From contig CANFTW010000009.1 of assembly GCA_947450025.1 (NCBI GenBank), forward strand, positions 62,001 to 126,000: a stretch of 64,000 nucleotides of DNA, written 5' to 3'. Shown here piece by piece: positions 1 through 64,000 of this stretch; the first letter of the stretch is position 1, and each line of letters opens with the position of its first letter. The position numbers were made by a program, and so were the translations under genes. This stretch comes from Bacteroidota bacterium. Its GTDB lineage: Bacteria; Bacteroidota; Bacteroidia; B-17B0; Aurantibacillaceae. The notes beneath the pieces were generated by a model that was not told the DNA's origin, ran no database searches, and was given only the letters and a program-made list of their open reading frames with translations.

Positions 1-623
1 GCTAAATAAGGAGCATCTGTTTCTAATACAATATCATGAATGTTTAACTGCTCAACTACTTTATCTAACCCAGAATTTTTAAATGTGATAACGCCTCCTA
101 TGCCTAACTTAAAGTTTCCTAGTGATAGGATTTGTTGGGCTTGAGCAATATCCCCACTAAAACAATGAAAAATTCCTTTCGGCAACTTATCAAAAGACTT
201 TAAAGTAGAGAAAATTTCATCGAAGGCATTGCGACAATGAATAACAACTGTATAATTATATTCCAATGCCCAAAACAATTGCTCTTTAAAAGCCAATTCC
301 TGCTCTTTTACAAAAGTTTTATCCCAATATAAATCCATCCCGATCTCACCAATTGCTGAAAACCTTCGTAAATCGAGCCATTGCTTAACCATATTTAATT
401 CCTCTCTGTAATTTTCTTTTACTGAACAGGGATGTAAACCCATCATTGGTAAACATTGTTCAGGAAAATGGATTTCCAATGCTAACATCCCATCAATACT
501 AGAACTATCAACATTTGGCATATAGAATTTAACAACTCCTTTTGCAATAGCCTGATTGATGCTTTCTATTCTATCAGAGTTAAATTCTTCTGAATAAAGG
601 TGTGTATGTGTATCGATTAACAT
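1..623 (-). CDS. TatD family metal-dependent hydrolase (partial, C-terminus outside window)
   Basis: The reading frame opens with ATG at 621-623 and runs off the left edge, so about 207 residues are visible. The N-terminus reads MLIDTHTHLY, the HxH metal site of TatD-type TIM-barrel hydrolases. Further in are GLHPCSV, AIGEIGMDLYW (metal-bridging Glu), VIHCRNA and FHCFSG, and near the edge LETDAPYLA with the last metal-binding Asp. This is the standard motif order of the TatD/YcfH/YabD family, cytoplasmic 3'-5' DNases or related hydrolases. Family membership is clear from the sequence; the in vivo substrate cannot be told. It is divergent from the lipoprotein gene at 663, leaving about 40 bp for both promoters. 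Confidence 0.93.
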   Translation of the reverse strand, partial: MLIDTHTHLYSEEFNSDRIESINQAIAKGVVKFYMPNVDSSSIDGMLALEIHFPEQCLPMMGLHPCSVKENYREELNMVKQWLDLRRFSAIGEIGMDLYWDKTFVKEQELAFKEQLFWALEYNYTVVIHCRNAFDEIFSTLKSFDKLPKGIFHCFSGDIAQAQQILSLGNFKLGIGGVITFKNSGLDKVVEQLNIHDIVLETDAPYL

Positions 624-635
624 TGGAAAAATAGT

Positions 636-643
636 TATTTTTG
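636..643 (+). promoter_or_regulatory. Candidate Bacteroidota -7 element upstream of the 663 lipoprotein
   Basis: TATTTTTG matches the TAnnTTTG consensus and lies 19 bp before the ATG at 663. No convincing TTG is seen at the -33 position. The match is short in an AT-rich region, so support is modest. Confidence 0.3.
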
Positions 644-662
644 TATACAAATTTAAGCATAC

Positions 663-1109
663 ATGAAGACATTATTCGCATTTATTTTGTTAATCGGCAC
701 TTTATTATTTACTGAATGTAAAAAGTATCCAGAGGGACCAGCGCTTAGTTTAAGAACTAAAAAAGAAAGAATTGCAAACACTTGGAAACTATCTAAATAC
801 ATAGAAAATAGTGTTGATTTAACATCTAACTTTAATTCTATATTCACCCAATTCTCATTTTATGCTTCAAAAGATGGGCATTATACCATTAGTAGACAAT
901 ACCAATCATTTTTTAATACCACAGAATCAGGCACTTGGACATTATCGTCAAATAAAAAGGATTTTACTTTAAATCCAAGTTCTATATCTGCTGGAACTTT
1001 ACCTAATTATAGCACTTGGCAAATTTTAAAACTATATGAAAAAGAATTTTGGTTGAGAACATTAGATGCAAATGGCAAATTGATCGAATATCATTTAATA
1101 CCTCAATAA
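663..1109 (+). CDS. Small predicted lipoprotein, lipocalin-like
   Basis: A 148-residue protein with an N-terminal hydrophobic stretch ending LLFTECKK, a plausible lipobox with Cys19 as the lipidation site, so probably an exported lipoprotein processed by signal peptidase II. After it come IANTWKLSKY and ESGTWTLSSNKKDF, the alternating W/Y pattern of short lipocalin-like Bacteroidota lipoproteins. It ends 1 bp before the glycosyltransferase gene, so the two are probably co-transcribed. The exact family and function are not recognised; lipoprotein status is inferred from the signal sequence. Confidence 0.7.
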   Translation: MKTLFAFILLIGTLLFTECKKYPEGPALSLRTKKERIANTWKLSKYIENSVDLTSNFNSIFTQFSFYASKDGHYTISRQYQSFFNTTESGTWTLSSNKKDFTLNPSSISAGTLPNYSTWQILKLYEKEFWLRTLDANGKLIEYHLIPQ

Positions 1110-1110
1110 A

Positions 1111-2070
1111 TTGAAAATATTAGTTGTTCGTTTTAGTTCTATTGGTGATATCGTTTTAACAACGCCGATTCTTCGTTGCATAAAGCAACAAAGAAAAGAC
1201 ACTGAGCTTCACTATGTTACTAAACATGGTTTTTTGTCAGTAATAGAAAACAATATATTTGTCGATAAAGTCTTTACTATTAAAGATTCTTTAAAAGAAG
1301 TCATCCCTCAATTAAAAAAAGAAAATTACGACTACATCATCGATCTTCACCACAATGTTAGAACATTAAGATTAAAAAGAGCCTTAGGTAAAAAATCTTT
1401 TTCATTCAATAAATTAAATTGGGAAAAGTTTTTGATAGTTAATTTCAAAAAAAATAAATTACCTCATGTTCATATAGTTGATAGATATTTTGAAACTGTA
1501 AAATCTCTGGGGATTGTGAATGATGGAAAAGGCTTAGATTATTTTATTCATGAAAAAGACATTATAAAAACTCAAGACTTTTTAACGGACTCTTTTAAAA
1601 ATGGATATAATGCTTTAGTTGTTGGAGGCTCCTATTTCACGAAGCAGATTCCCACTAATAAACTATGTGAAATCGTAGACGCAAGTTCATTACCTGTTGT
1701 TTTACTTGGAGGAAAAGAAGATCGGGATACTGCGAACCAAGTAAATCAATTATATCCAATTAAAACAATTAATTTATGTGGGCAATTAAACTTAAATCAA
1801 TCTGCTTCTCTCATTCAACAATCCCATAAAGTCATTACATCGGATACAGGATTAATGCATATTGCAGCAGCCTATAAAAAAGATATTATTTCATTATGGG
1901 GAAATACCATTCCTGAATTTGGCATGGGGCCATATCTTGCTGGGAATGATTCGCAAGTACTAGAAGTAAAAGGATTGTCATGTAGGCCTTGTTCTAAATT
2001 AGGCTATAGAAAATGTCCTAAAGGACACTTTAAATGCATGAATGATATTGAGATTAGAAAATTTAATTAG
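1111..2070 (+). CDS. Glycosyltransferase family 9 (heptosyltransferase-like)
   Basis: A 319-residue protein starting with TTG at 1111; no ATG fits better, and the N-terminus KILVVRFSSIGDIVLTTPI is exactly the family start. GT9 enzymes transfer sugars from nucleotide donors such as ADP-heptose to the LPS core on the inner face of the inner membrane. The C-terminal donor-binding half shows VVGGSYFTKQIP, VVLLGGKEDR and the conserved SDTGLMHIAAA (D245-H250). The C-terminus is cysteine-rich (CRPCSK, KCPKG, KCMN), as in many family members. The acceptor and sugar cannot be told. Its end overlaps the convergent thioesterase gene by 4 bp. Confidence 0.88.
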   Translation: MKILVVRFSSIGDIVLTTPILRCIKQQRKDTELHYVTKHGFLSVIENNIFVDKVFTIKDSLKEVIPQLKKENYDYIIDLHHNVRTLRLKRALGKKSFSFNKLNWEKFLIVNFKKNKLPHVHIVDRYFETVKSLGIVNDGKGLDYFIHEKDIIKTQDFLTDSFKNGYNALVVGGSYFTKQIPTNKLCEIVDASSLPVVLLGGKEDRDTANQVNQLYPIKTINLCGQLNLNQSASLIQQSHKVITSDTGLMHIAAAYKKDIISLWGNTIPEFGMGPYLAGNDSQVLEVKGLSCRPCSKLGYRKCPKGHFKCMNDIEIRKFN

Positions 2071-2582
2071 TCTTGATTAAACAAAGCCTTCAGCTCTGTA
2101 GCCTCATCTGGTTTTAATCTTCCACCTAACACCAAAGATAATTGACGACGACGTAATGCGCCTTCGTATCTGCGTTTTTCCTCTTCTGTTTCAGGGATTA
2201 ACGGGGGCACTGGCAAAGGTGCGCCATTTTGATCAATGGCCACAAAAGTAAAAATCGCCTCATTACACTTTGTTTTATGCATCGTGATTTTATCCTCAAC
2301 AAAAACATCAATAAACACTTCCATACTACTATTAAATGCCCTCGATACTTTAGCTTCTAAAGTAACTACCGAATTTTGTTTAATGGGGTTGTCAAAGGAC
2401 ACATGATTAATGGATGCCGTTACAACAACACGGTTACTGTGTCGGCCAGCAGCTATGGCTGACGTAATATCCATCCACTGTAATAACTTACCTCCAAACA
2501 AATTTCCAATATGATTAGTATCATTCGGTAATACGACCTCTGTATTGATAGTTAATGACTCTTTAGCTGTTTTACCTTTCAT
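2067..2582 (-). CDS. Acyl-CoA thioesterase, hotdog fold
   Basis: A 171-residue hotdog-fold protein of the YciA/BACH acyl-CoA hydrolase group, which hydrolyses acyl-CoA to free fatty acid and CoA in the cytoplasm. The diagnostic block is H24-I-G-N27-LFGGKLLQWMD38, with the Asn and Asp that line the active site, followed by ASINHVSFDNPI and the long helix region. A charged C-terminal tail follows (EEEKRRYEGALRRRQ). The ATG at 2580-2582 is divergent from the HemJ-like gene with overlapping promoter space. Chain-length specificity is unknown. Confidence 0.9.
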   Translation of the reverse strand: MKGKTAKESLTINTEVVLPNDTNHIGNLFGGKLLQWMDITSAIAAGRHSNRVVVTASINHVSFDNPIKQNSVVTLEAKVSRAFNSSMEVFIDVFVEDKITMHKTKCNEAIFTFVAIDQNGAPLPVPPLIPETEEEKRRYEGALRRRQLSLVLGGRLKPDEATELKALFNQD

Positions 2583-2611
2583 ATGCGTTTTAATTATGAC
2601 TGTAAAAATAC

Positions 2612-2619
2612 TACCTTTG
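2612..2619 (+). promoter_or_regulatory. Candidate -7 element for the HemJ-like gene
   Basis: TACCTTTG fits TAnnTTTG and ends 17 bp before the ATG at 2637. Initiation about 7 bp downstream would exclude the longer reading frame beginning at 2583, so this element helps choose the start. No TTG was found at -33. Confidence 0.4.
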
Positions 2620-2636
2620 TGTCAAATAAAAACAAT

Positions 2637-3212
2637 ATGGACTATTATTATATAAAAGCACTGCACATCATTTTTATAGTTTGCTGGTTTGCTGGCTTAT
2701 TTTATATTGTAAGATTATTTATTTACACAAAAGAGGCAAATGAAAAAGAAGAGCCTGCAAAAAGTATATTATATGCGCAACTAATTTTAATGCAAAAAAA
2801 ATTGTGGTACATCATCACTTGGCCTGCTGGCATAGGTACATTTATTTTTGGAGGATGGATGCTAGTTATGCGCAGTGAATTATTATTTCAACCATGGATG
2901 TGGCTAAAACTAATTTTTGTTGGTTTATTAGGATTATACCACTTGCAATGTCATGCTTATTTCAAACAACAAAAAGCTGGTATTTTTAAACCTTCGTCTT
3001 TTAAGCTTAGATTGTTTAACGAATTAGCAACTATTTTTTTAGTGGCGATTGTGTTTTTAGTTGTTGTGAAACGCACAACTGGTTTAGTATGGGGAATGAT
3101 TGGCTTATTTATTTTTGCAGCATTATTAATGGGTGGGGTTTATATCTATAAAAGACAAAGGAAAGTTATGGAAGAAAAAGATAAAAATAAATTGAATCCT
3201 CCTACAGTATAG
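2637..3212 (+). CDS. hemJ: HemJ-like (CopD/UPF0093) membrane protein, probable protoporphyrinogen IX oxidase
   Basis: From ATG 2637 the protein is 191 residues and starts MDYYYIKALHIIF, the usual start of this family with its conserved early His (H9). The open frame extends to 2583, but those extra residues are not family-like and lie upstream of a promoter-like element. Four to five membrane segments are visible, including IIFIVCWFAGLFYI, WPAGIGTFIFGGW with preceding KKLWYIITWP, LIFVGLLGLYHL and the C-terminal pair. HemJ oxidises protoporphyrinogen IX in haem synthesis. CopD-family transport is the alternative. The last 11 bp overlap the convergent FAD gene. Confidence 0.7.
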   Translation: MDYYYIKALHIIFIVCWFAGLFYIVRLFIYTKEANEKEEPAKSILYAQLILMQKKLWYIITWPAGIGTFIFGGWMLVMRSELLFQPWMWLKLIFVGLLGLYHLQCHAYFKQQKAGIFKPSSFKLRLFNELATIFLVAIVFLVVVKRTTGLVWGMIGLFIFAALLMGGVYIYKRQRKVMEEKDKNKLNPPTV

Positions 3213-4782
3213 CTGCAATTGCATTCACACAATTCACACCATCCATTGCGGCACTCACAATACCGCCAGCATATCCCGCTCCCTCTGCACAAGGATAAAG
3301 GTTTTTGAGTTGTGTATGTTGTAATGTAAATTTATCTCTTGGAATACGAACTGGCGTTGAAGTGCGAGATTCAACTCCTACAATAATAGCTTCATTACTC
3401 ACATAGCCTCTCATTTTATTATTAAAAGCTTTGAAGCCCTGTTGAAGCGTTGAGCCAATCATCTTACTTAACACATCCGTCATTTGTACAGATTGAGTAC
3501 CTGGCTGATAAGAACAATCAATGAGTTTTGAACTCACTTTGCTGTTCACAAAATCTTGTAGGTTTTGCGCAGGAGCAGCTTGTGTTTTACCCCCCATAAG
3601 CCATGCTTTGTGTTCAATTTCTCTTTGCAATTGTAATCCGGCTAATGCTCCGTGTTTTTTAAATGGCTCAAAATCGATTAATTCTAACCCAACAACAATC
3701 CCACTATTTGCGTAAGGATTATTTCGCTTAGATGGACTCCAACCATTTGTTACCACTTCATCTTGAGCCGAAGCACAAGGAGCAATAATACCGCCTGGGC
3801 ACATACAAAACGAATAGACGCCATGGCCTTGAACTTGATGAACTAAACTATATGAAGAGGCTGGCAAATAAGAACGCTTAGAAACCACTTCATCGTGAGT
3901 ATGGCAACTATATTGAATTTTATCTATGTATTCCTGAGGATGCTCTACGCGAACGCCTATAGCAAAGGGTTTAGCTTCTATGGCAATTTTTTTCTTGTCT
4001 AATAGCTCATAAATATCTCTTGCTGAGTGACCTGTTGCTAAAATAACGTGTGAGCAAAGATGTTCTATGCTCGTATTATCTTTCTCAATAATTACAGATG
4101 ATATTTTATCGTCATGATAATTTATATCAACAAGCTTTGAATGAAAATGAATTTCGCCTCCATGTTTTAAGATGGTATGGCGCATATTAGAAATAATATT
4201 TGGTAATTTATTGGTTCCGATGTGCGGGTGTGCGTCCACTAAAATTACATCATCTGCACCATGAAATACAAACGTTTTTAATATATGTTCAATATCTCCG
4301 CGCTTGCTTGAACGTGTATATAATTTACCATCGCTGTAGGTTCCTGCTCCTCCTTCTCCAAAACAATAATTACTTTCTGGATTGACAATATGATCTCTGT
4401 TAATCGCAGCTAAATCCCGTCGTCTTGCTTGCACATCCTTTCCTCTTTCAAACACGATTGGTTTAATCCCAATCTCTAGGCAGCGCAAGGCGGCATATAA
4501 TCCAGCAGGGCCTGCTCCAATAATCGTAATGGTATGTTTAGACTGATTGACATCATGATACTGAATATTTATGTCTTCATCTACAATTGGTTCATTTATC
4601 CAAACTGCTAATTTTAAATTAACCTTAATGTTTCTCGAACGCGCATCAATACTGCGACGTAAAGGTTTAATAAAAAAAGTATCAGACGATTTTAAAGATA
4701 AATGTTCGGCAACTTCTTGCTTTAATAATTGCTCATCATACGCTATATGAGCTGCTACCGCTAAATTTAATTCTTTTTTCAT
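3202..4782 (-). CDS. FAD-dependent dehydrogenase of the COG2509 type
   Basis: A 526-residue cytoplasmic flavoprotein. Residues 1-75 form an N-terminal domain with KPLRRSIDARSR; then TITIIGAGPAGLYAALR (G89-G94) is the dinucleotide-binding loop, followed by VFERGKDV, SNYCFGEGGAGTYSDGKLYTR, VILATGHSARD and the C-terminal CAEGAGYAGGIVSAAMDG. This is the architecture of uncharacterised FAD-dependent dehydrogenases (COG2509), whose substrate is not established. It lies 39 bp downstream of the PorT-like gene on the same strand and may end the ileS-lspA transcript. The family call is firm; the reaction is unknown. Confidence 0.88.
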   Translation of the reverse strand: MKKELNLAVAAHIAYDEQLLKQEVAEHLSLKSSDTFFIKPLRRSIDARSRNIKVNLKLAVWINEPIVDEDINIQYHDVNQSKHTITIIGAGPAGLYAALRCLEIGIKPIVFERGKDVQARRRDLAAINRDHIVNPESNYCFGEGGAGTYSDGKLYTRSSKRGDIEHILKTFVFHGADDVILVDAHPHIGTNKLPNIISNMRHTILKHGGEIHFHSKLVDINYHDDKISSVIIEKDNTSIEHLCSHVILATGHSARDIYELLDKKKIAIEAKPFAIGVRVEHPQEYIDKIQYSCHTHDEVVSKRSYLPASSYSLVHQVQGHGVYSFCMCPGGIIAPCASAQDEVVTNGWSPSKRNNPYANSGIVVGLELIDFEPFKKHGALAGLQLQREIEHKAWLMGGKTQAAPAQNLQDFVNSKVSSKLIDCSYQPGTQSVQMTDVLSKMIGSTLQQGFKAFNNKMRGYVSNEAIIVGVESRTSTPVRIPRDKFTLQHTQLKNLYPCAEGAGYAGGIVSAAMDGVNCVNAIAAIL

Positions 4783-4821
4783 GTGTTGAATGGAAGATTT
4801 TTATTCTTCAGTTAATACAAT

Positions 4822-5574
4822 TTATCCTTCAAAAGTAATTGAAAAAATAACCATTTTAGAATTTACCTTTTGAATACTATTTGAAAATATATTATTAAGT
4901 GGTTGTAATAAATTTCTTGTGCCTTGCAACACTTTTATTTCAAGTCCAAGTTTAAAATAGTGTAGATAAAAATCAACACCCGCTCCTGCACTATAAAAAA
5001 AATCGTCGCGCTTTAGTAAGACTGCGTCGTCCAATTGATTGGCTCCTCCAACAGCTTGACCTTTCTTTTTTGAAACTAAATCCATCGTATAACCACCTCC
5101 ACCAATAACATACGCGCCAAAATTATCTAATCGTTTAGACTGTAATTTTAATTCAATTGGTAAAATAATAAATGTTGATTCAACTGTTTTTTTAAAGGTT
5201 TTTGTGCTATCTCGATTGGCATTTTGTAAGGTGTATTCTAAATTTCGTGAAGCAAAACTAATGTTAGGTGTAAAACGCAACCGCACATATTCATGTAATC
5301 TAAAATCAGAAATAATTCCTAAAGCAAAACCAGGATCAGATTTTGTATAAATTGTTTTCATGCCATAGCTTACTCCTCCAATTACTGTATCAGGCAAGGA
5401 AGAATTTTTCACTGTATGAATTCTAAAATCAGTTTTATTGTAGGCCAATGCAAATCCGAAGTGCATTTTATTTTTATAAAACTTTGGCAGATTTACGCCA
5501 CTCTCCTCTTTATGTTGAGAGAAGCCTTGCAGTGATAACAATCCAATGAAAAATATGTATATGAAATATTTCAA
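4822..5574 (-). CDS. porT: PorT-like outer-membrane beta-barrel protein (type IX secretion)
   Basis: A 250-residue protein with a signal peptide (FFIGLLSLQGFSQ) followed by NLPKFYKNKMHFGFALAYNKTDFRI and alternating beta strands ending in SKMVIFSITFEG, whose terminal aromatic residue fits outer-membrane barrels. The N-terminal motif and the size of about 250 residues match PorT/SprT, a type IX secretion component required for export of gingipain-like and gliding cargo. Other T9SS elements in the window are consistent with it. It follows lspA by 35 bp. The alternative is a general OmpA-like porin-family barrel. The family call is from memory of the motif, not a search. Confidence 0.65.
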   Translation of the reverse strand: MKYFIYIFFIGLLSLQGFSQHKEESGVNLPKFYKNKMHFGFALAYNKTDFRIHTVKNSSLPDTVIGGVSYGMKTIYTKSDPGFALGIISDFRLHEYVRLRFTPNISFASRNLEYTLQNANRDSTKTFKKTVESTFIILPIELKLQSKRLDNFGAYVIGGGGYTMDLVSKKKGQAVGGANQLDDAVLLKRDDFFYSAGAGVDFYLHYFKLGLEIKVLQGTRNLLQPLNNIFSNSIQKVNSKMVIFSITFEG

Positions 5575-5609
5575 TTTTAATATGAACGTGTTTTTTGTCT
5601 ATTTAGTAT

Positions 5610-6281
5610 TTATGAGTTAGAAGATTCGTCTGAATTGCCTTCTCTTTCTAGATTTAATGATTTTGAATCATTTTTTGATTTAAAAAATGTAGTTTGAAAC
5701 ACTAATATAATTCCTACACCAAAAGAAATGGCCATATCAGCAAAGTTGAAAATGGCATTAAAAAATTCAAAGTGCTGTCCTCCCCATATTGGAAACCAGC
5801 TTGGGAAATTACCTTCATAAATAGGAAAGTAAAACATGTCTACAACATGCCCTTGTAAAAACCCTGCATAACCTCCCCCCTCAGGCATAAAAGTAGCGAT
5901 TTCATAGTCCGAACTTGGACCAAACAGTAATCCATAAAAAGCTGAATCTAAAATATTACCTAAGGCTCCTGCTAAAACTAACGATACGCAAATTACAAAT
6001 CCTTTATGTTCGCCTTCGTTGACAATTTTTTTAATATAATATGCTCCGAAAAAAACAGCAATCACTCTAAATAAACTTAAGGCTAATTTTCCGTAATCTC
6101 CTCCAAATTCAAGCCCCCATGCCATGCCAGGGTTTTCTGTAAATGTAATTCGACTCCAATCACCAAAAATGCGACAAACTTCTCCTAAAGGGTAATTTGC
6201 CTTAATGTATAACTTAATACATTGGTCGATAAACAGTACTGCAAAAACAGTAATTATTGGGAGTCTGTATTTTTTAAGCAT
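5610..6281 (-). CDS. lspA: Lipoprotein signal peptidase (signal peptidase II)
   Basis: This inner-membrane aspartyl peptidase cleaves prolipoproteins before the lipidated Cys. From ATG 6281 it has 223 residues, against about 160 in E. coli; the extra length lies between membrane segments 3 and 4. Visible blocks are FIDQCIKLYI, FTENPGMAWGL, GALGNILDS (D112) and FNFADMAISFGV (D182), the two Asp being the catalytic pair. The usual Arg after the first catalytic Asp is Ser here. The open frame extends to a TTG at 6317, but that lies inside a terminator hairpin (6296-6330), so ATG 6281 is preferred. It sits in the ileS-DksA-like-lspA gene order common in Bacteroidota. Confidence 0.92.
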   Translation of the reverse strand: MLKKYRLPIITVFAVLFIDQCIKLYIKANYPLGEVCRIFGDWSRITFTENPGMAWGLEFGGDYGKLALSLFRVIAVFFGAYYIKKIVNEGEHKGFVICVSLVLAGALGNILDSAFYGLLFGPSSDYEIATFMPEGGGYAGFLQGHVVDMFYFPIYEGNFPSWFPIWGGQHFEFFNAIFNFADMAISFGVGIILVFQTTFFKSKNDSKSLNLEREGNSDESSNS

Positions 6282-6295
6282 AGAGCCTATCAAGC

Positions 6296-6330
6296 AAAAA
6301 AGGTTATCTTCTTGCAAAGATAACCTTTTA
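6296..6330 (-). terminator. Intrinsic terminator after the DksA-like gene
   Basis: Perfect 12-bp inverted repeat AAAGGTTATCTT (6299-6310) / AAGATAACCTTT (6317-6328) with a 6-nt loop. Read on the minus strand it ends in a run of six T, the classical intrinsic terminator. It lies between the DksA-like stop and the lspA start, so lspA would depend on read-through or its own promoter. Confidence 0.75.
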
Positions 6331-6348
6331 GTTGAATGTAGTATGTTT

Positions 6349-7560
6349 TTAGCTTGATTGATTTAATTTAGCATCAATCCCTAAAGTTGCATGCGGCACC
6401 GAGCGTAAACGCTCTTTTGGAATTAATTTTCCGGTTACACGACAAATACCATATGTTTTATTTTCAATTCGCATTAAAGCGTTTTTCAAATTCACGATAT
6501 ATTTTTCTTGACGAACGGCTAATTGAGCGGTTTCTTCTTTAGATAAAACATCTGAACCATCTTCTAATAATTTAAATGAAGGGGATGTATCATCTGTACC
6601 ATGATTATCAGCATTAGATAAGGTTTGTTTTAACAAATCATAATCCGTTTGCGCTTCTTTTAATTTATCAATTATTAATTCCTTAAATTCTAATAACTCC
6701 TTATCAGAATAACGACTTCTGTCATCCTTTGTATTTAAAAAAGGTTTTGGTTGAGGCGCTTGTGGTTTTTTAATTAATGGTTTAGTAATATCAATATGTA
6801 ATGGTCTATTTCTGATATATGACTCCGAACCAACTGAACGTCCTTCGTTTTTCTTTCTACGGCCACGGCCACGTTTTTCTGGAATCTCATCGTCATCGTC
6901 ATCATCTAAAGGAATGCCTCCGCCTTCTAAATCAAGTACTGGAGCTTCATCCAAATCAACAACAGCATCATCATCATCTTCTGCTTTTTCGTAATCATCC
7001 TTAACATCTACATCAGAATCGTCATCCTCCTCTTCTGGCTCAATATCATCATCTTCATCATCGTCAGATTTTTTTCCTTTCTTAGAAGGCTTAGCTGCTT
7101 TCTTAGAAGGCTTAGCGCCTTTTTTTGCAACAGCATCAATTGGCTTTCCAACAACTTTTGGTTTTGCTATTTCTTTAACTGCTTTATTTGGTTTTGCAGG
7201 TGTTGCTAATTTTTTAGCAGGTTTTGCAGCAACTTTAGCTACTGGTTTTACTACTTTTTTCTCAACTTTTTTTGGAGCTGGTTTTGCAGCTTTTGCTACT
7301 TTTTTTGCGGGAACTTTAGTCACTTTTTTTGGGGCTGGTTTTGGTGCAGGTTTTTTAGCAACAGGTTTTTTAGCTATTGGTTTTTTGGCAACTACTTTTT
7401 TAACTGCCGGTTTTGGCTTAGGCTTACTTGCTTTTTTAACAGGTTTAGCCGCAGCTTTTTTTGGAGCCGGTTTTGCTACTTTTTTAACTGGCTTTGCAGC
7501 TGCTTTTTTTGGAGCTGGCTTAGTTGATTTTTTAGCAGGTTTTACAATTTTCTTTGCCAT
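6349..7560 (-). CDS. TraR/DksA-type regulator with histone-H1-like basic tail and acidic linker
   Basis: A 403-residue protein in three parts. Residues 1 to about 160 are rich in Lys, Ala and Pro, with tandem 16-residue units of the KPAPKKAAAKPVKK type, like histone H1 C-tails and bacterial H1 analogues. Residues of about 160-225 are strongly acidic (DDDEDDDIEPEEEDDD). The last 120 or so, from YSDKELLEFKELI, form the DksA/TraR coiled-coil and finger domain. The finger reads YGICRVTGKLIPKERL and has one Cys where the classical C4 zinc finger has four, so metal binding is doubtful. DksA proteins act in the RNA polymerase secondary channel; the basic tail suggests nucleic-acid binding. It lies 16 bp after ileS. 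Confidence 0.85.
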   Translation of the reverse strand: MAKKIVKPAKKSTKPAPKKAAAKPVKKVAKPAPKKAAAKPVKKASKPKPKPAVKKVVAKKPIAKKPVAKKPAPKPAPKKVTKVPAKKVAKAAKPAPKKVEKKVVKPVAKVAAKPAKKLATPAKPNKAVKEIAKPKVVGKPIDAVAKKGAKPSKKAAKPSKKGKKSDDDEDDDIEPEEEDDDSDVDVKDDYEKAEDDDDAVVDLDEAPVLDLEGGGIPLDDDDDDEIPEKRGRGRRKKNEGRSVGSESYIRNRPLHIDITKPLIKKPQAPQPKPFLNTKDDRSRYSDKELLEFKELIIDKLKEAQTDYDLLKQTLSNADNHGTDDTSPSFKLLEDGSDVLSKEETAQLAVRQEKYIVNLKNALMRIENKTYGICRVTGKLIPKERLRSVPHATLGIDAKLNQSS

Positions 7561-7576
7561 AATTCTTTTCTTAAAA

Positions 7577-10500
7577 TTAATTTAACTTTTCTATAGAAAT
7601 AAGGGTCGATACCAATTCGTCAACTTCAACAGAACTTGCGGTGGCGGCGGACAAATTTTGTACCACTTGTAAATCTCCTGTCAGAGTTTCGGCGCAAATA
7701 TACTTTAAATTATTTTGAATGGCTGTATCTAGAGCATCATTTTGTTGAATTTTAACCAAAATCTTATCAGTTACGTCTAAACCACTGTCTTTTCGCATAT
7801 TTTGGATACGGTTTACCAATTCTCTAGCTAATCCTTCTTCTTTTAAAGATTCTGATAAAGTAACATCCAAGGCTACGGTAATTTGCCCACTGTTAGCTAC
7901 TTTCCAACCTGGAATATCTACTGGAATGATTTCAACATCTTCTCCTTCTAAAACGATTTCTTCTCCTTCTACATTCATTTTAAATTGTCCTGTTTTTTCG
8001 ATTCCAGAAATAATTAAGTCGCCATGATCATTTGCATAAGCTTGAACCGTTTTCATGTGTTTACCACATTTCTTTCCTAAAGTTTTAAAATTTAACTTCA
8101 AGTTTTTAACGATATGTGCTTCTTCTTCCGTTACAAATTCTAACTCTTTCACATTTACCTCAGCTAAGATGATATCTTTAACTGCCTCTACATGTTGTCT
8201 GAATTCTGTATCTAAAATTGGAATACGTATTTTTTGTAATGGCTGACGAACTCTTAAATTTTCTTTCTTACGAATGGATAAAATCATCGAAGAAATTTTT
8301 TGAGCCATCTCCATACGTTTTTCTAAATTGCTATCGATAACACTTAAATCTACTTTTGGATAATTTGTTAGGTGAACTGAATTAATATCTCCAGAAACAT
8401 CATTTAAATTTTGATACAACCAATCAGCAAAGAATGGTGCAATTGGACTCATTAATTGAGATAATGTGTTTAAACATTCAAACAGTGTTTCGTAAGCAGC
8501 TTTTTTATCATCACTCATATCTCCTTTCCAGAAACGACGACGAGATAAACGAATGTACCAGTTACTTAAATGTTCATCTACAAATTCCTCAATATAACGA
8601 GCGGCTTTATGAGGTTCAAATGTTTCGTATTGTTCTGTGACATCTTTTACTAATGAATTTAATTTTGATAAAATCCATCTATCAAGCTCCGAACGATTAC
8701 TAACGTTTACCGTATTGTTTAAATCAACCACGAAGTTATCGACATTTGCATATAAAGCAAAGAATCCATAGGTATTATAAAGTGTTCCAAATAATTTACG
8801 TTGCACTTCTCCAATTCCTTCAACATCAAACTTCAAATTATCCCAAGGCGCCGCATTTGAAATCATATACCAACGAGTGGCGTCAGCACCATATTTTTCA
8901 ATAGTTTCAAATGGGTCAACCGCGTTACCTAAGCGCTTACTCATTTTGTTTCCGTTTTTATCTAACACTAATCCGTTAGATACCACATTTTTGTATGCAA
9001 CTGAATCAAAATTCATGGTTGCAATAGCGTGCAAAGTAAAGAACCATCCACGTGTTTGATCAACACCTTCTGCAATAAAATCTGCTGGATAATATTTTTT
9101 ATCATCAATTAATTCTTTATTCTCAAACGGATAATGCACTTGTGCATAAGGCATAGCGCCCGAATCGAACCATACATCAATTAAATCAGGTTCACGGAAT
9201 AATTTTTTTCCGTTCTTCTCTAATACAATATTATCGGCGTATGGTTTGTGTAAATCAAAAGTATCGTAGTTTTCTGCTGTAAAGTTTCCTGGTACAAATT
9301 TCCCTAATGGATTTTCTGTCATGAATCCTTTTGCGATTGAATTTTCAATTTGATTTTTTAATTCTTCAGCACTTCCAATCACAATTTGCTCAGAGCTGTC
9401 TTCGCTTGTCCAGATAGGAATTGGAATACCCCAAAAACGAGAACGAGATAAATTCCAATCATTTAAATTCTCTAACCAGTTTCCAAAACGACCAGTACCA
9501 GTAGCTTCTGGCTTCCAGTTAATGGTTTTATTTAATTCAATCATACGGTCTTTTGCAGCCGTTGATTTAATAAACCATGAATCTAATGGATAATATAAAA
9601 CAGGCTTATCAGTTCTCCAACAGTGAGGATAACTGTGCTCGTAAGTTTCTTTCTTAAATAACTTTCCTTCTTCTTGTAATTTTAAAACAATACGCTCGTC
9701 AACACTTAAATACGCTTTTAATTCTTTTATTTTTCCTGTTGCTTCTAAGATTTGTTTTTGTTTTTCAAACTCAACTTGTTTTTCAGCATCTGTGTGGTAG
9801 GCTTCTTTTACGTACTCTTCGCCATACAAAAATGTGCCGTCTTTTATTTCAGGTAAAAAACGGCCTCGTTTATCAACTAAAGTTAATGAACCTATTCCGT
9901 TTTGTTTAGCTACTCTAAAATCGTCTGCACCAAAACTTGGCGCAATATGAACGATACCTGTGCCATCAGTAGTCGTAACGAAATCGCCAATAATGACTTT
10001 AAAAGCATCACCATCAGTTGGCTGAACAAATGGTAATAACTGCTCGTATGAAATGCCAGTTAAATCGAAGCCTTTGCAGTGATTAACAATTTTGAACGGG
10101 ATGTTTTTGTCTCCTGGTTTGTAATCTTCAAATTTTAAATCTGTATGTTTTTCAGAAAAATATTTGTTGACTAAATCTTTTGCTAATACAACTGTTTGTG
10201 GCGTTCCACTGAATGGGTTAAAGCTTTCTACAAATACATAATCAATATCTTTTCCAACTGCCAAAGCCGTATTTGAAGGTAATGTCCAAGGGGTCGTTGT
10301 CCAAGCTAGAATATATAAATCTCCATTAACATTGAACTTTGACTCTTTAACTTTGAATTGAACTGTCGCAGTTCTATCCTTTACATCTCTATAACAACCA
10401 GGTTGATTTAATTCGTGAGAGGATAAACCAGTGCCTGCAGCTGGAGAGTATGGCTGAATAGTAAAACCTTTGTATAATAAATTTTTGTTATTTAAATTTT

Positions 10501-11008
10501 GTAATAACCACCATACACTTTCAATATATTTGTTATCGTAGGTTATGTAAGGGTCTTTCATGTCAACCCAGTAGCCCATTTTAGCGGTCACATCTTCCCA
10601 CTTATCAGTATACTTCATCACTTCCTTGCGGCAAGCTTTGTTGTAATCTTCAACAGAAATAAATTTTTTGCTACTTGGATTTCCAATATCTTCTTTTGTA
10701 ATTCCTAATGATTTTTCTACCCCAAGCTCAATAGGCAAACCGTGAGTATCCCAACCTGCTTTACGTTTCACTTGAAAACCTTGCAACGTTTTGTAGCGAC
10801 AGAAAATATCTTTAATCGTACGCGCCATAACGTGATGAATTCCTGGCATACCATTAGCACTTGGTGGACCTTCGTAAAACACCCATGGGGTTTTTCCTTC
10901 GCGTGTAGAAATAGATTTTCCGAAAGTGTCTTTTTCTTTCCAATAATCTAAAATGTCTTTACTTATTTGTGATAAGTTTAATTGGTTGTATGTAGGGTAC
11001 TTTTTCAT
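7577..11008 (-). CDS. ileS: Isoleucyl-tRNA synthetase
   Basis: This class I synthetase charges tRNA-Ile with isoleucine and edits valine. From ATG 11008 it has 1143 residues, the usual size of the long, eukaryote-like IleS. The HIGH equivalent is PPSANGMPGIHH (G56-H59) and the KMSKS loop is KMSKR near residue 687. Also visible are AWTTTPWTLPSN of the editing domain and GVDQTRGWFFTLHAIA before KMSKR. The open frame extends 19 codons upstream to 11065, but that stretch covers a CGCAAAG-type repeat and is not family-like. The first gene of the ileS-DksA-lspA-porT cluster. Confidence 0.97.
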   Translation of the reverse strand: MKKYPTYNQLNLSQISKDILDYWKEKDTFGKSISTREGKTPWVFYEGPPSANGMPGIHHVMARTIKDIFCRYKTLQGFQVKRKAGWDTHGLPIELGVEKSLGITKEDIGNPSSKKFISVEDYNKACRKEVMKYTDKWEDVTAKMGYWVDMKDPYITYDNKYIESVWWLLQNLNNKNLLYKGFTIQPYSPAAGTGLSSHELNQPGCYRDVKDRTATVQFKVKESKFNVNGDLYILAWTTTPWTLPSNTALAVGKDIDYVFVESFNPFSGTPQTVVLAKDLVNKYFSEKHTDLKFEDYKPGDKNIPFKIVNHCKGFDLTGISYEQLLPFVQPTDGDAFKVIIGDFVTTTDGTGIVHIAPSFGADDFRVAKQNGIGSLTLVDKRGRFLPEIKDGTFLYGEEYVKEAYHTDAEKQVEFEKQKQILEATGKIKELKAYLSVDERIVLKLQEEGKLFKKETYEHSYPHCWRTDKPVLYYPLDSWFIKSTAAKDRMIELNKTINWKPEATGTGRFGNWLENLNDWNLSRSRFWGIPIPIWTSEDSSEQIVIGSAEELKNQIENSIAKGFMTENPLGKFVPGNFTAENYDTFDLHKPYADNIVLEKNGKKLFREPDLIDVWFDSGAMPYAQVHYPFENKELIDDKKYYPADFIAEGVDQTRGWFFTLHAIATMNFDSVAYKNVVSNGLVLDKNGNKMSKRLGNAVDPFETIEKYGADATRWYMISNAAPWDNLKFDVEGIGEVQRKLFGTLYNTYGFFALYANVDNFVVDLNNTVNVSNRSELDRWILSKLNSLVKDVTEQYETFEPHKAARYIEEFVDEHLSNWYIRLSRRRFWKGDMSDDKKAAYETLFECLNTLSQLMSPIAPFFADWLYQNLNDVSGDINSVHLTNYPKVDLSVIDSNLEKRMEMAQKISSMILSIRKKENLRVRQPLQKIRIPILDTEFRQHVEAVKDIILAEVNVKELEFVTEEEAHIVKNLKLNFKTLGKKCGKHMKTVQAYANDHGDLIISGIEKTGQFKMNVEGEEIVLEGEDVEIIPVDIPGWKVANSGQITVALDVTLSESLKEEGLARELVNRIQNMRKDSGLDVTDKILVKIQQNDALDTAIQNNLKYICAETLTGDLQVVQNLSAATASSVEVDELVSTLISIEKLN

Positions 11009-11024
11009 AATATTATTTACTATT

Positions 11025-11070
11025 TTAACCGCAATGCGCGATGAGTTTTTTCGCAAAGAACTCAAAGCAG
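11025..11070. repeat. CGCAAAG-type dispersed repeat in the ileS leader
   Basis: TTTAACCGCAA is followed within 40 bp by TTTTTTCGCAAAGAACTCAAAG. The same TTTAACCGCAA start and CGCAAAGA core recur upstream of leuS at 63402-63424. The repeat lies 17-62 bp before the ileS ATG. Function unknown; repeat status rests on two to three partial copies in this window. Confidence 0.4.
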
Positions 11071-11128
11071 TATTTTCCTTTATTATTTAAAAAAGGAGAG
11101 CGAATTTACAAAAAAATTAGAATACATT

Positions 11129-11491
11129 TTATCCTAATTTACCCATTTGTTTCATTTTAGTTTCAAAGGAATAAGCTATAGTTTGTGCTCTTTGGATAGC
11201 CATATTAGCCTTTTCACCTTCAAATAAATAATGAACTGTGCTTTCGAAGGTTTTAAGCCAAATCTCGAAATGCTCTGCTTTTAGGGGCAAATTAACGTGT
11301 TTGTCAAACACATTAGTGGTATATCCTTCCTTGTCTAGCAATACAAATTCCCAAAAAGCAATCATATGCGGCATATGTTTTTCAAAATCCACATGCTCAA
11401 AAATAGGTTTCACCTCTTCGTTTAAGAGTAAATTTGAGTAAAAAGTCTTTACTAGAAGTTCTACGTCCGAGGGATTTGTGATATTTTTCAT
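11129..11491 (-). CDS. Group III truncated haemoglobin
   Basis: A 120-residue globin, the normal size of the 2/2 haemoglobin family. The N-terminal helix reads VELLVKTFYSNLL, then PIFEHVDFEKHMPHMIAFWEFVLL, and the proximal haem ligand is H74 in LKAEHFEIWLKTF, characteristic of group III. These proteins bind oxygen or nitric oxide in the cytoplasm; their role is not settled. It stands alone, 120 bp upstream of ileS on the same strand, and is divergent from the lyase gene at 11639. Confidence 0.9.
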   Translation of the reverse strand: MKNITNPSDVELLVKTFYSNLLLNEEVKPIFEHVDFEKHMPHMIAFWEFVLLDKEGYTTNVFDKHVNLPLKAEHFEIWLKTFESTVHYLFEGEKANMAIQRAQTIAYSFETKMKQMGKLG

Positions 11492-11638
11492 AGGTTAAAC
11501 AAATTATTAGAAAAACTAGCTGTGATTTGGTAAAACTATATAAAAGATTAAACAGTTTTTAATTTTTATGGAAAAATCAAAAATCATAAGTATAGGATAG
11601 TAAAATTGTTTGTAATATTGTAAATTGCACGCACAATT

Positions 11639-13180
11639 ATGGTAAAAATAGGAGACAAGAAAATATCTGCGGATGATTTCTACAAGGTTCTAATTAATAA
11701 TTTAGAGCTCCAGTTAGATGAAGAAGCCTTAAGAAAAGTATATCGTAGTCATTATTTCTTAAAGGAGTTTACTCGCGAAAAATTAATATACGGCATTAAT
11801 ACTGGTTTTGGGCCGATGGCACAGTACCGAATTAATCACGACGATCAAATGAAGTTACAATACAATTTGATTCGTAGTCATTGTTCTGGATCAGGTAACC
11901 CAATTCCTGAAATCGACTGTAAGGCTGTAATGCTCGCTCGTTTAAATACCTTAATGCAAGGTTTTGCTGGTATTCATCCAGATGCGTTGATTTTAATTAA
12001 AGATTTAATTAATAAAAATATTTCTCCTGTTATATACGAACATGGTGGTCTAGGCGCTAGTGGTGATTTAGTGCAGTTAGCGCATTTAGCATTAACCTTA
12101 ATTGGCGAAGGTGAGGTATATTACAACGGAGTAATTACGCCAACTGTCGAAGCTTTTAAAAAAGAAAATATCACCGTGATGGAAATTCACATTCGTGAAG
12201 GCTTAGCTTTAATGAATGGAACATCCGCGATGAGTGGCATCGGGATGTTAAATGTAATTTATGCTGAAAACCTAATGAATTGGAGCTTATTAGCTTCAGC
12301 AACTATTATGGAATTGGTTCAAAGTTTTGATGACCACTATTCTACTCCTTTAAATGAAGTAAAACATCATTATGGACAAAATGCGGTAGCCAAAGCTTTA
12401 CAAGAAACCTTAAAAGATAGTAAATTAGTAAAAAGCCGTGAAGAGCATCACTACAATCAAAAAGTAGAAGTAGATGTTTTAGTGGAGAAAATGCAAGAAT
12501 ATTATTCTATTCGTTGTGTTCCTCAAATCGTTGGACCAATTGTAGATACTGTAAACTATGCAAAGGAAGTGTTGATTAATGAAATCAATTCTGCCAACGA
12601 TAACCCCATTGTAGATTGGGAGCGTAAAAACGTATATCACGGTGGAAATTTCCACGGAGATTATGTTGCATTAGAAATGGATAAGCTAAAAATATCGATT
12701 ACTAAATTATCGATGCTAGCTGAAAGACAATTAAATTTCTTATTAAATAATAAGCTAAATAATATCTTACCTCCGTTTGTTAACCATGGCGTTTTAGGTT
12801 TAAATTTAGGTATGCAAGGCGTTCAGTTTACGGCAACCTCAACTACTGCCGAAAATCAAATGTTGTCAAACCCAATGTATGTTCACAGCATTCCAAGTAA
12901 TAACGATAATCAAGACATCGTGAGCATGGGTGCCAATGCAGCGTTGATTTGTAAAAAAGTAATTTTAAATAGCTACGAAATTTTAGCAATAGAATGGATG
13001 ACTATTTTGCAAGCAATTGATTATTTGAAAATGCATGATAAATTATCAACTAAATCAAAAGATGCTTACGAAAAATTACGTCAAGTATTCCCTTGTTTTG
13101 TTGAAGATTCTATCAAATACAAAGATGTTAAAGCAGTGAGAGATTATATTTTTTATAATCATATTGAGATATTAAAATAA
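11639..13180 (+). CDS. Aromatic amino acid ammonia-lyase, tyrosine ammonia-lyase-like (flexirubin type)
   Basis: A 513-residue member of the HAL/PAL/TAL family, which releases ammonia from an aromatic amino acid using the self-formed MIO cofactor. The MIO triad is A140-S141-G142 in HGGLGASGDLVQLAHL. The segments YGINTGFGPMAQYRI and LQYNLIRSHCSGSG closely resemble the characterised Flavobacterium johnsoniae tyrosine ammonia-lyase as remembered, rather than classical HutH. The Ser-His pair is shared with HAL, so substrate choice needs testing. A 4-coumarate product would be the starter for flexirubin or aryl polyene pigments, which fits the ketoreductase, ketosynthase, ACP and acyltransferase that follow. 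It is 9 bp from the next gene. Confidence 0.82.
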   Translation: MVKIGDKKISADDFYKVLINNLELQLDEEALRKVYRSHYFLKEFTREKLIYGINTGFGPMAQYRINHDDQMKLQYNLIRSHCSGSGNPIPEIDCKAVMLARLNTLMQGFAGIHPDALILIKDLINKNISPVIYEHGGLGASGDLVQLAHLALTLIGEGEVYYNGVITPTVEAFKKENITVMEIHIREGLALMNGTSAMSGIGMLNVIYAENLMNWSLLASATIMELVQSFDDHYSTPLNEVKHHYGQNAVAKALQETLKDSKLVKSREEHHYNQKVEVDVLVEKMQEYYSIRCVPQIVGPIVDTVNYAKEVLINEINSANDNPIVDWERKNVYHGGNFHGDYVALEMDKLKISITKLSMLAERQLNFLLNNKLNNILPPFVNHGVLGLNLGMQGVQFTATSTTAENQMLSNPMYVHSIPSNNDNQDIVSMGANAALICKKVILNSYEILAIEWMTILQAIDYLKMHDKLSTKSKDAYEKLRQVFPCFVEDSIKYKDVKAVRDYIFYNHIEILK

Positions 13181-13189
13181 AAATAAACT

Positions 13190-13918
13190 ATGGAATACGC
13201 ATTAGTAACGGGCGGCAGCCGAGGTATAGGGAAAGCAATTTGTTTGCGTTTGGCAGACATGGGATATAATATTATTTTAAACTACACGTCAAACGATGTA
13301 GAAGCTAATAAAACTAAAGATTTGCTAACCGCAAAAGGTGTAGATGTTGTTTTAATGAAATTTGACGTCAGTAGTACAGAAGAATCTGACAAGTTCATTG
13401 AAACATGGATTAATGACAATAAAGATAAATCCATTTCGGTATTAGTAAATAATGCTGGTATTAGAAAAGACAATATCATGGTGTTTATCCAACCAGAAGA
13501 CTGGAAACGTGTAATAGATATTACCGTAGATGGTTTTTATAATGTAACACGTCACATTGTAAAAAGCATGTTGACGAAACGTAAAGGTCGTGTAGTAAAC
13601 ATTGTCTCTTTATCTGGATTAAAAGGCATGCCAGGACAAACAAGTTATTCGGCTGCTAAAGGCGCCGTAATTGCTGCAACCAAAGCATTAGCTCAAGAAG
13701 TTGGGAAGCGCGGCATCACTGTTAATGCAGTTGCTCCAGGTTTTATCAAAACAGATATGACCGAAGATATTAAAGAAGATGATTATAAATTTATGGTTCC
13801 AATGAATCGTTTTGGAGAACCTGAAGAAGTCGCTGGTGTAGTTGCATTTTTAGTTAGTAAGGATTCTAGCTACGTTACAGGTCAAGTTATTTCAGTAAAC
13901 GGAGGATTATATAGTTAA
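13190..13918 (+). CDS. FabG-like 3-oxoacyl-ACP reductase
   Basis: A 242-residue short-chain dehydrogenase. TGGSRGIG (T7-G14) is the NADPH-binding loop, NNAGI the structural motif, IVSLSGLKG carries the catalytic Ser, and Y153-S-A-A-K157 is the catalytic pair. VAPGFIKTDMT follows, typical of FabG, which reduces 3-ketoacyl-ACP to 3-hydroxyacyl-ACP. Its place between an aromatic lyase and a ketosynthase, with gaps of 9 and 6 bp, suggests it serves polyene chain extension rather than housekeeping fatty acid synthesis. That role is inferred from context. Confidence 0.88.
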   Translation: MEYALVTGGSRGIGKAICLRLADMGYNIILNYTSNDVEANKTKDLLTAKGVDVVLMKFDVSSTEESDKFIETWINDNKDKSISVLVNNAGIRKDNIMVFIQPEDWKRVIDITVDGFYNVTRHIVKSMLTKRKGRVVNIVSLSGLKGMPGQTSYSAAKGAVIAATKALAQEVGKRGITVNAVAPGFIKTDMTEDIKEDDYKFMVPMNRFGEPEEVAGVVAFLVSKDSSYVTGQVISVNGGLYS

Positions 13919-13924
13919 AAGAAA

Positions 13925-15145
13925 ATGAATAGAGTTGTTATTACAGGTATAGGTGCTTGGTCGTGTTTAGGAAAAAACGTTGACGAGGTAAGAGATTCTT
14001 TATTTGCAGGAAAATCTGGAATCGGGTTTGACCAAATTAGAAAAGACATGGGCTATCGCTCAGCATTAACTGGCATATTAGAAGCACCTGTTCTAAAAGG
14101 ACTATTAGATAGAAGAGCCCGTGTGAGCATGGGACAACCGGCAGAATTTGCATACATGGCAACTTCTGAGGCATTGCGCATGGCAAATATGGATCCAGAT
14201 TGGATTGAAAAACAAGAAGTGGGAATTATTTATGGGAATGATAGCGTTGCACAATCAACCATGGAAGCTATTGATACCGTTAGAGCAAAGAAAGATACAA
14301 TGTTAGTTGGTTCTGGGGCTACTTTTCAATCAATGAACTCAACGGTAACTATGAATTTATCCACCATTTATAAATTAAAAGGGATCAATTTTACATTAGC
14401 AGCAGCTTGCGCAAGCGGATCACACTCCATTGGCATGGGCTATTTATTAATTCGTACTGGCTTACAACAACAAGTAATTTGTGGTGGTGCACAAGAAGTA
14501 AACCCTTATACTTTTGGTAGTTTTGATGGATTAAGTGCATTTTCCATCAGAGAAAATGAACCAACTAAAGCATCTCGCCCATTTGATAGAGATAGGGATG
14601 GTTTAATCCCAAGTGGTGGCGCTGCAACCGTTATTTTAGAAAGTTTGGAATCAGCTCAGAAACGTGGTGCAAAAATATTAGCAGAAGTGATTGGTTATGG
14701 TTTTTCAAGTAATGGTGATCATATTAGTAACTCAAGTGTTGACGGACAAACAAGATCATTAGAGATGTCGTTAAGAGATGCTAAGCTAACACCAAAAGAT
14801 ATTGATTATATTAATGCTCACGCGACCTCAACACCTGGAGGAGACCGAGTAGAAGCTAAAGCAATCAATCAAGTATTTAATGGTTGCAATACTCCCGTAA
14901 GTTCAACAAAGTCAATGACTGGACATGAATGTTGGATGGCAGGTGCTAGCGAAATTGTTTATACAACCTTAATGATGCAAAATGATTTTATTGCCCCTAA
15001 CATTAATTTCGAAAATCCGGATGAAGATTCTCAAAAAATAAACATTATAGCACAAACTAAGCAAACACCGTTAAACACGATTTTATCTAATTCTTTTGGC
15101 TTTGGTGGTACAAATTCTACTTTGATAATTAAAAAATTTGCATAA
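13925..15145 (+). CDS. Beta-ketoacyl-ACP synthase (KAS II-like)
   Basis: A 406-residue thiolase-fold condensing enzyme. The catalytic triad is intact: C162 in AAACASGSHS, His in NAHATSTPGGD and His in KSMTGHECWMAG. The C-terminal SNSFGFGGTNSTLI is the family Gly-rich end. It would elongate an acyl-ACP with malonyl-ACP. No chain-length-factor partner lacking the Cys is adjacent, whereas aryl polyene and flexirubin loci usually carry several KAS-like genes, so the set here looks incomplete. It is co-transcribed with the upstream ketoreductase. Confidence 0.88.
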   Translation: MNRVVITGIGAWSCLGKNVDEVRDSLFAGKSGIGFDQIRKDMGYRSALTGILEAPVLKGLLDRRARVSMGQPAEFAYMATSEALRMANMDPDWIEKQEVGIIYGNDSVAQSTMEAIDTVRAKKDTMLVGSGATFQSMNSTVTMNLSTIYKLKGINFTLAAACASGSHSIGMGYLLIRTGLQQQVICGGAQEVNPYTFGSFDGLSAFSIRENEPTKASRPFDRDRDGLIPSGGAATVILESLESAQKRGAKILAEVIGYGFSSNGDHISNSSVDGQTRSLEMSLRDAKLTPKDIDYINAHATSTPGGDRVEAKAINQVFNGCNTPVSSTKSMTGHECWMAGASEIVYTTLMMQNDFIAPNINFENPDEDSQKINIIAQTKQTPLNTILSNSFGFGGTNSTLIIKKFA

Positions 15146-15150
15146 TTTTG
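15121..15150 (+). promoter_or_regulatory. Candidate internal promoter for the ACP gene
   Basis: TTTG at 15121-15124, 18 bp, then TAATTTTG at 15143-15150, a good match to the Bacteroidota TTTG/TAnnTTTG promoter. It overlaps the ketosynthase stop codon and lies about 40 bp before the ACP start, so the ACP may be transcribed separately or more strongly. Confidence 0.45.
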
Positions 15151-15189
15151 TAGATATTATTCAAAATAAATACAGAAAGTTTTAACACC

Positions 15190-15447
15190 ATGACACAAGA
15201 AGAAATTATAAAAACCGTAAATGGGTTTTTAGTTGAAGAGTTTGAAGTTGATGAATCTAAAATTACTCCTGATGCTAATTTGCGTGAAACACTAGAATTA
15301 GATAGTTTGGATTATGTTGATTTAGTTGTAGTTATTGAAAGTCACTTTGGATTTAAAGTAGTAGGTGAAGACTTTCTAAACATTCACACTTTCCAAGATT
15401 TTTATAATTATTGCCATACAAAAGTGCAAGAAAAAGCAGAAGCATAA
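15190..15447 (+). CDS. Acyl carrier protein
   Basis: An 85-residue acidic helical protein with D38-S39-L40 in LELDSLDYVDLVV, the serine that takes the 4'-phosphopantetheine arm. Size and motif are those of a discrete type II ACP. Lying directly after the ketosynthase, it is the likely carrier for the aryl polyene or flexirubin chain rather than the housekeeping AcpP. It has its own promoter-like element and is followed by a terminator hairpin (15471-15499). Confidence 0.93.
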   Translation: MTQEEIIKTVNGFLVEEFEVDESKITPDANLRETLELDSLDYVDLVVVIESHFGFKVVGEDFLNIHTFQDFYNYCHTKVQEKAEA

Positions 15448-15470
15448 TGCTATTTCTTATTTTTTTAATT

Positions 15471-15499
15471 AAACAAAACACAATGTGTTTTGTTTTTTT
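15471..15499 (+). terminator. Intrinsic terminator after the ACP gene
   Basis: AAACAAAACACA (15471-15482) pairs with TGTGTTTTGTTT (15484-15495), followed by more T. The effective loop is about 5 nt. The stem is AT-rich but perfect. It separates the acyltransferase gene from the rest of the set. Confidence 0.55.
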
Positions 15500-15507
15500 A
15501 TTTATAA

Positions 15508-15515
15508 TACATTTG
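15508..15515 (+). promoter_or_regulatory. Candidate -7 element just before the acyltransferase start
   Basis: TACATTTG fits TAnnTTTG and ends 4 bp before the ATG at 15520. If used, the transcript would begin at or next to the start codon and be leaderless. A TTG at 15490-15492 is slightly close for -33. Chance occurrence is possible. Confidence 0.3.
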
Positions 15516-15519
15516 TTTA

Positions 15520-16422
15520 ATGACTAATCAAAATAAATGGGATGGTCAGTCCCAAGCGAAGGTTTTAGGCTTCAAAATTTTTGTATTTATTTTAAATGCA
15601 TTTGGGTTAAATCCGGCCTATTTTGTTTTACGATTTGTTGCCTTTTATTACTTCCTTTTTTCAAAGCCAAATAAATATATTCAAGAGTATTTTATTAAAG
15701 CTCATGGATATTCGTCCTTAAAAGCACGTCTTGCTATTTATAAAAATAATTTTATTCTTGGTCAAACAATTCTTGATAAAGTTGCCGTGATGGCAGGAGC
15801 AAAAACACCGTTTAAAGTCATTCATAAAAATGGTGATATGCTAGATGAACTTGCTGCTATTGGTAAAGGGGGCATTTTAGTGAGCGCTCATATTGGCAAT
15901 TGGGAAGTGGCCGGACAAGGACTTAACAGATTAGGCACTGCTTTTAATATCTTAATGTATGCCAATGAAAAAGAAGATGTGAAACAATATATGGATGGCG
16001 TCATGAAAGAAAAAAAAATCAACATTATTGCCATTGATGAAGATACTAAAAGTCACATTATTGAACTACACAAAGCATTTAGCAATAATGAATTAGTAGT
16101 CATGCATGGAGATAGATACAGAGAAGGAGCAAAAACACTAACAGCTAATTTTTTTGGTAAACCTGCAAAATTTCCAGCAGGACCTTTCATTATGGCGGCA
16201 AAATTTGGCGTTCCTTTATGTATTGTTTTTGCGGTTAAAATAAATAAACATACCTACCAATTCTCAGTAGAAAAGCCTATAGAGGTAGCAAGGGTAAGAG
16301 GAGATGAGCAACTAGAAAAAGTGTGTCAAGATTTATTGATTCAGTATGTTGCTGAAGTAGAAAAAACAGCAAAAACATACCCACATCAATGGTTTAATTA
16401 TTACGACTTTTGGAAAATGTAA
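15520..16422 (+). CDS. LpxL/HtrB-type lysophospholipid acyltransferase
   Basis: A 300-residue member of the LpxL-LpxM-like acyltransferase family. The catalytic HX4E motif is H124-I-G-N-W-E129 in LVSAHIGNWEVAG, followed by FPAGPFIMAAKFGVPL and the C-terminal HQWFNYYDFW, the end typical of Bacteroidota members. Housekeeping LpxL acylates lipid A at the inner membrane, but a gene of this type next to an aromatic lyase and KAS is typical of aryl polyene or flexirubin loci, where it is thought to transfer the chain to its lipid anchor. A terminator precedes it, so it may have its own promoter. Pathway role inferred. Confidence 0.85.
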   Translation: MTNQNKWDGQSQAKVLGFKIFVFILNAFGLNPAYFVLRFVAFYYFLFSKPNKYIQEYFIKAHGYSSLKARLAIYKNNFILGQTILDKVAVMAGAKTPFKVIHKNGDMLDELAAIGKGGILVSAHIGNWEVAGQGLNRLGTAFNILMYANEKEDVKQYMDGVMKEKKINIIAIDEDTKSHIIELHKAFSNNELVVMHGDRYREGAKTLTANFFGKPAKFPAGPFIMAAKFGVPLCIVFAVKINKHTYQFSVEKPIEVARVRGDEQLEKVCQDLLIQYVAEVEKTAKTYPHQWFNYYDFWKM

Positions 16423-16570
16423 TCTAACTGACTGCAAAACACCCTTTATAAATCACACATCATATGGCAATCGAAAGCTTTTACAACAGACTGCCCAATT
16501 ATACTAGGATATTTATGTTTTTGTATAGTCAAAAAAAATGTTAACTTTAACTAAACATAATAATTATCCA

Positions 16571-18031
16571 ATGAAAACAATTAAACAATTCTTTTTTATC
16601 ATCGTTCTTGGTTTTAGCTCAATAATAGTTAATGCTCAATGTCCAACGGTGACTAATTTAGCAATTACATATGGTGCTAATGGAAGCGCTACTGTAACGC
16701 CAACCGTTTTAGGACCTATCAACCCAACTCAAACTGCTTATAATTGGTCAATCTATGGCGGAGGTCAATCTTCAACCATCAACCAAAATATATTAAATTA
16801 TTCATTTTCTATGAACACCAGTTACTCCGTTTGTTTAACTGTTTCAGATTCTTCTACCTCTTGTCCTCCATCTACTCTTTGTGCCTTGGCAACTGTTACC
16901 AATGTGAATACATCTTCTTCTTGCCACGCAGCCTTTACAAGCTACACTGATAGTAATTGTGTGACCCATTTTGTAAATAGCTCTACTGGAAATAATTTAA
17001 CATATCAATGGTATAACATGAGCAATAATTTCAATCTATTTAGTTCAACCACTAATACAAATTATTCCTTTACTAATGGAACTTATCTAATTGCTTTATA
17101 CGCATATAGTAATGGCGCTTTTTGCGATTCTATAACTCAAGTTGTTACTGTAAACTGTGCCGGCGGAAGCACAAATACTGCTTGTCAAGCATCATTTTCT
17201 TCTTATACGGATAGTAATTGTGTGACCCATTTTATAAATACATCTACTGGGAATAATATCTCTTCCAGTTGGACCGTCAATAACATCTGTTACCCTCCTT
17301 CTAGTTCTTCCTTAAATTTATCTTTAGCTAACGGAACTTATCCTGTGATGTTGCAAATTTATTCAAATGGGCAATTATGTGATACTCTTACTCAAAACGT
17401 AGTCATTAACTGTAATAGTGGAGGAACTGTTACTCCAACAGGTTGCCAAGCTAATTCTCAATTTTATATTTTTGCAGATTCATTAAATACTGGAAATTAC
17501 TTTGCATATAATTTATCATCAGGTTCAGGATCTTTATCGTATTTGTGGAATTTTGGTGACGGAACATCCTCTACTCAACAATATCCTTTCCATCAATATG
17601 CTGTTCCAGGGCAATATGTTGTTTGCTTAACGACTACCGCAACATACAGCACGGCACTTGGCGGAAATACAACTTGTACTGATACTTATTGCGACTCTTC
17701 AAGTGTTCATCGCATTGCTGCAGGATTTCTAATGCATCAAATCAATGTGATTGCTCAATCTGTTACCAGTGTAAATTCCTCAGACGCCTTAATTGGACTA
17801 ATAGCGTATCCAAATCCAATTGCTGATGAGTTAACCATTGAAGCAACAACTAAAAATAATACGAAACTAAATTATATTTTAATAGATGCACTAGGCCGTA
17901 TTATTTTAACTGGAAATATTGAAAACTCTAAAGTGTCAATTCATACCAATACAATCGCAAAAGGTTTTTATAGTTTGAATGTTACAGACGAAAAAGGTCA
18001 AGTCTTAAAGGCAATTAAGCTTGTGAAGTAA
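16571..18031 (+). CDS. Secreted PKD-domain protein with type IX sorting signal
   Basis: From ATG 16571 (MKTIKQFFF) it has 486 residues; the open frame begins 11 codons earlier, but the signal peptide starts here. After the peptide (IIVNAQ) come two cysteine-bearing repeats beginning CHAAFTSYTDSNCVTHF and CQASFSSYTDSNCVTHF, then a PKD-like domain with YLWNFGDGTSSTQQ. The last 80 or so residues (AYPNPIADELTIE, GRIILTGN, ending KAIKLVK) are a type A sorting domain. It is probably exported through T9SS and displayed or released at the cell surface. Its role, adhesion or other, is unknown. Confidence 0.85.
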   Translation: MKTIKQFFFIIVLGFSSIIVNAQCPTVTNLAITYGANGSATVTPTVLGPINPTQTAYNWSIYGGGQSSTINQNILNYSFSMNTSYSVCLTVSDSSTSCPPSTLCALATVTNVNTSSSCHAAFTSYTDSNCVTHFVNSSTGNNLTYQWYNMSNNFNLFSSTTNTNYSFTNGTYLIALYAYSNGAFCDSITQVVTVNCAGGSTNTACQASFSSYTDSNCVTHFINTSTGNNISSSWTVNNICYPPSSSSLNLSLANGTYPVMLQIYSNGQLCDTLTQNVVINCNSGGTVTPTGCQANSQFYIFADSLNTGNYFAYNLSSGSGSLSYLWNFGDGTSSTQQYPFHQYAVPGQYVVCLTTTATYSTALGGNTTCTDTYCDSSSVHRIAAGFLMHQINVIAQSVTSVNSSDALIGLIAYPNPIADELTIEATTKNNTKLNYILIDALGRIILTGNIENSKVSIHTNTIAKGFYSLNVTDEKGQVLKAIKLVK

Positions 18032-18044
18032 TTTATTTTAACAT

Positions 18045-18087
18045 AAAAAGCCCGGTATGAAATTTCATGCCGGGCTTTTTTATTTTT
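18045..18087. terminator. Bidirectional terminator between the PKD cargo gene and rng
   Basis: AAAAAGCCCGG and CCGGGCTTTTT, extended by TATGAA/TTCATG with one G-T wobble, form a long GC-rich hairpin with A tract and T tract on the two sides. It serves both convergent genes. Confidence 0.9.
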
Positions 18088-18097
18088 ACTGTAATTC

Positions 18098-19654
18098 TTA
18101 AATGACTATTTCATCTAACTCTTTATTTAAGAAATGATATTCCATAAATGCATAGCTATCTGATTTTGTAATTTTAACCCACTGCTTGTACTCAAAATAC
18201 CATTTCCATTGAATATTCCTTAAAAATCCTTTTTGTTTTAAATAGCCTTCAATATAAGGATGCACACAAAGTGTAATATTTTTAGCGTTTTGTTCTTTAA
18301 TAATAAAACGTAAGGCATTTTGAATTTGTTCAACAAATAAAATACTTGGTTGTACTTTTCCTGTACCACCACAACTAGGACAGGTTTCTAAAACTTCTAC
18401 GTTAACTTCAGGGCGTAAGCGCTGACGTGTAATTTGAATTAAACCAAATTTACTTGGTGGTAAAATATTGTGTCGAGCTCTATCCGACTTCATTTCTTCT
18501 TTTAGTTTATCAAAAAGAAGTTTTCGATTTTCAGGATTATGTAAATCAATAAAATCAATCACAATAATACCGCCCATATCACGCAAGCGCAATTGACGAG
18601 CCACCTCAACAGCAGCTTCTAAATTTACTTCAAGGGCATTTTCTTCTTGCGATTTATCGCTTTTTGCTCTATTTCCACTATTAACATCAAAAACGTGCAG
18701 CGCCTCAGTGTGTTCAACCACTAAGTAAGCTCCGCTTTTCATGAAAACTGTTTTGCCAAACAATGATTTTATTTGACGATCTATTCCGAAATTATCAAAA
18801 ATAGGAACCTTCCCAGTATAGTGCTTTAAGATGTCAACTTTATCCGGAGAAATTGTTTTAATGTATGATTTTAAATCATCAAAAACTCGTTCACTATTAA
18901 CATGAATAGCATTAAACGAAGCATTTAAAAAATCTCTTAAAATCGCATTGGTTCTGTCAACTTCTCCTAATAAACGAAATGGTGGCTCAGAGGTTTGTAA
19001 TGCTTTAAAACATTCGTCCCACTTATTAACTAAATCCGCAACATCACCTTCAATATCCGAAACGGATTTTCCTTCGGCAACAGTTCGAACAATCACACCA
19101 AAGTTTTTTGGCTTGATGCTATGAATTAATGCTTTTAATCGTGTTTTTTCTTCGCTACTTCTAATTTTTGAAGAAACAGACACCTTATCAGAAAACGGGA
19201 TTAATACAATATATCTCCCAGCAATCGAAATTTCAGTGGTAATTCTTGGTCCTTTAGATGAAATAGGTTCTTTAGCAACTTGAACTAAAACATATTGTCC
19301 TGGTTTAACTGCTTCATTAATTTTTCCATCCTTATTTATATCTCCTTCGTTTTTAAAGTACATTAAATTACTCACATTCTGTTTACCAGAACGCACAGCG
19401 TCAACGTATTTAAATAACGAATTGGCCTGAGGGCCTAAATCTAAGTAATGCAAAAATGCATCTTTCTCGTATCCTACATCAACAAAGGCAGCGTTTAATC
19501 CGGTCATAACCTTCTTAACTTTACCTAGGTAGATATCGCCTACCGAAAATTTTATGTTATTTTTTTCTTTATGCAGTTCTATTAAACGCTTATCGTTTAA
19601 TAGTCCTATAACAACTTCGTTAGGCGTAGAATTTATTACTAGTTCTACGTTCAC
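18098..19654 (-). CDS. rng: Ribonuclease E/G family protein (RNase G)
   Basis: A 518-residue endoribonuclease for single-stranded AU-rich RNA, acting in rRNA maturation and mRNA decay. An S1 domain begins near residue 37 (VGDIYLGKVKKVMTGLNAAFVDVG). The catalytic metal-binding Asp are D323 in HVFDVNSGN and D370 in DFIDLHNP. CPSCGGTGK is the Zn-link for tetramerisation. There is no RNase E-type C-terminal scaffold, so the size matches RNase G. It is last in an HU - TPR - COX24-like - rng series on the minus strand, an order common in the phylum. Confidence 0.94.
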   Translation of the reverse strand: MNVELVINSTPNEVVIGLLNDKRLIELHKEKNNIKFSVGDIYLGKVKKVMTGLNAAFVDVGYEKDAFLHYLDLGPQANSLFKYVDAVRSGKQNVSNLMYFKNEGDINKDGKINEAVKPGQYVLVQVAKEPISSKGPRITTEISIAGRYIVLIPFSDKVSVSSKIRSSEEKTRLKALIHSIKPKNFGVIVRTVAEGKSVSDIEGDVADLVNKWDECFKALQTSEPPFRLLGEVDRTNAILRDFLNASFNAIHVNSERVFDDLKSYIKTISPDKVDILKHYTGKVPIFDNFGIDRQIKSLFGKTVFMKSGAYLVVEHTEALHVFDVNSGNRAKSDKSQEENALEVNLEAAVEVARQLRLRDMGGIIVIDFIDLHNPENRKLLFDKLKEEMKSDRARHNILPPSKFGLIQITRQRLRPEVNVEVLETCPSCGGTGKVQPSILFVEQIQNALRFIIKEQNAKNITLCVHPYIEGYLKQKGFLRNIQWKWYFEYKQWVKITKSDSYAFMEYHFLNKELDEIVI

Positions 19655-19735
19655 TTTAAAATAGTTTAAATTTATATAATAATATTATTGATTAATAACT
19701 CATACTGGTTTTTAAAACAATAACGTACACAAATA

Positions 19736-19772
19736 ACACAAACGGTAAGACTATAAGTCATCCCGTTTGTGT
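19736..19772. other. Inverted repeat in the rng leader region
   Basis: ACACAAACGG (19736-19745) pairs with CCGTTTGTGT (19763-19772) across a 17-nt loop, about 80 bp upstream of the rng start. It could be a 5' leader structure, perhaps a site for RNase G autoregulation, or a terminator for the small upstream gene. The sequence alone cannot decide. Confidence 0.35.
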
Positions 19773-19785
19773 GCAATCTTTTTGT

Positions 19786-19810
19786 AAAATCTAATTAGCT
19801 TAGCTAATTA
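19786..19810 (-). terminator. Weak terminator-like hairpin at the end of the small basic gene
   Basis: TAATTAGC (19792-19799) and GCTAATTA (19803-19810) form a perfect 8-bp stem with a 3-nt loop, overlapping the stop codon on the minus strand and followed by GATTTT. It is AT-rich and short, so only partial termination is likely. Confidence 0.35.
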
Positions 19811-19897
19811 TTTTTTCTTATGACGGTTTTTTCTCAAACGTTTTTTGCGTTTGTGTGTCGCCATTTTATGTCTTTTTCTTTTCTTTCCGCTTGGCAT
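19808..19897 (-). CDS. 29-residue basic COX24/AURKAIP1-domain ribosomal-type protein
   Basis: ATG at 19895-19897, stop at 19808-19810. The protein starts MPSGKKRKRHKM, continues ATHKRKKRLRKN and ends in lysines; nearly every residue is Lys, Arg or His. This matches the very short AURKAIP1/COX24-domain proteins annotated throughout Bacteroidota, related to a mitochondrial small-subunit ribosomal protein, so a ribosome-associated role is likely. It sits between the TPR gene and rng. It is below the usual length cut-off of gene finders. Confidence 0.85.
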   Translation of the reverse strand: MPSGKKRKRHKMATHKRKKRLRKNRHKKK

Positions 19898-19936
19898 AAT
19901 CCTTAGGTTTTAAAAAATTTATATTAGTTTAATTAT

Positions 19937-20770
19937 TTATTTTTTTAATTGTTCGATGTATTTTAGTACTTCTTTCTTGGCCATGGCATCATCGGTTACA
20001 CTGGCATATTTTTCAAGCATTTCAATCGTTTTGTTTTTTTGACCCTGTTGTTCGAAGGCATCCGCTAAATGCAAATAAGCTTCAATGTATAATGGATCAA
20101 TCCTTAACACATTATTAAAACGCTTTATTGCTTTATCCCATTGCTGAGATTTTGCTGAGAAAAATGCAAAAGTTAATTGAAGCTTTACATTATTACTATC
20201 TGTTTTTTCAACCTCTCTCAATAATCCGATCCCTTTCATAGGATCTTTTCCTTCCTCAACAAAACAAGCCGCTAACTGAATTTTTGCATCAACGTTTTTT
20301 GCATCCTTCGCTACTGCTTTTTCATAACAACGAATAGCACTTTGATATAAAGCTGGTATTTCATTATTATCTTTAATAAAGCGAACAGAATAATAATAAC
20401 GATCCCCGGCTTTAGTATAAGCTAAAGAACCTTGGTTCCTTTCAGCAATCTGTTCAACAAAATACGCTGCAAAATCAGGTCTTTTTTGTTTATCCCAAAA
20501 CTCAACAACAGAAACATAAGCTGTATCAATTTTTGAATTTTTAGCACTTGCTAATAACGCATCATATTTCAACTTTTCTTCTGACTTTAAAGACTTAGTT
20601 GCCATGGAAATAAAAGATTCAATGCTAGCAACTGGTGCAGTTGGCATCATCCCTTGAGATCCAGAAACTATATCTTTTTCTGTGTTTTTTTTGGGTGCAA
20701 TAAATAAAAGAACGAACAAAACAACAGCTGTTATTAGTAAACCAATCTGTGTTTTACGAGCAACTGTCAT
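19937..20770 (-). CDS. Membrane-anchored tetratricopeptide repeat protein
   Basis: A 277-residue protein with a single N-terminal membrane segment (IGLLITAVVLFVLLFIAP), then helical repeats. Clear TPR-like units include YQSAIRCYEKAVAKDAKNVDAKIQLAACF and WDKAIKRFNNVLRIDPLYIEAYLHLADAFE in pieces, with the usual W/L/G/Y/A/P spacing, and a last unit NKTIEMLEKYA. It probably scaffolds protein contacts in the periplasm or at the inner membrane. Its ATG overlaps the HU stop codon by 1 bp, so translation is likely coupled. Partner unknown. Confidence 0.85.
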   Translation of the reverse strand: MTVARKTQIGLLITAVVLFVLLFIAPKKNTEKDIVSGSQGMMPTAPVASIESFISMATKSLKSEEKLKYDALLASAKNSKIDTAYVSVVEFWDKQKRPDFAAYFVEQIAERNQGSLAYTKAGDRYYYSVRFIKDNNEIPALYQSAIRCYEKAVAKDAKNVDAKIQLAACFVEEGKDPMKGIGLLREVEKTDSNNVKLQLTFAFFSAKSQQWDKAIKRFNNVLRIDPLYIEAYLHLADAFEQQGQKNKTIEMLEKYASVTDDAMAKKEVLKYIEQLKK

Positions 20771-21087
20771 TATTCAACTTGTTTATTATCTAATGGCTCA
20801 GCCACCTTAACATTACGTTTCACTCTTTCGCTAAACGTTTTAGCGGGTTTGAATGCTGGAATAAAATGTGCTGGAATAACAACCGTTGTATTTTTTGAAA
20901 TATTACGACCTACTTTTTCAGCACGTTTCTTTACTACAAAGGTTCCAAATCCACGTAAATACACGTTTTTACCTTCAGTCATGGAGGTACGTATAGATTT
21001 CATAAAAGCCTCTACTGTTGTTTGCACAACAATCTTCTCTATGCCTGTTTTTTCTGAAATTTCGTTTACTATATCTGCTTTAGTCAT
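20770..21087 (-). CDS. HU family DNA-binding protein
   Basis: A 105-residue nucleoid protein. The N-terminal helices read MTKADIVNEISEKTGIE; the DNA-binding arm is GFGTFVVKKRAEKVGRNISKN, with TVVIPAHFIPAFKPAK after it, the HU/IHF signature. The C-terminus has about 15 residues beyond the usual 90. Bacteria usually encode several HU paralogues; this one lies in the HU-TPR-rng arrangement and has a clear promoter. It binds and bends DNA with little sequence preference. Confidence 0.95.
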   Translation of the reverse strand: MTKADIVNEISEKTGIEKIVVQTTVEAFMKSIRTSMTEGKNVYLRGFGTFVVKKRAEKVGRNISKNTTVVIPAHFIPAFKPAKTFSERVKRNVKVAEPLDNKQVE

Positions 21088-21133
21088 TTACAAAATATTT
21101 ATAATCAGCGATTTAAAATTGAAAATCGGGCTG

Positions 21134-21164
21134 CAAAGATATACTTTTTATTCTAATTCAAAAA
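21134..21164 (-). promoter_or_regulatory. Promoter of the HU-TPR-rng transcript
   Basis: On the minus strand TTTTTG, 17 bp, TATCTTTG: a full match to the Bacteroidota -33/-7 promoter (TTG ... TAnnTTTG). The -7 element is at 21134-21141, about 47 bp before the HU ATG. The best promoter match in the window. Confidence 0.65.
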
Positions 21165-21366
21165 TTTAGTCTATGTTTTTTTAGTCCAAAAATCATTTTT
21201 TTAGTCAAAACATGCCTTTTAAATGACAAATCAAAAAACTGAGGCCCTTTGATTTAGTAATACTACTCCATGAAAAGTCTAGTATATACGCTATTAAAAC
21301 ACACAAATACAACAAGTCATAAGCACTATTTTCTCTATTTTGAGTATATTAGCAGTCTATTTGGTT

Positions 21367-21975
21367 ATGAAAGAATTATTTGAATACATAAAATCAAAAG
21401 TGTTTTTAAAACATTTGACTTTTTCTGTTTTATGCTTAGCTGTTGTACTTTGGATACTATTTACTTTATTGGGAGTATACACACACCATGGTGAAACTGC
21501 AGAAGTGCCAGATTTTAAGGGAAAATCTATATCTGAATTAGAGAATTTCGTAACTGATAAGCATGTTGGATATACAATTATTGATAGTGTATATGATCCA
21601 AAAGAAAAATCAGGTATTGTGATTAAACAGGACCCTGAAGCTAAATCTTTAGTAAAACACAATAGAGTAATCTATTTATACGTTACTAGCACACAAGCTC
21701 CTCAAATGGCAATGCCTAAATTGGTTGATAGAAGTACGCGACAAGCCATCTTTATGATTGAAAGCTATGGATTAAAAGTTGGAAAAATAACAGAAATTGC
21801 TGGAGATTGTAAAGGATGTGTCTTGAAACAATTTTTTGAAGGAAAAGAAATTACACCTGGTTCAGTGATTAAAAAAGGAAGCAAAATAGATTTAGCAGTT
21901 GGTAAAAAGGAGGAAAGCTTCGGCGTGCCGACATCAGATTCAACTAGCACTGACAGTGAGCCTATAGAAAACTAA
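21367..21975 (+). CDS. PASTA-domain membrane protein
   Basis: From ATG 21367 it has 202 residues; an earlier in-frame TTG at 21340 is less likely because KELFEYIKSKVFLKH is the usual start. A membrane segment (VLCLAVVLWILFTLLGVY) is followed by two PASTA domains starting VPDFKGKSISELE and MPKLVDRSTRQAI. PASTA domains bind peptidoglycan or penicillin-binding partners. The tail is Ser/Thr/Asp-rich. It lies 12 bp before a T9SS cargo gene and upstream of the rluD-like gene, a frequent neighbour in the phylum. Role in cell wall synthesis inferred. Confidence 0.88.
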   Translation: MKELFEYIKSKVFLKHLTFSVLCLAVVLWILFTLLGVYTHHGETAEVPDFKGKSISELENFVTDKHVGYTIIDSVYDPKEKSGIVIKQDPEAKSLVKHNRVIYLYVTSTQAPQMAMPKLVDRSTRQAIFMIESYGLKVGKITEIAGDCKGCVLKQFFEGKEITPGSVIKKGSKIDLAVGKKEESFGVPTSDSTSTDSEPIEN

Positions 21976-21987
21976 CCCATTATTATT

Positions 21988-23892
21988 ATGAATTTTTTTA
22001 AAATCATCTATAAGCCTGTTTTAGTATTGCTTTTAATAACTAGCAATATTTTAATTGCACAAGAACAATTGAGGCCCTTAAGTAGTAATATGAATTTAGC
22101 TATTACTCCTCGCCTTACTTCGTTAAGCAAAACAACAACGACAATCACACCCCTTAACTTACCATTTTTTGATGATTTTTCTTACTCCTATAAATCCCCA
22201 TATCCATCAAGTAGTTATTGGCTAGATTCAAGCACTTATGTGAATTCTAGCTTTGCCATTGCCCCTATTTCATTAGGCGTGGCAACATTTGATGGATTAA
22301 ACAAACATGGATATCCCTACGCAATTAATGCACCTGTAAATTTCTCTGGGTCTTCAGATACATTAACGTCCAATCCAATAAATTTAAAAGCAACCTCAAC
22401 TCATACTTATAGCGCTTCAGATAGTGTTTTTATAAGTTTTTATTATCAAGCTGAGGGATTTGGAGATGCGCCTGAAGCAAACGATTCGTTATGCTTAGAT
22501 TTTTTTAAACCAAGCATAAATAAATGGAGTAAGGTGTGGGGTGTAAAAGGTTATAATCCAAGCGCAACAGACACGAACTTTTATAGGGTGAAAATTGCCA
22601 TTACCGACCCATTATACTTTGATAGTTTGTTTCAATTTCGCTTTAGAAATAAAGCTACAACCAGCGGCAGCTTAGACCATTGGAATTTAGATTACATTCA
22701 ATTAAAACATTTTTACTATTACAATGATACATTACTGGATGATGTAGCCTTTGCATATAAGCCAAGTTCTTTTTTAAAAAATTACTCTGTTATGCCCTAT
22801 AATCAGTATAATCGAACATTAGAGATGGGGCCTAAATTCAGAAATTTTATTCGTAGTAATTTTAATATTCCAAAATTTTCAAGCTATAATTACTCTGTAA
22901 AAGATGAATTTAATGTAACTGTTGCAACTGATGTTTATGGAACTTTTGATAATCCTGGTATTTTACCTTTCGTCAACAACGGATACTATCCAGGTAATGC
23001 CGCTGTTCCTGTATTCACTCTTCAGCCATTTGCAAATACATTTAGTGATTCCACATTTTATACCATTCAACATGTTTTAACCACTTCAGGAGATGCAAAA
23101 AAATCAAATGATACTTTGGTGCATGTGCAAAAATTCTCTAATTACTATGCTTATGATGATGGTTCAGCTGAGGTAGGTTATTATTTGAACACTTATGGTG
23201 CAAAAACCGCTGTGCGTTTTACTTTAAATGCTGCTGATACTTTAAGGTCTGTTCGTATTTATTTTGATCCAATTATTGAAGGAACATTAATTCAAGGATC
23301 TTCTTTTAGAGTTATGGTTTGGGGTACTTCTGGAAACGTTCCTGGTAATGTTATCTATAAAGACAGTTTAACTTATCCCGAGTATTTATCAGGATCCTAC
23401 AACAAAATGCCCACTTACCAGCTAACATCTTGTTTGCCACTGGGAGTTGGCTCTTACTTTATTGGTATACAGCAAACTACTAATCAGCCATTAAATATTG
23501 GTTTTGATAAAAATACAAATCATAAAGAATCTTTATTTTATGATATTGGAAATGGATGGATTCAATCTGCTATACCGGGATCATTAATGATAAATCCAGT
23601 TATGGGCTGCACATATGCAGTGCCTGTGAGTATTAATGAGCAAGAAAATTTCAATAAAATAAAAATATTTCCTAATCCAACTCAAAATACTTTTCAGATT
23701 ACATACCCTGGTAATCAGCTTGAAAAATCTGACTTAGAGGTGTTTAATTCATACGGACAACTCGTTTTAAAGAAATCTATAATTAGTAATGAAACCATTG
23801 ACGCTAGCAGTTTATCAAATGGTTTATACTTAATTCAATTAAAGGTTAATAATATAAACGTTAGTTCTCAAAAATTGATAATCACAAAATAA
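21988..23892 (+). CDS. Secreted protein with type IX sorting domain
   Basis: A 634-residue protein with a signal peptide (VLVLLLITSNILIAQ). The body has LPFFDDFSYSYKSPYPSS and DSVFISFYYQAEGFGD, resembling jelly-roll surface proteins of Bacteroidota, with no catalytic motif recognised. The C-terminus has KIFPNPTQNTFQI, GQLVLKKSI, NGLYLIQLKV and ends QKLIITK, a type A sorting domain. It should be exported by T9SS. It lies 12 bp after the PASTA gene and 1 bp before the pseudouridine synthase gene, so it is part of a cell-envelope/housekeeping transcript. Function unknown. Confidence 0.85.
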   Translation: MNFFKIIYKPVLVLLLITSNILIAQEQLRPLSSNMNLAITPRLTSLSKTTTTITPLNLPFFDDFSYSYKSPYPSSSYWLDSSTYVNSSFAIAPISLGVATFDGLNKHGYPYAINAPVNFSGSSDTLTSNPINLKATSTHTYSASDSVFISFYYQAEGFGDAPEANDSLCLDFFKPSINKWSKVWGVKGYNPSATDTNFYRVKIAITDPLYFDSLFQFRFRNKATTSGSLDHWNLDYIQLKHFYYYNDTLLDDVAFAYKPSSFLKNYSVMPYNQYNRTLEMGPKFRNFIRSNFNIPKFSSYNYSVKDEFNVTVATDVYGTFDNPGILPFVNNGYYPGNAAVPVFTLQPFANTFSDSTFYTIQHVLTTSGDAKKSNDTLVHVQKFSNYYAYDDGSAEVGYYLNTYGAKTAVRFTLNAADTLRSVRIYFDPIIEGTLIQGSSFRVMVWGTSGNVPGNVIYKDSLTYPEYLSGSYNKMPTYQLTSCLPLGVGSYFIGIQQTTNQPLNIGFDKNTNHKESLFYDIGNGWIQSAIPGSLMINPVMGCTYAVPVSINEQENFNKIKIFPNPTQNTFQITYPGNQLEKSDLEVFNSYGQLVLKKSIISNETIDASSLSNGLYLIQLKVNNINVSSQKLIITK

Positions 23893-23893
23893 C

Positions 23894-24958
23894 ATGGCAG
23901 ACGACATAGAAGAAGTTGAATCAGGTGAAGATGAAAAAGAACTTTACGAACATCATCACATCAAAGTAGAAAAAGGTCAGGTTATGATGCGAATTGACAA
24001 ATTTTTGATGATTCGTGTTCAAAATGCTACTCGTACTAAATTGCAACAAGCATGTGATGCTGAATGCATTTTAGTTAATGGCAAGCCAGTAAAGTCTAGT
24101 TACAAGATTAAGCCTTTAGATGAAATTTCTATATTAATGACTACTCCTCCGCGCGATGTGGAAGTTTTGGCGGAAGACATTCCAATTAATGTTGTTTATG
24201 AAGACGACTACGTGTGTGTTGTGAATAAAGAACCTGGAATGGTTGTACATCCTGCCTACGGTCATTATACAGGAACCCTGGTAAATGCATTAGCATATCG
24301 ATTCAAAAATTTACCAACTTCCACTCAAAAAATATCTGAGAACTTAACCATTGAAAGACCTGGATTGGTTCATCGTATAGATAAAAATACATCAGGTATT
24401 ATCATCATTGCAAAAACTGAATTAGCTATGACTCGTTTAGCAAAAGATTTTTTTGATAGAAATTTAGATAGAAAATATATTGCTATTGTTTGGGGAGATG
24501 TGAAAGAAGATTCTGGAACTATTACATGCAACGTAGCACGTGATTTAAAAAATAGAAAGGTAATGGCATGCTTCCCTGATAGTGATTATGGTAAGCATGC
24601 TATTACGCACTATAAAGTATTAGAACGATTTGGTTATGTAACCGTTGTGGAGTGTAAATTAGAAACTGGTCGTACGCATCAAATTCGTATTCATATGAGA
24701 CATTTAGGTCACCCATTATTTAATGATAATGAATATGGTGGTGATAGAATATTAAAAGGTTTGTCGAGTAATAAATACAAGCAATTTATTGAAAATTGTT
24801 TTGAGATTTTACCACGTCATGCGTTACATGCTAAAACATTAGGGATTACGCATCCTATTACCAAAGAGCCAATCTTTTTTGATAGTGAAATTCCTGACGA
24901 TATGCAACAGGTTATTGAGAAATGGCGCAAATATTCTTATAAATTTGAAGAAGAATAA
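23894..24958 (+). CDS. RluA/RluD family pseudouridine synthase
   Basis: A 354-residue enzyme converting uridine to pseudouridine in large-subunit rRNA. Residues of about 30-90 form an S4 RNA-binding domain (RIDKFLMIRVQNATRTKLQQ). The catalytic Asp is D163 in RPGLVHRIDKNTSG. The family end blocks LETGRTHQIRIHM and HPLFNDNEYGG follow. Size and domain order match RluD (positions 1911/1915/1917 in E. coli 23S numbering), but RluC or RluA specificity cannot be excluded. An acidic N-terminal leader of about 20 residues precedes S4. It abuts the convergent TM2 gene. Confidence 0.93.
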   Translation: MADDIEEVESGEDEKELYEHHHIKVEKGQVMMRIDKFLMIRVQNATRTKLQQACDAECILVNGKPVKSSYKIKPLDEISILMTTPPRDVEVLAEDIPINVVYEDDYVCVVNKEPGMVVHPAYGHYTGTLVNALAYRFKNLPTSTQKISENLTIERPGLVHRIDKNTSGIIIIAKTELAMTRLAKDFFDRNLDRKYIAIVWGDVKEDSGTITCNVARDLKNRKVMACFPDSDYGKHAITHYKVLERFGYVTVVECKLETGRTHQIRIHMRHLGHPLFNDNEYGGDRILKGLSSNKYKQFIENCFEILPRHALHAKTLGITHPITKEPIFFDSEIPDDMQQVIEKWRKYSYKFEEE

Positions 24959-25363
24959 CTAGTCCTTAACCCACATAAACACTTTTCCATTATCTCTATA
25001 GTGATCAAAGTTTTTATCAAAAGTAATCACAAAAAAATCTATTAAGGGTAACACTCCAAAGCCTCCTCCAAGACTTGCTATATAGGCTACTGGAACGTAT
25101 GGCTTAGTGCCCAAATAAATACGATGAAGCCCTACCATGCCAAATGGGAAAGGAAACGCTAAAACGGCGGCAGTAATCCGTTTGTTTAATTTATGCTTTT
25201 TATGAAATAGTTGAAATACTGGATTGGGTTTTTGATCTTGAATATCGAGGTAGATTTTTACTGAATTTTGATTTGTCGAATCCAAAATTATAACAACAGA
25301 CTTGTTTTCTGAAAATAAATTCATTGACAGAATGGTAAATAAAATTCCAACAATAAATCTCAT
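24959..25363 (-). CDS. TM2-domain membrane protein
   Basis: A 134-residue protein with a signal-like N-terminus (VGILFTILSMNLFSEN) and a C-terminal TM2-like unit: KRITAAVLAFPFPFGMVGLHRIYLGTKPY, then YIASLGGGFGVLPLIDFFVI, two membrane helices joined by a short turn. TM2 proteins are small membrane proteins of unknown function. It is last of a four-gene minus-strand set with two SCO-like genes, 4 bp after the SCO gene. Confidence 0.75.
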   Translation of the reverse strand: MRFIVGILFTILSMNLFSENKSVVIILDSTNQNSVKIYLDIQDQKPNPVFQLFHKKHKLNKRITAAVLAFPFPFGMVGLHRIYLGTKPYVPVAYIASLGGGFGVLPLIDFFVITFDKNFDHYRDNGKVFMWVKD

Positions 25364-25367
25364 GGGT

Positions 25368-25997
25368 TTACTCTTGTTTTAATAATTTAATATCAGAAAT
25401 TAATTTTGCTACCGACACACTGTCGGTTCCATCATACATGCCACGAAGTCTTTTATGTGAATCAACTAAAACAAATAATTCGCTGTGTAAAAACCCTTCT
25501 ACCGATCCATCATCCTCGAGCGCATTTACAAGATAACTAAATCTTGCCATATCGTATATAGCTTTTTTATTACCCGTTAAGAAATGCCATTTATTTTTTA
25601 TGGCGCTATATGTTTGAGCATATCCATTTAATACTTCAACTGTATCATTGGAAGGATTAACTGTATGAGACAAAATCAAGACTTGAGAATCGTTTTTAAA
25701 TGCAGCTTGAACATTCATTAATTGCGAACTCATTTTTGGACAAATACTTTGACAGGTTGCAAAGAAAAAATCAGCGACATAAATTTTTCCTTCAATGGTT
25801 TTTTCTGTAATGGTATCGTGATATTGATTGATGAATAAAAAAGGCTGAACAGTATGATAAATGGTGTCTTTAGCGTCTGCACCTGCTAATTTTTTTTCTC
25901 CAATAACTGGTAATACTAATTTTTTAGTTTCTGTGGAATTAGTATTACAAGACGTAATACTAATAGATAATAGAATAGTTACAATATATAGTTTCAT
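25368..25997 (-). CDS. SCO1/SenC family copper chaperone lipoprotein
   Basis: A 209-residue thioredoxin-fold protein anchored by a lipobox (SISITSC17). The copper-binding motif C82-x3-C86 lies in FFFATCQSICPKM, and the third ligand is H172 in GFLHSELFVLVD. SCO proteins deliver copper to the CuA site of cytochrome oxidase subunit II or keep its Cys reduced, on the periplasmic face. An aa3 oxidase locus lies about 10 kb away. It overlaps by 1 bp with the upstream degenerate paralogue, indicating co-expression. Confidence 0.92.
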   Translation of the reverse strand: MKLYIVTILLSISITSCNTNSTETKKLVLPVIGEKKLAGADAKDTIYHTVQPFLFINQYHDTITEKTIEGKIYVADFFFATCQSICPKMSSQLMNVQAAFKNDSQVLILSHTVNPSNDTVEVLNGYAQTYSAIKNKWHFLTGNKKAIYDMARFSYLVNALEDDGSVEGFLHSELFVLVDSHKRLRGMYDGTDSVSVAKLISDIKLLKQE

Positions 25998-26665
25998 TAT
26001 TTACTTTCAATTTTATTTGAAATTATCATTTGATCTTTTTCTTCTTTTAATCTTAAATGCTGATACTCTTCTGTCAACCTCTTTATTTCAGAAACATATC
26101 GACCATCATAATATCCTCTAATGTGTCTTTTTTTATCGACTAGTACAAAAAAACTATAGTCTATATAAACTGGTTTTTTCTTAAAATATGCTTCATTTAA
26201 ACTATCAAAAGAAGACGTGTTCCAATATAGACTCAAGATATTTTTATTTTCGATAGATAATTTTTCCATTTCTCTTAAACAAGCTGTATCGTTAGGCGCA
26301 CTAGCTGGGGTAACAATAACAAATGGAATTAGTTTTATTTTGTCTTTTTTATACTGAACATACTCGCTCAATCCTGCTAAACGATAATTATCTTTTTTAT
26401 AACTCTGCTTAATAAAACAGACCGCAAATAACGGGTAATTAATCGTATCAAGAATAAAGGGTTCAAAAGTATCTGAACTATCTATTTTAGTTGGAATTGA
26501 TTTAAAAGATGAATTAACTTTATAAAAAACAGTGTCCTTGCCGTTTAATGATTTTGGCCCATAATATGGAAGTTTGCGAGAGTTAATGGTTGTAAACTCA
26601 AGAATGATTTTAAATAAGGCTGGCAATAAAAGTATAACGAAGAAAATTAGTTTTTTGTTTTTCAT
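25997..26665 (-). CDS. SCO-like protein lacking the copper-binding cysteines
   Basis: A 222-residue protein with an N-terminal membrane anchor (LIFFVILLLPALFKIIL) and a thioredoxin-like body. Its C-terminal part, SFFVLVDKKRHIRGYYDGRYVSEIKRL, matches the equivalent LFVLVDSHKRLRGMYDGT of the next gene in both sequence and position. Where SCO has CxxxC it has YPLFAVCFIKQSYK, so two of three copper ligands are missing, and the His region is also changed (YIDYSFF). It is probably a non-catalytic partner of the adjacent SCO protein. This relation is inferred from the alignment by eye. Confidence 0.65.
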   Translation of the reverse strand: MKNKKLIFFVILLLPALFKIILEFTTINSRKLPYYGPKSLNGKDTVFYKVNSSFKSIPTKIDSSDTFEPFILDTINYPLFAVCFIKQSYKKDNYRLAGLSEYVQYKKDKIKLIPFVIVTPASAPNDTACLREMEKLSIENKNILSLYWNTSSFDSLNEAYFKKKPVYIDYSFFVLVDKKRHIRGYYDGRYVSEIKRLTEEYQHLRLKEEKDQMIISNKIESK

Positions 26666-26678
26666 AATAATAGTGAGC

Positions 26679-27113
26679 TTAAAAATCTCTATTTGTCAAA
26701 CTTGCGTTAATTTTTTCGCTTAAGTTTTGTTTAAAATTTTGTTTATGAGAAGCTCTCATTCCTAATAAGGAAATAGATTCAACATCTCCATCGTTGTATA
26801 TTAATCTTACACGATGATTCGATTTTCCTTCAATGGCTTTAGCATCTAAATAATAAAACTCTTTGTTGTATAAAAGGCTTTGCTTAATTTCAAAACGATC
26901 TTCATAAACTACGGCATATGGATGCACAACAAGCCACAACGCTTGAAGGGTTAAAGCAAGACCGGGAATAGCAACTGCTGAACCCCATGGGTTGACATCC
27001 ATTAACATTTTTAAACTAAGCCAATCTAATGCTAAAGCTCCTATTAATATTATTAAAACTAATGAACGACTACGTTCAAAATATTCTCTTGGTTCTTGTT
27101 CCTTGTTTTTCAC
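26679..27113 (-). CDS. Two-helix membrane protein, PH-like
   Basis: A 144-residue protein starting with GTG at 27113. Two membrane segments (LVLIILIGALALDWLSL and VAIPGLALTLQALWLVV) are followed by a soluble part reading YAVVYEDRFEIKQSLLYNKEFYYLDAK, which resembles the bacterial PH-like domain of small membrane proteins. No catalytic residues are seen. First gene of the SCO set, 13 bp before the next. A -7-like element lies only 5-12 bp upstream, so either the transcript is leaderless or the start is further in. Confidence 0.55.
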   Translation of the reverse strand: MKNKEQEPREYFERSRSLVLIILIGALALDWLSLKMLMDVNPWGSAVAIPGLALTLQALWLVVHPYAVVYEDRFEIKQSLLYNKEFYYLDAKAIEGKSNHRVRLIYNDGDVESISLLGMRASHKQNFKQNLSEKINASLTNRDF

Positions 27114-27117
27114 AGGA

Positions 27118-27125
27118 CAAAGTTA
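27118..27125 (-). promoter_or_regulatory. Candidate -7 element for the SCO gene set
   Basis: TAACTTTG on the minus strand fits TAnnTTTG, immediately before the GTG start at 27113. No TTG at -33 is evident. Confidence 0.3.
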
Positions 27126-27197
27126 AAAATTAAACTACTTTAACATTTGTTTATTAAATATATTTTTTATACTTGTATATAAGAATTATTAATTTTT

Positions 27198-27224
27198 GTA
27201 ACGTTTTGTAAATTATTACGTTAC
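27198..27224. promoter_or_regulatory. Perfect inverted repeat upstream of mltD, possible operator
   Basis: GTAACGT (27198-27204) and ACGTTAC (27218-27224) with a 13-bp spacer, a half-site centre spacing of 20 bp that would suit a dimeric regulator. It lies 19-45 bp before the mltD ATG. No regulator can be named. Confidence 0.35.
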
Positions 27225-27242
27225 ACTAAATAAACAAACACG

Positions 27243-28751
27243 ATGCTCACTACATTAAAACATACATTCCATAGGGCGCTATTCGTGTCTATTTTGGCTA
27301 CAGGTAGTGTGTTTGCTCAAAACATACTAACGATTACTGATAATCCAGTAGCTGCTATGCTTGATAGTTTAGCTAATCAAAAAGTTCTTGAAAAAGCATT
27401 ATTAAAGCCAGTTTATCCAAAAGTAAACAAATATAAATACGCGGCAGATAGCATTCCTCGTTTTGAAGATTTCGTGTATGAGAGTCGATTAGCGAAATTA
27501 GATGCAAATTCACCTTTTGACTTAGTATATAACCCTCATGTTAAAGGATTTATAGAGCTATATGCTGTAAGAAAAAGAGAACTCGTAAGCCGCGTGATGG
27601 GTTTATCTCAACTATACTATCCTATGTTCGAAGAGGTATTTGATAAACATAATATTCCTTTAGAATTAAAACACTTAGCCGTAATTGAATCCGCTTTAAA
27701 CCCTAATGCACGCTCAAAATGTGGAGCAACAGGCTTATGGCAATTCATGTATCCAACTGGAAAAATGTATGGATTAAACGTGAATTCTTATATCGATGAG
27801 CGTTCGGATGTTTATAAAGCAACCGAAGCTGCAGCAGAATACCTAAAAAGCTTATACGGTATGTTTGGCGATTGGCAAATGGTTTTAGCAGCATATAATG
27901 CTGGGCCTGGAACTATTAGTAAAGCGATTCGCAGAAGCGGTGGAAAAAAAACATATTGGGAAATTCGTCCGTATTTACCATTAGAAACTCAAGCTTATGT
28001 GCCAGCCTTTATTGCTGCCAATTATGTGATGAACTATCCTACTGAACATAATATATACGCTTCAACGCCTCGCAAAACTTATTTTGAAGTGGACACTGCT
28101 GTAGTAAAAGAATCTATGACTTTTAATCAAATATCTGCAGCATTAGATATTTCAGTTGAAGAGATTGCTTACTTTAACCCTCAATATCGTAAAAGTGAAA
28201 TTCCTGCTGGAGGAAATAGTTTAACCTTACCAAAAGCAAAAATTGGCACATTCCTATCTAATGAAAATGAAATATACACAGCCATTAAATCACAAAAAAC
28301 TGTAGCTGCAGAAAGTACTATGGCAGTAAGAGAAGTTCAAAAAACTCATACTGTGAGGCACGGAGAAAAATTAAGTACGATTGCCCGAAAATATGGCGTT
28401 ACTGTAGCCGACTTAAAATCATGGAATTATATCGGAAAAAAAGGAATTAAAAGCGGGAAAAAATTGATTGTATATGTAAAACAAGATGTTTTAATTCCTA
28501 ATGCCTCAACTGCTAAATCAGATGCTCCAAAAGACCCGCAAACTAACGTTGCTACTACTAAAACAGATACAACAAATAAGTTAGCAGACAACAATACTGA
28601 AGCCGTGAAAATTCATAAGGTAAAAAAAGGAGAAACCCTTTATGGAATTTCTAAAAAGTATGGCATTAGCGTTGATAAACTCATTGAAATCAACGGACTA
28701 AAGAAAAATCCACAATTACTTTTAGGACAAAAAATTAAATTAGTCTCTTAA
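27243..28751 (+). CDS. mltD: Membrane-bound lytic murein transglycosylase D
   Basis: A 502-residue exported enzyme that cleaves peptidoglycan between MurNAc and GlcNAc with 1,6-anhydro formation. A signal peptide (LFVSILATGSVFAQ) is followed by a GH23/SLT domain with catalytic E149 in LAVIESALNP, then SKCGATGLWQF and MVLAAYNAGPGTI. Two LysM peptidoglycan-binding domains end the protein: TVRHGEKLSTIARKYGV (about residue 368) and KVKKGETLYGISKKYGI (about 458). Domain order matches MltD. It is a single transcription unit with its own terminator. Confidence 0.94.
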   Translation: MLTTLKHTFHRALFVSILATGSVFAQNILTITDNPVAAMLDSLANQKVLEKALLKPVYPKVNKYKYAADSIPRFEDFVYESRLAKLDANSPFDLVYNPHVKGFIELYAVRKRELVSRVMGLSQLYYPMFEEVFDKHNIPLELKHLAVIESALNPNARSKCGATGLWQFMYPTGKMYGLNVNSYIDERSDVYKATEAAAEYLKSLYGMFGDWQMVLAAYNAGPGTISKAIRRSGGKKTYWEIRPYLPLETQAYVPAFIAANYVMNYPTEHNIYASTPRKTYFEVDTAVVKESMTFNQISAALDISVEEIAYFNPQYRKSEIPAGGNSLTLPKAKIGTFLSNENEIYTAIKSQKTVAAESTMAVREVQKTHTVRHGEKLSTIARKYGVTVADLKSWNYIGKKGIKSGKKLIVYVKQDVLIPNASTAKSDAPKDPQTNVATTKTDTTNKLADNNTEAVKIHKVKKGETLYGISKKYGISVDKLIEINGLKKNPQLLLGQKIKLVS

Positions 28752-28790
28752 AAACAAAACCCTCTGAAAATCAGAGGGTTTTGTTTTTTA
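28751..28790 (+). terminator. Intrinsic terminator of mltD
   Basis: A 17-bp perfect stem (28751-28767 with 28771-28787), core AACCCTCTGA / TCAGAGGGTT, 3-nt loop, followed by T residues. Confidence 0.92.
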
Positions 28791-28840
28791 TATAGCTGTA
28801 ACTTTTTTAAGTTCAAACACGTCATATGAATAGTTAAACT

Positions 28841-29326
28841 TTGACAGTAGCAGAATATAACCAATGTGTAGATAGTTACTCCGACGCCTTATATCGATTT
28901 ATTTTAAAGCATATAAAGGACGAAGATGCGGCTAAAGATATTGTGCAAGACACATATGAAAAAGTATGGCGTAAAGTGAACGAGATAGAATGCACTAACG
29001 CCAAATCATATATGTTTACAGCAGCTCACCATACCTTAATTGATTATACAAGAAAAGTTCAAAAAAAAGGAGAATATAACGAGGCTTCGGAAAATTCATT
29101 AAGTCATAACAAACAGTACACTGACATTAAACAAATTTTAAATGAAGCACTTGATAAATTGCCTGAAATACAAAAAAGTGTCATATTACTAAGAGACTAC
29201 GAAGGATATGATTATGCTGAAATTGGCAAAATAACAGAACTAACAGAAAGTCAGGTTAAGGTTTATATATTTAGAGCAAGGGCCTCTTTAAAAAATTATA
29301 TTGGGAAATTGGAGGTAGTTATTTAA
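28841..29326 (+). CDS. ECF-type RNA polymerase sigma factor
   Basis: A 161-residue sigma-70 family protein with region 2 (ALYRFILKHIKDEDAAKDIVQDTYEKVWRK) and region 4 (LPEIQKSVILLRDYEGYDYAEIG, then LTESQVKVYIFRARASL), with no regions 1 or 3, as in ECF sigmas. The start is a TTG at 28841; the nearby ATG at 28826 is followed at once by a stop, and MTVAEYN is the common start in relatives. Its stop overlaps the next ATG (TAATG), so it is coupled to a probable anti-sigma factor. Confidence 0.9.
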   Translation: MTVAEYNQCVDSYSDALYRFILKHIKDEDAAKDIVQDTYEKVWRKVNEIECTNAKSYMFTAAHHTLIDYTRKVQKKGEYNEASENSLSHNKQYTDIKQILNEALDKLPEIQKSVILLRDYEGYDYAEIGKITELTESQVKVYIFRARASLKNYIGKLEVVI

Positions 29327-30345
29327 TGCATTATATAAATACACATAATTACGAAGCCTTTCTGCTAGATTTTTCAGAAGGAAATTTATCTGAACAGCTT
29401 CAAATAGAATTAGAAATATTTTTAATTCAACATCCAGAATTAGAAATTAATTTGAGTGAATTGTCGTTTATAAATGTTGAAAATGAAATGATCGTTTTTT
29501 CAAATAAAAATTCTTTAAAAAAAACAGAGTTAGACTTAGTTTCTCAAACACAATTCATCGCATACATTGAAAAACAACTTCCTGAAAATGAATGTTTAGA
29601 ATTAGAAAAAAGCTGTAAAAATAATCCCAATCTATCAAAGGAGCTAAAGCTATATACCATCACAATAAATATCCCAGACGGTTCTGTACTTTTTAAAAAC
29701 AAACCATCTTTAAAACGTCAACCAAAAGTCATTTGGTTTAATTTTTCAATCTTACAATATGCAGCAGCAGCTTGTGTTGCGTTTCTAATTGGGTTTTTTG
29801 CATTATGGACAAAATCGCATGTTAATAGTGAAAGTTCTTCATTAGCTAATAAAACAAATATTATATTAAATAATGATACTTTTTATACAAATGACATTGT
29901 CGATTCGAGAGAACATCAAATTTTTAACAAGCAAAAGCTATCGCAAAACTGTTCTAGTAAACAAGGCCAGTTGCCAGTTGCGAACAACTACCCATTTGAA
30001 ATAAATAAGGATTCTTCTATAAACGAATCTATTCAAGACACCATTCATATATTGCCTAATATTCAATTAAATAATGACGAAGCATTAATTACAGTAAACA
30101 CAAGCCAAAAAATAAAACCAAAAACAGAACTACTAGTGATTACTGAAAATGATGATGAAAATATATCACAAAATTCTACTAAAAGACAAAAAGGTATTTG
30201 GGCTGCCGCTAGTAAAACCTTGAAAAAACTAAATCTTATTGGTGTAAAAAATGTAAATGGTAATGAGGCAAACACAAATGAAAAAACTGAATACGCCTTA
30301 ACTTTAGGCGGATTAAATATCACCCATCAATCCAATGGCTTATAA
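29326..30345 (+). CDS. Probable membrane anti-sigma factor
   Basis: A 339-residue protein translationally coupled to the sigma gene. The N-terminus holds two related segments, NYEAFLLDFSEGNLSEQLQ with IQHPELE, and TQFIAYIEKQLPENECLELE with NNPNLSKE, typical of Bacteroidota proteins co-encoded with ECF sigmas. One membrane helix (YAAAACVAFLIGFFALW, near residue 150) separates a cytoplasmic N-terminus from a periplasmic C-terminus of low complexity. No zinc-binding HxxxCxxC motif is seen, so it is not a classical ZAS protein. Anti-sigma function is inferred from gene pairing. Confidence 0.65.
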   Translation: MHYINTHNYEAFLLDFSEGNLSEQLQIELEIFLIQHPELEINLSELSFINVENEMIVFSNKNSLKKTELDLVSQTQFIAYIEKQLPENECLELEKSCKNNPNLSKELKLYTITINIPDGSVLFKNKPSLKRQPKVIWFNFSILQYAAAACVAFLIGFFALWTKSHVNSESSSLANKTNIILNNDTFYTNDIVDSREHQIFNKQKLSQNCSSKQGQLPVANNYPFEINKDSSINESIQDTIHILPNIQLNNDEALITVNTSQKIKPKTELLVITENDDENISQNSTKRQKGIWAAASKTLKKLNLIGVKNVNGNEANTNEKTEYALTLGGLNITHQSNGL

Positions 30346-30702
30346 TGTTGGGTAAAAGGCGGCCTCTATATGGTCAATCGTATGTTGATTTTGTCCTTGA
30401 ATAATTGAAATCACATCAAATCGTGTTTCCCAAAAAATGTTATTTTCTTTTATGTAAAAATCAGCGGCTTTTATTAAATTTTTTTGCTTTGACTTTGTAA
30501 CAAAATCTTCTGGTTTCCCAAAATAATCATTAGTTCTTAATTTTACCTCTACTATCACCAATGTTTGGTGAAACAAACAAATAAGATCGAGTTCCAAATG
30601 TTGATGCCTCCAATTTTTTTCAAGAATTTGATAGCCTTTATTTAATAAATAGTTGATGGCAATCTCCTCTCCTTGAATTCCTTTTTCAGTATTATTTGGC
30701 AT
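30340..30702 (-). CDS. YraN family (UPF0102) nuclease-fold protein
   Basis: A 120-residue protein of the Holliday-junction-resolvase-like fold. Motifs are KGIQGEEIAINYLLNKGY, EKNWRH, ELDLICL and VIVEVKLR, the E-D-ExK pattern of the nuclease fold. Function in the cell is not established. Its last 6 bp overlap the convergent anti-sigma-like gene. Confidence 0.9.
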   Translation of the reverse strand: MPNNTEKGIQGEEIAINYLLNKGYQILEKNWRHQHLELDLICLFHQTLVIVEVKLRTNDYFGKPEDFVTKSKQKNLIKAADFYIKENNIFWETRFDVISIIQGQNQHTIDHIEAAFYPTL

Positions 30703-30760
30703 AATTTTTATATGTAACTAAATTATATTATTTTAGTGTAAAATTAAACCCTTAAATTAA

Positions 30761-31402
30761 ATGAATAAAATTAAATTATTATTAGCAAGTCTTACATTGT
30801 CAATAGTTTCAGTGGCTCAGTCATATGAAGGTAGTATTGAGTTTAGAATGGAGACATCAAAAGACACAACAACTAACATCTATTATGTAAAAGGTAATGA
30901 TGTTAAATTAGATCAAATTGGGCGTAAATCAGGTAAAGTAGAAGGTAGTTTTGTTTTTAATTTAAGCGCAAAAGAAATTAAGTTTGTGAATCCTGTAAGG
31001 AAAGTATGGGGAGATCATAAAAGCGAAATGGCACCTGTCATCAAAGGAACGTGTGTTTCGTCAAAAGGAACAAATACAAAAATGATTCAAGGTCAAAAAT
31101 GTGCCGAGTATATTGTTAAAAACACTGAAGAAAATACCATTATTACCTATTGGATTGTAGTTGGTAAATATGATTTTTTTGCTCCTTTAGTTAAACTATG
31201 GAATAGAAAAGATAAACAAAGTATTTACTTTAATCAAATCAAAGATTTACCAAAAGGATCAATGCCAATGTTATCTGAAGAAAAATCAATTTCTGATGGA
31301 AAATTAATAAGCAGATTAGAGGTTTCAAAAATGAGCAAAGGCGCCATTGATGCATCTAAATTAGCAATCCCTGCAGATTTCAAAAAATTTGAACAAAAAT
31401 AA
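30761..31402 (+). CDS. DUF4412-domain exported protein
   Basis: A 213-residue protein with a signal peptide (LLLASLTLSIVSVAQS), then YEGSIEFRMETSKDTTTNIYYVKGNDVKLDQ, FVFNLSAKEIKFVNP and KMIQGQKCAEY, the beta-rich pattern of DUF4412, a LolA-like periplasmic or outer-membrane domain. Function unknown. It is a single gene with a terminator immediately after. Confidence 0.75.
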   Translation: MNKIKLLLASLTLSIVSVAQSYEGSIEFRMETSKDTTTNIYYVKGNDVKLDQIGRKSGKVEGSFVFNLSAKEIKFVNPVRKVWGDHKSEMAPVIKGTCVSSKGTNTKMIQGQKCAEYIVKNTEENTIITYWIVVGKYDFFAPLVKLWNRKDKQSIYFNQIKDLPKGSMPMLSEEKSISDGKLISRLEVSKMSKGAIDASKLAIPADFKKFEQK

Positions 31403-31420
31403 AACTCAATTTAATTTTTT

Positions 31421-31455
31421 AAAGCCGTTGCGATTTCGTAACGGCTTTTTTGTTT
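31421..31455 (+). terminator. Intrinsic terminator after the DUF4412 gene
   Basis: AAAGCCGTTGCG pairs with CGTAACGGCTTT (one G-T wobble) around a short T loop, followed by TTTTGTTTTT. Confidence 0.88.
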
Positions 31456-31526
31456 TTAACCAAACTTAACAGAATGTTGTGGTTACTAAAAGTAAGGTTG
31501 TGGCATCAATAATAAAATCCACAGCT

Positions 31527-32456
31527 ATGAAAAAATTAACCAACAGCCTCTTAAAATTATCAGGTATAGTTTTGAGTTCAACCATCCTATTTTTTTCCTG
31601 CGGTCCTGCCGCCGAACAAACTTATAATAGTGAAGAAAAAGCGAAACTATTTGCTGATTCAATATCTTCGCTCATTCAAAACAGTAATCATCCTAAATTT
31701 AAAACAGATAGCAATAGGGCCTTTGTAAGAACTGCTAACTTATCATTTAAAGTTAAAGATGTAAAGCTTGCCACATTTGATATTGAGCAAATTGTTACTA
31801 ACCACAATGGATATTTAACTTCCTCAGATTTAATAAGTGAAATCACTTACAAAAACTCTATAAGGGTGAGTCAGGATAGCATGCTAGACATCACCAATTA
31901 CAACGTACATAGTGATATTATTATGCGAATCCCAAACATAGAATTAGATAAAACCTTAGCTGAAATAGCTACTCTAATCGATTATTTGGATTATAGAAAA
32001 ATCAAAGCAGATGATGTCACTAAAGAATTCCAAACCGCTAAATTAGCTGAACATAGATTTACAAATCATAGAAATCGTTTAGAAAAAATGATTGATGAAA
32101 AAGGTAAAAATATTAATCAAATAGCAGGGGCAGAAAATGATTTACTTATAAAACAAGAATGTGCCGATAATTCTAAGTTACAAACAATGGAATTAGTTCA
32201 TGACGTTTCATATAGTACAATTTCAATAAAAATTTATCAAAAAGAAACGACAAAAAAAGAAGCATACGCTTATACGTTCCCATCTGAACCCTATAAGCCA
32301 ACCTTTAGTTCTAAATTTTTAATGTCCCTAAGCGATGGCGCTTCTATTTTTGGAGAGATTATCTTGTTTTTTGTAAAACTTTGGCCAGTTGCTCTTGTAT
32401 TAATTAGTATCCTCTTCTTAATTAAATTAGTATTACGCCAAAAGTGGGTTTCTTAA
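31527..32456 (+). CDS. DUF4349-domain lipoprotein
   Basis: From ATG 31527 it has 309 residues; the open frame begins at 31479, but the lipoprotein signal starts MKKLTNSLLKLSG and ends FFSCGP. The body has RTANLSFKVKDVKLATFDIEQIVTNHNGYL, DIIMRIPN and a coiled-coil stretch (FQTAKLAEHRFTNHRNRLEKM), then a C-terminal membrane helix (FVKLWPVALVLISILFLIKLV). This is the DUF4349 layout. Function unknown; it likely spans the periplasm. Confidence 0.8.
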   Translation: MKKLTNSLLKLSGIVLSSTILFFSCGPAAEQTYNSEEKAKLFADSISSLIQNSNHPKFKTDSNRAFVRTANLSFKVKDVKLATFDIEQIVTNHNGYLTSSDLISEITYKNSIRVSQDSMLDITNYNVHSDIIMRIPNIELDKTLAEIATLIDYLDYRKIKADDVTKEFQTAKLAEHRFTNHRNRLEKMIDEKGKNINQIAGAENDLLIKQECADNSKLQTMELVHDVSYSTISIKIYQKETTKKEAYAYTFPSEPYKPTFSSKFLMSLSDGASIFGEIILFFVKLWPVALVLISILFLIKLVLRQKWVS

Positions 32457-32457
32457 A

Positions 32458-32500
32458 TAAAAACATGGCAACTTCGATTCTCGCTGTTGCCATGTTTTTA
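32458..32500. terminator. Terminator after the DUF4349 gene
   Basis: TAAAAACATGGCAAC (32458-32472) pairs perfectly with GTTGCCATGTTTTTA (32486-32500) across a 13-nt loop. A and T tracts on each side make it potentially bidirectional. Confidence 0.85.
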
Positions 32501-32503
32501 TTG

Positions 32504-32533
32504 TTGTTCAAATCATATATAAGCGTATTTTTG
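32504..32533 (+). promoter_or_regulatory. Promoter of the dehydratase-ABC exporter operon
   Basis: TTG (32504-32506), 19 bp, TATTTTTG (32526-32533): a full match in sequence and spacing to the Bacteroidota promoter. It lies directly after the preceding terminator and gives a leader of about 50 nt to ATG 32592. Confidence 0.6.
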
Positions 32534-32591
32534 TTGCCTAATAAACAATGCTCTTAAAAGTGTGTTTACTAAAAGCTATACAAACAACATT

Positions 32592-33035
32592 ATGATTACA
32601 GTTGACAAGCCTATCGTTGATTTAGATACTATTTTACAATATATTCCTCAACGACCACCTATCGTCTTAATAAGTAGAATCTATAAATGCGATGAAACAT
32701 CTGTTGTAACTGGATTTGACATAACGAGTGAACATATCTTAACACAGCACGGTAAACTTACTGAATCTGGCATTATCGAAAACATGGCTCAAACTGCTGC
32801 TAGTATGGCTGGTTTTGAAGCCGCTGTCAATAAATCACAGCCTCGTGTAGGATTTATTGCCAATATAAAAAACTTAGTAATTAATTTTTTGCCTGAGGTT
32901 GGTCATGAAATTTTAACTGAAGTGAAAACTAAAACACAAGTCATGAACGTGTCTATTATTGAAGCAAATTCATATTGCAACAATCAATTAGTTGCCTCTT
33001 GTGAAATGAAAATATTTTTACAAGAAAACGCATAA
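32592..33035 (+). CDS. Hotdog-fold dehydratase-like protein (FabZ/ApeP-like), pigment-pathway type
   Basis: From ATG 32592 it has 147 residues; a GTG at 32562 is also in frame but the family starts near here. ILQYIPQRPPIVLISRIY corresponds to the FabZ PHR-P-LL block, with Gln where FabZ has the catalytic His. ESGIIENMAQTAASMAG holds the Glu/Gln block. Bacteroidota proteins with PQRPPIV belong to the group annotated as hydroxyacyl-ACP dehydratases in flexirubin/aryl polyene loci. It would remove water from 3-hydroxyacyl-ACP. Activity is uncertain because of the His to Gln change. TAATG overlap with the ABC ATPase gene shows coupling. Confidence 0.7.
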   Translation: MITVDKPIVDLDTILQYIPQRPPIVLISRIYKCDETSVVTGFDITSEHILTQHGKLTESGIIENMAQTAASMAGFEAAVNKSQPRVGFIANIKNLVINFLPEVGHEILTEVKTKTQVMNVSIIEANSYCNNQLVASCEMKIFLQENA

Positions 33036-33784
33036 TGAGTATTTTAGTTGATATACAACACGTTTCTAAAAAATATAAAGATGCTCCAAGAGCAGCTGTA
33101 AATGATTTGTCATTAATTATAAATAAAGGAGATGTATTTGGGCTATTAGGTCCTAATGGCGCAGGAAAAACAACATTTATTAGTATGTTGTGTGGCTTGT
33201 TTCCGCCAACCAAAGGCGACATATATATCAATGGACAAACTCACAAAACTCATAGTAAAGAGTGTAAACAAGTTATTGGAGTTGTTCCTCAAGAAATTGC
33301 ATTATATCCAAAACTAACTGCCTGGGAAAATTTAATGTTTTTAGGGCATATGTATGGCTTAAGTGGCTCAAGCTTAAAAGAAAAAATAAAAGAAAATTTA
33401 AGGATCCTTGGATTAGAAGAAAACACGCATCAAAAAGTACTTTCGTATTCTGGGGGAATGAAGCGCCGTGTTAATTTAATTGCAGGACTATTGCATAATC
33501 CTCAACTTTTAATTTTGGATGAGCCAACGGTTGGTGTGGATGTGCAATCCAAACAAGCGATAATTGAACACTTAAAAAAATTAAATAAAGAAAATGGTAT
33601 GACTGTTTTATATACCTCTCATCATTTAGATGAAGCTGAGGATTTTTGTAGCCATATTGCCATTATTGATGATGGCAAATTAATTACACAAGGCGCAACG
33701 AAACAGCTAATCACTGATAATCACTGCCAAAGTATTGAAGAGGTATATTTAAAGATTACGGGTGTAAAATTCAGAGATAAATAA
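33035..33784 (+). CDS. ABC transporter ATP-binding protein (ABC-2 exporter)
   Basis: A 249-residue ATPase with Walker A GPNGAGKTT, Q-loop VVPQEIALYP, signature LSYSGGMKRRVNL, Walker B LLILDEPTVGVD and switch His in YTSHHLDEAE. It is of the DrrA/CcmA-like group that drives ABC-2 export. It overlaps the hotdog gene and the permease gene by 1 bp each, so the three are one translationally coupled operon. Cargo is not known; export of a pigment or lipid is inferred from context. Confidence 0.94.
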   Translation: MSILVDIQHVSKKYKDAPRAAVNDLSLIINKGDVFGLLGPNGAGKTTFISMLCGLFPPTKGDIYINGQTHKTHSKECKQVIGVVPQEIALYPKLTAWENLMFLGHMYGLSGSSLKEKIKENLRILGLEENTHQKVLSYSGGMKRRVNLIAGLLHNPQLLILDEPTVGVDVQSKQAIIEHLKKLNKENGMTVLYTSHHLDEAEDFCSHIAIIDDGKLITQGATKQLITDNHCQSIEEVYLKITGVKFRDK

Positions 33785-35058
33785 TGAAATTATTATATAG
33801 CATATATAAAGAATATAAAGTCTTAACTCGCGATAAAGCTGGATTGGCTATCACGTTTATTATGCCTACCGTTTTGATATTAATCATCACATTAATTCAG
33901 GACACAACTTTTCGTTCGGTAAATGAAGCGTCTGTGCCTTTATTAATTGTAGACAGAGACCACGATTCTTTATCAAACACATTAGAAAAATCCTTAATTC
34001 ATTCGAAATTTTTTGTGATAACTAAAAAACAATTAACGGATGAAGAAACTAAAAAAGAAATTGCAACAGGACATTTCTTTATTGGCATTATTATTCCTGA
34101 AAATACTAGTAAAAAATTAAGAGAAAAGTCTTCTGACCGAATTTCTAAATTGTTGGGCAGTTTTAGTGGCGACTCTACCTTGGTTGAAGATGCTCATGAT
34201 ACAACTAAATTAAATGTTCAGTTATACTTTGATCCAATTACTAAAAAATCATTTAAAACCACTATCAGTAATTCTATTGAACGTATTATTTCACAAATAG
34301 AAATGCAAAGCATGATGAGTTCCTTAAATGAAAAAATGAAGGAAAGTTTTCCTTTAGCGACTCCGGCTAAATTAGAAACAACGCCTCTTGTTAATTTAAC
34401 CGAAGAATACGCTTCATATAATAATTCTACTATTATTCCAAACTCAGTTCAGCATAATGTACCAGCGTGGACACTGTTTGCAATGTTTTTTATTTGCATT
34501 CCATTAGCTGGTAATATTATTAAAGAACGCGATGATGGAAGTGCTTTTAGGCTATTAACGATGCCAGGCTCCTACATGATTGTTATATTAGGAAAAATGT
34601 TAACGTACGTAGTGGTTAGTTTAATTCAATTTGCATTAATGTTATGCGTTGGTGTATTTATATTACCATTACTAGGATTGCCTGAATTAAATATTGGGAA
34701 CAATTTACCAGTATTATTTTTAGTTGCATTTTCCTCAGGATTAGCCGCTACGGGTTTTGGATTACTTGTTGGCACTATTGCAACCTCACATGACCAAGCG
34801 TCGTTATTTGGGGCTGTATTTGTGATTATTTTGGCTGCTATTGGTGGAATATGGGTTCCTACCTTTGTTATGCCTGAAGTAATGAAGAAAATTGCCGTAA
34901 TCTCTCCTATGAATTGGGGTCTTGAAGCTTTTTATGGTATCTTCCTTAGAAACTTTGGCCTGAAAGAAATCTTTCCGGAAGTCGCTAAGCTTTTGGCTTT
35001 CTTTGCAGCATCCCTAGGAGGTTCTTTCTTATACCAAAAGTATAAACGATTGAAATAA
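33784..35058 (+). CDS. ABC-2 type transporter permease
   Basis: A 424-residue permease. One N-terminal membrane helix (LAITFIMPTVLILIITLI) is followed by a large periplasmic loop (about residues 40-215) and five C-terminal helices starting PAWTLFAMFFICIPLAGNI, with the KERDDGSAFRLLTMPGS cytoplasmic element typical of ABC2_membrane_3 proteins. It pairs with the upstream ATPase. Its end is followed by about 200 bp without a gene before the cox terminator. Confidence 0.92.
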   Translation: MKLLYSIYKEYKVLTRDKAGLAITFIMPTVLILIITLIQDTTFRSVNEASVPLLIVDRDHDSLSNTLEKSLIHSKFFVITKKQLTDEETKKEIATGHFFIGIIIPENTSKKLREKSSDRISKLLGSFSGDSTLVEDAHDTTKLNVQLYFDPITKKSFKTTISNSIERIISQIEMQSMMSSLNEKMKESFPLATPAKLETTPLVNLTEEYASYNNSTIIPNSVQHNVPAWTLFAMFFICIPLAGNIIKERDDGSAFRLLTMPGSYMIVILGKMLTYVVVSLIQFALMLCVGVFILPLLGLPELNIGNNLPVLFLVAFSSGLAATGFGLLVGTIATSHDQASLFGAVFVIILAAIGGIWVPTFVMPEVMKKIAVISPMNWGLEAFYGIFLRNFGLKEIFPEVAKLLAFFAASLGGSFLYQKYKRLK

Positions 35059-35261
35059 TATTAAAAGCTTATCTTCTATAGCCTAAAATCTTACTCTTTT
35101 TATCAAAACAATCTTTCCTTTATAAACAAATTATGGCTATTTCTATCCATTAAGAAAAATAATATTTCATACATTGTCGTTAATTATTAATGCAATGGAT
35201 AATAGGAAGATTCAGAAATATCATATAATATTTTATACTAAATCAAAACGTTTATGTATAA

Positions 35262-35290
35262 AAAAAGCTCCAATAATATTGGAGCTTTTT
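35262..35290 (-). terminator. Terminator of the act-cox locus
   Basis: AAAAAGCTCCAAT (35262-35274) and ATTGGAGCTTTTT (35278-35290), perfect 13-bp stem with a 3-nt loop. It lies 16 bp after the coxA stop; on the minus strand it ends in a T run. It can also end read-through from the ABC operon. Confidence 0.9.
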
Positions 35291-35305
35291 AAAGTTATAT
35301 AATAT

Positions 35306-37126
35306 TTAGTGTCCACCACCATCATGCTCGCCATCAGCTAATGGAACGGTTTGTGGAATAAAATCATTCTCAGCACCTGGCTTACTATAATCATATGCCC
35401 AACGGTGTACCACTGGTAAAGCCCCTGGCCAGTTCCCATGAATATTTGCCATTGGATTTGTCCATTCTAATGTGTTAGAATTCCAAGGGTTTTGAGGAGC
35501 TTTCTCTCCACGGAAAATACTATAGAAGAAATTAAATATGAAAATAAATTGTCCTAATGCTGCAATGATTGCAAATACAGTTACAATTTCGTTAATATCA
35601 ACTAAGTTATCAAACATTGGGAAAGCACTGTTTGTATAATAACGACGAGGTACGCCAGCTAATCCTAAGAAGTGCATTGGGAAAAATACGCCATAAGCAC
35701 ATACAAACGTTACCCAAAAATGCAAATAACCTAATTTTTTGTTCATCATACGTAAGAACATTTTAGGGAACCAATGATATACCCCTGCAAACATACCAAA
35801 AATGGCAGACAATCCCATTACAATGTGAAAATGCGCTACTACGAAGTAAGTATCATGCACGTTAATATCCAAGGTTGAATCCGCTAAGATAATACCAGTT
35901 ACGCCACCTGTTACAAATGATGAAACTAAACCAATTGAGAACAACATAGCTGGAGTATATTGAATATTACCCTTCCATAATGTTGTAATATAGTTAAATG
36001 CTTTTACAGCAGAAGGAATTGCAATTAACAATGTTGTAAATACGAACACAGAACCTAAGAATGGATTCATACCCGTTAAATACATATGATGTCCCCAAAC
36101 GATGAACGATAAGAAACCAATTGCTAACATTGAACCTATCATGGCTCTGTAACCAAAAATTGGTTTACGAGAATTTGTTGAAATAATTTCTGAAGTAATT
36201 CCTAAAGCTGGTAATAATACGATATATACTTCAGGGTGACCTAAGAACCAAAATAAGTGTTCAAATAATACTGGGCTTCCTCCCACGTTATCTAAAGGAC
36301 GACCACCAATATATATATCTGATAAATAGAAACTAGTTCCTAAACTTCTATCGCAAATTAATAATACAACACAAGAAACTAACACAGGAAATGATAGCAC
36401 GCCCAAAATAGCAGTAATTAAAATGGCCCACATAGTTAAAGGCATGCGTGTCATTTTCATTCCTTTTGTACGCAAATTGATAATGGTAACAATATAGTTA
36501 ATCCCGCCTAATAAAGAAGATACTACGAATAAAGTCATTGAAATTAACCATAAAGTCATCCCTAGCCTAGATCCTGGCATAGCCTGAGGTAATGCAGATA
36601 ATGGAGGGTAAATTGTCCAACCACCAGATGCAGGACCATCTTCAATAAATAAAGACCCTAACATAATCACGCTAGATAAAAAGAAGAACCAGTAAGATAA
36701 CATGTTTAAGAAACCTGAAGCCATATCACGTGCTCCAACTTGGTATGGAATTAATAAGTTAGCAAAGGTTCCACTTAATCCTCCTGTTAATACAAAGAAT
36801 ACCATGATGGTACCATGTATAGTAACTAATGCTAAATACATATTAGGATCTAAAACACCATCTTTCCCCCATTTATCACCTAAAAACGCATTAATGAATG
36901 CGAATTTTTCACCTGGCCAAGCTAATTGCATACGGAAAATAATTGACATCGTCATTGCAATAACTGCCATCACAATAGCAGTAATTAAGAATTGACGAGA
37001 GATCATTTTATGATCCATACTGAAGATGTATTTACTTACAAAACTTTCTTCATGCTCATCATGATCATGAGCGTGTCCGTGGTGTCCTGCGTGTTCTGTT
37101 AAATTTGCTGAATGTGCGTTTGCCAT
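35306..37126 (-). CDS. Cytochrome c oxidase subunit I (aa3 type)
   Basis: A 606-residue haem-copper oxidase subunit with at least twelve membrane helices, in the inner membrane. HPEVYIVLLP holds the CuB His, the crosslinked Tyr and the Glu of the A1-type proton path; WGHHMYL gives the other CuB His; VHDTYFVVAHFHIV carries the haem ligands. The N-terminus is His-rich (HHGHAHDHDEH), perhaps metal-binding. It reduces oxygen to water using electrons from the CuA site of subunit II. It lies 41 bp after coxB. Subunit III is not adjacent in this window. Confidence 0.96.
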   Translation of the reverse strand: MANAHSANLTEHAGHHGHAHDHDEHEESFVSKYIFSMDHKMISRQFLITAIVMAVIAMTMSIIFRMQLAWPGEKFAFINAFLGDKWGKDGVLDPNMYLALVTIHGTIMVFFVLTGGLSGTFANLLIPYQVGARDMASGFLNMLSYWFFFLSSVIMLGSLFIEDGPASGGWTIYPPLSALPQAMPGSRLGMTLWLISMTLFVVSSLLGGINYIVTIINLRTKGMKMTRMPLTMWAILITAILGVLSFPVLVSCVVLLICDRSLGTSFYLSDIYIGGRPLDNVGGSPVLFEHLFWFLGHPEVYIVLLPALGITSEIISTNSRKPIFGYRAMIGSMLAIGFLSFIVWGHHMYLTGMNPFLGSVFVFTTLLIAIPSAVKAFNYITTLWKGNIQYTPAMLFSIGLVSSFVTGGVTGIILADSTLDINVHDTYFVVAHFHIVMGLSAIFGMFAGVYHWFPKMFLRMMNKKLGYLHFWVTFVCAYGVFFPMHFLGLAGVPRRYYTNSAFPMFDNLVDINEIVTVFAIIAALGQFIFIFNFFYSIFRGEKAPQNPWNSNTLEWTNPMANIHGNWPGALPVVHRWAYDYSKPGAENDFIPQTVPLADGEHDGGGH

Positions 37127-37167
37127 TTTTATTGCTTTATTTTTAGTACAACAATGTTTTTATTAAA

Positions 37168-38199
37168 TTATTTTACTGCGATTGTTTTTACCGTCTTTTG
37201 TTTTGCTATCCAATCGTTATAGTCTTTTTCACTTTCTACGATAATTAACATTCCCATATTGTAGTGAGATGCTCCACAAATCTTGTTACATAATAACTGA
37301 TAATCAAATTCAACAGCTTCTTCTCCTTTTTTAGCACGAGCCTCATTAATTCCTTTCATTAACTGAATAACATAAGGATCTTTTCGCATTTCAGCAGTCG
37401 TTTTGTTTGGAGTAAATTTGAAAGTTGTAACCATACCAGGCACACAATTCATCTGTGCACGGAAATGAGGCATATAGGCTGAGTGAATTACATCACGAGA
37501 GCGCATTTTAAATTCAATTTCTTTTCCTACAGGAATATGGAATTCGTTCTTAATTAAAATATCATCATATCCAGTTGCATCTAGTGTATCTAAACCTACG
37601 TCATTTCCGCCATCTATTTGACGGTAATCTGTTGATCCTAATACTTTATCTTTTCCAGCATAACGAGCGGTCCAATCAAATTGTTTTGCGTAAAGTTCTA
37701 TAGTAACTTTATTAGAATCTTCCGAACGAGCTGTAATGTCATTCCAATACTTTAAACCAAAAATAATAATGAATGCTAATGTTACTGCCGGAACAATTGT
37801 CCAAAGCATTTCTAAGCGGTTATCATGAGCGAAAAACGTTGCTTTAACCCCTTTTTTACCAGCGTATTTGTAAGCAAAGTAAAATAAAAAGGCATTTGTA
37901 ACTACAAATACAAATAAAACTAAGTACATATTGTAATCCCACAAAGCATCAATTTTTAAACCATGAACTGAAGCTGCTCCAGGTAAACTGTTATCACTCC
38001 AACGGTCTATCTGCCAAAATAAAAAACCAATAAAAGCTATGCCAAAAAACAACATAGCTTTTCCGTTAAAGGAGTTGTCACTATCACTTACGCTCCATTC
38101 GTGCCCTTTTTTAAATTGACGCGATAACTCAACGACACGCATTAATTGATGCGCCGCAATGATTAAAAGTACAAGTCCGATTAAGATTAACAATTTCAT
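37168..38199 (-). CDS. Cytochrome c oxidase subunit II
   Basis: A 343-residue membrane protein with a periplasmic cupredoxin domain. The CuA ligands are in LLCNKICGASHYNMGM (two Cys, His, Met), with a further His in VIHSAYMPHFRAQ. Three N-terminal membrane helices are visible (LIGLVLLIIAAHQL, AMLFFGIAFIGFLFW, YLVLFVFVVTNAFLFYF), one more than the classical two. It takes electrons from the ACIII cytochrome and passes them to subunit I. Encoded 103 bp after actF. Confidence 0.94.
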   Translation of the reverse strand: MKLLILIGLVLLIIAAHQLMRVVELSRQFKKGHEWSVSDSDNSFNGKAMLFFGIAFIGFLFWQIDRWSDNSLPGAASVHGLKIDALWDYNMYLVLFVFVVTNAFLFYFAYKYAGKKGVKATFFAHDNRLEMLWTIVPAVTLAFIIIFGLKYWNDITARSEDSNKVTIELYAKQFDWTARYAGKDKVLGSTDYRQIDGGNDVGLDTLDATGYDDILIKNEFHIPVGKEIEFKMRSRDVIHSAYMPHFRAQMNCVPGMVTTFKFTPNKTTAEMRKDPYVIQLMKGINEARAKKGEEAVEFDYQLLCNKICGASHYNMGMLIIVESEKDYNDWIAKQKTVKTIAVK

Positions 38200-38302
38200 A
38201 TCTCGATATTTATTTTTTTAGTTATCCTGTGATGAAATTAGATTTGATTCTAATTTTTTTCACATCAAATAATTTATAGTTCTTTTTTTATGTTTTTATT
38301 AT

Positions 38303-39535
38303 TTAGTATGAATGATGGGCACTTTCTTCCAAGAATGGGTGATTTTTAACCATTAATGGGCGTTTAGAAAGATTAGTTAATACCACATACATAAATAATC
38401 CTAAGAAGAATAAGAAGTTACCTAATTCCATCCAGCTTAATCCAGTCCAATGATGGCCAACCGTACCCGGCATAACAACCATAATAATATCTAAATAGTG
38501 ACCAATGAAGATAATAACACCAACAAACATTAAGAAGAAATAATTTCTCTTAGAGTCACGGCTCATTAACATAATCATTGGGAAAGCAAAGTTTACAAAT
38601 AATACTGTCCACATTAAAGCTTTATAAGATTCCCAACGTGTTTGGAAATAAATAACTTCCTCTGGAATATCAGCATACCATATTAACATGAATTGAGAGA
38701 AGTATAAATATGTCCATAAGAAAGAAATAGCAAACATCCATTTACCAATATCATGAACTGTACTTTCGGTTACAAATTCTAAATAGCCTAATTTTTTTAA
38801 CCAAACAATTAAGATAGTTACAGTGATCATAGCACTAACCCACATACCAGAAAAGATGTACCAACCCATCATTGTTGAGAACCAGTGTGTATCAATACTC
38901 ATAATCCAATCCCAAGCAGAAGTAGAAGATGTTACTGCGAAGACAACCATGAACCAAGCACTTAACTTAACGTTTTTCAAATGATACCCTTTAGATTCTT
39001 CATGTCCTATAGCATCAGCATCCATTGAATTTTTACGTAATTTCCAAGTAAACATCACCCATGCAACCATGTATAAAATTGTACGAATCCACCAAAAAAC
39101 ACCAAAATATCCTATTTTACCTGCAATAACAGCATCGTAATTTTCAGAACCTTCTGTTGCAATTCCATCTGCCATCCAAGGATAAATCGTATTCAGGTGT
39201 AATTGACTACAAATAAATACTAATAATAAAAAAGATAAGCCTACAGGTAAATACCATGTTACAGCTTCAATTACTCTTTTAATAGTAGTTGCCCAACCAG
39301 CCTCAGCAGCATATTGCAAACCTAAAAAGAATGCCGCTGCTAATGCAATTGCCATAAAAAAGAATGATCCAGCAAAAACATTTGCCCAAGCACGCGTTGC
39401 ATGATAATGATGATCATCTGGTTGTTTATCAAACATAAACATACATATGATAGAAACTAAACCAACAGCCATCAAAATCATTGATGTCATTTTTGCTTTA
39501 GCAGGTACTACGAAATTTAATTTATCAGTGTTCAT
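38303..39535 (-). CDS. actF: Alternative complex III subunit ActF (quinol oxidoreductase membrane subunit)
   Basis: A 410-residue multi-spanning protein, about ten helices, with hydrophobic stretches such as MILMAVGLVSIICMF and FFLGLFMYVVLTNLS, and GHHWTGLSWMELGNF near the end. This is ActF of alternative complex III, related to ActC but half its duplicated helices. It anchors the complex and may take part in proton movement. Identification rests on its position after actE and before cox genes as well as the sequence pattern. Confidence 0.9.
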   Translation of the reverse strand: MNTDKLNFVVPAKAKMTSMILMAVGLVSIICMFMFDKQPDDHHYHATRAWANVFAGSFFFMAIALAAAFFLGLQYAAEAGWATTIKRVIEAVTWYLPVGLSFLLLVFICSQLHLNTIYPWMADGIATEGSENYDAVIAGKIGYFGVFWWIRTILYMVAWVMFTWKLRKNSMDADAIGHEESKGYHLKNVKLSAWFMVVFAVTSSTSAWDWIMSIDTHWFSTMMGWYIFSGMWVSAMITVTILIVWLKKLGYLEFVTESTVHDIGKWMFAISFLWTYLYFSQFMLIWYADIPEEVIYFQTRWESYKALMWTVLFVNFAFPMIMLMSRDSKRNYFFLMFVGVIIFIGHYLDIIMVVMPGTVGHHWTGLSWMELGNFLFFLGLFMYVVLTNLSKRPLMVKNHPFLEESAHHSY

Positions 39536-39573
39536 ATTAAAAAATTCTGTCGTATTTAAAAATTCGTTCTTAA

Positions 39574-40206
39574 TTAATGTTTTGTTGAATCTGCAGGAGC
39601 AGCAGTTTTAGTACTATCTGTTGCAACTGTTTTTGGTCCTTGTAATTTTTGTACATAATACACTAATTTCCAACGCTCTTCTTGTGTTAATTGACTAGCA
39701 TGAGAACCCATTGAATTTTTTCCATAAGTAATAGAATGAAAAATTTTCCCTTCTGGCAAATTCTTTAATGGTCCATTGTATGCTGGAGGAGGACCAGGTA
39801 ATTTCGCTCCAACTTTACCGTCACCTGCACCAGTAGCGCCATGACAATGAACACAAAATTTACCATAAATAACTTCACCTTCTTTTTCTACTGCTTCAGA
39901 ATACACAATAGGATTTTTTAAATATAATCCAGCTTGTTCATATCCATCAACTGTATTTGGATAAACATAAGGCATAAATCCTCTTGCTATAGTACCAGCA
40001 ACTGGTAACATAGCATTGTTTAAAGTGTCTCCGTTAATAACGTGGGTTCCGTAATATTCTACAGATGGAGAACGATACATGTCTGGCATAAATTCAAATC
40101 CAGGACTGTTGGCGTCTTTTTTACCACATGATGTAAAACCTGCCACTAACATAACTGCAAATGTACCGCAAGCTACTAGTTTAAGATTTTTGTATGATAA
40201 GTTCAT
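39574..40206 (-). CDS. actE: Alternative complex III subunit ActE (monohaem cytochrome c)
   Basis: A 210-residue lipoprotein (lipobox VAGFTSC) with one c-type haem motif, CVHCH, in GKFCVHCHGATGAGDG, and the Met-region MGSHASQLTQEERW. It is the mobile-like cytochrome of ACIII on the periplasmic side that hands electrons to the CuA domain of the oxidase. Encoded 20 bp after actD. Confidence 0.92.
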   Translation of the reverse strand: MNLSYKNLKLVACGTFAVMLVAGFTSCGKKDANSPGFEFMPDMYRSPSVEYYGTHVINGDTLNNAMLPVAGTIARGFMPYVYPNTVDGYEQAGLYLKNPIVYSEAVEKEGEVIYGKFCVHCHGATGAGDGKVGAKLPGPPPAYNGPLKNLPEGKIFHSITYGKNSMGSHASQLTQEERWKLVYYVQKLQGPKTVATDSTKTAAPADSTKH

Positions 40207-40226
40207 ATCTAAGTGTATTTATCTAA

Positions 40227-40775
40227 TTAATATTTTGGTTCGATTGTGATAGTGCCTTTGTAATTTACTTCTTCTGCTCCAGTAGAACGTAAAATTTCAT
40301 CAGCTTTTTTAGATTGCTCGTCGCTTAACTCTAAATAAATCATGAATTTATCGTCAGTAGTACGAGGATCTGGATTTTTAGCTTTTGCACCTGGAACTAA
40401 CCAGCAACGTAATAAATACGTTAAAGACATCCCATGAGCTGCACAAAAAACTGTAGCTTCAAAACTAATTGGAATAAAGGCAGGGATATTAGTGTAATAT
40501 TCCCAATTTGGTTTACCACCAATATCGTTTGGCCAATCATGAATCATCATGTACCACATCATTAATGTAGCCAAAGATAAGCCCGTAATCCCGTAAATAA
40601 ATGCACAAATAGCAATACGTGTGCGAGGTACACCGACAATTGGATCAATTCCATGCACTGGAAAAGGAGTAAATACATCTTTAATTCGAATACCAGATGC
40701 ACGTAATTTACTGCATGCCTCTAATAAAGGTACTTCGTCTGAATAGATGCCGTGTATAATTTGTTTAGTTGCCAT
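40227..40775 (-). CDS. actD: Alternative complex III subunit ActD (DUF3341)
   Basis: A 182-residue protein with IHGIYSDEVPLLEACSKLRASGI, a ferredoxin-like start, PFPVHGID and two membrane helices (IAICAFIYGITGLSLATLMMW region and PISFEATVFCAAHGM). This is the DUF3341/ActD family, a structural membrane subunit of ACIII. Encoded between actC and actE. Confidence 0.92.
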   Translation of the reverse strand: MATKQIIHGIYSDEVPLLEACSKLRASGIRIKDVFTPFPVHGIDPIVGVPRTRIAICAFIYGITGLSLATLMMWYMMIHDWPNDIGGKPNWEYYTNIPAFIPISFEATVFCAAHGMSLTYLLRCWLVPGAKAKNPDPRTTDDKFMIYLELSDEQSKKADEILRSTGAEEVNYKGTITIEPKY

Positions 40776-40812
40776 ATTATTATTTCTACTAAATTCTAAA
40801 TCTTTTTTCTTA

Positions 40813-42198
40813 TTAGTGGTGAGCGTTTGCTGCTAATTTTTTGTGCTCTTCTCCAGATGCTTTCAAGATTGATTTTAATTCTGCTTGAGCAATTACCGGG
40901 AAAGTACGAGAATACAATAAGAATAAAGTAAAGAACATTCCAATTGTACCTACAAAGATACCCACGTCAATAAATGTTGGAGAGTAAGAGTTCCAAGTAG
41001 ATGGTAAATATGTGCGGCATAACGTTGGAACGATAATTACAAAACGCTCAAACCACATACCGATATTTACTACAATTGATAATACAAATGTAAAAGGAAT
41101 ACTAGTACGCAATTTTTTAAACCAGAATAATTGAGGAGAGATCACGTTACATGTCATCATTGCTGCATAAGACCACCACATTGGACCAGTTGCTCTGTTT
41201 AAGAAAGCGTATTGTTCCCATTCAACACCTGAATACCAAGCAACAAATAACTCTGTTAAATATGCTACACCTACAATTGAACCTGTAACGATAATTACAA
41301 TGTTCATATACTCGATGTGTTTGATTGTAATATACGCTTCTAATTTATAAACTTTTCGAATGATTATCATTAATGTTAATACCATCGCAAATCCTGAGAA
41401 TACCGCCCCAGATACGAAATATGGAGGGAAAATCGTTGTATGCCAACCAGGGACTATTGAAGTAGCAAAGTCAAATGATACAATGGAGTGAACTGAGAAT
41501 ACTAATGGAGTAGATAAACCAGCTAATACTAAAGAAACTTCTTCGAAACGAGACCAGTGACGAACAGAACCACCCCAACCAAATGATAATAAAGCGTATG
41601 CTTTTTTCATACGAGGTTTAACCACTCTATCACGAATCATCGCGAAATCAGGAATTAAACCAATGTACCAGAAAACGATAGATACAGTAGCATATGTTGA
41701 TACCGCAAATACATCCCATAATAATGGAGAGTTAAAGTTAGGCCATAGAGAGCCAAATTGATTTGGTAATGGGAATAACATATAATCTAACCAAGGACGA
41801 CCAGTGTGTAACGTTACGAAAATAGCCGCACACAATACCGCGAAGATTGTCATCGCTTCAGCTGAACGGTTAATTGCCATACGCCATTTTTGACGGAATA
41901 ATAACAATACGGCTGAGATTAATGTACCAGCGTGACCGATACCAATCCACCAAACGAAGTTAGTGATATCCCATGCCCAATCTACACCATTATTAGAACC
42001 CCAAGCTCCAATACCAACGCCAATTGTGTATGATAAACATCCAATACCCCACATGAAAGCTAAAACAGATATAGTAAATAAAACATACCATAATCTGTTT
42101 GCCTTACCTTCAATAGGTGCAATAATATCATCTGTGATGTTTCGGTAAGTTTTATTACCTAAGATCAAAGGCTCTCTTATCTGTGATTCTGCGTGCAT
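40813..42198 (-). CDS. actC: Alternative complex III subunit ActC (NrfD/PsrC-like)
   Basis: A 461-residue integral membrane protein of the NrfD/PsrC family with about ten helices, which forms the menaquinol-binding side. Visible are DWAWDITNFVWWIGIGHAGTLISAVLLL, FVTLHTGRPW, and the long soluble N-terminus RNITDDIIAPIEG. It follows actB by 44 bp. Confidence 0.94.
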   Translation of the reverse strand: MHAESQIREPLILGNKTYRNITDDIIAPIEGKANRLWYVLFTISVLAFMWGIGCLSYTIGVGIGAWGSNNGVDWAWDITNFVWWIGIGHAGTLISAVLLLFRQKWRMAINRSAEAMTIFAVLCAAIFVTLHTGRPWLDYMLFPLPNQFGSLWPNFNSPLLWDVFAVSTYATVSIVFWYIGLIPDFAMIRDRVVKPRMKKAYALLSFGWGGSVRHWSRFEEVSLVLAGLSTPLVFSVHSIVSFDFATSIVPGWHTTIFPPYFVSGAVFSGFAMVLTLMIIIRKVYKLEAYITIKHIEYMNIVIIVTGSIVGVAYLTELFVAWYSGVEWEQYAFLNRATGPMWWSYAAMMTCNVISPQLFWFKKLRTSIPFTFVLSIVVNIGMWFERFVIIVPTLCRTYLPSTWNSYSPTFIDVGIFVGTIGMFFTLFLLYSRTFPVIAQAELKSILKASGEEHKKLAANAHH

Positions 42199-42242
42199 AT
42201 TATTTTAAATTCAGAATTTATACTTTAATTTTTTACTATTTA

Positions 42243-45200
42243 TTATGAATGATGCTCTTCTTTATGTCCTTCTTCAGAATGAGCTGCAGGTTTTGCCGCT
42301 GCGTGTTCAGCATGATGAATAGCTTCTTCTTGGTTTCTAACTTTTAATAAGTAAGAAACTGTTGGTTTAACTCCTACCTCTTCTAATAAGAAATAGTTTT
42401 TATCATCATTTCTCCATGTTGCAATTTCCGAAGCTTCATCATTAATGTCACCAAACATAATCGCGTTTGTAGGACAAGCTTGTTGACATGCTGTTTTAAT
42501 TGACCCATCAACTAATGGAGCTCCTGCTTTTTTGGCAACTAATTTACCTGCTTGTAAACGTTGTTGACACATTGAACATTTCTCCATTACACCACGAGAA
42601 CGAACTACTACGTCTGGGTTTAACACCATACGTCCTAAATCTTGTTGTGCAGGGTTGATATCTGTGAATTTATCGTTTTCGATATAATTAAACCAATTGA
42701 AACGACGAACTTTGAAAGGACAGTTGTTAGCACAGTAACGAGTACCAATACAACGATTATAAGTCATCATATTTAACCCTTCTGAACTATGAGATGTAGC
42801 TAATACTGGACAAACATTCTCACAAGGAGCATGATTACAATGTTGGCACATCATCGGTTGGAAAGTTACCTTCGGATTTAAAGAAGGGTTCTCCATGTCT
42901 AAGTACATTTGCATTGCTCCAACATGTTCTTCAGAAGCTTTTTCTTTAGTCATGTCAGATGTATAGTAACGATCAATACGTAACCAATGCATTTCACGAG
43001 TTCTACTAACTTCTTCTTTTCCTACAACGTGAACGTTGTTTTCTACAGTACAAGCTACAACGCAAGCCGCGCAACCAATACAAGAAGTCATATCAATCGT
43101 TAATCCCCATTTATGTCCTAAACGCTCAAATGAACCATATAAATCTACTTCACTTACATGTTTTTCTCCACCACCATGCATTGGTAACATCGCAGCTGGA
43201 TTCCAAACATCTTTTTCTTTAGATTTATATTCGTTTAAAGAAACTTCACGTAATAAATATTCTTCACGACCCATAATCGTATGGTGAATTTGAGTCGCTG
43301 CAAATTTATGAACATCGCTTGTTTTAGTAACAGTAGCAGATAAACTTACATTTTGTAATGTATCATTAGATACTGTAACAAAAGGATAAGCATTAACCCC
43401 AATTCCAAAGGCTACTTTCATTGTTTCTGCTGAACGACCATAACCAACAGCTAAACCAATCGTACCAGCTGTTTGACCTGGTTGAGGATAAACAGGAACT
43501 TTAATTGTTACGCCATTAACTGTTAAATCAACAATTGACCCAATGATATCTTGACGTTTCATTTCATGTAATCCTAAAGCAGCAACATCTGCTGGATTCA
43601 TGGTAATATAATTATCCCAAGTTACTTTAGAAATAGGATCAGGTAATTCCATTAACCATGGGTTATTACTTTGATTTCCATTTCCTAAACCAACTTTTTC
43701 ATAAACTACTAATTCAAATTGACCTCCTTTTGCAGAAGTTGCTAAAGCAGCTGCTTTATTATAATCAGGAGTTGGTAAAGAAGAAACAACCTCAGCTACC
43801 ACCCTATGATTTGGCGCAGGGGCTACATGATGTGCAACTGGAGCGGCAACTACATGAGCAGTATCCACTAATGATTCAGCAGTAATTGCTGCTACACCCG
43901 CCATTAATGGCTTGCCTGTAGAATCTTTAGCCATTGGTGCAATCACAACATCTTTTAAAACAGACACTTTTAATACACCATCATGCAAAGTATGGGCCCA
44001 GAAAGAAGCGAAATCTAAATATTTACCTTGTTGAGGGAAAATATGATTATTCCAGTAACCTTGTAAGTAAGTTAAATAATCAGCTTTAATTCCGGACCAT
44101 TTTAACAATGTATCTTGTACTTGGCGAGTTCCTTCATAACGAGGAGCTGCAAAGATTTGATTGATTGTTGGTTGTTGTAATGAATAATGACCGCGTTTTG
44201 GATTTGCATCACCCCAAGACTCTAAGAAGTTATTGTCTGGACAAACGTAATCAGCTAATAAAGCAGTTTCATCTAATGTTTGAGAGAAAGAGATTTTTAC
44301 ACCTGCTTTTTTATAGGCTGCTTCAAATTTTAAAGATGCAGGCGCTGTATAAACTGGGTTACAGTTGTAAGTCATTAACGTACCAACTTTACCAGCATTT
44401 AAATCGGCTACTAAATCTAAAAATACTTTATCGTCACCTTGTTTTAAATTGTAGTGCATTTCTACATCTACAGTTTTTCCATAGTTATCTAACATTTTAT
44501 TAATGCCGTTTACCAATGTTTGGCAACCTTCATCATTAAAACCACAAACTACAATTGATTTTCCTTTATTTTCAACTAATTCTTTAGCCGCTTTAACAAT
44601 TGCTTTAGCTGCATCAGGATTAGAAACTTTAGCGTCAGAAACTTTTGAATTACCCGTTGCACCTGCCACTTCATTAAATAAAGAAGCAATCACTTTACCA
44701 AACTCAGATGCCTTAACCATGTAACGCTCATCAGCATTAGCACCTGTTAAAGATAAATTAGCCTCGAAATGATAGTGTTTACTCATTTCTAAGTTCTCGC
44801 GGTTAACTTTACGAGTTTTGCTGTATTGATTAGCAAATTCAATTGGGTTTAACCATGTTCCTAAGAAATCACAAGCAACACCTATAATCGTTTTTGCTTT
44901 TGAGAAATCATAAGAAGAAACAACAGATTTACCAAATACATTTCTGTTAGCTTTGATTAATCCTGAATAAGAAACGGCATCATAAGTAACATGTTTCGTA
45001 TTAGGGTATTTAGCAGTAAATTCAGCAATCACAGCCTTAGTAGAAGGACTAATAATTGTTGAACTTAAAATTACATTTGTTCCAGTTGTTAATGATTTAG
45101 CGACAGCATCGTCTACATTTTTCCATGTAGTAGGCTCACCTTTAGCTAATGGTCCGTTTAAACGAGCCCCATCATATAAGCTTAATACTGAAGATTGAAC

Positions 45201-45638
45201 ACGAGCGCTAGTAGCACCATGAAATACAGAAGATTGAACATTAATGAAAGCATCGCTCTGACTTTCTTTTGATAAATTATTTCCTTCAATTTTGATAGGA
45301 CGGCCTTCGCGTGTTTTAACTAAAACAGCGGCGTAATCGTGTCCATCATAAAATGTAGAAGCATAGAAATTAGCTACACCAGGTGTAACCTCTTCTGGTT
45401 TTACTACATAAGGAATAGATTTGTTGACAGGTGTTTCGCAGGCTGCCAAAGCAACGGCTGCTGTAGAGAAGCCCATTACTTTTAAGAAATCTCTACGGCT
45501 TGTACCTTTAGAGTTTGAATCATCACCAGTAAGGAATTCTTCCATTGGCAATTGTTCAGCAAACTCATTGTTTTTGTTTTGTAAAAAGTCTTCGCTGTTG
45601 TTTAGTTCAGGTAAACCTTTCCAGTATTTTTTCGACAT
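42243..45638 (-). CDS. actB: Alternative complex III subunit ActB (iron-sulphur/molybdopterin-like fusion)
   Basis: A protein of about 1131 residues. Near the N-terminus SRRDFLKVMGF is a Tat signal, ending ALAAC, so it is a Tat-exported lipoprotein. Residues to about 760 resemble a molybdopterin oxidoreductase that in ACIII has lost its cofactor. The C-terminal part holds four Fe-S sites: CIGCAACVVAC, CQHCNHAPCENVCP, CIGTRYCANNCP and CSMCQQ with CQQACP. The tail is His/Ala/Glu-rich. It passes electrons from quinol to the ActA haems. ATG at 45638 or two codons earlier; both plausible. Confidence 0.95.
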   Translation of the reverse strand: MSKKYWKGLPELNNSEDFLQNKNNEFAEQLPMEEFLTGDDSNSKGTSRRDFLKVMGFSTAAVALAACETPVNKSIPYVVKPEEVTPGVANFYASTFYDGHDYAAVLVKTREGRPIKIEGNNLSKESQSDAFINVQSSVFHGATSARVQSSVLSLYDGARLNGPLAKGEPTTWKNVDDAVAKSLTTGTNVILSSTIISPSTKAVIAEFTAKYPNTKHVTYDAVSYSGLIKANRNVFGKSVVSSYDFSKAKTIIGVACDFLGTWLNPIEFANQYSKTRKVNRENLEMSKHYHFEANLSLTGANADERYMVKASEFGKVIASLFNEVAGATGNSKVSDAKVSNPDAAKAIVKAAKELVENKGKSIVVCGFNDEGCQTLVNGINKMLDNYGKTVDVEMHYNLKQGDDKVFLDLVADLNAGKVGTLMTYNCNPVYTAPASLKFEAAYKKAGVKISFSQTLDETALLADYVCPDNNFLESWGDANPKRGHYSLQQPTINQIFAAPRYEGTRQVQDTLLKWSGIKADYLTYLQGYWNNHIFPQQGKYLDFASFWAHTLHDGVLKVSVLKDVVIAPMAKDSTGKPLMAGVAAITAESLVDTAHVVAAPVAHHVAPAPNHRVVAEVVSSLPTPDYNKAAALATSAKGGQFELVVYEKVGLGNGNQSNNPWLMELPDPISKVTWDNYITMNPADVAALGLHEMKRQDIIGSIVDLTVNGVTIKVPVYPQPGQTAGTIGLAVGYGRSAETMKVAFGIGVNAYPFVTVSNDTLQNVSLSATVTKTSDVHKFAATQIHHTIMGREEYLLREVSLNEYKSKEKDVWNPAAMLPMHGGGEKHVSEVDLYGSFERLGHKWGLTIDMTSCIGCAACVVACTVENNVHVVGKEEVSRTREMHWLRIDRYYTSDMTKEKASEEHVGAMQMYLDMENPSLNPKVTFQPMMCQHCNHAPCENVCPVLATSHSSEGLNMMTYNRCIGTRYCANNCPFKVRRFNWFNYIENDKFTDINPAQQDLGRMVLNPDVVVRSRGVMEKCSMCQQRLQAGKLVAKKAGAPLVDGSIKTACQQACPTNAIMFGDINDEASEIATWRNDDKNYFLLEEVGVKPTVSYLLKVRNQEEAIHHAEHAAAKPAAHSEEGHKEEHHS

Positions 45639-45679
45639 AGTCATCTGTGATATTTCTTGTAATTACCGGTTTCTAACAA

Positions 45680-46948
45680 TTAATAGTGACACTTAGCACA
45701 TTCAAGTCCTCCGATTTTATCAACCGTAAACTTAACGTCATATTGTCCTTTATATTTCTCTTTTAAAGCTTTGTGTAATCGATCGTAGTATGGATTACCT
45801 TCCATCGCTACTTCAGTTTTTCTGTGACACTCAATACACCATTTCATGGTTAAAGGTGTTTTTTGTTCAACAGTTGTCATTTTCTTAACATCTCCGTGAC
45901 AAGAAGCACATTCTTGTTTACCAACTACAACGTGTTGAGAGTGGTTAAAATAAACGTGATCAGGTAATGTGTGAACTTTAATCCATTTGATTGGATTTTG
46001 AGGATTAGTATAGTTACCTGTTTTTGGATCGAAACCAGAAGCTGCATAAATTTTTGCAATTTCTTTTTCTCCATATTGAGGTCCTGTTTGAATTCCTTTG
46101 TGACAATTCATACAAACATTAACTGTAGGAATACCTGCGTGACGAGATTTTTCTACTGAGTTGTGGCAATATTGACAAGCAATTTCATTATCACCTGCAT
46201 GTAATTTATGTGAGAATTTAATTGGTTGCTCAGGTAAATATCCTTTTTGAGTTTCCCAATCATAATAAACACCTAAGTCATAACAAGCATCCCAACAAGA
46301 TTTCATCCCGCCGAACGTAATTAAAATAACAAAGACACCTACTAAACGACGGTGGCCTCCAATCCATTGTTTTACTTCTTGACCAAAAGTTAATTCTTCT
46401 GATTCCTCTTTTCCTTCTTTTCGGTTATATGAATTTTGTAAAGAATGACGTACACTTCTTAAAGCTCCTAAAACAATTGCTAAAATAACAATAGCTCCTA
46501 GTAATAAATATAATGGGTCAATTCCACCTTTTTCTTCTTCAACTACATCGCCAGCAACAGGTGCTTTTGCAACATCTGCTTTTGGAGCTGGTGGCGCTTT
46601 CACATATTCAATTAACGCTTTTAAATCAGCATCTGATAAAAACTCAAACTCGCTCATGGCATCTACACCGCCATTTGCTGCTACTAAAGATTTTGCATAA
46701 GCATCGCCAGAAGCAATAACTTTGTTATTGTTTTTTATCCATGCCGTTAACCATTCGTCTACCGGCTTAGGAACTCTACCAGCAACACCTGCTAAACCAG
46801 GGCCTGTTAACTTTTGATCGGTTAATGAGTGACAAACGGCACAGTTTTGCTTAAATATTTTAGCACCATCTTGAGCTTTCAATCCAAAAGAGAAAGCAAA
46901 AAATAGAAAAACCGCGCCAAATAAGGATTTTAAAGAGAAATGAGACAT
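45680..46948 (-). CDS. actA: Alternative complex III subunit ActA, six-haem cytochrome c
   Basis: About 422 residues from ATG 46948 (signal peptide MSHFSLKSLFGAVFLFF, ending LKAQ). ATG 46960 is an alternative; the longer frame to 47023 lies at or before the likely transcription start. Six CxxCH motifs are present: CAVCH in an N-terminal class I cytochrome domain (FKQNCAVCHSL), then a membrane helix (PLYLLLGAIVILAIVLGALR), another (LVGVFVILITFGGMK), and CQYCH, CMNCH, CASCH, CIECH and CAKCH in the C-terminal pentahaem part. The best known ActA proteins carry the five C-terminal haems, so the N-terminal cytochrome domain is an extra. First gene of the locus. Confidence 0.93.
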   Translation of the reverse strand: MSHFSLKSLFGAVFLFFAFSFGLKAQDGAKIFKQNCAVCHSLTDQKLTGPGLAGVAGRVPKPVDEWLTAWIKNNNKVIASGDAYAKSLVAANGGVDAMSEFEFLSDADLKALIEYVKAPPAPKADVAKAPVAGDVVEEEKGGIDPLYLLLGAIVILAIVLGALRSVRHSLQNSYNRKEGKEESEELTFGQEVKQWIGGHRRLVGVFVILITFGGMKSCWDACYDLGVYYDWETQKGYLPEQPIKFSHKLHAGDNEIACQYCHNSVEKSRHAGIPTVNVCMNCHKGIQTGPQYGEKEIAKIYAASGFDPKTGNYTNPQNPIKWIKVHTLPDHVYFNHSQHVVVGKQECASCHGDVKKMTTVEQKTPLTMKWCIECHRKTEVAMEGNPYYDRLHKALKEKYKGQYDVKFTVDKIGGLECAKCHY

Positions 46949-47027
46949 ATTATTATGCATAGAATTATATCTAATTTTGTGTATGTTATGGCTGTTTAAT
47001 GACACTTTAATGACAAAAATCACCGTG

Positions 47028-47035
47028 CAAAAATA
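47028..47035 (-). promoter_or_regulatory. Candidate -7 element of the act-cox locus
   Basis: TATTTTTG on the minus strand, about 80 bp before the actA start. It argues against the longest actA reading frame (to 47023). No TTG at -33 is visible. Confidence 0.35.
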
Positions 47036-47207
47036 ACAGAATGTTATATATCTAGGTAGTAATTTTTAGATTTTATTAACACTTCATGTAATTTATAACG
47101 ATTCTAAATAAGGCGTTTACTGCGGCGCCAATTTTAAATTGGAATTGGAAAGGATGTCTTATAGACGAAGGCGGATTTTTATGGATTAAATATGGTATTT
47201 ATTTCGA

Positions 47208-47666
47208 TTAAATATCTTCCCAATAATCAATAATTAAGCCGTCATTTGGGCTAATTCCGATCGAACGTTTTTCGATTCCAAAACTAATAATCAAAGCATC
47301 GTTTAAAAACTGCTCATCTTCTCTACTTAATTCAAACGCTTCGATGGTTTCTCCTATCACATCTGTCCACATTTTAGTCGTGGAAGCGTCAATTGGTATC
47401 ATTTTAATTTTATCTTCAAATTCTTGTTTTAACTGGGCTTTTTCTTCTTCAAAATTAAAATCAGACATAACATCAATGCCACTGCTTTCTTCGTTACAAG
47501 TAATAACAAGCGAAGAATCATCGGAAAACACTAATTCTACATTGTCAATGAGGTCAACTTGTGCGTCGGGATTAAAGCGGTTAACCCAAAAATAAATAAC
47601 TACTTTTTTCAGAGTTTTACCTTCGGCTGCTGTTAATAGTTTTAATTGGTGGTCGGTGAAATGCAT
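47208..47666 (-). CDS. Conserved-looking protein of unknown function
   Basis: A 152-residue acidic protein without signal peptide or membrane helix, so cytoplasmic. It begins MHFTDHQLKLLTAAEGKTL and has a predicted beta-rich half (VVIYFWVNRF, VELVFSDDSSLVITC) and a helical charged half (NFEEEKAQLKQEFEDKI), ending IDYWEDI. I do not recognise the family. It lies 43 bp after the ACMSD gene on the same strand, separated by a short direct repeat. Confidence 0.6.
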   Translation of the reverse strand: MHFTDHQLKLLTAAEGKTLKKVVIYFWVNRFNPDAQVDLIDNVELVFSDDSSLVITCNEESSGIDVMSDFNFEEEKAQLKQEFEDKIKMIPIDASTTKMWTDVIGETIEAFELSREDEQFLNDALIISFGIEKRSIGISPNDGLIIDYWEDI

Positions 47667-47670
47667 ATTA

Positions 47671-47703
47671 GTTTAGAAAGTTGAAAGGTTTAGAAAGTTG
47701 AAA
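47671..47703. repeat. Short tandem direct repeat
   Basis: Two exact copies of GTTTAGAAAGTTGAAA (47671-47686 and 47688-47703), separated by 1 bp, in the gap between the unknown gene and ACMSD. Confidence 0.7.
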
Positions 47704-47709
47704 AATTAA

Positions 47710-48699
47710 TTATAGAGATAACCAAGCCTTAGCAGCGGTTCCCATAATCATTGTTTTTTCGTTATCCGAGAGAGGTGCTTCGCGAACTAACGTTCCTGGC
47801 ACTGCTTCTCCTAATGGAAATGGATAGTCAGAACCTTGAACCACTTTATCTGCACCAACTAAATCAATAATGTATTGTAACATCTTGTGATCACACACAT
47901 GTGAATCAACCCAAAATTTACCTAAGTATTTTTTGGGATTAAATTCATTGTCAATGGCTACTAAATCAGGACGGCATTCCCAACCATGCTCAATACGACT
48001 AATTGTTGGCAAGAAGGAGCCGCCACCATGCGCAAAGCATACTTTTAGTTTAGGAAATTTTTCGAAGATGCCTCCAAAAATCATTGAGCAAATAGCTCTA
48101 CTAATTTCGGCAGGCATACCAACTAACCAAGGCAACCAATATTTAGTCATGTGATCTTGCCCCATCATTTGCCATGGATGAACTAAAATAGCAGCATTGG
48201 TTCTTTCGCAAGCCGCCCAAAAATCATGAAATTGTGGTTCGCCTAAATTAATATTATTAACATTACTACCTATTTGAACACCTTTAAAACCAATACTCAT
48301 TGCACGTTCCAATTCTTGAACAGCTAGTTTAGTATCTTGCATTGGTACTGTTGCTAAACCTATAAACTTATCTGGATATTGATTAACGGTGTTTGCGATA
48401 TCGTCATTTAAAAACTGAGAAATTTCTAAACAATCGTTTGGTTTGGCATCATAACTAAACATCACCGGAATCGTACAAATCACTTGTATGTCAGCTTTAT
48501 GCTCTGCCATTTCTTTTATGCGAACTTCCGCATCCCAACAATTTTCTACAATCTCTCTAAAACGTTTATCACCTTGCATCATCCAAGCTCTACCAGGTTG
48601 ATGATGATCTAATTGTATAAAATTTCCATAACCAAATTTTTTTGTAAAATCAGGAATATGTTTTGGAATAATATGGGTGTGAGTATCTATGGTGAACAT
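47710..48699 (-). CDS. 2-amino-3-carboxymuconate-6-semialdehyde decarboxylase (ACMSD)
   Basis: A 329-residue amidohydrolase-fold enzyme. H7-T-H9 in DTHTHIIP, ENCWDAEVRIKEM, TIPVMFSYDAKP, VHPWQM, KYWLPWLVGMPAE, CFAHGGGSF and GSDYPFPLGE match the remembered animal and bacterial ACMSD sequences block by block, including the metal-binding His and Asp. It decarboxylates ACMS in the oxidative breakdown of tryptophan via 3-hydroxyanthranilate, in the cytoplasm. No other kynurenine-pathway gene is in the window. It lies 9 bp after hutU. Confidence 0.92.
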   Translation of the reverse strand: MFTIDTHTHIIPKHIPDFTKKFGYGNFIQLDHHQPGRAWMMQGDKRFREIVENCWDAEVRIKEMAEHKADIQVICTIPVMFSYDAKPNDCLEISQFLNDDIANTVNQYPDKFIGLATVPMQDTKLAVQELERAMSIGFKGVQIGSNVNNINLGEPQFHDFWAACERTNAAILVHPWQMMGQDHMTKYWLPWLVGMPAEISRAICSMIFGGIFEKFPKLKVCFAHGGGSFLPTISRIEHGWECRPDLVAIDNEFNPKKYLGKFWVDSHVCDHKMLQYIIDLVGADKVVQGSDYPFPLGEAVPGTLVREAPLSDNEKTMIMGTAAKAWLSL

Positions 48700-48708
48700 A
48701 AGGTTGAA

Positions 48709-50742
48709 TTAAAATAAATTATTTAAAATAGTTTCATCTACCAAATTAGCAATGGTTACTTTTAAATTTGGTGTGCGTTCCATTTCGCGTTTGATAGCAA
48801 AATTCGCTTCTTTATTTCGAGCCCATGCACGGCGAGCAATTCCATTGTTTACGTCCCAAAACAACATTGATTTTAATCGTCTGTCACAATCAGCGCTGCC
48901 ATCTAGTACCATACCAAAACCGCCGTTGATTACTTCGCCCCAACCAACACCACCACCATTGTGTAAGCTAATCCACGTTGCTCCGCGGAAGCTATCGCCT
49001 ACAAAATTTTGCACCGCCATATCGGCCGTGTATTTAGAGCCGTCGTAAATATTGGATGTTTCACGATAAGGAGAATCTGTTCCACTGACATCATGATGAT
49101 CACGGCCTAATACTACAGGTGCAGAAATTTCTTTCGCAGCAATAGCTTTATTAATTGCTTCGGCTATTTTTACACGGCCTTCGCTATCGGCATATAAAAT
49201 GCGAGCTTGCGAACCAACTACTAAATTATTTTTCATAGCATCTCTAATCCAAACAATATTGTCTTGTAATTGAGGTTTAATTTCTTGTGGAGCAGTTTTA
49301 TAAATTTCTTCTAAAACAGCTAAGGCAATTTCATCAGTTTTACGTAAATCATTTTCATTTGCGCTTGTGCAAACCCAACGGAAAGGACCAAAACCATAAT
49401 CGAAACACATTGGCCCTAAAATATCTTGTACGTATGAATTGTAGCGGAAAGTCGCTCCAATGTGTCCGCCTTTTATAGCTTTTTCTGATTTGTAAATATC
49501 TGCGCCCGCTCTTCCTGCTTCCAACAAGAAAGCATTTCCATAATCAAAGAAATACATGCCTTGACTTGTTAATGTATTGATAGCATTTGCATGACGAACT
49601 AACGTTTTTTGAACTTCCTCTTTAAACTGACTAGGATTGTTAGCCATCATATCATTGCTTTGTTCTAAAGATAATCCAGCTGGATAATAGCCCCCTGCCC
49701 AAGGATTGTGAAGTGATGTTTGATCAGAACCAACATCTACTTTTAATCCTTCTTTTACAATACGTTCCCATAAATCAACGACGTTTCCTTGATAAGCAAT
49801 TGAGACCGCTTCTTTTTTTGCTTGCGCTTCTTTCACTCTTGGAATTAATGCGTCTAAGTTGTCATACACTTCATCGACCCAACCTTGCGAGTGACGAGTA
49901 TGAACTGCCTTCGGATTAATTTCTGCAGTGATAGATACTAAACCAGCAATTTTAGCAGCTTTTGGTTGAGCACCACTCATGCCACCTAAACCACAAGTCA
50001 CAAATAGTTTTCCGATTCTATCTTCTTCTGATTTTGAAACTTTACGAGCGGCATTCATTACGGTAATACAAGTGCCATGCACAATACCTTGTGGACCAAT
50101 GTACATAAACGAACCAGCTGTCATTTGTCCGTATTGTGTAACGCCTAGTGCATTAAACTTTTCCCAATCATCCGGTTTGCTATAATTAGGAATCATCATA
50201 CCATTAGTTACTACAACTCTTGGAGCATCTTTATGAGAGGGAAATAAACCCATAGGGTGGCCGCTATACAAAACTAATGTTTGTTCATCTGTCATAGTTG
50301 CTAAATACTGCATGGTTAGCAAGTACTGAGCCCAGTTTTGAAACACAGCCCCATTCCCGCCATACGTAATTAACTCGTGTGGATGTTGAGCCACAGCATA
50401 ATCTAAGTTATTACTTAGCATGTGCATAATGGCAGCAGCCTGAATACTTTGGTGAGGATAGTCCATGATTGGACGCGCATAAATTTTATAATCAGGACGA
50501 AGACGGTACATATAGATACGCCCGTATGTTTTTAATTCATCTGCAAACTCTTTTGCTAAAACAGCATGATGCTTAGATTCAAAATATCGTAATGCATTTT
50601 GAATGGCTAATTTTTTTTCTTCTCCATTTAAAATATCTTTGCGTTTTGGCGCGTGATTAATGGTGCTTTCGTATGATTTTGGCTGAGGTAATTCGGAAGG
50701 AATACCTTGTAATATGTGTTTTTGAAATTGTTGTAATTCCAT
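48709..50742 (-). CDS. hutU: Urocanate hydratase
   Basis: A 677-residue enzyme converting urocanate to imidazolone propionate with bound NAD, in histidine degradation. Recognised blocks are ELITYGGNGAVFQNW, QTLVLYSGHPMGLFPS, GSFMYIGPQGIVHGT, the NAD loop TCGLGGMSGAQP, and GATWISLHNGGGVGWGE near the C-terminus. The classical enzyme has about 560 residues; this long form has insertions and is the type seen in Bacteroidota. HutH, HutI and HutG are not nearby; the lyase at 11.6 kb looks like a tyrosine ammonia-lyase instead. It is co-directional with ACMSD. Confidence 0.93.
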   Translation of the reverse strand: MELQQFQKHILQGIPSELPQPKSYESTINHAPKRKDILNGEEKKLAIQNALRYFESKHHAVLAKEFADELKTYGRIYMYRLRPDYKIYARPIMDYPHQSIQAAAIMHMLSNNLDYAVAQHPHELITYGGNGAVFQNWAQYLLTMQYLATMTDEQTLVLYSGHPMGLFPSHKDAPRVVVTNGMMIPNYSKPDDWEKFNALGVTQYGQMTAGSFMYIGPQGIVHGTCITVMNAARKVSKSEEDRIGKLFVTCGLGGMSGAQPKAAKIAGLVSITAEINPKAVHTRHSQGWVDEVYDNLDALIPRVKEAQAKKEAVSIAYQGNVVDLWERIVKEGLKVDVGSDQTSLHNPWAGGYYPAGLSLEQSNDMMANNPSQFKEEVQKTLVRHANAINTLTSQGMYFFDYGNAFLLEAGRAGADIYKSEKAIKGGHIGATFRYNSYVQDILGPMCFDYGFGPFRWVCTSANENDLRKTDEIALAVLEEIYKTAPQEIKPQLQDNIVWIRDAMKNNLVVGSQARILYADSEGRVKIAEAINKAIAAKEISAPVVLGRDHHDVSGTDSPYRETSNIYDGSKYTADMAVQNFVGDSFRGATWISLHNGGGVGWGEVINGGFGMVLDGSADCDRRLKSMLFWDVNNGIARRAWARNKEANFAIKREMERTPNLKVTIANLVDETILNNLF

Positions 50743-50822
50743 GATTAGAAAGGGTTAATTTAGAAGTGCTGAAATTACATGATTTTTTTAAACTTTCAGC
50801 GACAATAATTGTTTAATATAAC

Positions 50823-52145
50823 ATGCAAAAAACAAGTTTGTTTTGGTTTAGAAGAGATTTACGCTTAGATGATAATGCCGGACTTTATTATGCCCTTAAA
50901 AAAGGGCTGCCAGTTTTACCTATTTTTATTTTTGATAAAACCATACTCGATAAATTAGAAATAAAAAAAGATGGTCGTGTAGAATTTATTCATCAAGCTA
51001 TTTTAAATTTAAATGAACAGTTAAAAGAGTTAGGCTCTTCCATTAAAGTATTTTATTCAAGTCCGGAAAATGTTTTTAAAGAATTAGTAAAAGAATATAC
51101 TATATCTGCTGTATACACCAACCACGATTACGAGCCTTATGCCGATGAACGAGACACATCAATTAGAGATTTTTTAAGTAAACATAAAATTGAATTTAAA
51201 AGCTACAAGGATCAATGTGTTTTTGAGAAAAATGAGGTCACTAAAGATGATGGAAAACCATATACGGTATTTACGCCTTATAGCAGAAAATGGAAATTAC
51301 GTCTAACGGATTTTCATGTAAAGGCCTATCCAAATAAAAAATATTTTGCAATTTTTTTAAAAACAAAATCGTTTGTTATTCCTTCCTTAAAAGAATTAGG
51401 TTTTGAGACCTCTGGATTAGAATTTCCATCTACAACTATTAGTAAATCAATTGTTACTAATTATAAAGAACAGCGTGATTTCCCTGCTATTAAAGGAACT
51501 AGTAAATTAAGTGTGCATTTGCGTTTTGGCACAGTAAGCATTAGAGCCTTAGCAAAACAAGCTTTATCATTAAACGAAACTTGGCTGAATGAATTAATTT
51601 GGAGAGATTTTTATATGATGATTTTATATCATTTCCCTCATGCCGCTAAAAATTCTTTCAAGCCTCAATATGATAGGATTGTATGGAGGAATAATGAACA
51701 TGAATTTAAAGCTTGGTGTGAAGGCAAAACAGGATTTCCGATTGTAGATGCTGGTATGCGCGAATTAAACGCCACTGGCTTTATGCACAATAGAGTACGC
51801 ATGATTGTAGCCAGTTTTTTAGTGAAAGATTTGCTCATTGATTGGCGATGGGGCGAAGCCTATTTTTCGCAAAAATTATTGGACTTTGATTTGAGTGCTA
51901 ATAATGGCGGTTGGCAATGGGCTGCTGGCAGTGGTTGCGACGCAGCCCCTTACTTTAGAGTGTTTAATCCAACAGAACAAACTAAAAAATTTGATCCTAA
52001 ATATGAGTATATCAAAACATGGGTTCCAGAATTCAATACACCACATTACGTTAAGCCAATAGTTGATCATTCGGCGGCACGGCTAAGAGTGCTATCAGTA
52101 TATAAACAAGCTCTTACTGAAAATAAACAAACTACGTTGTTTTAG
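50823..52145 (+). CDS. Deoxyribodipyrimidine photolyase (class I)
   Basis: A 440-residue flavoprotein that repairs cyclobutane pyrimidine dimers with blue light. It starts LFWFRRDLRLDDNAGL; the FAD domain shows LNELIWRDFYMMILYHFP, GFPIVDAGMRELNATGFMHNR and LDFDLSANNGGWQWAAGSGCDAAPYFRVFNP in pieces, all typical class I blocks. A cryptochrome role cannot be excluded. Its last 14 bp overlap the convergent histidine kinase gene. It is divergent from hutU with an 80 bp gap. Confidence 0.92.
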   Translation: MQKTSLFWFRRDLRLDDNAGLYYALKKGLPVLPIFIFDKTILDKLEIKKDGRVEFIHQAILNLNEQLKELGSSIKVFYSSPENVFKELVKEYTISAVYTNHDYEPYADERDTSIRDFLSKHKIEFKSYKDQCVFEKNEVTKDDGKPYTVFTPYSRKWKLRLTDFHVKAYPNKKYFAIFLKTKSFVIPSLKELGFETSGLEFPSTTISKSIVTNYKEQRDFPAIKGTSKLSVHLRFGTVSIRALAKQALSLNETWLNELIWRDFYMMILYHFPHAAKNSFKPQYDRIVWRNNEHEFKAWCEGKTGFPIVDAGMRELNATGFMHNRVRMIVASFLVKDLLIDWRWGEAYFSQKLLDFDLSANNGGWQWAAGSGCDAAPYFRVFNPTEQTKKFDPKYEYIKTWVPEFNTPHYVKPIVDHSAARLRVLSVYKQALTENKQTTLF

Positions 52146-53409
52146 AACCTTTATTAAAATCAATTGCTACTACATGCCGTTCATTACTATAAGTATAAGT
52201 AATACTGTAGTCGTAATATTCAACTATTTTTTTAACAATAGACAATCCAAGACCTAATGATTGATTTTGATTTTGACTATGAAATCTCTCAAAATATTTT
52301 TCTGTAGGGTCTTTAGGAACTATACCTGTATTTGAAACACTAAACAAGCCGTTATTAGTTGTTATTAAAATTTGCCCATTTTGAATATTGTGCTGAATGG
52401 CATTCTTTAAAACATTATCAATTAATATTTCGGACAAGGACTCTTTCATAAAAAAAGGAATCTCTTCAGATATATCTTTAACAACAGATATATTTTTCTT
52501 TTGAATGAAGTCTGAAAAATAATGTAAACGCTGTTCTATTAAAATTGAGAGATTAATATTTATAGGATTATTGAATTGTTTATTGTCTAATTTTGATAGA
52601 AGGTTTAACCCTTTATTAATATTAAATAATTTATTGACATATTTTGATGCTTCTGATAATAATAAGGCTTGTTCATTGCTCAAGTTTTCATCTTGAAGAC
52701 ATCGTTCAATTTTAGAATTGATAACAGCTAATGGAGTTTGTATTTCGTGAGTAATGTTTTCAGTAAATTCTTTTACAGAGGTGAAATCTGAAATCATCTT
52801 TTCTGACATCTTACTAATTTCTTCACTTAAAATTGCAAACTCATAGGTGTTTGTTTTGGGTGGTGAAATTTTCTGTAATTGATGAACAGAAAAATTTTTG
52901 ATATCCTTTATCAACTGATAAATAGGGGAAAACAATTTATAATACACAAACACATTAACAATTACCAAAATAAATAGCATAAAAAATATAGACACAAAAA
53001 TAATTGCAGATAGGCTACCCATTAGGCCTTCATCTTCATCAATTGTTTTTGTGATTGACACTCTGTAATTTTTTTGATTTTGTGTGACATCAAAAATGAT
53101 TTTTTTGGATGTAAATTCTTCTTCTTCCCACTTTTCTTCTATTTTAATTTCATCGATAATTGGAGTTTTATATTGTAAAGTTTGGATTGGAGTAATTTCT
53201 AAAACGTCTCCGATATTATGTTTAAAATAATCAATATTTACTCCTCTTTTTAGTTGATTGTTCATGTACATCCTCTCTAGATATAAATGTTCAACGGTTT
53301 CTTTTTCCATTTTATACTTTAGAAAAAAATACAAGGAAGACTCGCCGAGTAAAAGGACACAAACAGAAATAATCGTGTTAATTAAAATATTTTTATAAAC
53401 AAATTTCAT
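52132..53409 (-). CDS. Sensor histidine kinase (HisKA type)
   Basis: A 425-residue inner-membrane kinase. Two membrane helices (IISVCVLLLGESSLYFF and IIFVSIFFMLFILVIVNVFVYY) flank a periplasmic sensor of about 110 residues. The phospho-acceptor His is in FTENITHEIQTPLAVIN, and the ATPase has DNVLKNAIQHN, FSVSNTGIVPKD and SLGLGLSIVKKI. It follows its response regulator by 18 bp. The signal is unknown; the divergent operon at 54295 is the obvious candidate target. Confidence 0.93.
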   Translation of the reverse strand: MKFVYKNILINTIISVCVLLLGESSLYFFLKYKMEKETVEHLYLERMYMNNQLKRGVNIDYFKHNIGDVLEITPIQTLQYKTPIIDEIKIEEKWEEEEFTSKKIIFDVTQNQKNYRVSITKTIDEDEGLMGSLSAIIFVSIFFMLFILVIVNVFVYYKLFSPIYQLIKDIKNFSVHQLQKISPPKTNTYEFAILSEEISKMSEKMISDFTSVKEFTENITHEIQTPLAVINSKIERCLQDENLSNEQALLLSEASKYVNKLFNINKGLNLLSKLDNKQFNNPININLSILIEQRLHYFSDFIQKKNISVVKDISEEIPFFMKESLSEILIDNVLKNAIQHNIQNGQILITTNNGLFSVSNTGIVPKDPTEKYFERFHSQNQNQSLGLGLSIVKKIVEYYDYSITYTYSNERHVVAIDFNKGSKTT

Positions 53410-53427
53410 ACCCTCGTTTCCTTAATT

Positions 53428-54102
53428 TTAAAGATCAAATTTATATCCAATTCCATATACAGATTTGATATAATCTTTTGAATTTGAGACAAATAATTTC
53501 TTTCTCAAATTTTTGACGTGAGTATAAATAATTTCATTTGAAACGTCCATGTCGGCATGGTAATTCCAAACAGTGTAGCCTATCGCTTCCTTTGTAATGA
53601 CTTTACCAGCATTAGAAATAAAAAATAATAATAATTCGTATTCTTTAGATGTTAAAGTTATGGGGTTATTCGAAACAGTAACTAATAACTTAGCAGTATC
53701 TACTTTAATCTCATGATATTCAAGTACATTATCTCCTTGATGATAATGTCTTCGAACTAACGCTTTGACGCGAGCGTTTAATTCTGATAAATGAAAAGGT
53801 TTGGTTAAAAAATCATCGGCTCCAGCTTCAAGTGCTTTAATTCTCATGTCGAGTTCATTAACTGCAGAAAGTACAATAATTCCTGAACTAATTTTTTTCT
53901 TTTTAATATGCTGAATTAAATCAACGCCATGTCCATCAGGTAATTTTAAATCCAATAATAAAACCGCAAACTCATATTCATTTAATGATGTTAGCGCAGC
54001 ATGATATGAATTGACAACCTTGCAATTGTATTTAAAATCTGATAAATAGTTTTCAATTTCTAGAGCTAAATCAACCTCATCTTCAACGATTAAAATATTC
54101 AT
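53428..54102 (-). CDS. Response regulator, OmpR/PhoB family
   Basis: A 224-residue two-domain regulator. The receiver has the acidic pair E7-D8, the phospho-acceptor D51 in LLLDLKLPDGHG, the Ser in IIVLSAV and the Lys in FLTKPFHLSEL. The C-terminal winged helix has LTSKEYELLLFFISNAG and VKNLRKKLF, ending SVYGIGYKF. Paired with the kinase downstream, and transcribed away from the cytochrome/DUF5777 operon across a 192 bp gap. Confidence 0.95.
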   Translation of the reverse strand: MNILIVEDEVDLALEIENYLSDFKYNCKVVNSYHAALTSLNEYEFAVLLLDLKLPDGHGVDLIQHIKKKKISSGIIVLSAVNELDMRIKALEAGADDFLTKPFHLSELNARVKALVRRHYHQGDNVLEYHEIKVDTAKLLVTVSNNPITLTSKEYELLLFFISNAGKVITKEAIGYTVWNYHADMDVSNEIIYTHVKNLRKKLFVSNSKDYIKSVYGIGYKFDL

Positions 54103-54145
54103 ATTAGTTATGATGGCGTGTAATCAATTTATTAATGTGTATTTA

Positions 54146-54153
54146 CAAAAGTA
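54146..54153 (-). promoter_or_regulatory. Candidate -7 element of the two-component genes
   Basis: TACTTTTG on the minus strand fits TAnnTTTG and lies about 45 bp before the response regulator ATG. No clear -33 TTG. Confidence 0.35.
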
Positions 54154-54267
54154 TCCAAAATCTGTTTACATCATCTAAAAATATTACATTTACATAAATA
54201 CTACAAACTATTTTTTATTTAATGAAAACCTAATGTAGAAATTCAGCGTTTCTTCAGTTTTTTAGTT

Positions 54268-54275
54268 TAATTTTG
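54268..54275 (+). promoter_or_regulatory. Candidate -7 element of the 54295 operon
   Basis: TAATTTTG fits TAnnTTTG and ends 19 bp before ATG 54295. No clear -33 element, which would suit an activator-dependent promoter under the adjacent response regulator. Confidence 0.4.
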
Positions 54276-54294
54276 ACTGTATAATTTAATCCAT

Positions 54295-54681
54295 ATGAAA
54301 CTACTATTTTGCTCTAAAACAGTAAATACTTTGAGCATTTTTGTCACTAGTACTTTTTTACTTAGTTCCTGTAAACACAAAACCAATTTTAATGAACTAT
54401 CAGAAGTCAGATATTCGAAGGATATTGCGCCTATCATTAGTTCTAATTGTTCAGCAGCAGGATGTCATGGCACTATTGAGTATGAAAAATTATCATTAGT
54501 AACTTATGAAGATTTAATGAAAGGTGGCGTTTCAGCAGGTTCTCCAGAAAAAAGTAAATTATACCGTACGCTAACTAGTTATGGAGACGATATCATGCCT
54601 AAAAAACCATTTAATGAATTAACTGAGCGTCAAATTCAATTAATTTATGTTTGGATCGGTCAAGGAGCTAAAAACAACTAA
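54295..54681 (+). CDS. Cytochrome c-like lipoprotein with CX4CH motif
   Basis: A 128-residue lipoprotein (lipobox FLLSSC26). The haem-type region reads APIISSNCSAAGCHGTIEYEKL: two Cys separated by four residues, then His, instead of CxxCH. The rest (SPEKSKLYRTL, DDIMPKKPFNELTERQIQLIYVWIGQGA) matches planctomycete-type cytochrome c domains, including the Met in the IMP motif and the C-terminal helix. Haem attachment is therefore plausible but unproven. First of a four-gene operon (gaps 18, 8 and 13 bp) divergent from a two-component system. Confidence 0.75.
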   Translation: MKLLFCSKTVNTLSIFVTSTFLLSSCKHKTNFNELSEVRYSKDIAPIISSNCSAAGCHGTIEYEKLSLVTYEDLMKGGVSAGSPEKSKLYRTLTSYGDDIMPKKPFNELTERQIQLIYVWIGQGAKNN

Positions 54682-54699
54682 TCTATATTATTTAAATTT

Positions 54700-55095
54700 A
54701 TGAAAAAAATACAATTATCTATTTTATCAGTTTCAACCGCTTTGTTTTTGAGCAGTTGTTACTATGACAATTTTAAAGAATTGCATCCTGATAGTGCGCT
54801 AAGCAATAATGGTTGCGATACAACAGGCGTGATAAGTTATTCTGCACAAATTGTTCCAGCTCTTCACAATTCATGTACGAGTAGCTGCCATAACGGTACA
54901 GGAAGCGGACATGATATGACAACCTGGTCAGCCGTTAATTTTGATGCCGTAGACCCAGGTGGAAGTAAATTAGTTGGGAGTGTTATTTGGGATGGGGTTG
55001 CTCAGCAAATGCCTCAAGGTGGTACTTCAAAAATTTCAGATTGTGATATTACAAAAATTAAAAAATGGGTAGCTGCAGGTGCTCCTAACAACTAA
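54700..55095 (+). CDS. Cytochrome c-like lipoprotein with CX3CH motif
   Basis: A 131-residue lipoprotein (lipobox ALFLSSC). The haem-type region is PALHNSCTSSCHNGTGSG, with three residues between the Cys, again not CxxCH. Then comes LVGSVIWDGVAQQMPQGG and a final helix TKIKKWVAAGA, as in the previous gene, with which it appears related. Two extra Cys (NNGCDTT, SDCDIT) are present and could form a disulphide. Probably a partner of the first lipoprotein; electron transfer role inferred. Confidence 0.7.
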   Translation: MKKIQLSILSVSTALFLSSCYYDNFKELHPDSALSNNGCDTTGVISYSAQIVPALHNSCTSSCHNGTGSGHDMTTWSAVNFDAVDPGGSKLVGSVIWDGVAQQMPQGGTSKISDCDITKIKKWVAAGAPNN

Positions 55096-55103
55096 TAACT
55101 ATT

Positions 55104-56009
55104 ATGAAAAAAATTATATTATCTCTATCTTTAATGATGTGTGGGTCAACTGCTTTTTTTGCTCAGAGCCCAGATGATTTATTAAACATGGTTTCTGAGA
55201 AACCTAAAAAAGAATATGTCACCGCTACATTTAAAACAACACGTTTAATCAACTTCCACACTGTTGAAGTACTTAGTAAGCGCAGCTTAGATTTTAGAAT
55301 TTCTCACCGTTTTGGTGATTTTAACTCAGGCGCATACAATGCTTGGGGTGTTGATGGAGGAGCAAACATTCGTCTAGCACTTGAATATTGCCATGGAAGT
55401 CGTTTAATGTTTGGGGTAGGAAGAACATCAGGCAAAAAAATTGCTGATGGATTTTTAAAATACCGTTTATTAAAACAAACAACTAAAGGCGGAGGTATGC
55501 CTGTGAGTGTGACCTTATTTACCAGCGTTTACCACACCTTTATGCAAAATGTATTGATTAATGGTGAAAACAAATATCAAAAAATTCCAGATAGATTATC
55601 ATACTGTCATCAAATTATGATTGGAAGAAAATTCAATTCTCGTTTTTCTTTTCAATTAACTGGTGCTATGGTACACTTCAATTTAGTAGATAAAATCACT
55701 GACAAAAACGATTGTTTTATTGTGGGGGCTGTTACTCGTTTTAAATTTGCTAAGCGTCAAGCAATTACCTTAGAATATGGTTATAGATTAAATAAATACA
55801 GCAAAGATAAATATTATGACAGTTTTGGCATAGGATATGATTTAGAAACAGGTGGGCATGTATTTCAAGTTCACTTAACTAACTCATTTGGATTAACCGA
55901 AGATCAATATTTTATGTATACTAACACATCATGGGATAATTGGGGAATTCGTTTAGGATTTAACATCTCACGTGTCTTTAGCTTACAAGGAAAAAACAAT
56001 GTAGAATAA
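55104..56009 (+). CDS. DUF5777 beta-barrel protein
   Basis: A 301-residue protein with a signal peptide (LMMCGSTAFFAQS) and beta-barrel-like strands: VEVLSKRSLDFRISHRFGDF, GANIRLALEYC, SVTLFTSVYHT, AITLEYGYRLN, and a Phe-rich C-terminal region (IRLGFNISRVFSL). This is the DUF5777 pattern, outer-membrane barrel proteins found next to c-type lipoproteins and YceI in Bacteroidota. Function unknown. Confidence 0.8.
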   Translation: MKKIILSLSLMMCGSTAFFAQSPDDLLNMVSEKPKKEYVTATFKTTRLINFHTVEVLSKRSLDFRISHRFGDFNSGAYNAWGVDGGANIRLALEYCHGSRLMFGVGRTSGKKIADGFLKYRLLKQTTKGGGMPVSVTLFTSVYHTFMQNVLINGENKYQKIPDRLSYCHQIMIGRKFNSRFSFQLTGAMVHFNLVDKITDKNDCFIVGAVTRFKFAKRQAITLEYGYRLNKYSKDKYYDSFGIGYDLETGGHVFQVHLTNSFGLTEDQYFMYTNTSWDNWGIRLGFNISRVFSLQGKNNVE

Positions 56010-56022
56010 TAAAAAAACAAAT

Positions 56023-56565
56023 ATGAAAAAAATATTAGCAATAGGATTAGTAGCATTTAGCTTAAACAGTTTTTCTCAAATTTATGTAGGGGAAAAATGT
56101 AAAATTTCATTTTTTAGTGAAACTAAAATGGAAAACATTGATGCCATTAATACGGTAACAAAACCAGTATTTAATGCTAAAACAGGTGATTTTGCAATTA
56201 AAGCACAACAAAGTGCTTTTGTTTTTAAATCAGCTTTTATGCAAGAGCATTACAACGAGAATTATGTGGAAAGTGAAAAATTTCCATATGCAACGTTTAA
56301 AGGAAAAGTAAAAGAAACTATTGATTACAGTAAAGACGGAACCTATAATGTAACGATGGTTGGCACCTTAGACATGCACGGTGTAGAATTGCCAAGAACC
56401 ATTACAGGAACAATCACGATTAAAAGCGGCACCATTACAATGGATTCTAAATTTGATGTAAAAGTTGCTGACCATAAAATCAAAGTACCATCTTTGTATG
56501 TAGAAAAAATTGCTGAAAACATTCAAGTAACATTTCATACAGACATGGTGGTATTAAAAAAATAA
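56023..56565 (+). CDS. YceI family exported protein
   Basis: A 180-residue lipocalin-like protein with a signal peptide (IGLVAFSLNSFSQI). YceI blocks are FKSAFMQEHYNENYVESEKFPYATF, GTLDMHGVELPRTITGT and DHKIKVP. YceI proteins bind isoprenoid lipids in the periplasm. Last gene of the operon with the odd haem lipoproteins and the barrel; together they may handle a lipid or quinone-like ligand, which is inference. Confidence 0.9.
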   Translation: MKKILAIGLVAFSLNSFSQIYVGEKCKISFFSETKMENIDAINTVTKPVFNAKTGDFAIKAQQSAFVFKSAFMQEHYNENYVESEKFPYATFKGKVKETIDYSKDGTYNVTMVGTLDMHGVELPRTITGTITIKSGTITMDSKFDVKVADHKIKVPSLYVEKIAENIQVTFHTDMVVLKK

Positions 56566-56587
56566 TCCTTCTTAAAATCGTTATCAT

Positions 56588-56620
56588 AAAAAGCCCAATA
56601 AAACATATTGGGCTTTTTTT
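56588..56620. terminator. Bidirectional terminator after yceI
   Basis: AAAAAGCCCAATA (56588-56600) and TATTGGGCTTTTT (56606-56618), 13-bp perfect stem, 5-nt loop. It serves the plus-strand operon and the convergent kinase gene. Confidence 0.92.
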
Positions 56621-56637
56621 ATTCTAAATATATTATA

Positions 56638-57882
56638 CTAATTACCTTGTTCTAGAGGAAACACAATACTCACGCAAGCCCCACCTTCGTTTTTAAATAC
56701 AACTTGTGCATCAATCTGATCTGATAAAGATTCAATTAATGATAGTCCTAACGCAGTATCTTTCCTTTTGGTTGGGTCTAAAAATCCTATTCCATTATCA
56801 ATTAAACAAATTTGAATTCTATCATAAATTAACTTCATTCGTATTTTAACAGTGGGATGAGTGTTCTCTGATTTAAAAGCATGTTTTAATGAATTTGTTA
56901 GAGCTTCGTTAACTATTAATCCAATAGGAACTGCTTTTATAATTTCAATTTCGATTTTATCCAAGTCTTCAATGATTTCAATCGTTTTAGAGTTTACTGG
57001 AAAACTTTTAACTAATTCTTGAATCAATTCAGATAAGTACAATTTCAAATTAATCTTAGAAAGATTTTCTTTTTTATACAATCGCTCATGCACCATAGCG
57101 ATACTCATGACTCGATTTCTAGATTCAATCATTAATAATCTGGATTCCTCACATGGTGCTTTTTCGGTTTGTAGATTTAATAAGCCAGAGATAATAGCTA
57201 AATTATTTTTAACTCGATGCTGAATTTCCGCTAATAAAATTTCTTTCTCTTTTAAAGATTGCCCAATAATCAACTGCGATTCTTGTTCTTTTTTAAGTAA
57301 GCTTAAAGCTTCGTTATTTTGCTGATTAATTTGTTTAACCACTAAATACACTAAGACAATCGTTATAAAAAAGGTGAGGATGCTGTTATATATTAATAAA
57401 ACCTGATTATCTTTTAATGACAGTGTTGTGGTTTTTAAACTCGGGGTATCTATTAACCATGAGCATAAAAAACTAATAGCAACAATTAGAAATAAAAAAA
57501 TTGTTCGAGCATTTGACTTACTAGGATTGTGGATTAAAGCAATACAAAAAATGACTGGAAAATAATAAAGGTAGTTTCCAACAGTCATGTCGTATTGTTG
57601 AACAATCACAAAAATAGAAATGTTAGTAGTTGCAACAAATGTATAGGTTGCTGCATTATATAGTTTCTTGTAATTTAAAAACAAGACAAATAAAGGTGTT
57701 AATACGGAAAACAGAGAAATAAATGTAGGGTATTGGGCTTGAATAAAAAAAACAGTATTTATCCCAATAATAGATCCTATTAAAGAAATCCACTCGAACA
57801 AATTAACCATCTTCGACTCACGTCGTTGATAAAACTCCATATCAGAGTTTAACCCAAGATTGATAAGGTTACTAAAAATCAT
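56638..57882 (-). CDS. Membrane histidine kinase of the HisKA_2/HWE-like type
   Basis: A 414-residue kinase with about six N-terminal membrane helices (from MVNLFEWISLIGSIIGIN to ILTFFITIVLVYLVV), a short linker coiled coil, then the acceptor His in LLAEIQHRVKNNLAIISGLLNLQ, the HisKA_2 motif, and an ATPase with NEALTNSLKHAF, DNGIGF and LGLSLIESL. No PAS or response regulator is adjacent, so it is an orphan kinase. It is 45 bp after the DUF4139 gene. Confidence 0.9.
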   Translation of the reverse strand: MIFSNLINLGLNSDMEFYQRRESKMVNLFEWISLIGSIIGINTVFFIQAQYPTFISLFSVLTPLFVLFLNYKKLYNAATYTFVATTNISIFVIVQQYDMTVGNYLYYFPVIFCIALIHNPSKSNARTIFLFLIVAISFLCSWLIDTPSLKTTTLSLKDNQVLLIYNSILTFFITIVLVYLVVKQINQQNNEALSLLKKEQESQLIIGQSLKEKEILLAEIQHRVKNNLAIISGLLNLQTEKAPCEESRLLMIESRNRVMSIAMVHERLYKKENLSKINLKLYLSELIQELVKSFPVNSKTIEIIEDLDKIEIEIIKAVPIGLIVNEALTNSLKHAFKSENTHPTVKIRMKLIYDRIQICLIDNGIGFLDPTKRKDTALGLSLIESLSDQIDAQVVFKNEGGACVSIVFPLEQGN

Positions 57883-57927
57883 GTGGCCAATGGTTTAGTT
57901 TTGCGCACATGAATATAGTACTATTTA

Positions 57928-59619
57928 TTAAAAAGACGGAGAAGAAATTGTTCTATATTTTTTCTTCTTTGTTTGCAGTGATTTAGGGTACTTAGAGGTA
58001 TATCCCATCTTAATCACCTTTGTTTCATTGGGATTTAAGATGATTTTCCAAGTCAATTTACCAGAAGCCTTATCAAAAATTGCCCCTGATATCTCATTCA
58101 CATTAATTTCTTGATCAGAATTTGAGGCAACTGGCACTTGATCTTCCACAATAATTGATACTGGAATATCTCTAGTATTTTTTATGGTCGTCTCATATTT
58201 TAATACTTCTTTTTCATAATTGCCTACAAAAGAGCGTTGATAATCTTGCTTAGACTCTTTTCGTATCATTTGTATTTTCTTATCACGACCTAAAGAAATT
58301 GTTAGCGAATCATCTAAATCAATCGTCTTAATAAATGTCTTACCAATGTATGAACCTCCAAAATACACACTAGCATCACCGCTTACCAAATCAGGTAAAT
58401 CTTTAAGCGCTAACTTAGTTTGTAAAAACACATCTTTATCTAATGCAGGAACTGCTTTGTATTCGTAATAAGCACTGACTGTTTTTTCTAACACGTCAAC
58501 AGTATAAGGTTTAGAATCGGAGTAAATGGTATATGGTTGTTCAATTGTATATTCCGTGCTCAACATATCCACTTCGATTTTTTTAAATTGAATTTGATTT
58601 TGTTTGGATGCCAATTTGTTTTTATCTGTTCGTTTATTAATTAAAGGTTCTTCATCAGATACAATTTCAACTTCTTGTAATGAGACATTATCAGCAATCA
58701 TATTAACAACACCTGGAGTAACTTGAATATACTGGGCTAAATTGTTTTCTTCGGCAACTTGTTCGTTACCTAAATACCATTTACTTAATTGTGGAATGTT
58801 AATGCCAATATCTGGATTTGCGGTAGATAAAATAATTTTAATGTCTTTCCAATCTAATCCTGAATTATTAAATAAAATGGCTCTATATACCAGGGTCACT
58901 TCTTTTCCTGTTCCTTCTGTTCTAATATCATACTTTGGTGTCCAGCCAGCAGTAGGAATTAAATACTTAAACATCATGGTCGTTTCCACATCTTTATTAG
59001 CCACAAACGTTGCAGTAATATCACTTGTAGGAGGATTAACCTCTGCGTCTAATTCAACTAATTGTTTTTTATATTGAGCACGTTGCTTTTCATATTTAGA
59101 TTTAATTTTATTATTCCTAAATATCAACTGGTTAATTTCTGTGCTACGTTTTCTGTAAAAATCAGCTGATTTTTCAACCTCAGCAATACTAACTCCCGCC
59201 TGCCCTCCAATAGATTGGTTTTTAAACAATAATGATTTTTCTGTTTCTAATTCATCTTGTTCAAATTTTAAAAGAGCTAATTTATCTTTATAAACTTCCA
59301 CACTATCTTTTAAGTTTTGGATTTTTTCATTGTCTTTTTTAACATCCAAATAGTTTGTGTGTGAATTAATATATAACACATTTATTTCGGATGAACCGGG
59401 TGTTAAATTGATACTTCGCTCATCTAAGCGAGGTGAAAGTCCAGTAAATGTGACAATGTTTTTGCCTTTTTTTAATTTAATTTTTACTTCATGATTTAAT
59501 TCAGCCCCTGTTAAAAACACAGTCACTTTTTTAACTTCTGAGGAAGCATTGAATTTATTTTCTTGTGCATTAAGTTTAATTGCACAGATTAAAAGAAAAC
59601 TTAAAACTGATTTTTTCAT
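57928..59619 (-). CDS. DUF4139 (mucoidy inhibitor MuiA-like) protein
   Basis: A 563-residue exported protein (signal VLSFLLICAIKLNAQ). An N-terminal beta part, KVTVFLTGAELNHEVKIKLKKGKN, precedes a coiled-coil region (about residues 95-195) and the DUF4139 C-terminal beta-rich domain with PTAGWTPKYDIR, LSTANP and the final IILNPNETKVIKMGYTSKYPK in part. The role is unknown. It overlaps nearly with porP-like (2 bp gap) and is probably in one operon with it. Confidence 0.85.
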   Translation of the reverse strand: MKKSVLSFLLICAIKLNAQENKFNASSEVKKVTVFLTGAELNHEVKIKLKKGKNIVTFTGLSPRLDERSINLTPGSSEINVLYINSHTNYLDVKKDNEKIQNLKDSVEVYKDKLALLKFEQDELETEKSLLFKNQSIGGQAGVSIAEVEKSADFYRKRSTEINQLIFRNNKIKSKYEKQRAQYKKQLVELDAEVNPPTSDITATFVANKDVETTMMFKYLIPTAGWTPKYDIRTEGTGKEVTLVYRAILFNNSGLDWKDIKIILSTANPDIGINIPQLSKWYLGNEQVAEENNLAQYIQVTPGVVNMIADNVSLQEVEIVSDEEPLINKRTDKNKLASKQNQIQFKKIEVDMLSTEYTIEQPYTIYSDSKPYTVDVLEKTVSAYYEYKAVPALDKDVFLQTKLALKDLPDLVSGDASVYFGGSYIGKTFIKTIDLDDSLTISLGRDKKIQMIRKESKQDYQRSFVGNYEKEVLKYETTIKNTRDIPVSIIVEDQVPVASNSDQEINVNEISGAIFDKASGKLTWKIILNPNETKVIKMGYTSKYPKSLQTKKKKYRTISSPSF

Positions 59620-59621
59620 GA

Positions 59622-60527
59622 TTAATTAAATTTAAAGGTAAAACTAAGTTCGTGAATTATTTGGGAATATTTAGCTTGAAGCCAGTAGGGTTCTATACCG
59701 TATAAAATGTGCCATTGACGTTGGTTGTACCCTAGTTTAGCAATCAAACCATAGTAATTAAAATCAGTAATTCTACTTCCTATGCCCCCTATTAATCCTT
59801 TTTTTCCGGCGAAATGTATATTAATAGTGTGATACTGAAAATCACGCAACTGGGTTTTTTCATTTGATCTATATTGTTTATTAAAAGCACCTTGATACCA
59901 TAAAATAGCATTCACTCTTCTGGTTATTCTCATGTAGGTTTTAAAATACACAGTTTGTGTAGTTAAAATCAATCCATTGTTTTTAGAAATGAGATGGTTG
60001 AATTGACGAGGTTGATAAGAAAAACCAAGTAAAAACCGACCAAAATTTATTAATCCACCAAAATTTACATCTACCGATTGAAAGCTGTGTAAAGTGTCTC
60101 TAAATTCTTTATTATATACTCGAAAAAGATTGTTTGAGCTTGTTGATTGATCATTATAATGAACTCCCACGCCCCAACCTGTGCTCACTTGATTGAAAAA
60201 TAGTAATTGATAGGCTAAGCCTAAACCAACTCTATTTAAATTTGTTTTTGATTGATTCAGATAACCATAATCAACTGAGAGACCTATGTTTTGCTTTTCG
60301 AAAAAGTATTGTCCAGTTAATTGCCCATCTTGTTGATTTTGAGATATTCGTGAGGAAAGGGTAACTTGTTTTCCATTATAATTCCTATTGAAATAGGGAT
60401 TAATAGCAGAGAAAGCAGGGTTGTATGAAACGATATGATTTGCTGGATTATTTATAAAAATCACCTGTGACTCAGCAAAAATGCTAAGAAACAAGATAAC
60501 CGTTATATAACCTATCCGGATTTTCAA
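59622..60527 (-). CDS. PorP/SprF-like type IX secretion membrane protein
   Basis: A 301-residue protein with a signal peptide (VILFLSIFAESQ) and the PorP/SprF start VIFINNPANHIVSYNPAFSA, followed by repeated beta strands (GLSVDYGYLN, GLGLAYQLLFF, VDVNFGGLINFGRFLLGFSYQP) and a C-terminal Phe-x-Phe-Asn end. PorP/SprF proteins help attach specific T9SS cargo at the outer membrane and are often encoded by the cargo. No SprB-like adhesin is adjacent. Family by motif; confidence moderate. Confidence 0.75.
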   Translation of the reverse strand: MKIRIGYITVILFLSIFAESQVIFINNPANHIVSYNPAFSAINPYFNRNYNGKQVTLSSRISQNQQDGQLTGQYFFEKQNIGLSVDYGYLNQSKTNLNRVGLGLAYQLLFFNQVSTGWGVGVHYNDQSTSSNNLFRVYNKEFRDTLHSFQSVDVNFGGLINFGRFLLGFSYQPRQFNHLISKNNGLILTTQTVYFKTYMRITRRVNAILWYQGAFNKQYRSNEKTQLRDFQYHTINIHFAGKKGLIGGIGSRITDFNYYGLIAKLGYNQRQWHILYGIEPYWLQAKYSQIIHELSFTFKFN

Positions 60528-60572
60528 ATCATTGATTTATTATATAGACGTTCGTTCAAAATAATTCCATAA

Positions 60573-63368
60573 TTAAACCACCATGTTCACAATCTTTTTG
60601 TGAACGACGATGACTTTTTTAGGTTCTTTGCCATCTAAATATTTAGCGGTTTGTTCGTTGGCTCTCACAATGGCTTCCACTTCTGGGGCTGTTAAAGTGG
60701 CGGCTAAATCTAATGTAAACTTCACTTTACCATTAAAGGATACAGGATAATTTACATTATCATCCACTAAAAACGCTTCATTAAAATCAGGGAAAGCAGC
60801 TGTTGAAATACTTTCAGTATGACCTAATTGTTTCCACAATTCTTCTGCAATGTGCGGCGCGTAAGGTGATAAACAAACTAATAATGGTTCAAGAATTTCT
60901 TTTTTGTTACATTTTGCATCGGTTAACTCGTTCACACAAATCATAAAATTACTGATAGAGGTATTGAATGAAAAACGTTCAATATCTTCTGTAATTTTTT
61001 TGATGGTTTTATGTAAGGTTTTTAATTCGCCTTTAGTAGGTTCATCATTACTAACAGTAAAAGCAACATCCCCCCCCCCTTGTGCACCCCCTTGTAAGGG
61101 GGAATAGAACAAACGCCATAATTTTTTTAAAAACCCATGCACGCCTGTAATACCATTGGTATTCCAAGGTTTACTTTGTTCTAATGGACCTAAAAACATT
61201 TCATATAAACGCAAAGTATCTGAACCAAATTTTTCTGCAATGTCATCTGGTGTTACGACATTGTATTTTGATTTAGACATTTTCTCAACTTCAGCTCCGC
61301 AAATATATTTTCCTTCTTCTAAGATAAATTCAGCGTTTTTAAAATCTTCTCTCCAATTTTTAAATGCTTCAACATCTAATATGTCATTATTGACGATACT
61401 AACATCTACGTGCAGAGCGGATACTTCATAATTATTTTTTAAACCATTTGAAACTAATTTGTTTTCGCCATTTACTCTATAAACAAAATTACTTCTGCCC
61501 TGTATCATTCCTTGGTTAATCAACTTCTTAGCTGGTTCATCAATGGCAATGTATCCAAGGTCTTTCAGGAATTTAGTCCAAAAGCGCACGTATAATAAAT
61601 GTCCGGTTGCATGCTCGCTACCACCAATGTATAAATCAACATGTTGCCAGTAGTCGCTTAATTTTTTAGAGGCAAATTGAATGCCGTTAGTAGCATCCAT
61701 GTATCTTAAAAAATACCAAGAGCTTCCTGCCCAGCCAGGCATGGTACTATGTTCGTAGTCGTATTTACCTTCATGCTTCCACGAAGAAGCCGCACGAGCC
61801 AATGGTGGCTCGCCATCTTCGGTAGGTAAATATTTATCTACTTCAGGTAATACTAATGGCAATTCGTTTTCATTTAGTGCATAAGGAATATCATTTTTAT
61901 AGTATACTGGAATTGGTTCTCCCCAATAACGTTGACGACCAAATACCGCATCACGTAAACGGAAATTCACTTTACCTTTTCCTAAACCTTTTGCTTCAAT
62001 CTCTGCAATGGCTTTTTTCATCGCGTCCTTAACGTCTAATCCATTTAAGAAATCAGAGTTAATTAATTTCCCTTCTTTGGCATCGTACGATTCTTTTTCT
62101 AAATCGCCTCCAGCGACTACTTCTAAAATTGGTAAACCAAAATGTTTGGCAAAACTATAATCTCTGCTATCGTGCGCAGGAACTGCCATTACTGCACCTG
62201 TTCCATAACCCGCTAATACATAATCACCAATCCAAATAGGAACTTGTTTTCCAGTAAAAGGATGCTCAACGTAGGAACCCGTAAACACACCGGTAATTTT
62301 ATTGATGTCTGCTTGGCGTTCACGCTCGCTTCTGTTTTTTGCTTGAGTCACGTAGGCGTCTACCGCAGCTTTGTTATCTTCTGTGGTTAAGCTTTCTACT
62401 AATTCGTGTTCTGGAGCTAGTGTTACAAATGACACACCAAATACGGTATCAGGGCGAGTAGTAAATACTTCTATTGAATTTTCAGAACCTTGAACTTTGA
62501 ACTTAAGAGATGTTCCTTCTGATTTCCCAATCCAATTACGTTGCGCTTCTTTTAAACTCTCCGTCCAGTCTAATGTATCTAATCCATCTAACAGTCTCTG
62601 AGCATAGGCAGTAATACGCATGCTCCATTGTTTCATTAATTTGCGTTCTACTGGATATCCACCACGCTCACTCACACCATCTTTAATTTCATCGTTTGCT
62701 AAAACAGTTCCTAATTGTGGGCACCAGTTTACGTATGCCTCACCTAAGTATGCAATACGATAGGCCATTAAAATCTCTGATTGTTCTTTTTCTGTATACT
62801 CTTTCCACTCAGCAGCAGTAAATGATTTTACAGTTTCTTCACACACCGCATTGACTTTGGCGTTTCCATTAGCTTCAAATTCAGCAATTAAAGTAGAAAT
62901 GTTCTCGGCCTTATTATTGTTTTTGTTAAACCAACTATTAAAAATTTGTATAAAAATCCATTGTGTCCATTTGTAGTAATCAGGATTGGACGTTCTTACT
63001 TCTCTATCCCAATCAAACGAAAAACCAATTTTATCTAATTGCTCACGGTAGCGAGCAATGTTTTGTTCAGTTGTAATTTTTGGATGTTGTCCTGTTTGTA
63101 TCGCATATTGCTCTGCAGGTAAACCAAAACTATCATAACCCATTGGATGCAATACATTAAACCCTTTATGGCGTTTATAACGAGACACAATATCAGAGGC
63201 AATATATCCTAAAGGATGCCCCACATGTAAACCAGCGCCAGATGGATAAGGAAACATATCCAATACATAATACTTTGGTTTTTCTCCACCATCTTTGGCA
63301 GCAAAGGTTTTGTTTTTTGCCCAATATGCTTGCCAATTACTTTCTATCTCTTTAAAATTGTATTCCAT
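60573..63368 (-). CDS. leuS: Leucyl-tRNA synthetase, with in-frame repeat insertion
   Basis: This class I synthetase charges tRNA-Leu. It has 931 residues. HIGH equivalent is [15 protein letters not shown] (H48-H51); the CP1 editing site shows [18 protein letters not shown] with its Asp; KMSKS is near residue 695. Between WRLFY and the helix [14 protein letters not shown], near residues 754-767, is [12 protein letters not shown], encoded by a GC-rich palindromic repeat with a run of ten C on the plus strand. The insertion keeps frame, so the gene should be functional. Confidence 0.96.
61070..61105. repeat. GC-rich palindromic repeat inside leuS
   Basis: A C10 run (61070-61079) is followed by TTGTGCA and CCCCCTTGTAAGGGGG (61087-61102), an almost perfect palindrome. 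Its composition is unlike the AT-rich surroundings. On the coding strand it gives [11 protein letters not shown], a peptide typical of dispersed bacterial mini-repeats. Confidence 0.75.
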
Positions 63369-63390
63369 GTTTGTTACTTTTTGCGAAGTG

Positions 63391-63421
63391 TAAAGATAGG
63401 ATTTAACCGCAAAGAGGCAAA
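63391..63421 (-). promoter_or_regulatory. Candidate promoter of leuS
   Basis: On the minus strand TTTG, 19 bp, TATCTTTA, one mismatch from TAnnTTTG. The -7 element ends 22 bp before the ATG. The -33 lies within the CGCAAAG-type repeat. Confidence 0.4.
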
Positions 63422-63536
63422 GAGTTACTTATATAGAAAAATAAAATTTATGATATAATATCATATATAAGAAGAATAGTAGTATAATACTTATATGATT
63501 TATAATTCTTAAAGGGGGTTAGGTTCTTTGCGCTAT
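63402..63536. repeat. AT-rich segment bounded by inverted CGCAAAGA repeats
   Basis: TTTAACCGCAAAGAGGCAAAGAG at 63402-63424 and, inverted, TCTTTGCG at 63525-63532. Inside lie ATCATATATAAG (63460-63471) and CTTATATGAT (63490-63499), a second inverted pair with a 2-nt bulge. The arrangement is like a miniature repeat element, but no target-site duplication was identified. Confidence 0.35.
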
Positions 63537-63555
63537 ACTTAGCTTTTATAGAGTT

Positions 63556-64000
63556 TTAATACTTAATTCCTGAAATACCAATATTTTCTATAGGATGCCA
63601 AGTGGTTTTAATTTCTTGTAAGTCGGTAATATAGTATGGACCTTGTTCTTTTTCGTCGCTCCAATTTCTGTTCCAAATAAAAACACGTTTCACATTTAAC
63701 GATGCGTTTTCGCCAATGGTTTTATTGAAATCTTTTTCGGAGTTACAGTTGATAATGGCATTCACATCCATGTGAGATGAAAAATGTGAATGTAATTCTT
63801 TACGACTACCAGTAACTATATTGACTACACCACCAGGCACATCACTCGTTGCAATAACCTCAGCAAATGTTATTGAGCAAGTTGGTTTACTTTCGGATGC
63901 TAACAGAATACATGTATTTCCACCAGCAATTGCTGGAGCAATTACAGATACCAACCCTAATAAAGCAGATGATTCATCAGCTAAAATAGCAACAACACCC
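63556..64000 (-). CDS. Aldehyde dehydrogenase family protein (C-terminal part; gene continues past the window)
   Basis: The frame is open to the right edge (GVVAILADESSALLGL) and ends at 63556, so 147 residues are seen. VSVIAPAIAGGNTCILLASESKP and VPGGVVNIVTGSRKEL match the NAD-binding region of aldehyde dehydrogenases. After that region the protein ends within about 80 residues, with no FTGS loop, no LELGGK and no catalytic Cys. It thus looks like a truncated second aldehyde dehydrogenase domain, as in ALDH16-like proteins, or a non-catalytic subunit. The N-terminal part is outside the window. Confidence 0.75.
   Translation of the reverse strand, partial: GVVAILADESSALLGLVSVIAPAIAGGNTCILLASESKPTCSITFAEVIATSDVPGGVVNIVTGSRKELHSHFSSHMDVNAIINCNSEKDFNKTIGENASLNVKRVFIWNRNWSDEKEQGPYYITDLQEIKTTWHPIENIGISGIKY

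Follow-up and report, generated by a model that had tools for sequence, protein, structure and literature searches.

Two open reading frames, ORF1 (positions 54295 to 54681; 128 aa) and ORF2 (positions 54700 to 55095; 131 aa), lie on the plus strand of the stretch of Bacteroidota DNA analyzed here (64,000 nucleotides; hereafter, the window) and are separated by a gap of 18 bp. Both are predicted lipoproteins, with a hydrophobic N terminus that ends in a lipobox-like Ser-Ser-Cys as judged by eye, and both are predicted to be class I mono-haem cytochromes c. ORF1 carries the haem-attachment motif CSAAGCH (54448 to 54468, plus strand; Cys52, Cys57, and His58 in the context N-C-S-A-A-G-C-H-G), in which four residues separate the cysteines (CX4CH), and ORF2 carries CTSSCH (54874 to 54891, plus strand; Cys59, Cys63, and His64 in the context S-C-T-S-S-C-H-N-G), in which the cysteines are three residues apart (CX3CH). 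These motifs are exactly those reported in the original prediction made on this DNA, and the canonical CXXCH spacing is absent from both proteins. The C-terminal half of each protein contains a Met-Pro pair, namely, Met101-Pro102 in ORF1 (54595 to 54600, plus strand) and Met104-Pro105 in ORF2 (55009 to 55014, plus strand), which by analogy with class I cytochromes c is predicted to provide the distal haem ligand. ORF2 has in addition Cys39 (54814 to 54816) and Cys115 (55042 to 55044, both plus strand), which are separate from the haem cysteines and are predicted to form a structural disulphide. When the residues of each protein were shuffled (20,000 shuffles), a C-X2..6-CH pattern arose by chance in 0.6% of cases for ORF1 and in 2.2% for ORF2; since shuffling rarely yields such a pattern and relatives retain the motif residues, the motifs are not due to chance. 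A sequencing or frameshift artefact was also considered and excluded, as the reading frames are open throughout and the motif lengths are common to several species.

ORF1 and ORF2 head a run of four genes on the same strand. Directly downstream are the genes for a DUF5777 outer-membrane beta-barrel protein (55104 to 56009, plus strand; PF19089, E 2.8e-82, 276.1 bits for a cut-off of 23.1) and, next to it, for a YceI-domain protein (56023 to 56565, plus strand; PF04264, E 4.9e-10). A literature search on the name DUF5777 returned no paper. Divergent from this operon are the genes for an OmpR-type response regulator (53428 to 54102, minus strand; PF00072 and PF00486), which, to judge from its position, possibly regulates the cytochrome operon, and for a sensor histidine kinase (52132 to 53409, minus strand). 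The NCBIfam model nearest to this kinase is PorY (NF052314, E 2.3e-102), with 343.2 bits for a cut-off of 350; PorY is linked to type IX secretion by the name of the model.

Homologues were collected with two queries. ORF2 was searched against 60 genomes, including the window's own, and a match at E <= 0.001 was obtained in 52 of them; of these matches, only loci L001 and L003 to L031 entered the analysis. The DUF5777 barrel was chosen as the second query since its retrieval is independent of the haem motif; it has at least 586 relatives, of which the best 80 loci were kept. Profiles of ORF1 and ORF2 then identified 193 family domains in the fetched loci, 65 of the ORF1 type and 128 of the ORF2 type. 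None of the 193 lacks a C-Xn-CH motif, a count obtained with profiles that were built from motif-bearing seeds and are biased toward motif-bearing members. All 65 ORF1-type domains were aligned (alignment A2). One family domain of fewer than 80 aa was left out of the alignments, and 83 of the remaining 127 ORF2-type domains form alignment A3; the 44 omitted are mostly CX2CH domains at the C terminus of proteins with two or three motifs, with a few outliers, and include three CX4CH domains (L022, L097, and L108).

At least one domain of the two cytochrome families was detected by the profiles in 59 of the 80 DUF5777 loci, and the 21 loci without any include some short contigs. BLAST clustering of the neighbours in the 80 loci, with one representative scanned for each of the YceI, OB-fold, and Rieske clusters, recovered YceI proteins in 57 loci, the cytochromes in 56, and a Rieske protein in 10. 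The operon of cytochromes, DUF5777 barrel, and YceI protein is found widely among the fetched Bacteroidota loci. These cytochromes are absent from 9 of the 10 Rieske loci (L046, L054, L061, L063, L066, L080, L094, L095, L104, and L105, of which the protein of L105 was scanned). Because the neighbours recur and the Rieske loci mostly do without the cytochromes, the gene order points to the cytochromes and the Rieske protein as putative interchangeable electron carriers in an envelope redox module. A tRNA_anti-like OB-fold protein (PF12869) is a further recurrent member of the DUF5777 operon (34 of the 80 loci, e.g., L085:263-667). The Dyadobacter Rieske loci L061, L066, and L095 are situated near two-component genes and near genes that we take to be of the RND-efflux type; the regulators of L095, the ones scanned, are nearest to heavy-metal models, below the cut-offs.

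The distance between the two cysteines forms a series. Among the 65 ORF1-type domains, 62 have CX4, 2 have CX2, and 1 has CX6; in the domains sampled, CX4CH in ORF1 is the family rule and no peculiarity of the window genome. ORF1 relatives are often fused proteins in which one or more CX4CH domains are followed by a CX2CH domain, resulting in two- and three-motif proteins. The ORF2 type is more varied: the 83 domains of A3 comprise 57 with CX2, 11 with CX3, 8 with CX4, 2 with CX5, 4 with CX6, and 1 with CX9, and the corresponding numbers for all 128 domains are 99, 11, 11, 2, 4, and 1. Canonical CXXCH forms, the presence of which in homologues bears on the original prediction, were thus found in 57 of 83 ORF2-type and 2 of 65 ORF1-type aligned domains. 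In the genus of the window, ORF2 relatives have either CX3CH (the window and L003 to L008) or CX2CH (L009 to L011), and the tandem proteins of two congeners (L015 and L021) combine one CX2CH copy with one CX3CH copy. Hymenobacter ginkgonis HMF4947 (L074) also carries a CX3CH relative. Longer spacings in ORF2 relatives are CX5CH (L012), CX6CH (L013), and, as a single example, CX9CH (L025). This last relative (L025:1501-1905) reads CGISGTQAASCH and has the longest spacing observed. On a tree of the ORF2 relatives, calculated by a quick method with the motif columns excluded, a minimum of 12 switches from or to CX2 and 15 spacing changes are required, both numbers being approximate since the tree is poorly resolved (43 of 80 inner branches open on 123 columns).

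The residues around this variable distance are fixed. Pro46, Cys52, Cys57, His58, Met101, Pro102, Trp120, and Gly124 are invariant in the 65 ORF1-type sequences, and the lipobox Cys20, Cys59, Cys63, His64, Met104, and Pro105 are invariant in the 83 ORF2-type sequences, so that both motif cysteines, the histidine, and the distal Met-Pro are retained in all 148 aligned domains. Of the full set of 193 domains, a single one lacks Met-Pro, namely, the divergent L022 domain, which is not part of A3. Cys39 and Cys115 of ORF2 are both present in 77 of the 83 sequences and both absent in 4, with one of them absent in 2; this co-variation is as expected for a structural disulphide, which the pair would form. 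Seven of eight cytochrome pairs have dN/dS values of 0.08 to 0.29, and the eighth is saturated; judged from these ratios, the cytochrome pairs are under purifying selection. Taken together, the invariant columns, the Cys39/Cys115 pattern, and the dN/dS values indicate that the presumed haem ligands are constrained and that the inter-cysteine distance is far less so: the presumed haem-binding residues are all kept while spacing varies widely among relatives. The original prediction had named free variation of homologues at the Cys positions as a sign against it; the cysteines are invariant in the aligned domains, and only the distance between them varies.

Assignment of the pair to a protein class relied on several approaches. 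In a Pfam scan, neither ORF1 nor ORF2 reached a cytochrome family at the cut-off, the best matches below it being PF13442 for ORF2 (E 0.0069) and PccH for ORF1 (E 0.18). An NCBIfam lipoprotein model, LIC11213, was matched by ORF1 with 25.2 bits and by L036 with 26.1 bits, below its cut-off of 100. The description of the proteins as planctomycete-type in the original prediction holds for relatives and not for the pair itself: PSCyt1 (PF07635), the planctomycete cytochrome c model, was above cut-off in all three fused ORF1-type homologues scanned (L016, L051, and L052), whereas it gave no match at E<1 with ORF1 or ORF2. AlphaFold2 models, calculated without haem, had a mean pLDDT of 89.7 for ORF1 and 86.0 for ORF2. 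When these were compared with known structures using VIA-align, the ORF1 model matched FoxE (Z 10.2), the hydrazine synthase alpha subunit (Z 7.8), and, in the fourth row, PccH (Z 7.7), and the top match of the ORF2 model was PccH, with a Z of 7.3 that lies in the range termed common by the tool. Foldseek gave no match at E <= 0.001 (best E 0.054 and 1.8 for the models of the pair). Sequence searches of the PDB with the single proteins gave weak matches only, and profiles performed better: the ORF1 profile matched FoxE at 1e-8 (best single stretch 3.2e-5) and hydrazine synthase alpha at 3.5e-5 (best stretch 0.0029), and the ORF2 profile matched cytochrome c6 at 4.5e-6. Because the Foldseek E-values are not significant, the fold assignment rests on the VIA-align Z scores, the profile matches, and the models, which argue for a predicted class I cytochrome c fold well in the case of ORF1 (Z 10.2) and moderately in that of ORF2 (Z 7.3).

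The best structural match to ORF1, FoxE, is a putative iron oxidase of Rhodobacter ferrooxidans SW2 (PDB 5mab/5mvo), and the alignment has an rmsd of 2.5 over 90 residues with 30% identity. According to the profile match, the Met-Pro pair and a C-terminal WI..GA segment are common to both proteins. FoxE carries two haems. It differs from the pair in having 291 residues with two matched stretches, whereas ORF1 (128 aa) and ORF2 (131 aa) have one motif each, and in the aligned haem segment it has CTTCH where ORF1 has CX4CH. The likeness is one of structure and sequence; iron oxidation is no part of the match. PccH of Geobacter sulfurreducens (PDB 4rlr), the structural match of both ORFs, is described as mono-haem, and its motif, CAGCH, is two residues shorter than that of ORF1 in the aligned segment.

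Information on how such motifs might be matured comes from the maturation genes. The window genome, rated 99.96% complete, contains one maturation cluster, in which the genes for CcmB, a CcmC-like protein, CcmE, and a CcmF-like protein all exceed the Pfam cut-offs; with NCBIfam models, CcmC was below the cut-off, and the CcmF ORF was nearest to NrfE-type models, also below their cut-offs. Its CcmE (L115) ends in CPSKY. The second cytochrome c maturation set that the original prediction had suggested looking for was not found with PF01578, PF03100, PF05140, and PF03918 in this genome or in 12 relatives. These 13 genomes were chosen to include carriers of CX2, CX3, CX5, and CX6 motifs. CcmE occurs once in each of 12 of them and was not found in G028, a CX5 carrier that is 93% complete. 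PF01578 had two matches in each of the same number of genomes and one in G028, with an extra match in none; in the window genome, the two are CcmC and CcmF of one cluster, and elsewhere they are so judged from position and length, with only CcmF turning up in G028. ResB (PF05140) was not found above the cut-off in any of the 13 genomes, and matches below it in the window genome and in G010 fall on an 870-codon frame, which is the length of the CcmF frame. CcmH (PF03918, E <= 0.001) was found neither in these 13 genomes nor in 29 further relatives, the control genomes being positive, and CcmE was found in 26 of the 29. A CPSKY-type CcmE without CcmH is thus present in 38 of the 42 genomes, including the window's, and the remaining four yielded no CcmE; the CPSKY motif was read by script in 37 of these CcmE proteins and by eye in one (L152). 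The CX4 carriers G040 and G044 each have one CcmE and no CcmH according to the CcmE and CcmH searches, and the presence of a single maturation set was checked for carriers of CX2, CX3, and CX6. CcmH turned up in no genome of the 42, so that the spacings were compared solely among genomes in which CcmH was not found.

This gene content resembles that of System I* of Desulfovibrio and archaea, the features of which are given in the parts of PMC3601427 consulted: CcmE has CXXXY instead of HXXXY, as in System I*, its CPSKY being described there as the most frequent version of the System I* motif, and no CcmH was found, a trait of some System I* members and in keeping with the statement that System I* operates without CcmH and CcmG. 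The taxa named in the same parts are delta-proteobacteria, Chloroflexi, and Firmicutes, whereas the relatives analyzed here are Bacteroidota. ResB/CcsB, a feature of System II, was not detected above the cut-off in the 13 genomes searched. The Ccm set thus looks like System I*, which would make it unusual in comparison with E. coli and normal for these bacteria, because a CPSKY-type CcmE without CcmH is found in so large a part of the genomes. The original prediction had offered an unusual maturation system as one of two explanations; a System I*-like set is indeed there, but it is the ordinary state in 38 of 42 genomes and is accompanied by no second set. A literature search that joined Bacteroidetes, CcmE, CcmF, CcmH, and System I returned no paper.

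We consider it probable, at roughly 77%, that ORF1 and ORF2 are true haem-carrying cytochromes c with one haem each and that a System I* tolerant of different spacings matures them. In this reading, which draws on the motifs, their conservation, the predicted fold, gene order, and maturation gene content, the two would be lipid-anchored, His/Met-ligated class I cytochromes c, their haem still anchored by two cysteines and CH despite gaps of four and three residues. The CX4CH of ORF1 would be an old feature of its family. In ORF2, where most relatives have CX2CH, the motif would have grown to CX3CH in a particular lineage. The one System I*-like set of the genome (CPSKY-type CcmE, CcmF, and no CcmH) would mature both and accept different motif lengths; as one maturation set coexists with mixed motif lengths in a genome, it would serve several lengths if the odd motifs are matured. 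The pair would pass electrons in an envelope redox module with the DUF5777 outer-membrane barrel and the YceI protein. A wider proposal, to which we give somewhat less than even odds, is that a single CcmH-less System I* in the Bacteroidota attaches haem whatever the motif length, at least over the range CX2CH to CX6CH, that a maturase without CcmH ignores the inter-cysteine distance, and that spacing has consequently been free to drift and has done so repeatedly, both within one cytochrome family and among proteins of a genome that are unrelated to it.

The original prediction had also raised loss of haem with retention of a redox disulphide, and a cysteine pair serving as such a disulphide or as a metal site would agree with a motif that deviates from CXXCH and with the failure of both ORFs to reach a Pfam cytochrome cut-off. 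However, the histidine and the distal Met-Pro, which would be dispensable in a protein that uses the cysteines solely as a disulphide, are invariant in the 148 aligned domains, and canonical members occur in the same family (57 of 83) and even within the same polypeptide, as in the tandem proteins L015 and L021. ORF2, moreover, has its separate co-varying Cys39 and Cys115 for a predicted structural disulphide. Haem loss is therefore unsupported, and we regard it as very unlikely. Retention of haem through a single thioether is a less distant alternative, although still an unlikely one: the haem would be held by the Cys of CH, and the first Cys, too far away, would be free or oxidised. Single-thioether cytochromes exist, and it is in line with this possibility that CH and Met stay constant across inter-cysteine gaps of 2 to 9 residues. 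Against it, both Cys are equally invariant, in 65 of 65 ORF1-type and 83 of 83 ORF2-type aligned domains, a degree of conservation that a free first Cys would not need, and some multihaem cytochromes have CX4CH motifs that bind haem by two thioethers.

Least probable of all is a dedicated, unrecognised haem lyase for the odd motifs. There are precedents, as the parts consulted of PMC10663686, PMC12285233, and PMC3601427 describe dedicated synthases for the rare motifs CXXCK (NrfEFG) and CX15CH (CcsA1), but the 13 genomes searched contain no extra PF01578 match and no ResB above the cut-off, searches that a lyase of an unrelated family would escape. Furthermore, S. oneidensis is reported, in the part of PMC12285233 consulted, to have neither nrfEFG nor a dedicated lyase for its NrfA, and it appears to handle CXXCK without a dedicated synthase.

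The proposed tolerance of a CcmH-less System I* for variable spacing is a testable idea. The motifs are real and the kind of protein is ordinary; what is of interest is the pattern of spacing. Neither CX3CH nor CX4CH is new in itself, because genome surveys already count them (PMC5566968 and PMC10734462), and a third counts CXnCH with n from 2 to 5 (PMC12545173), as far as the parts consulted show. Atypical CX3CH motifs are likewise described, in the part of PMC6295460 consulted, for ImcH homologues and for two CymA homologues of R. ferrireducens. Those proteins carry several haems, whereas the motifs of ORF1 and ORF2 are in predicted mono-haem lipoproteins and their spacing forms a series within one family. 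Our literature searches found neither such a series within one mono-haem family nor a test of System I* on one, and among the listed papers on CXXXXCH and cytochrome c3, titles and abstract openings gave no experimental maturation of CX4CH. Reviews of cytochrome c biogenesis take CXXCH as the recognition unit (parts of PMC10663686 and PMC3601427), and System I is said to recognise little beyond it; the consulted parts of PMC3601427 do not mention the motif-length tolerance of System I*. One family with differing motif lengths and one maturation set found offers a natural test series for substrate recognition by haem lyases, and the same series bears on what CcmH contributes. Genome surveys restricted to CXXCH would overlook such cytochromes.

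Other haem-type motifs were identified in the window genome. PF13442, a model that favours CXXCH, has 11 matches at E <= 0.1, of which ten have CXXCH and the eleventh is ORF2. A protein sorted by the type IX secretion system (T9SS; G000:C11:1258-2052, or L164:1258-2055) contains CGNSTCH, a CX4CH motif, and its congener in L005 (113-910) is 69% identical and has CX2CH. In an alignment of eight sequences of this T9SS-sorted protein, seven with CX2CH and one with CX4CH, both cysteines and the histidine are invariant, and among the members found in barrel loci, that of L052 has CX4 and three others CX2. The CX2CH form adjoins the cytochrome operon in some relatives (L005, L012, and L025 were scanned), and the window orthologue lies away from it. 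As the named domain of the protein is choice_anch_V, it is only a candidate for a haem role. The same genome encodes an NHL/propeller-like protein of 488 aa (L137:1336-2799, on G000:C1) that has a further CX4CH motif, CATPGCH. Within the window itself, a respiratory gene block (35306 to 46960, minus strand), presumably an alternative complex III beside an oxidase, encodes a cytochrome with six CXXCH motifs (45680 to 46960) and another with one (39574 to 40206), together with a 1133-aa molybdopterin/Fe-S-like protein and a DsrP-like membrane protein, with model matches mostly below the cut-offs.
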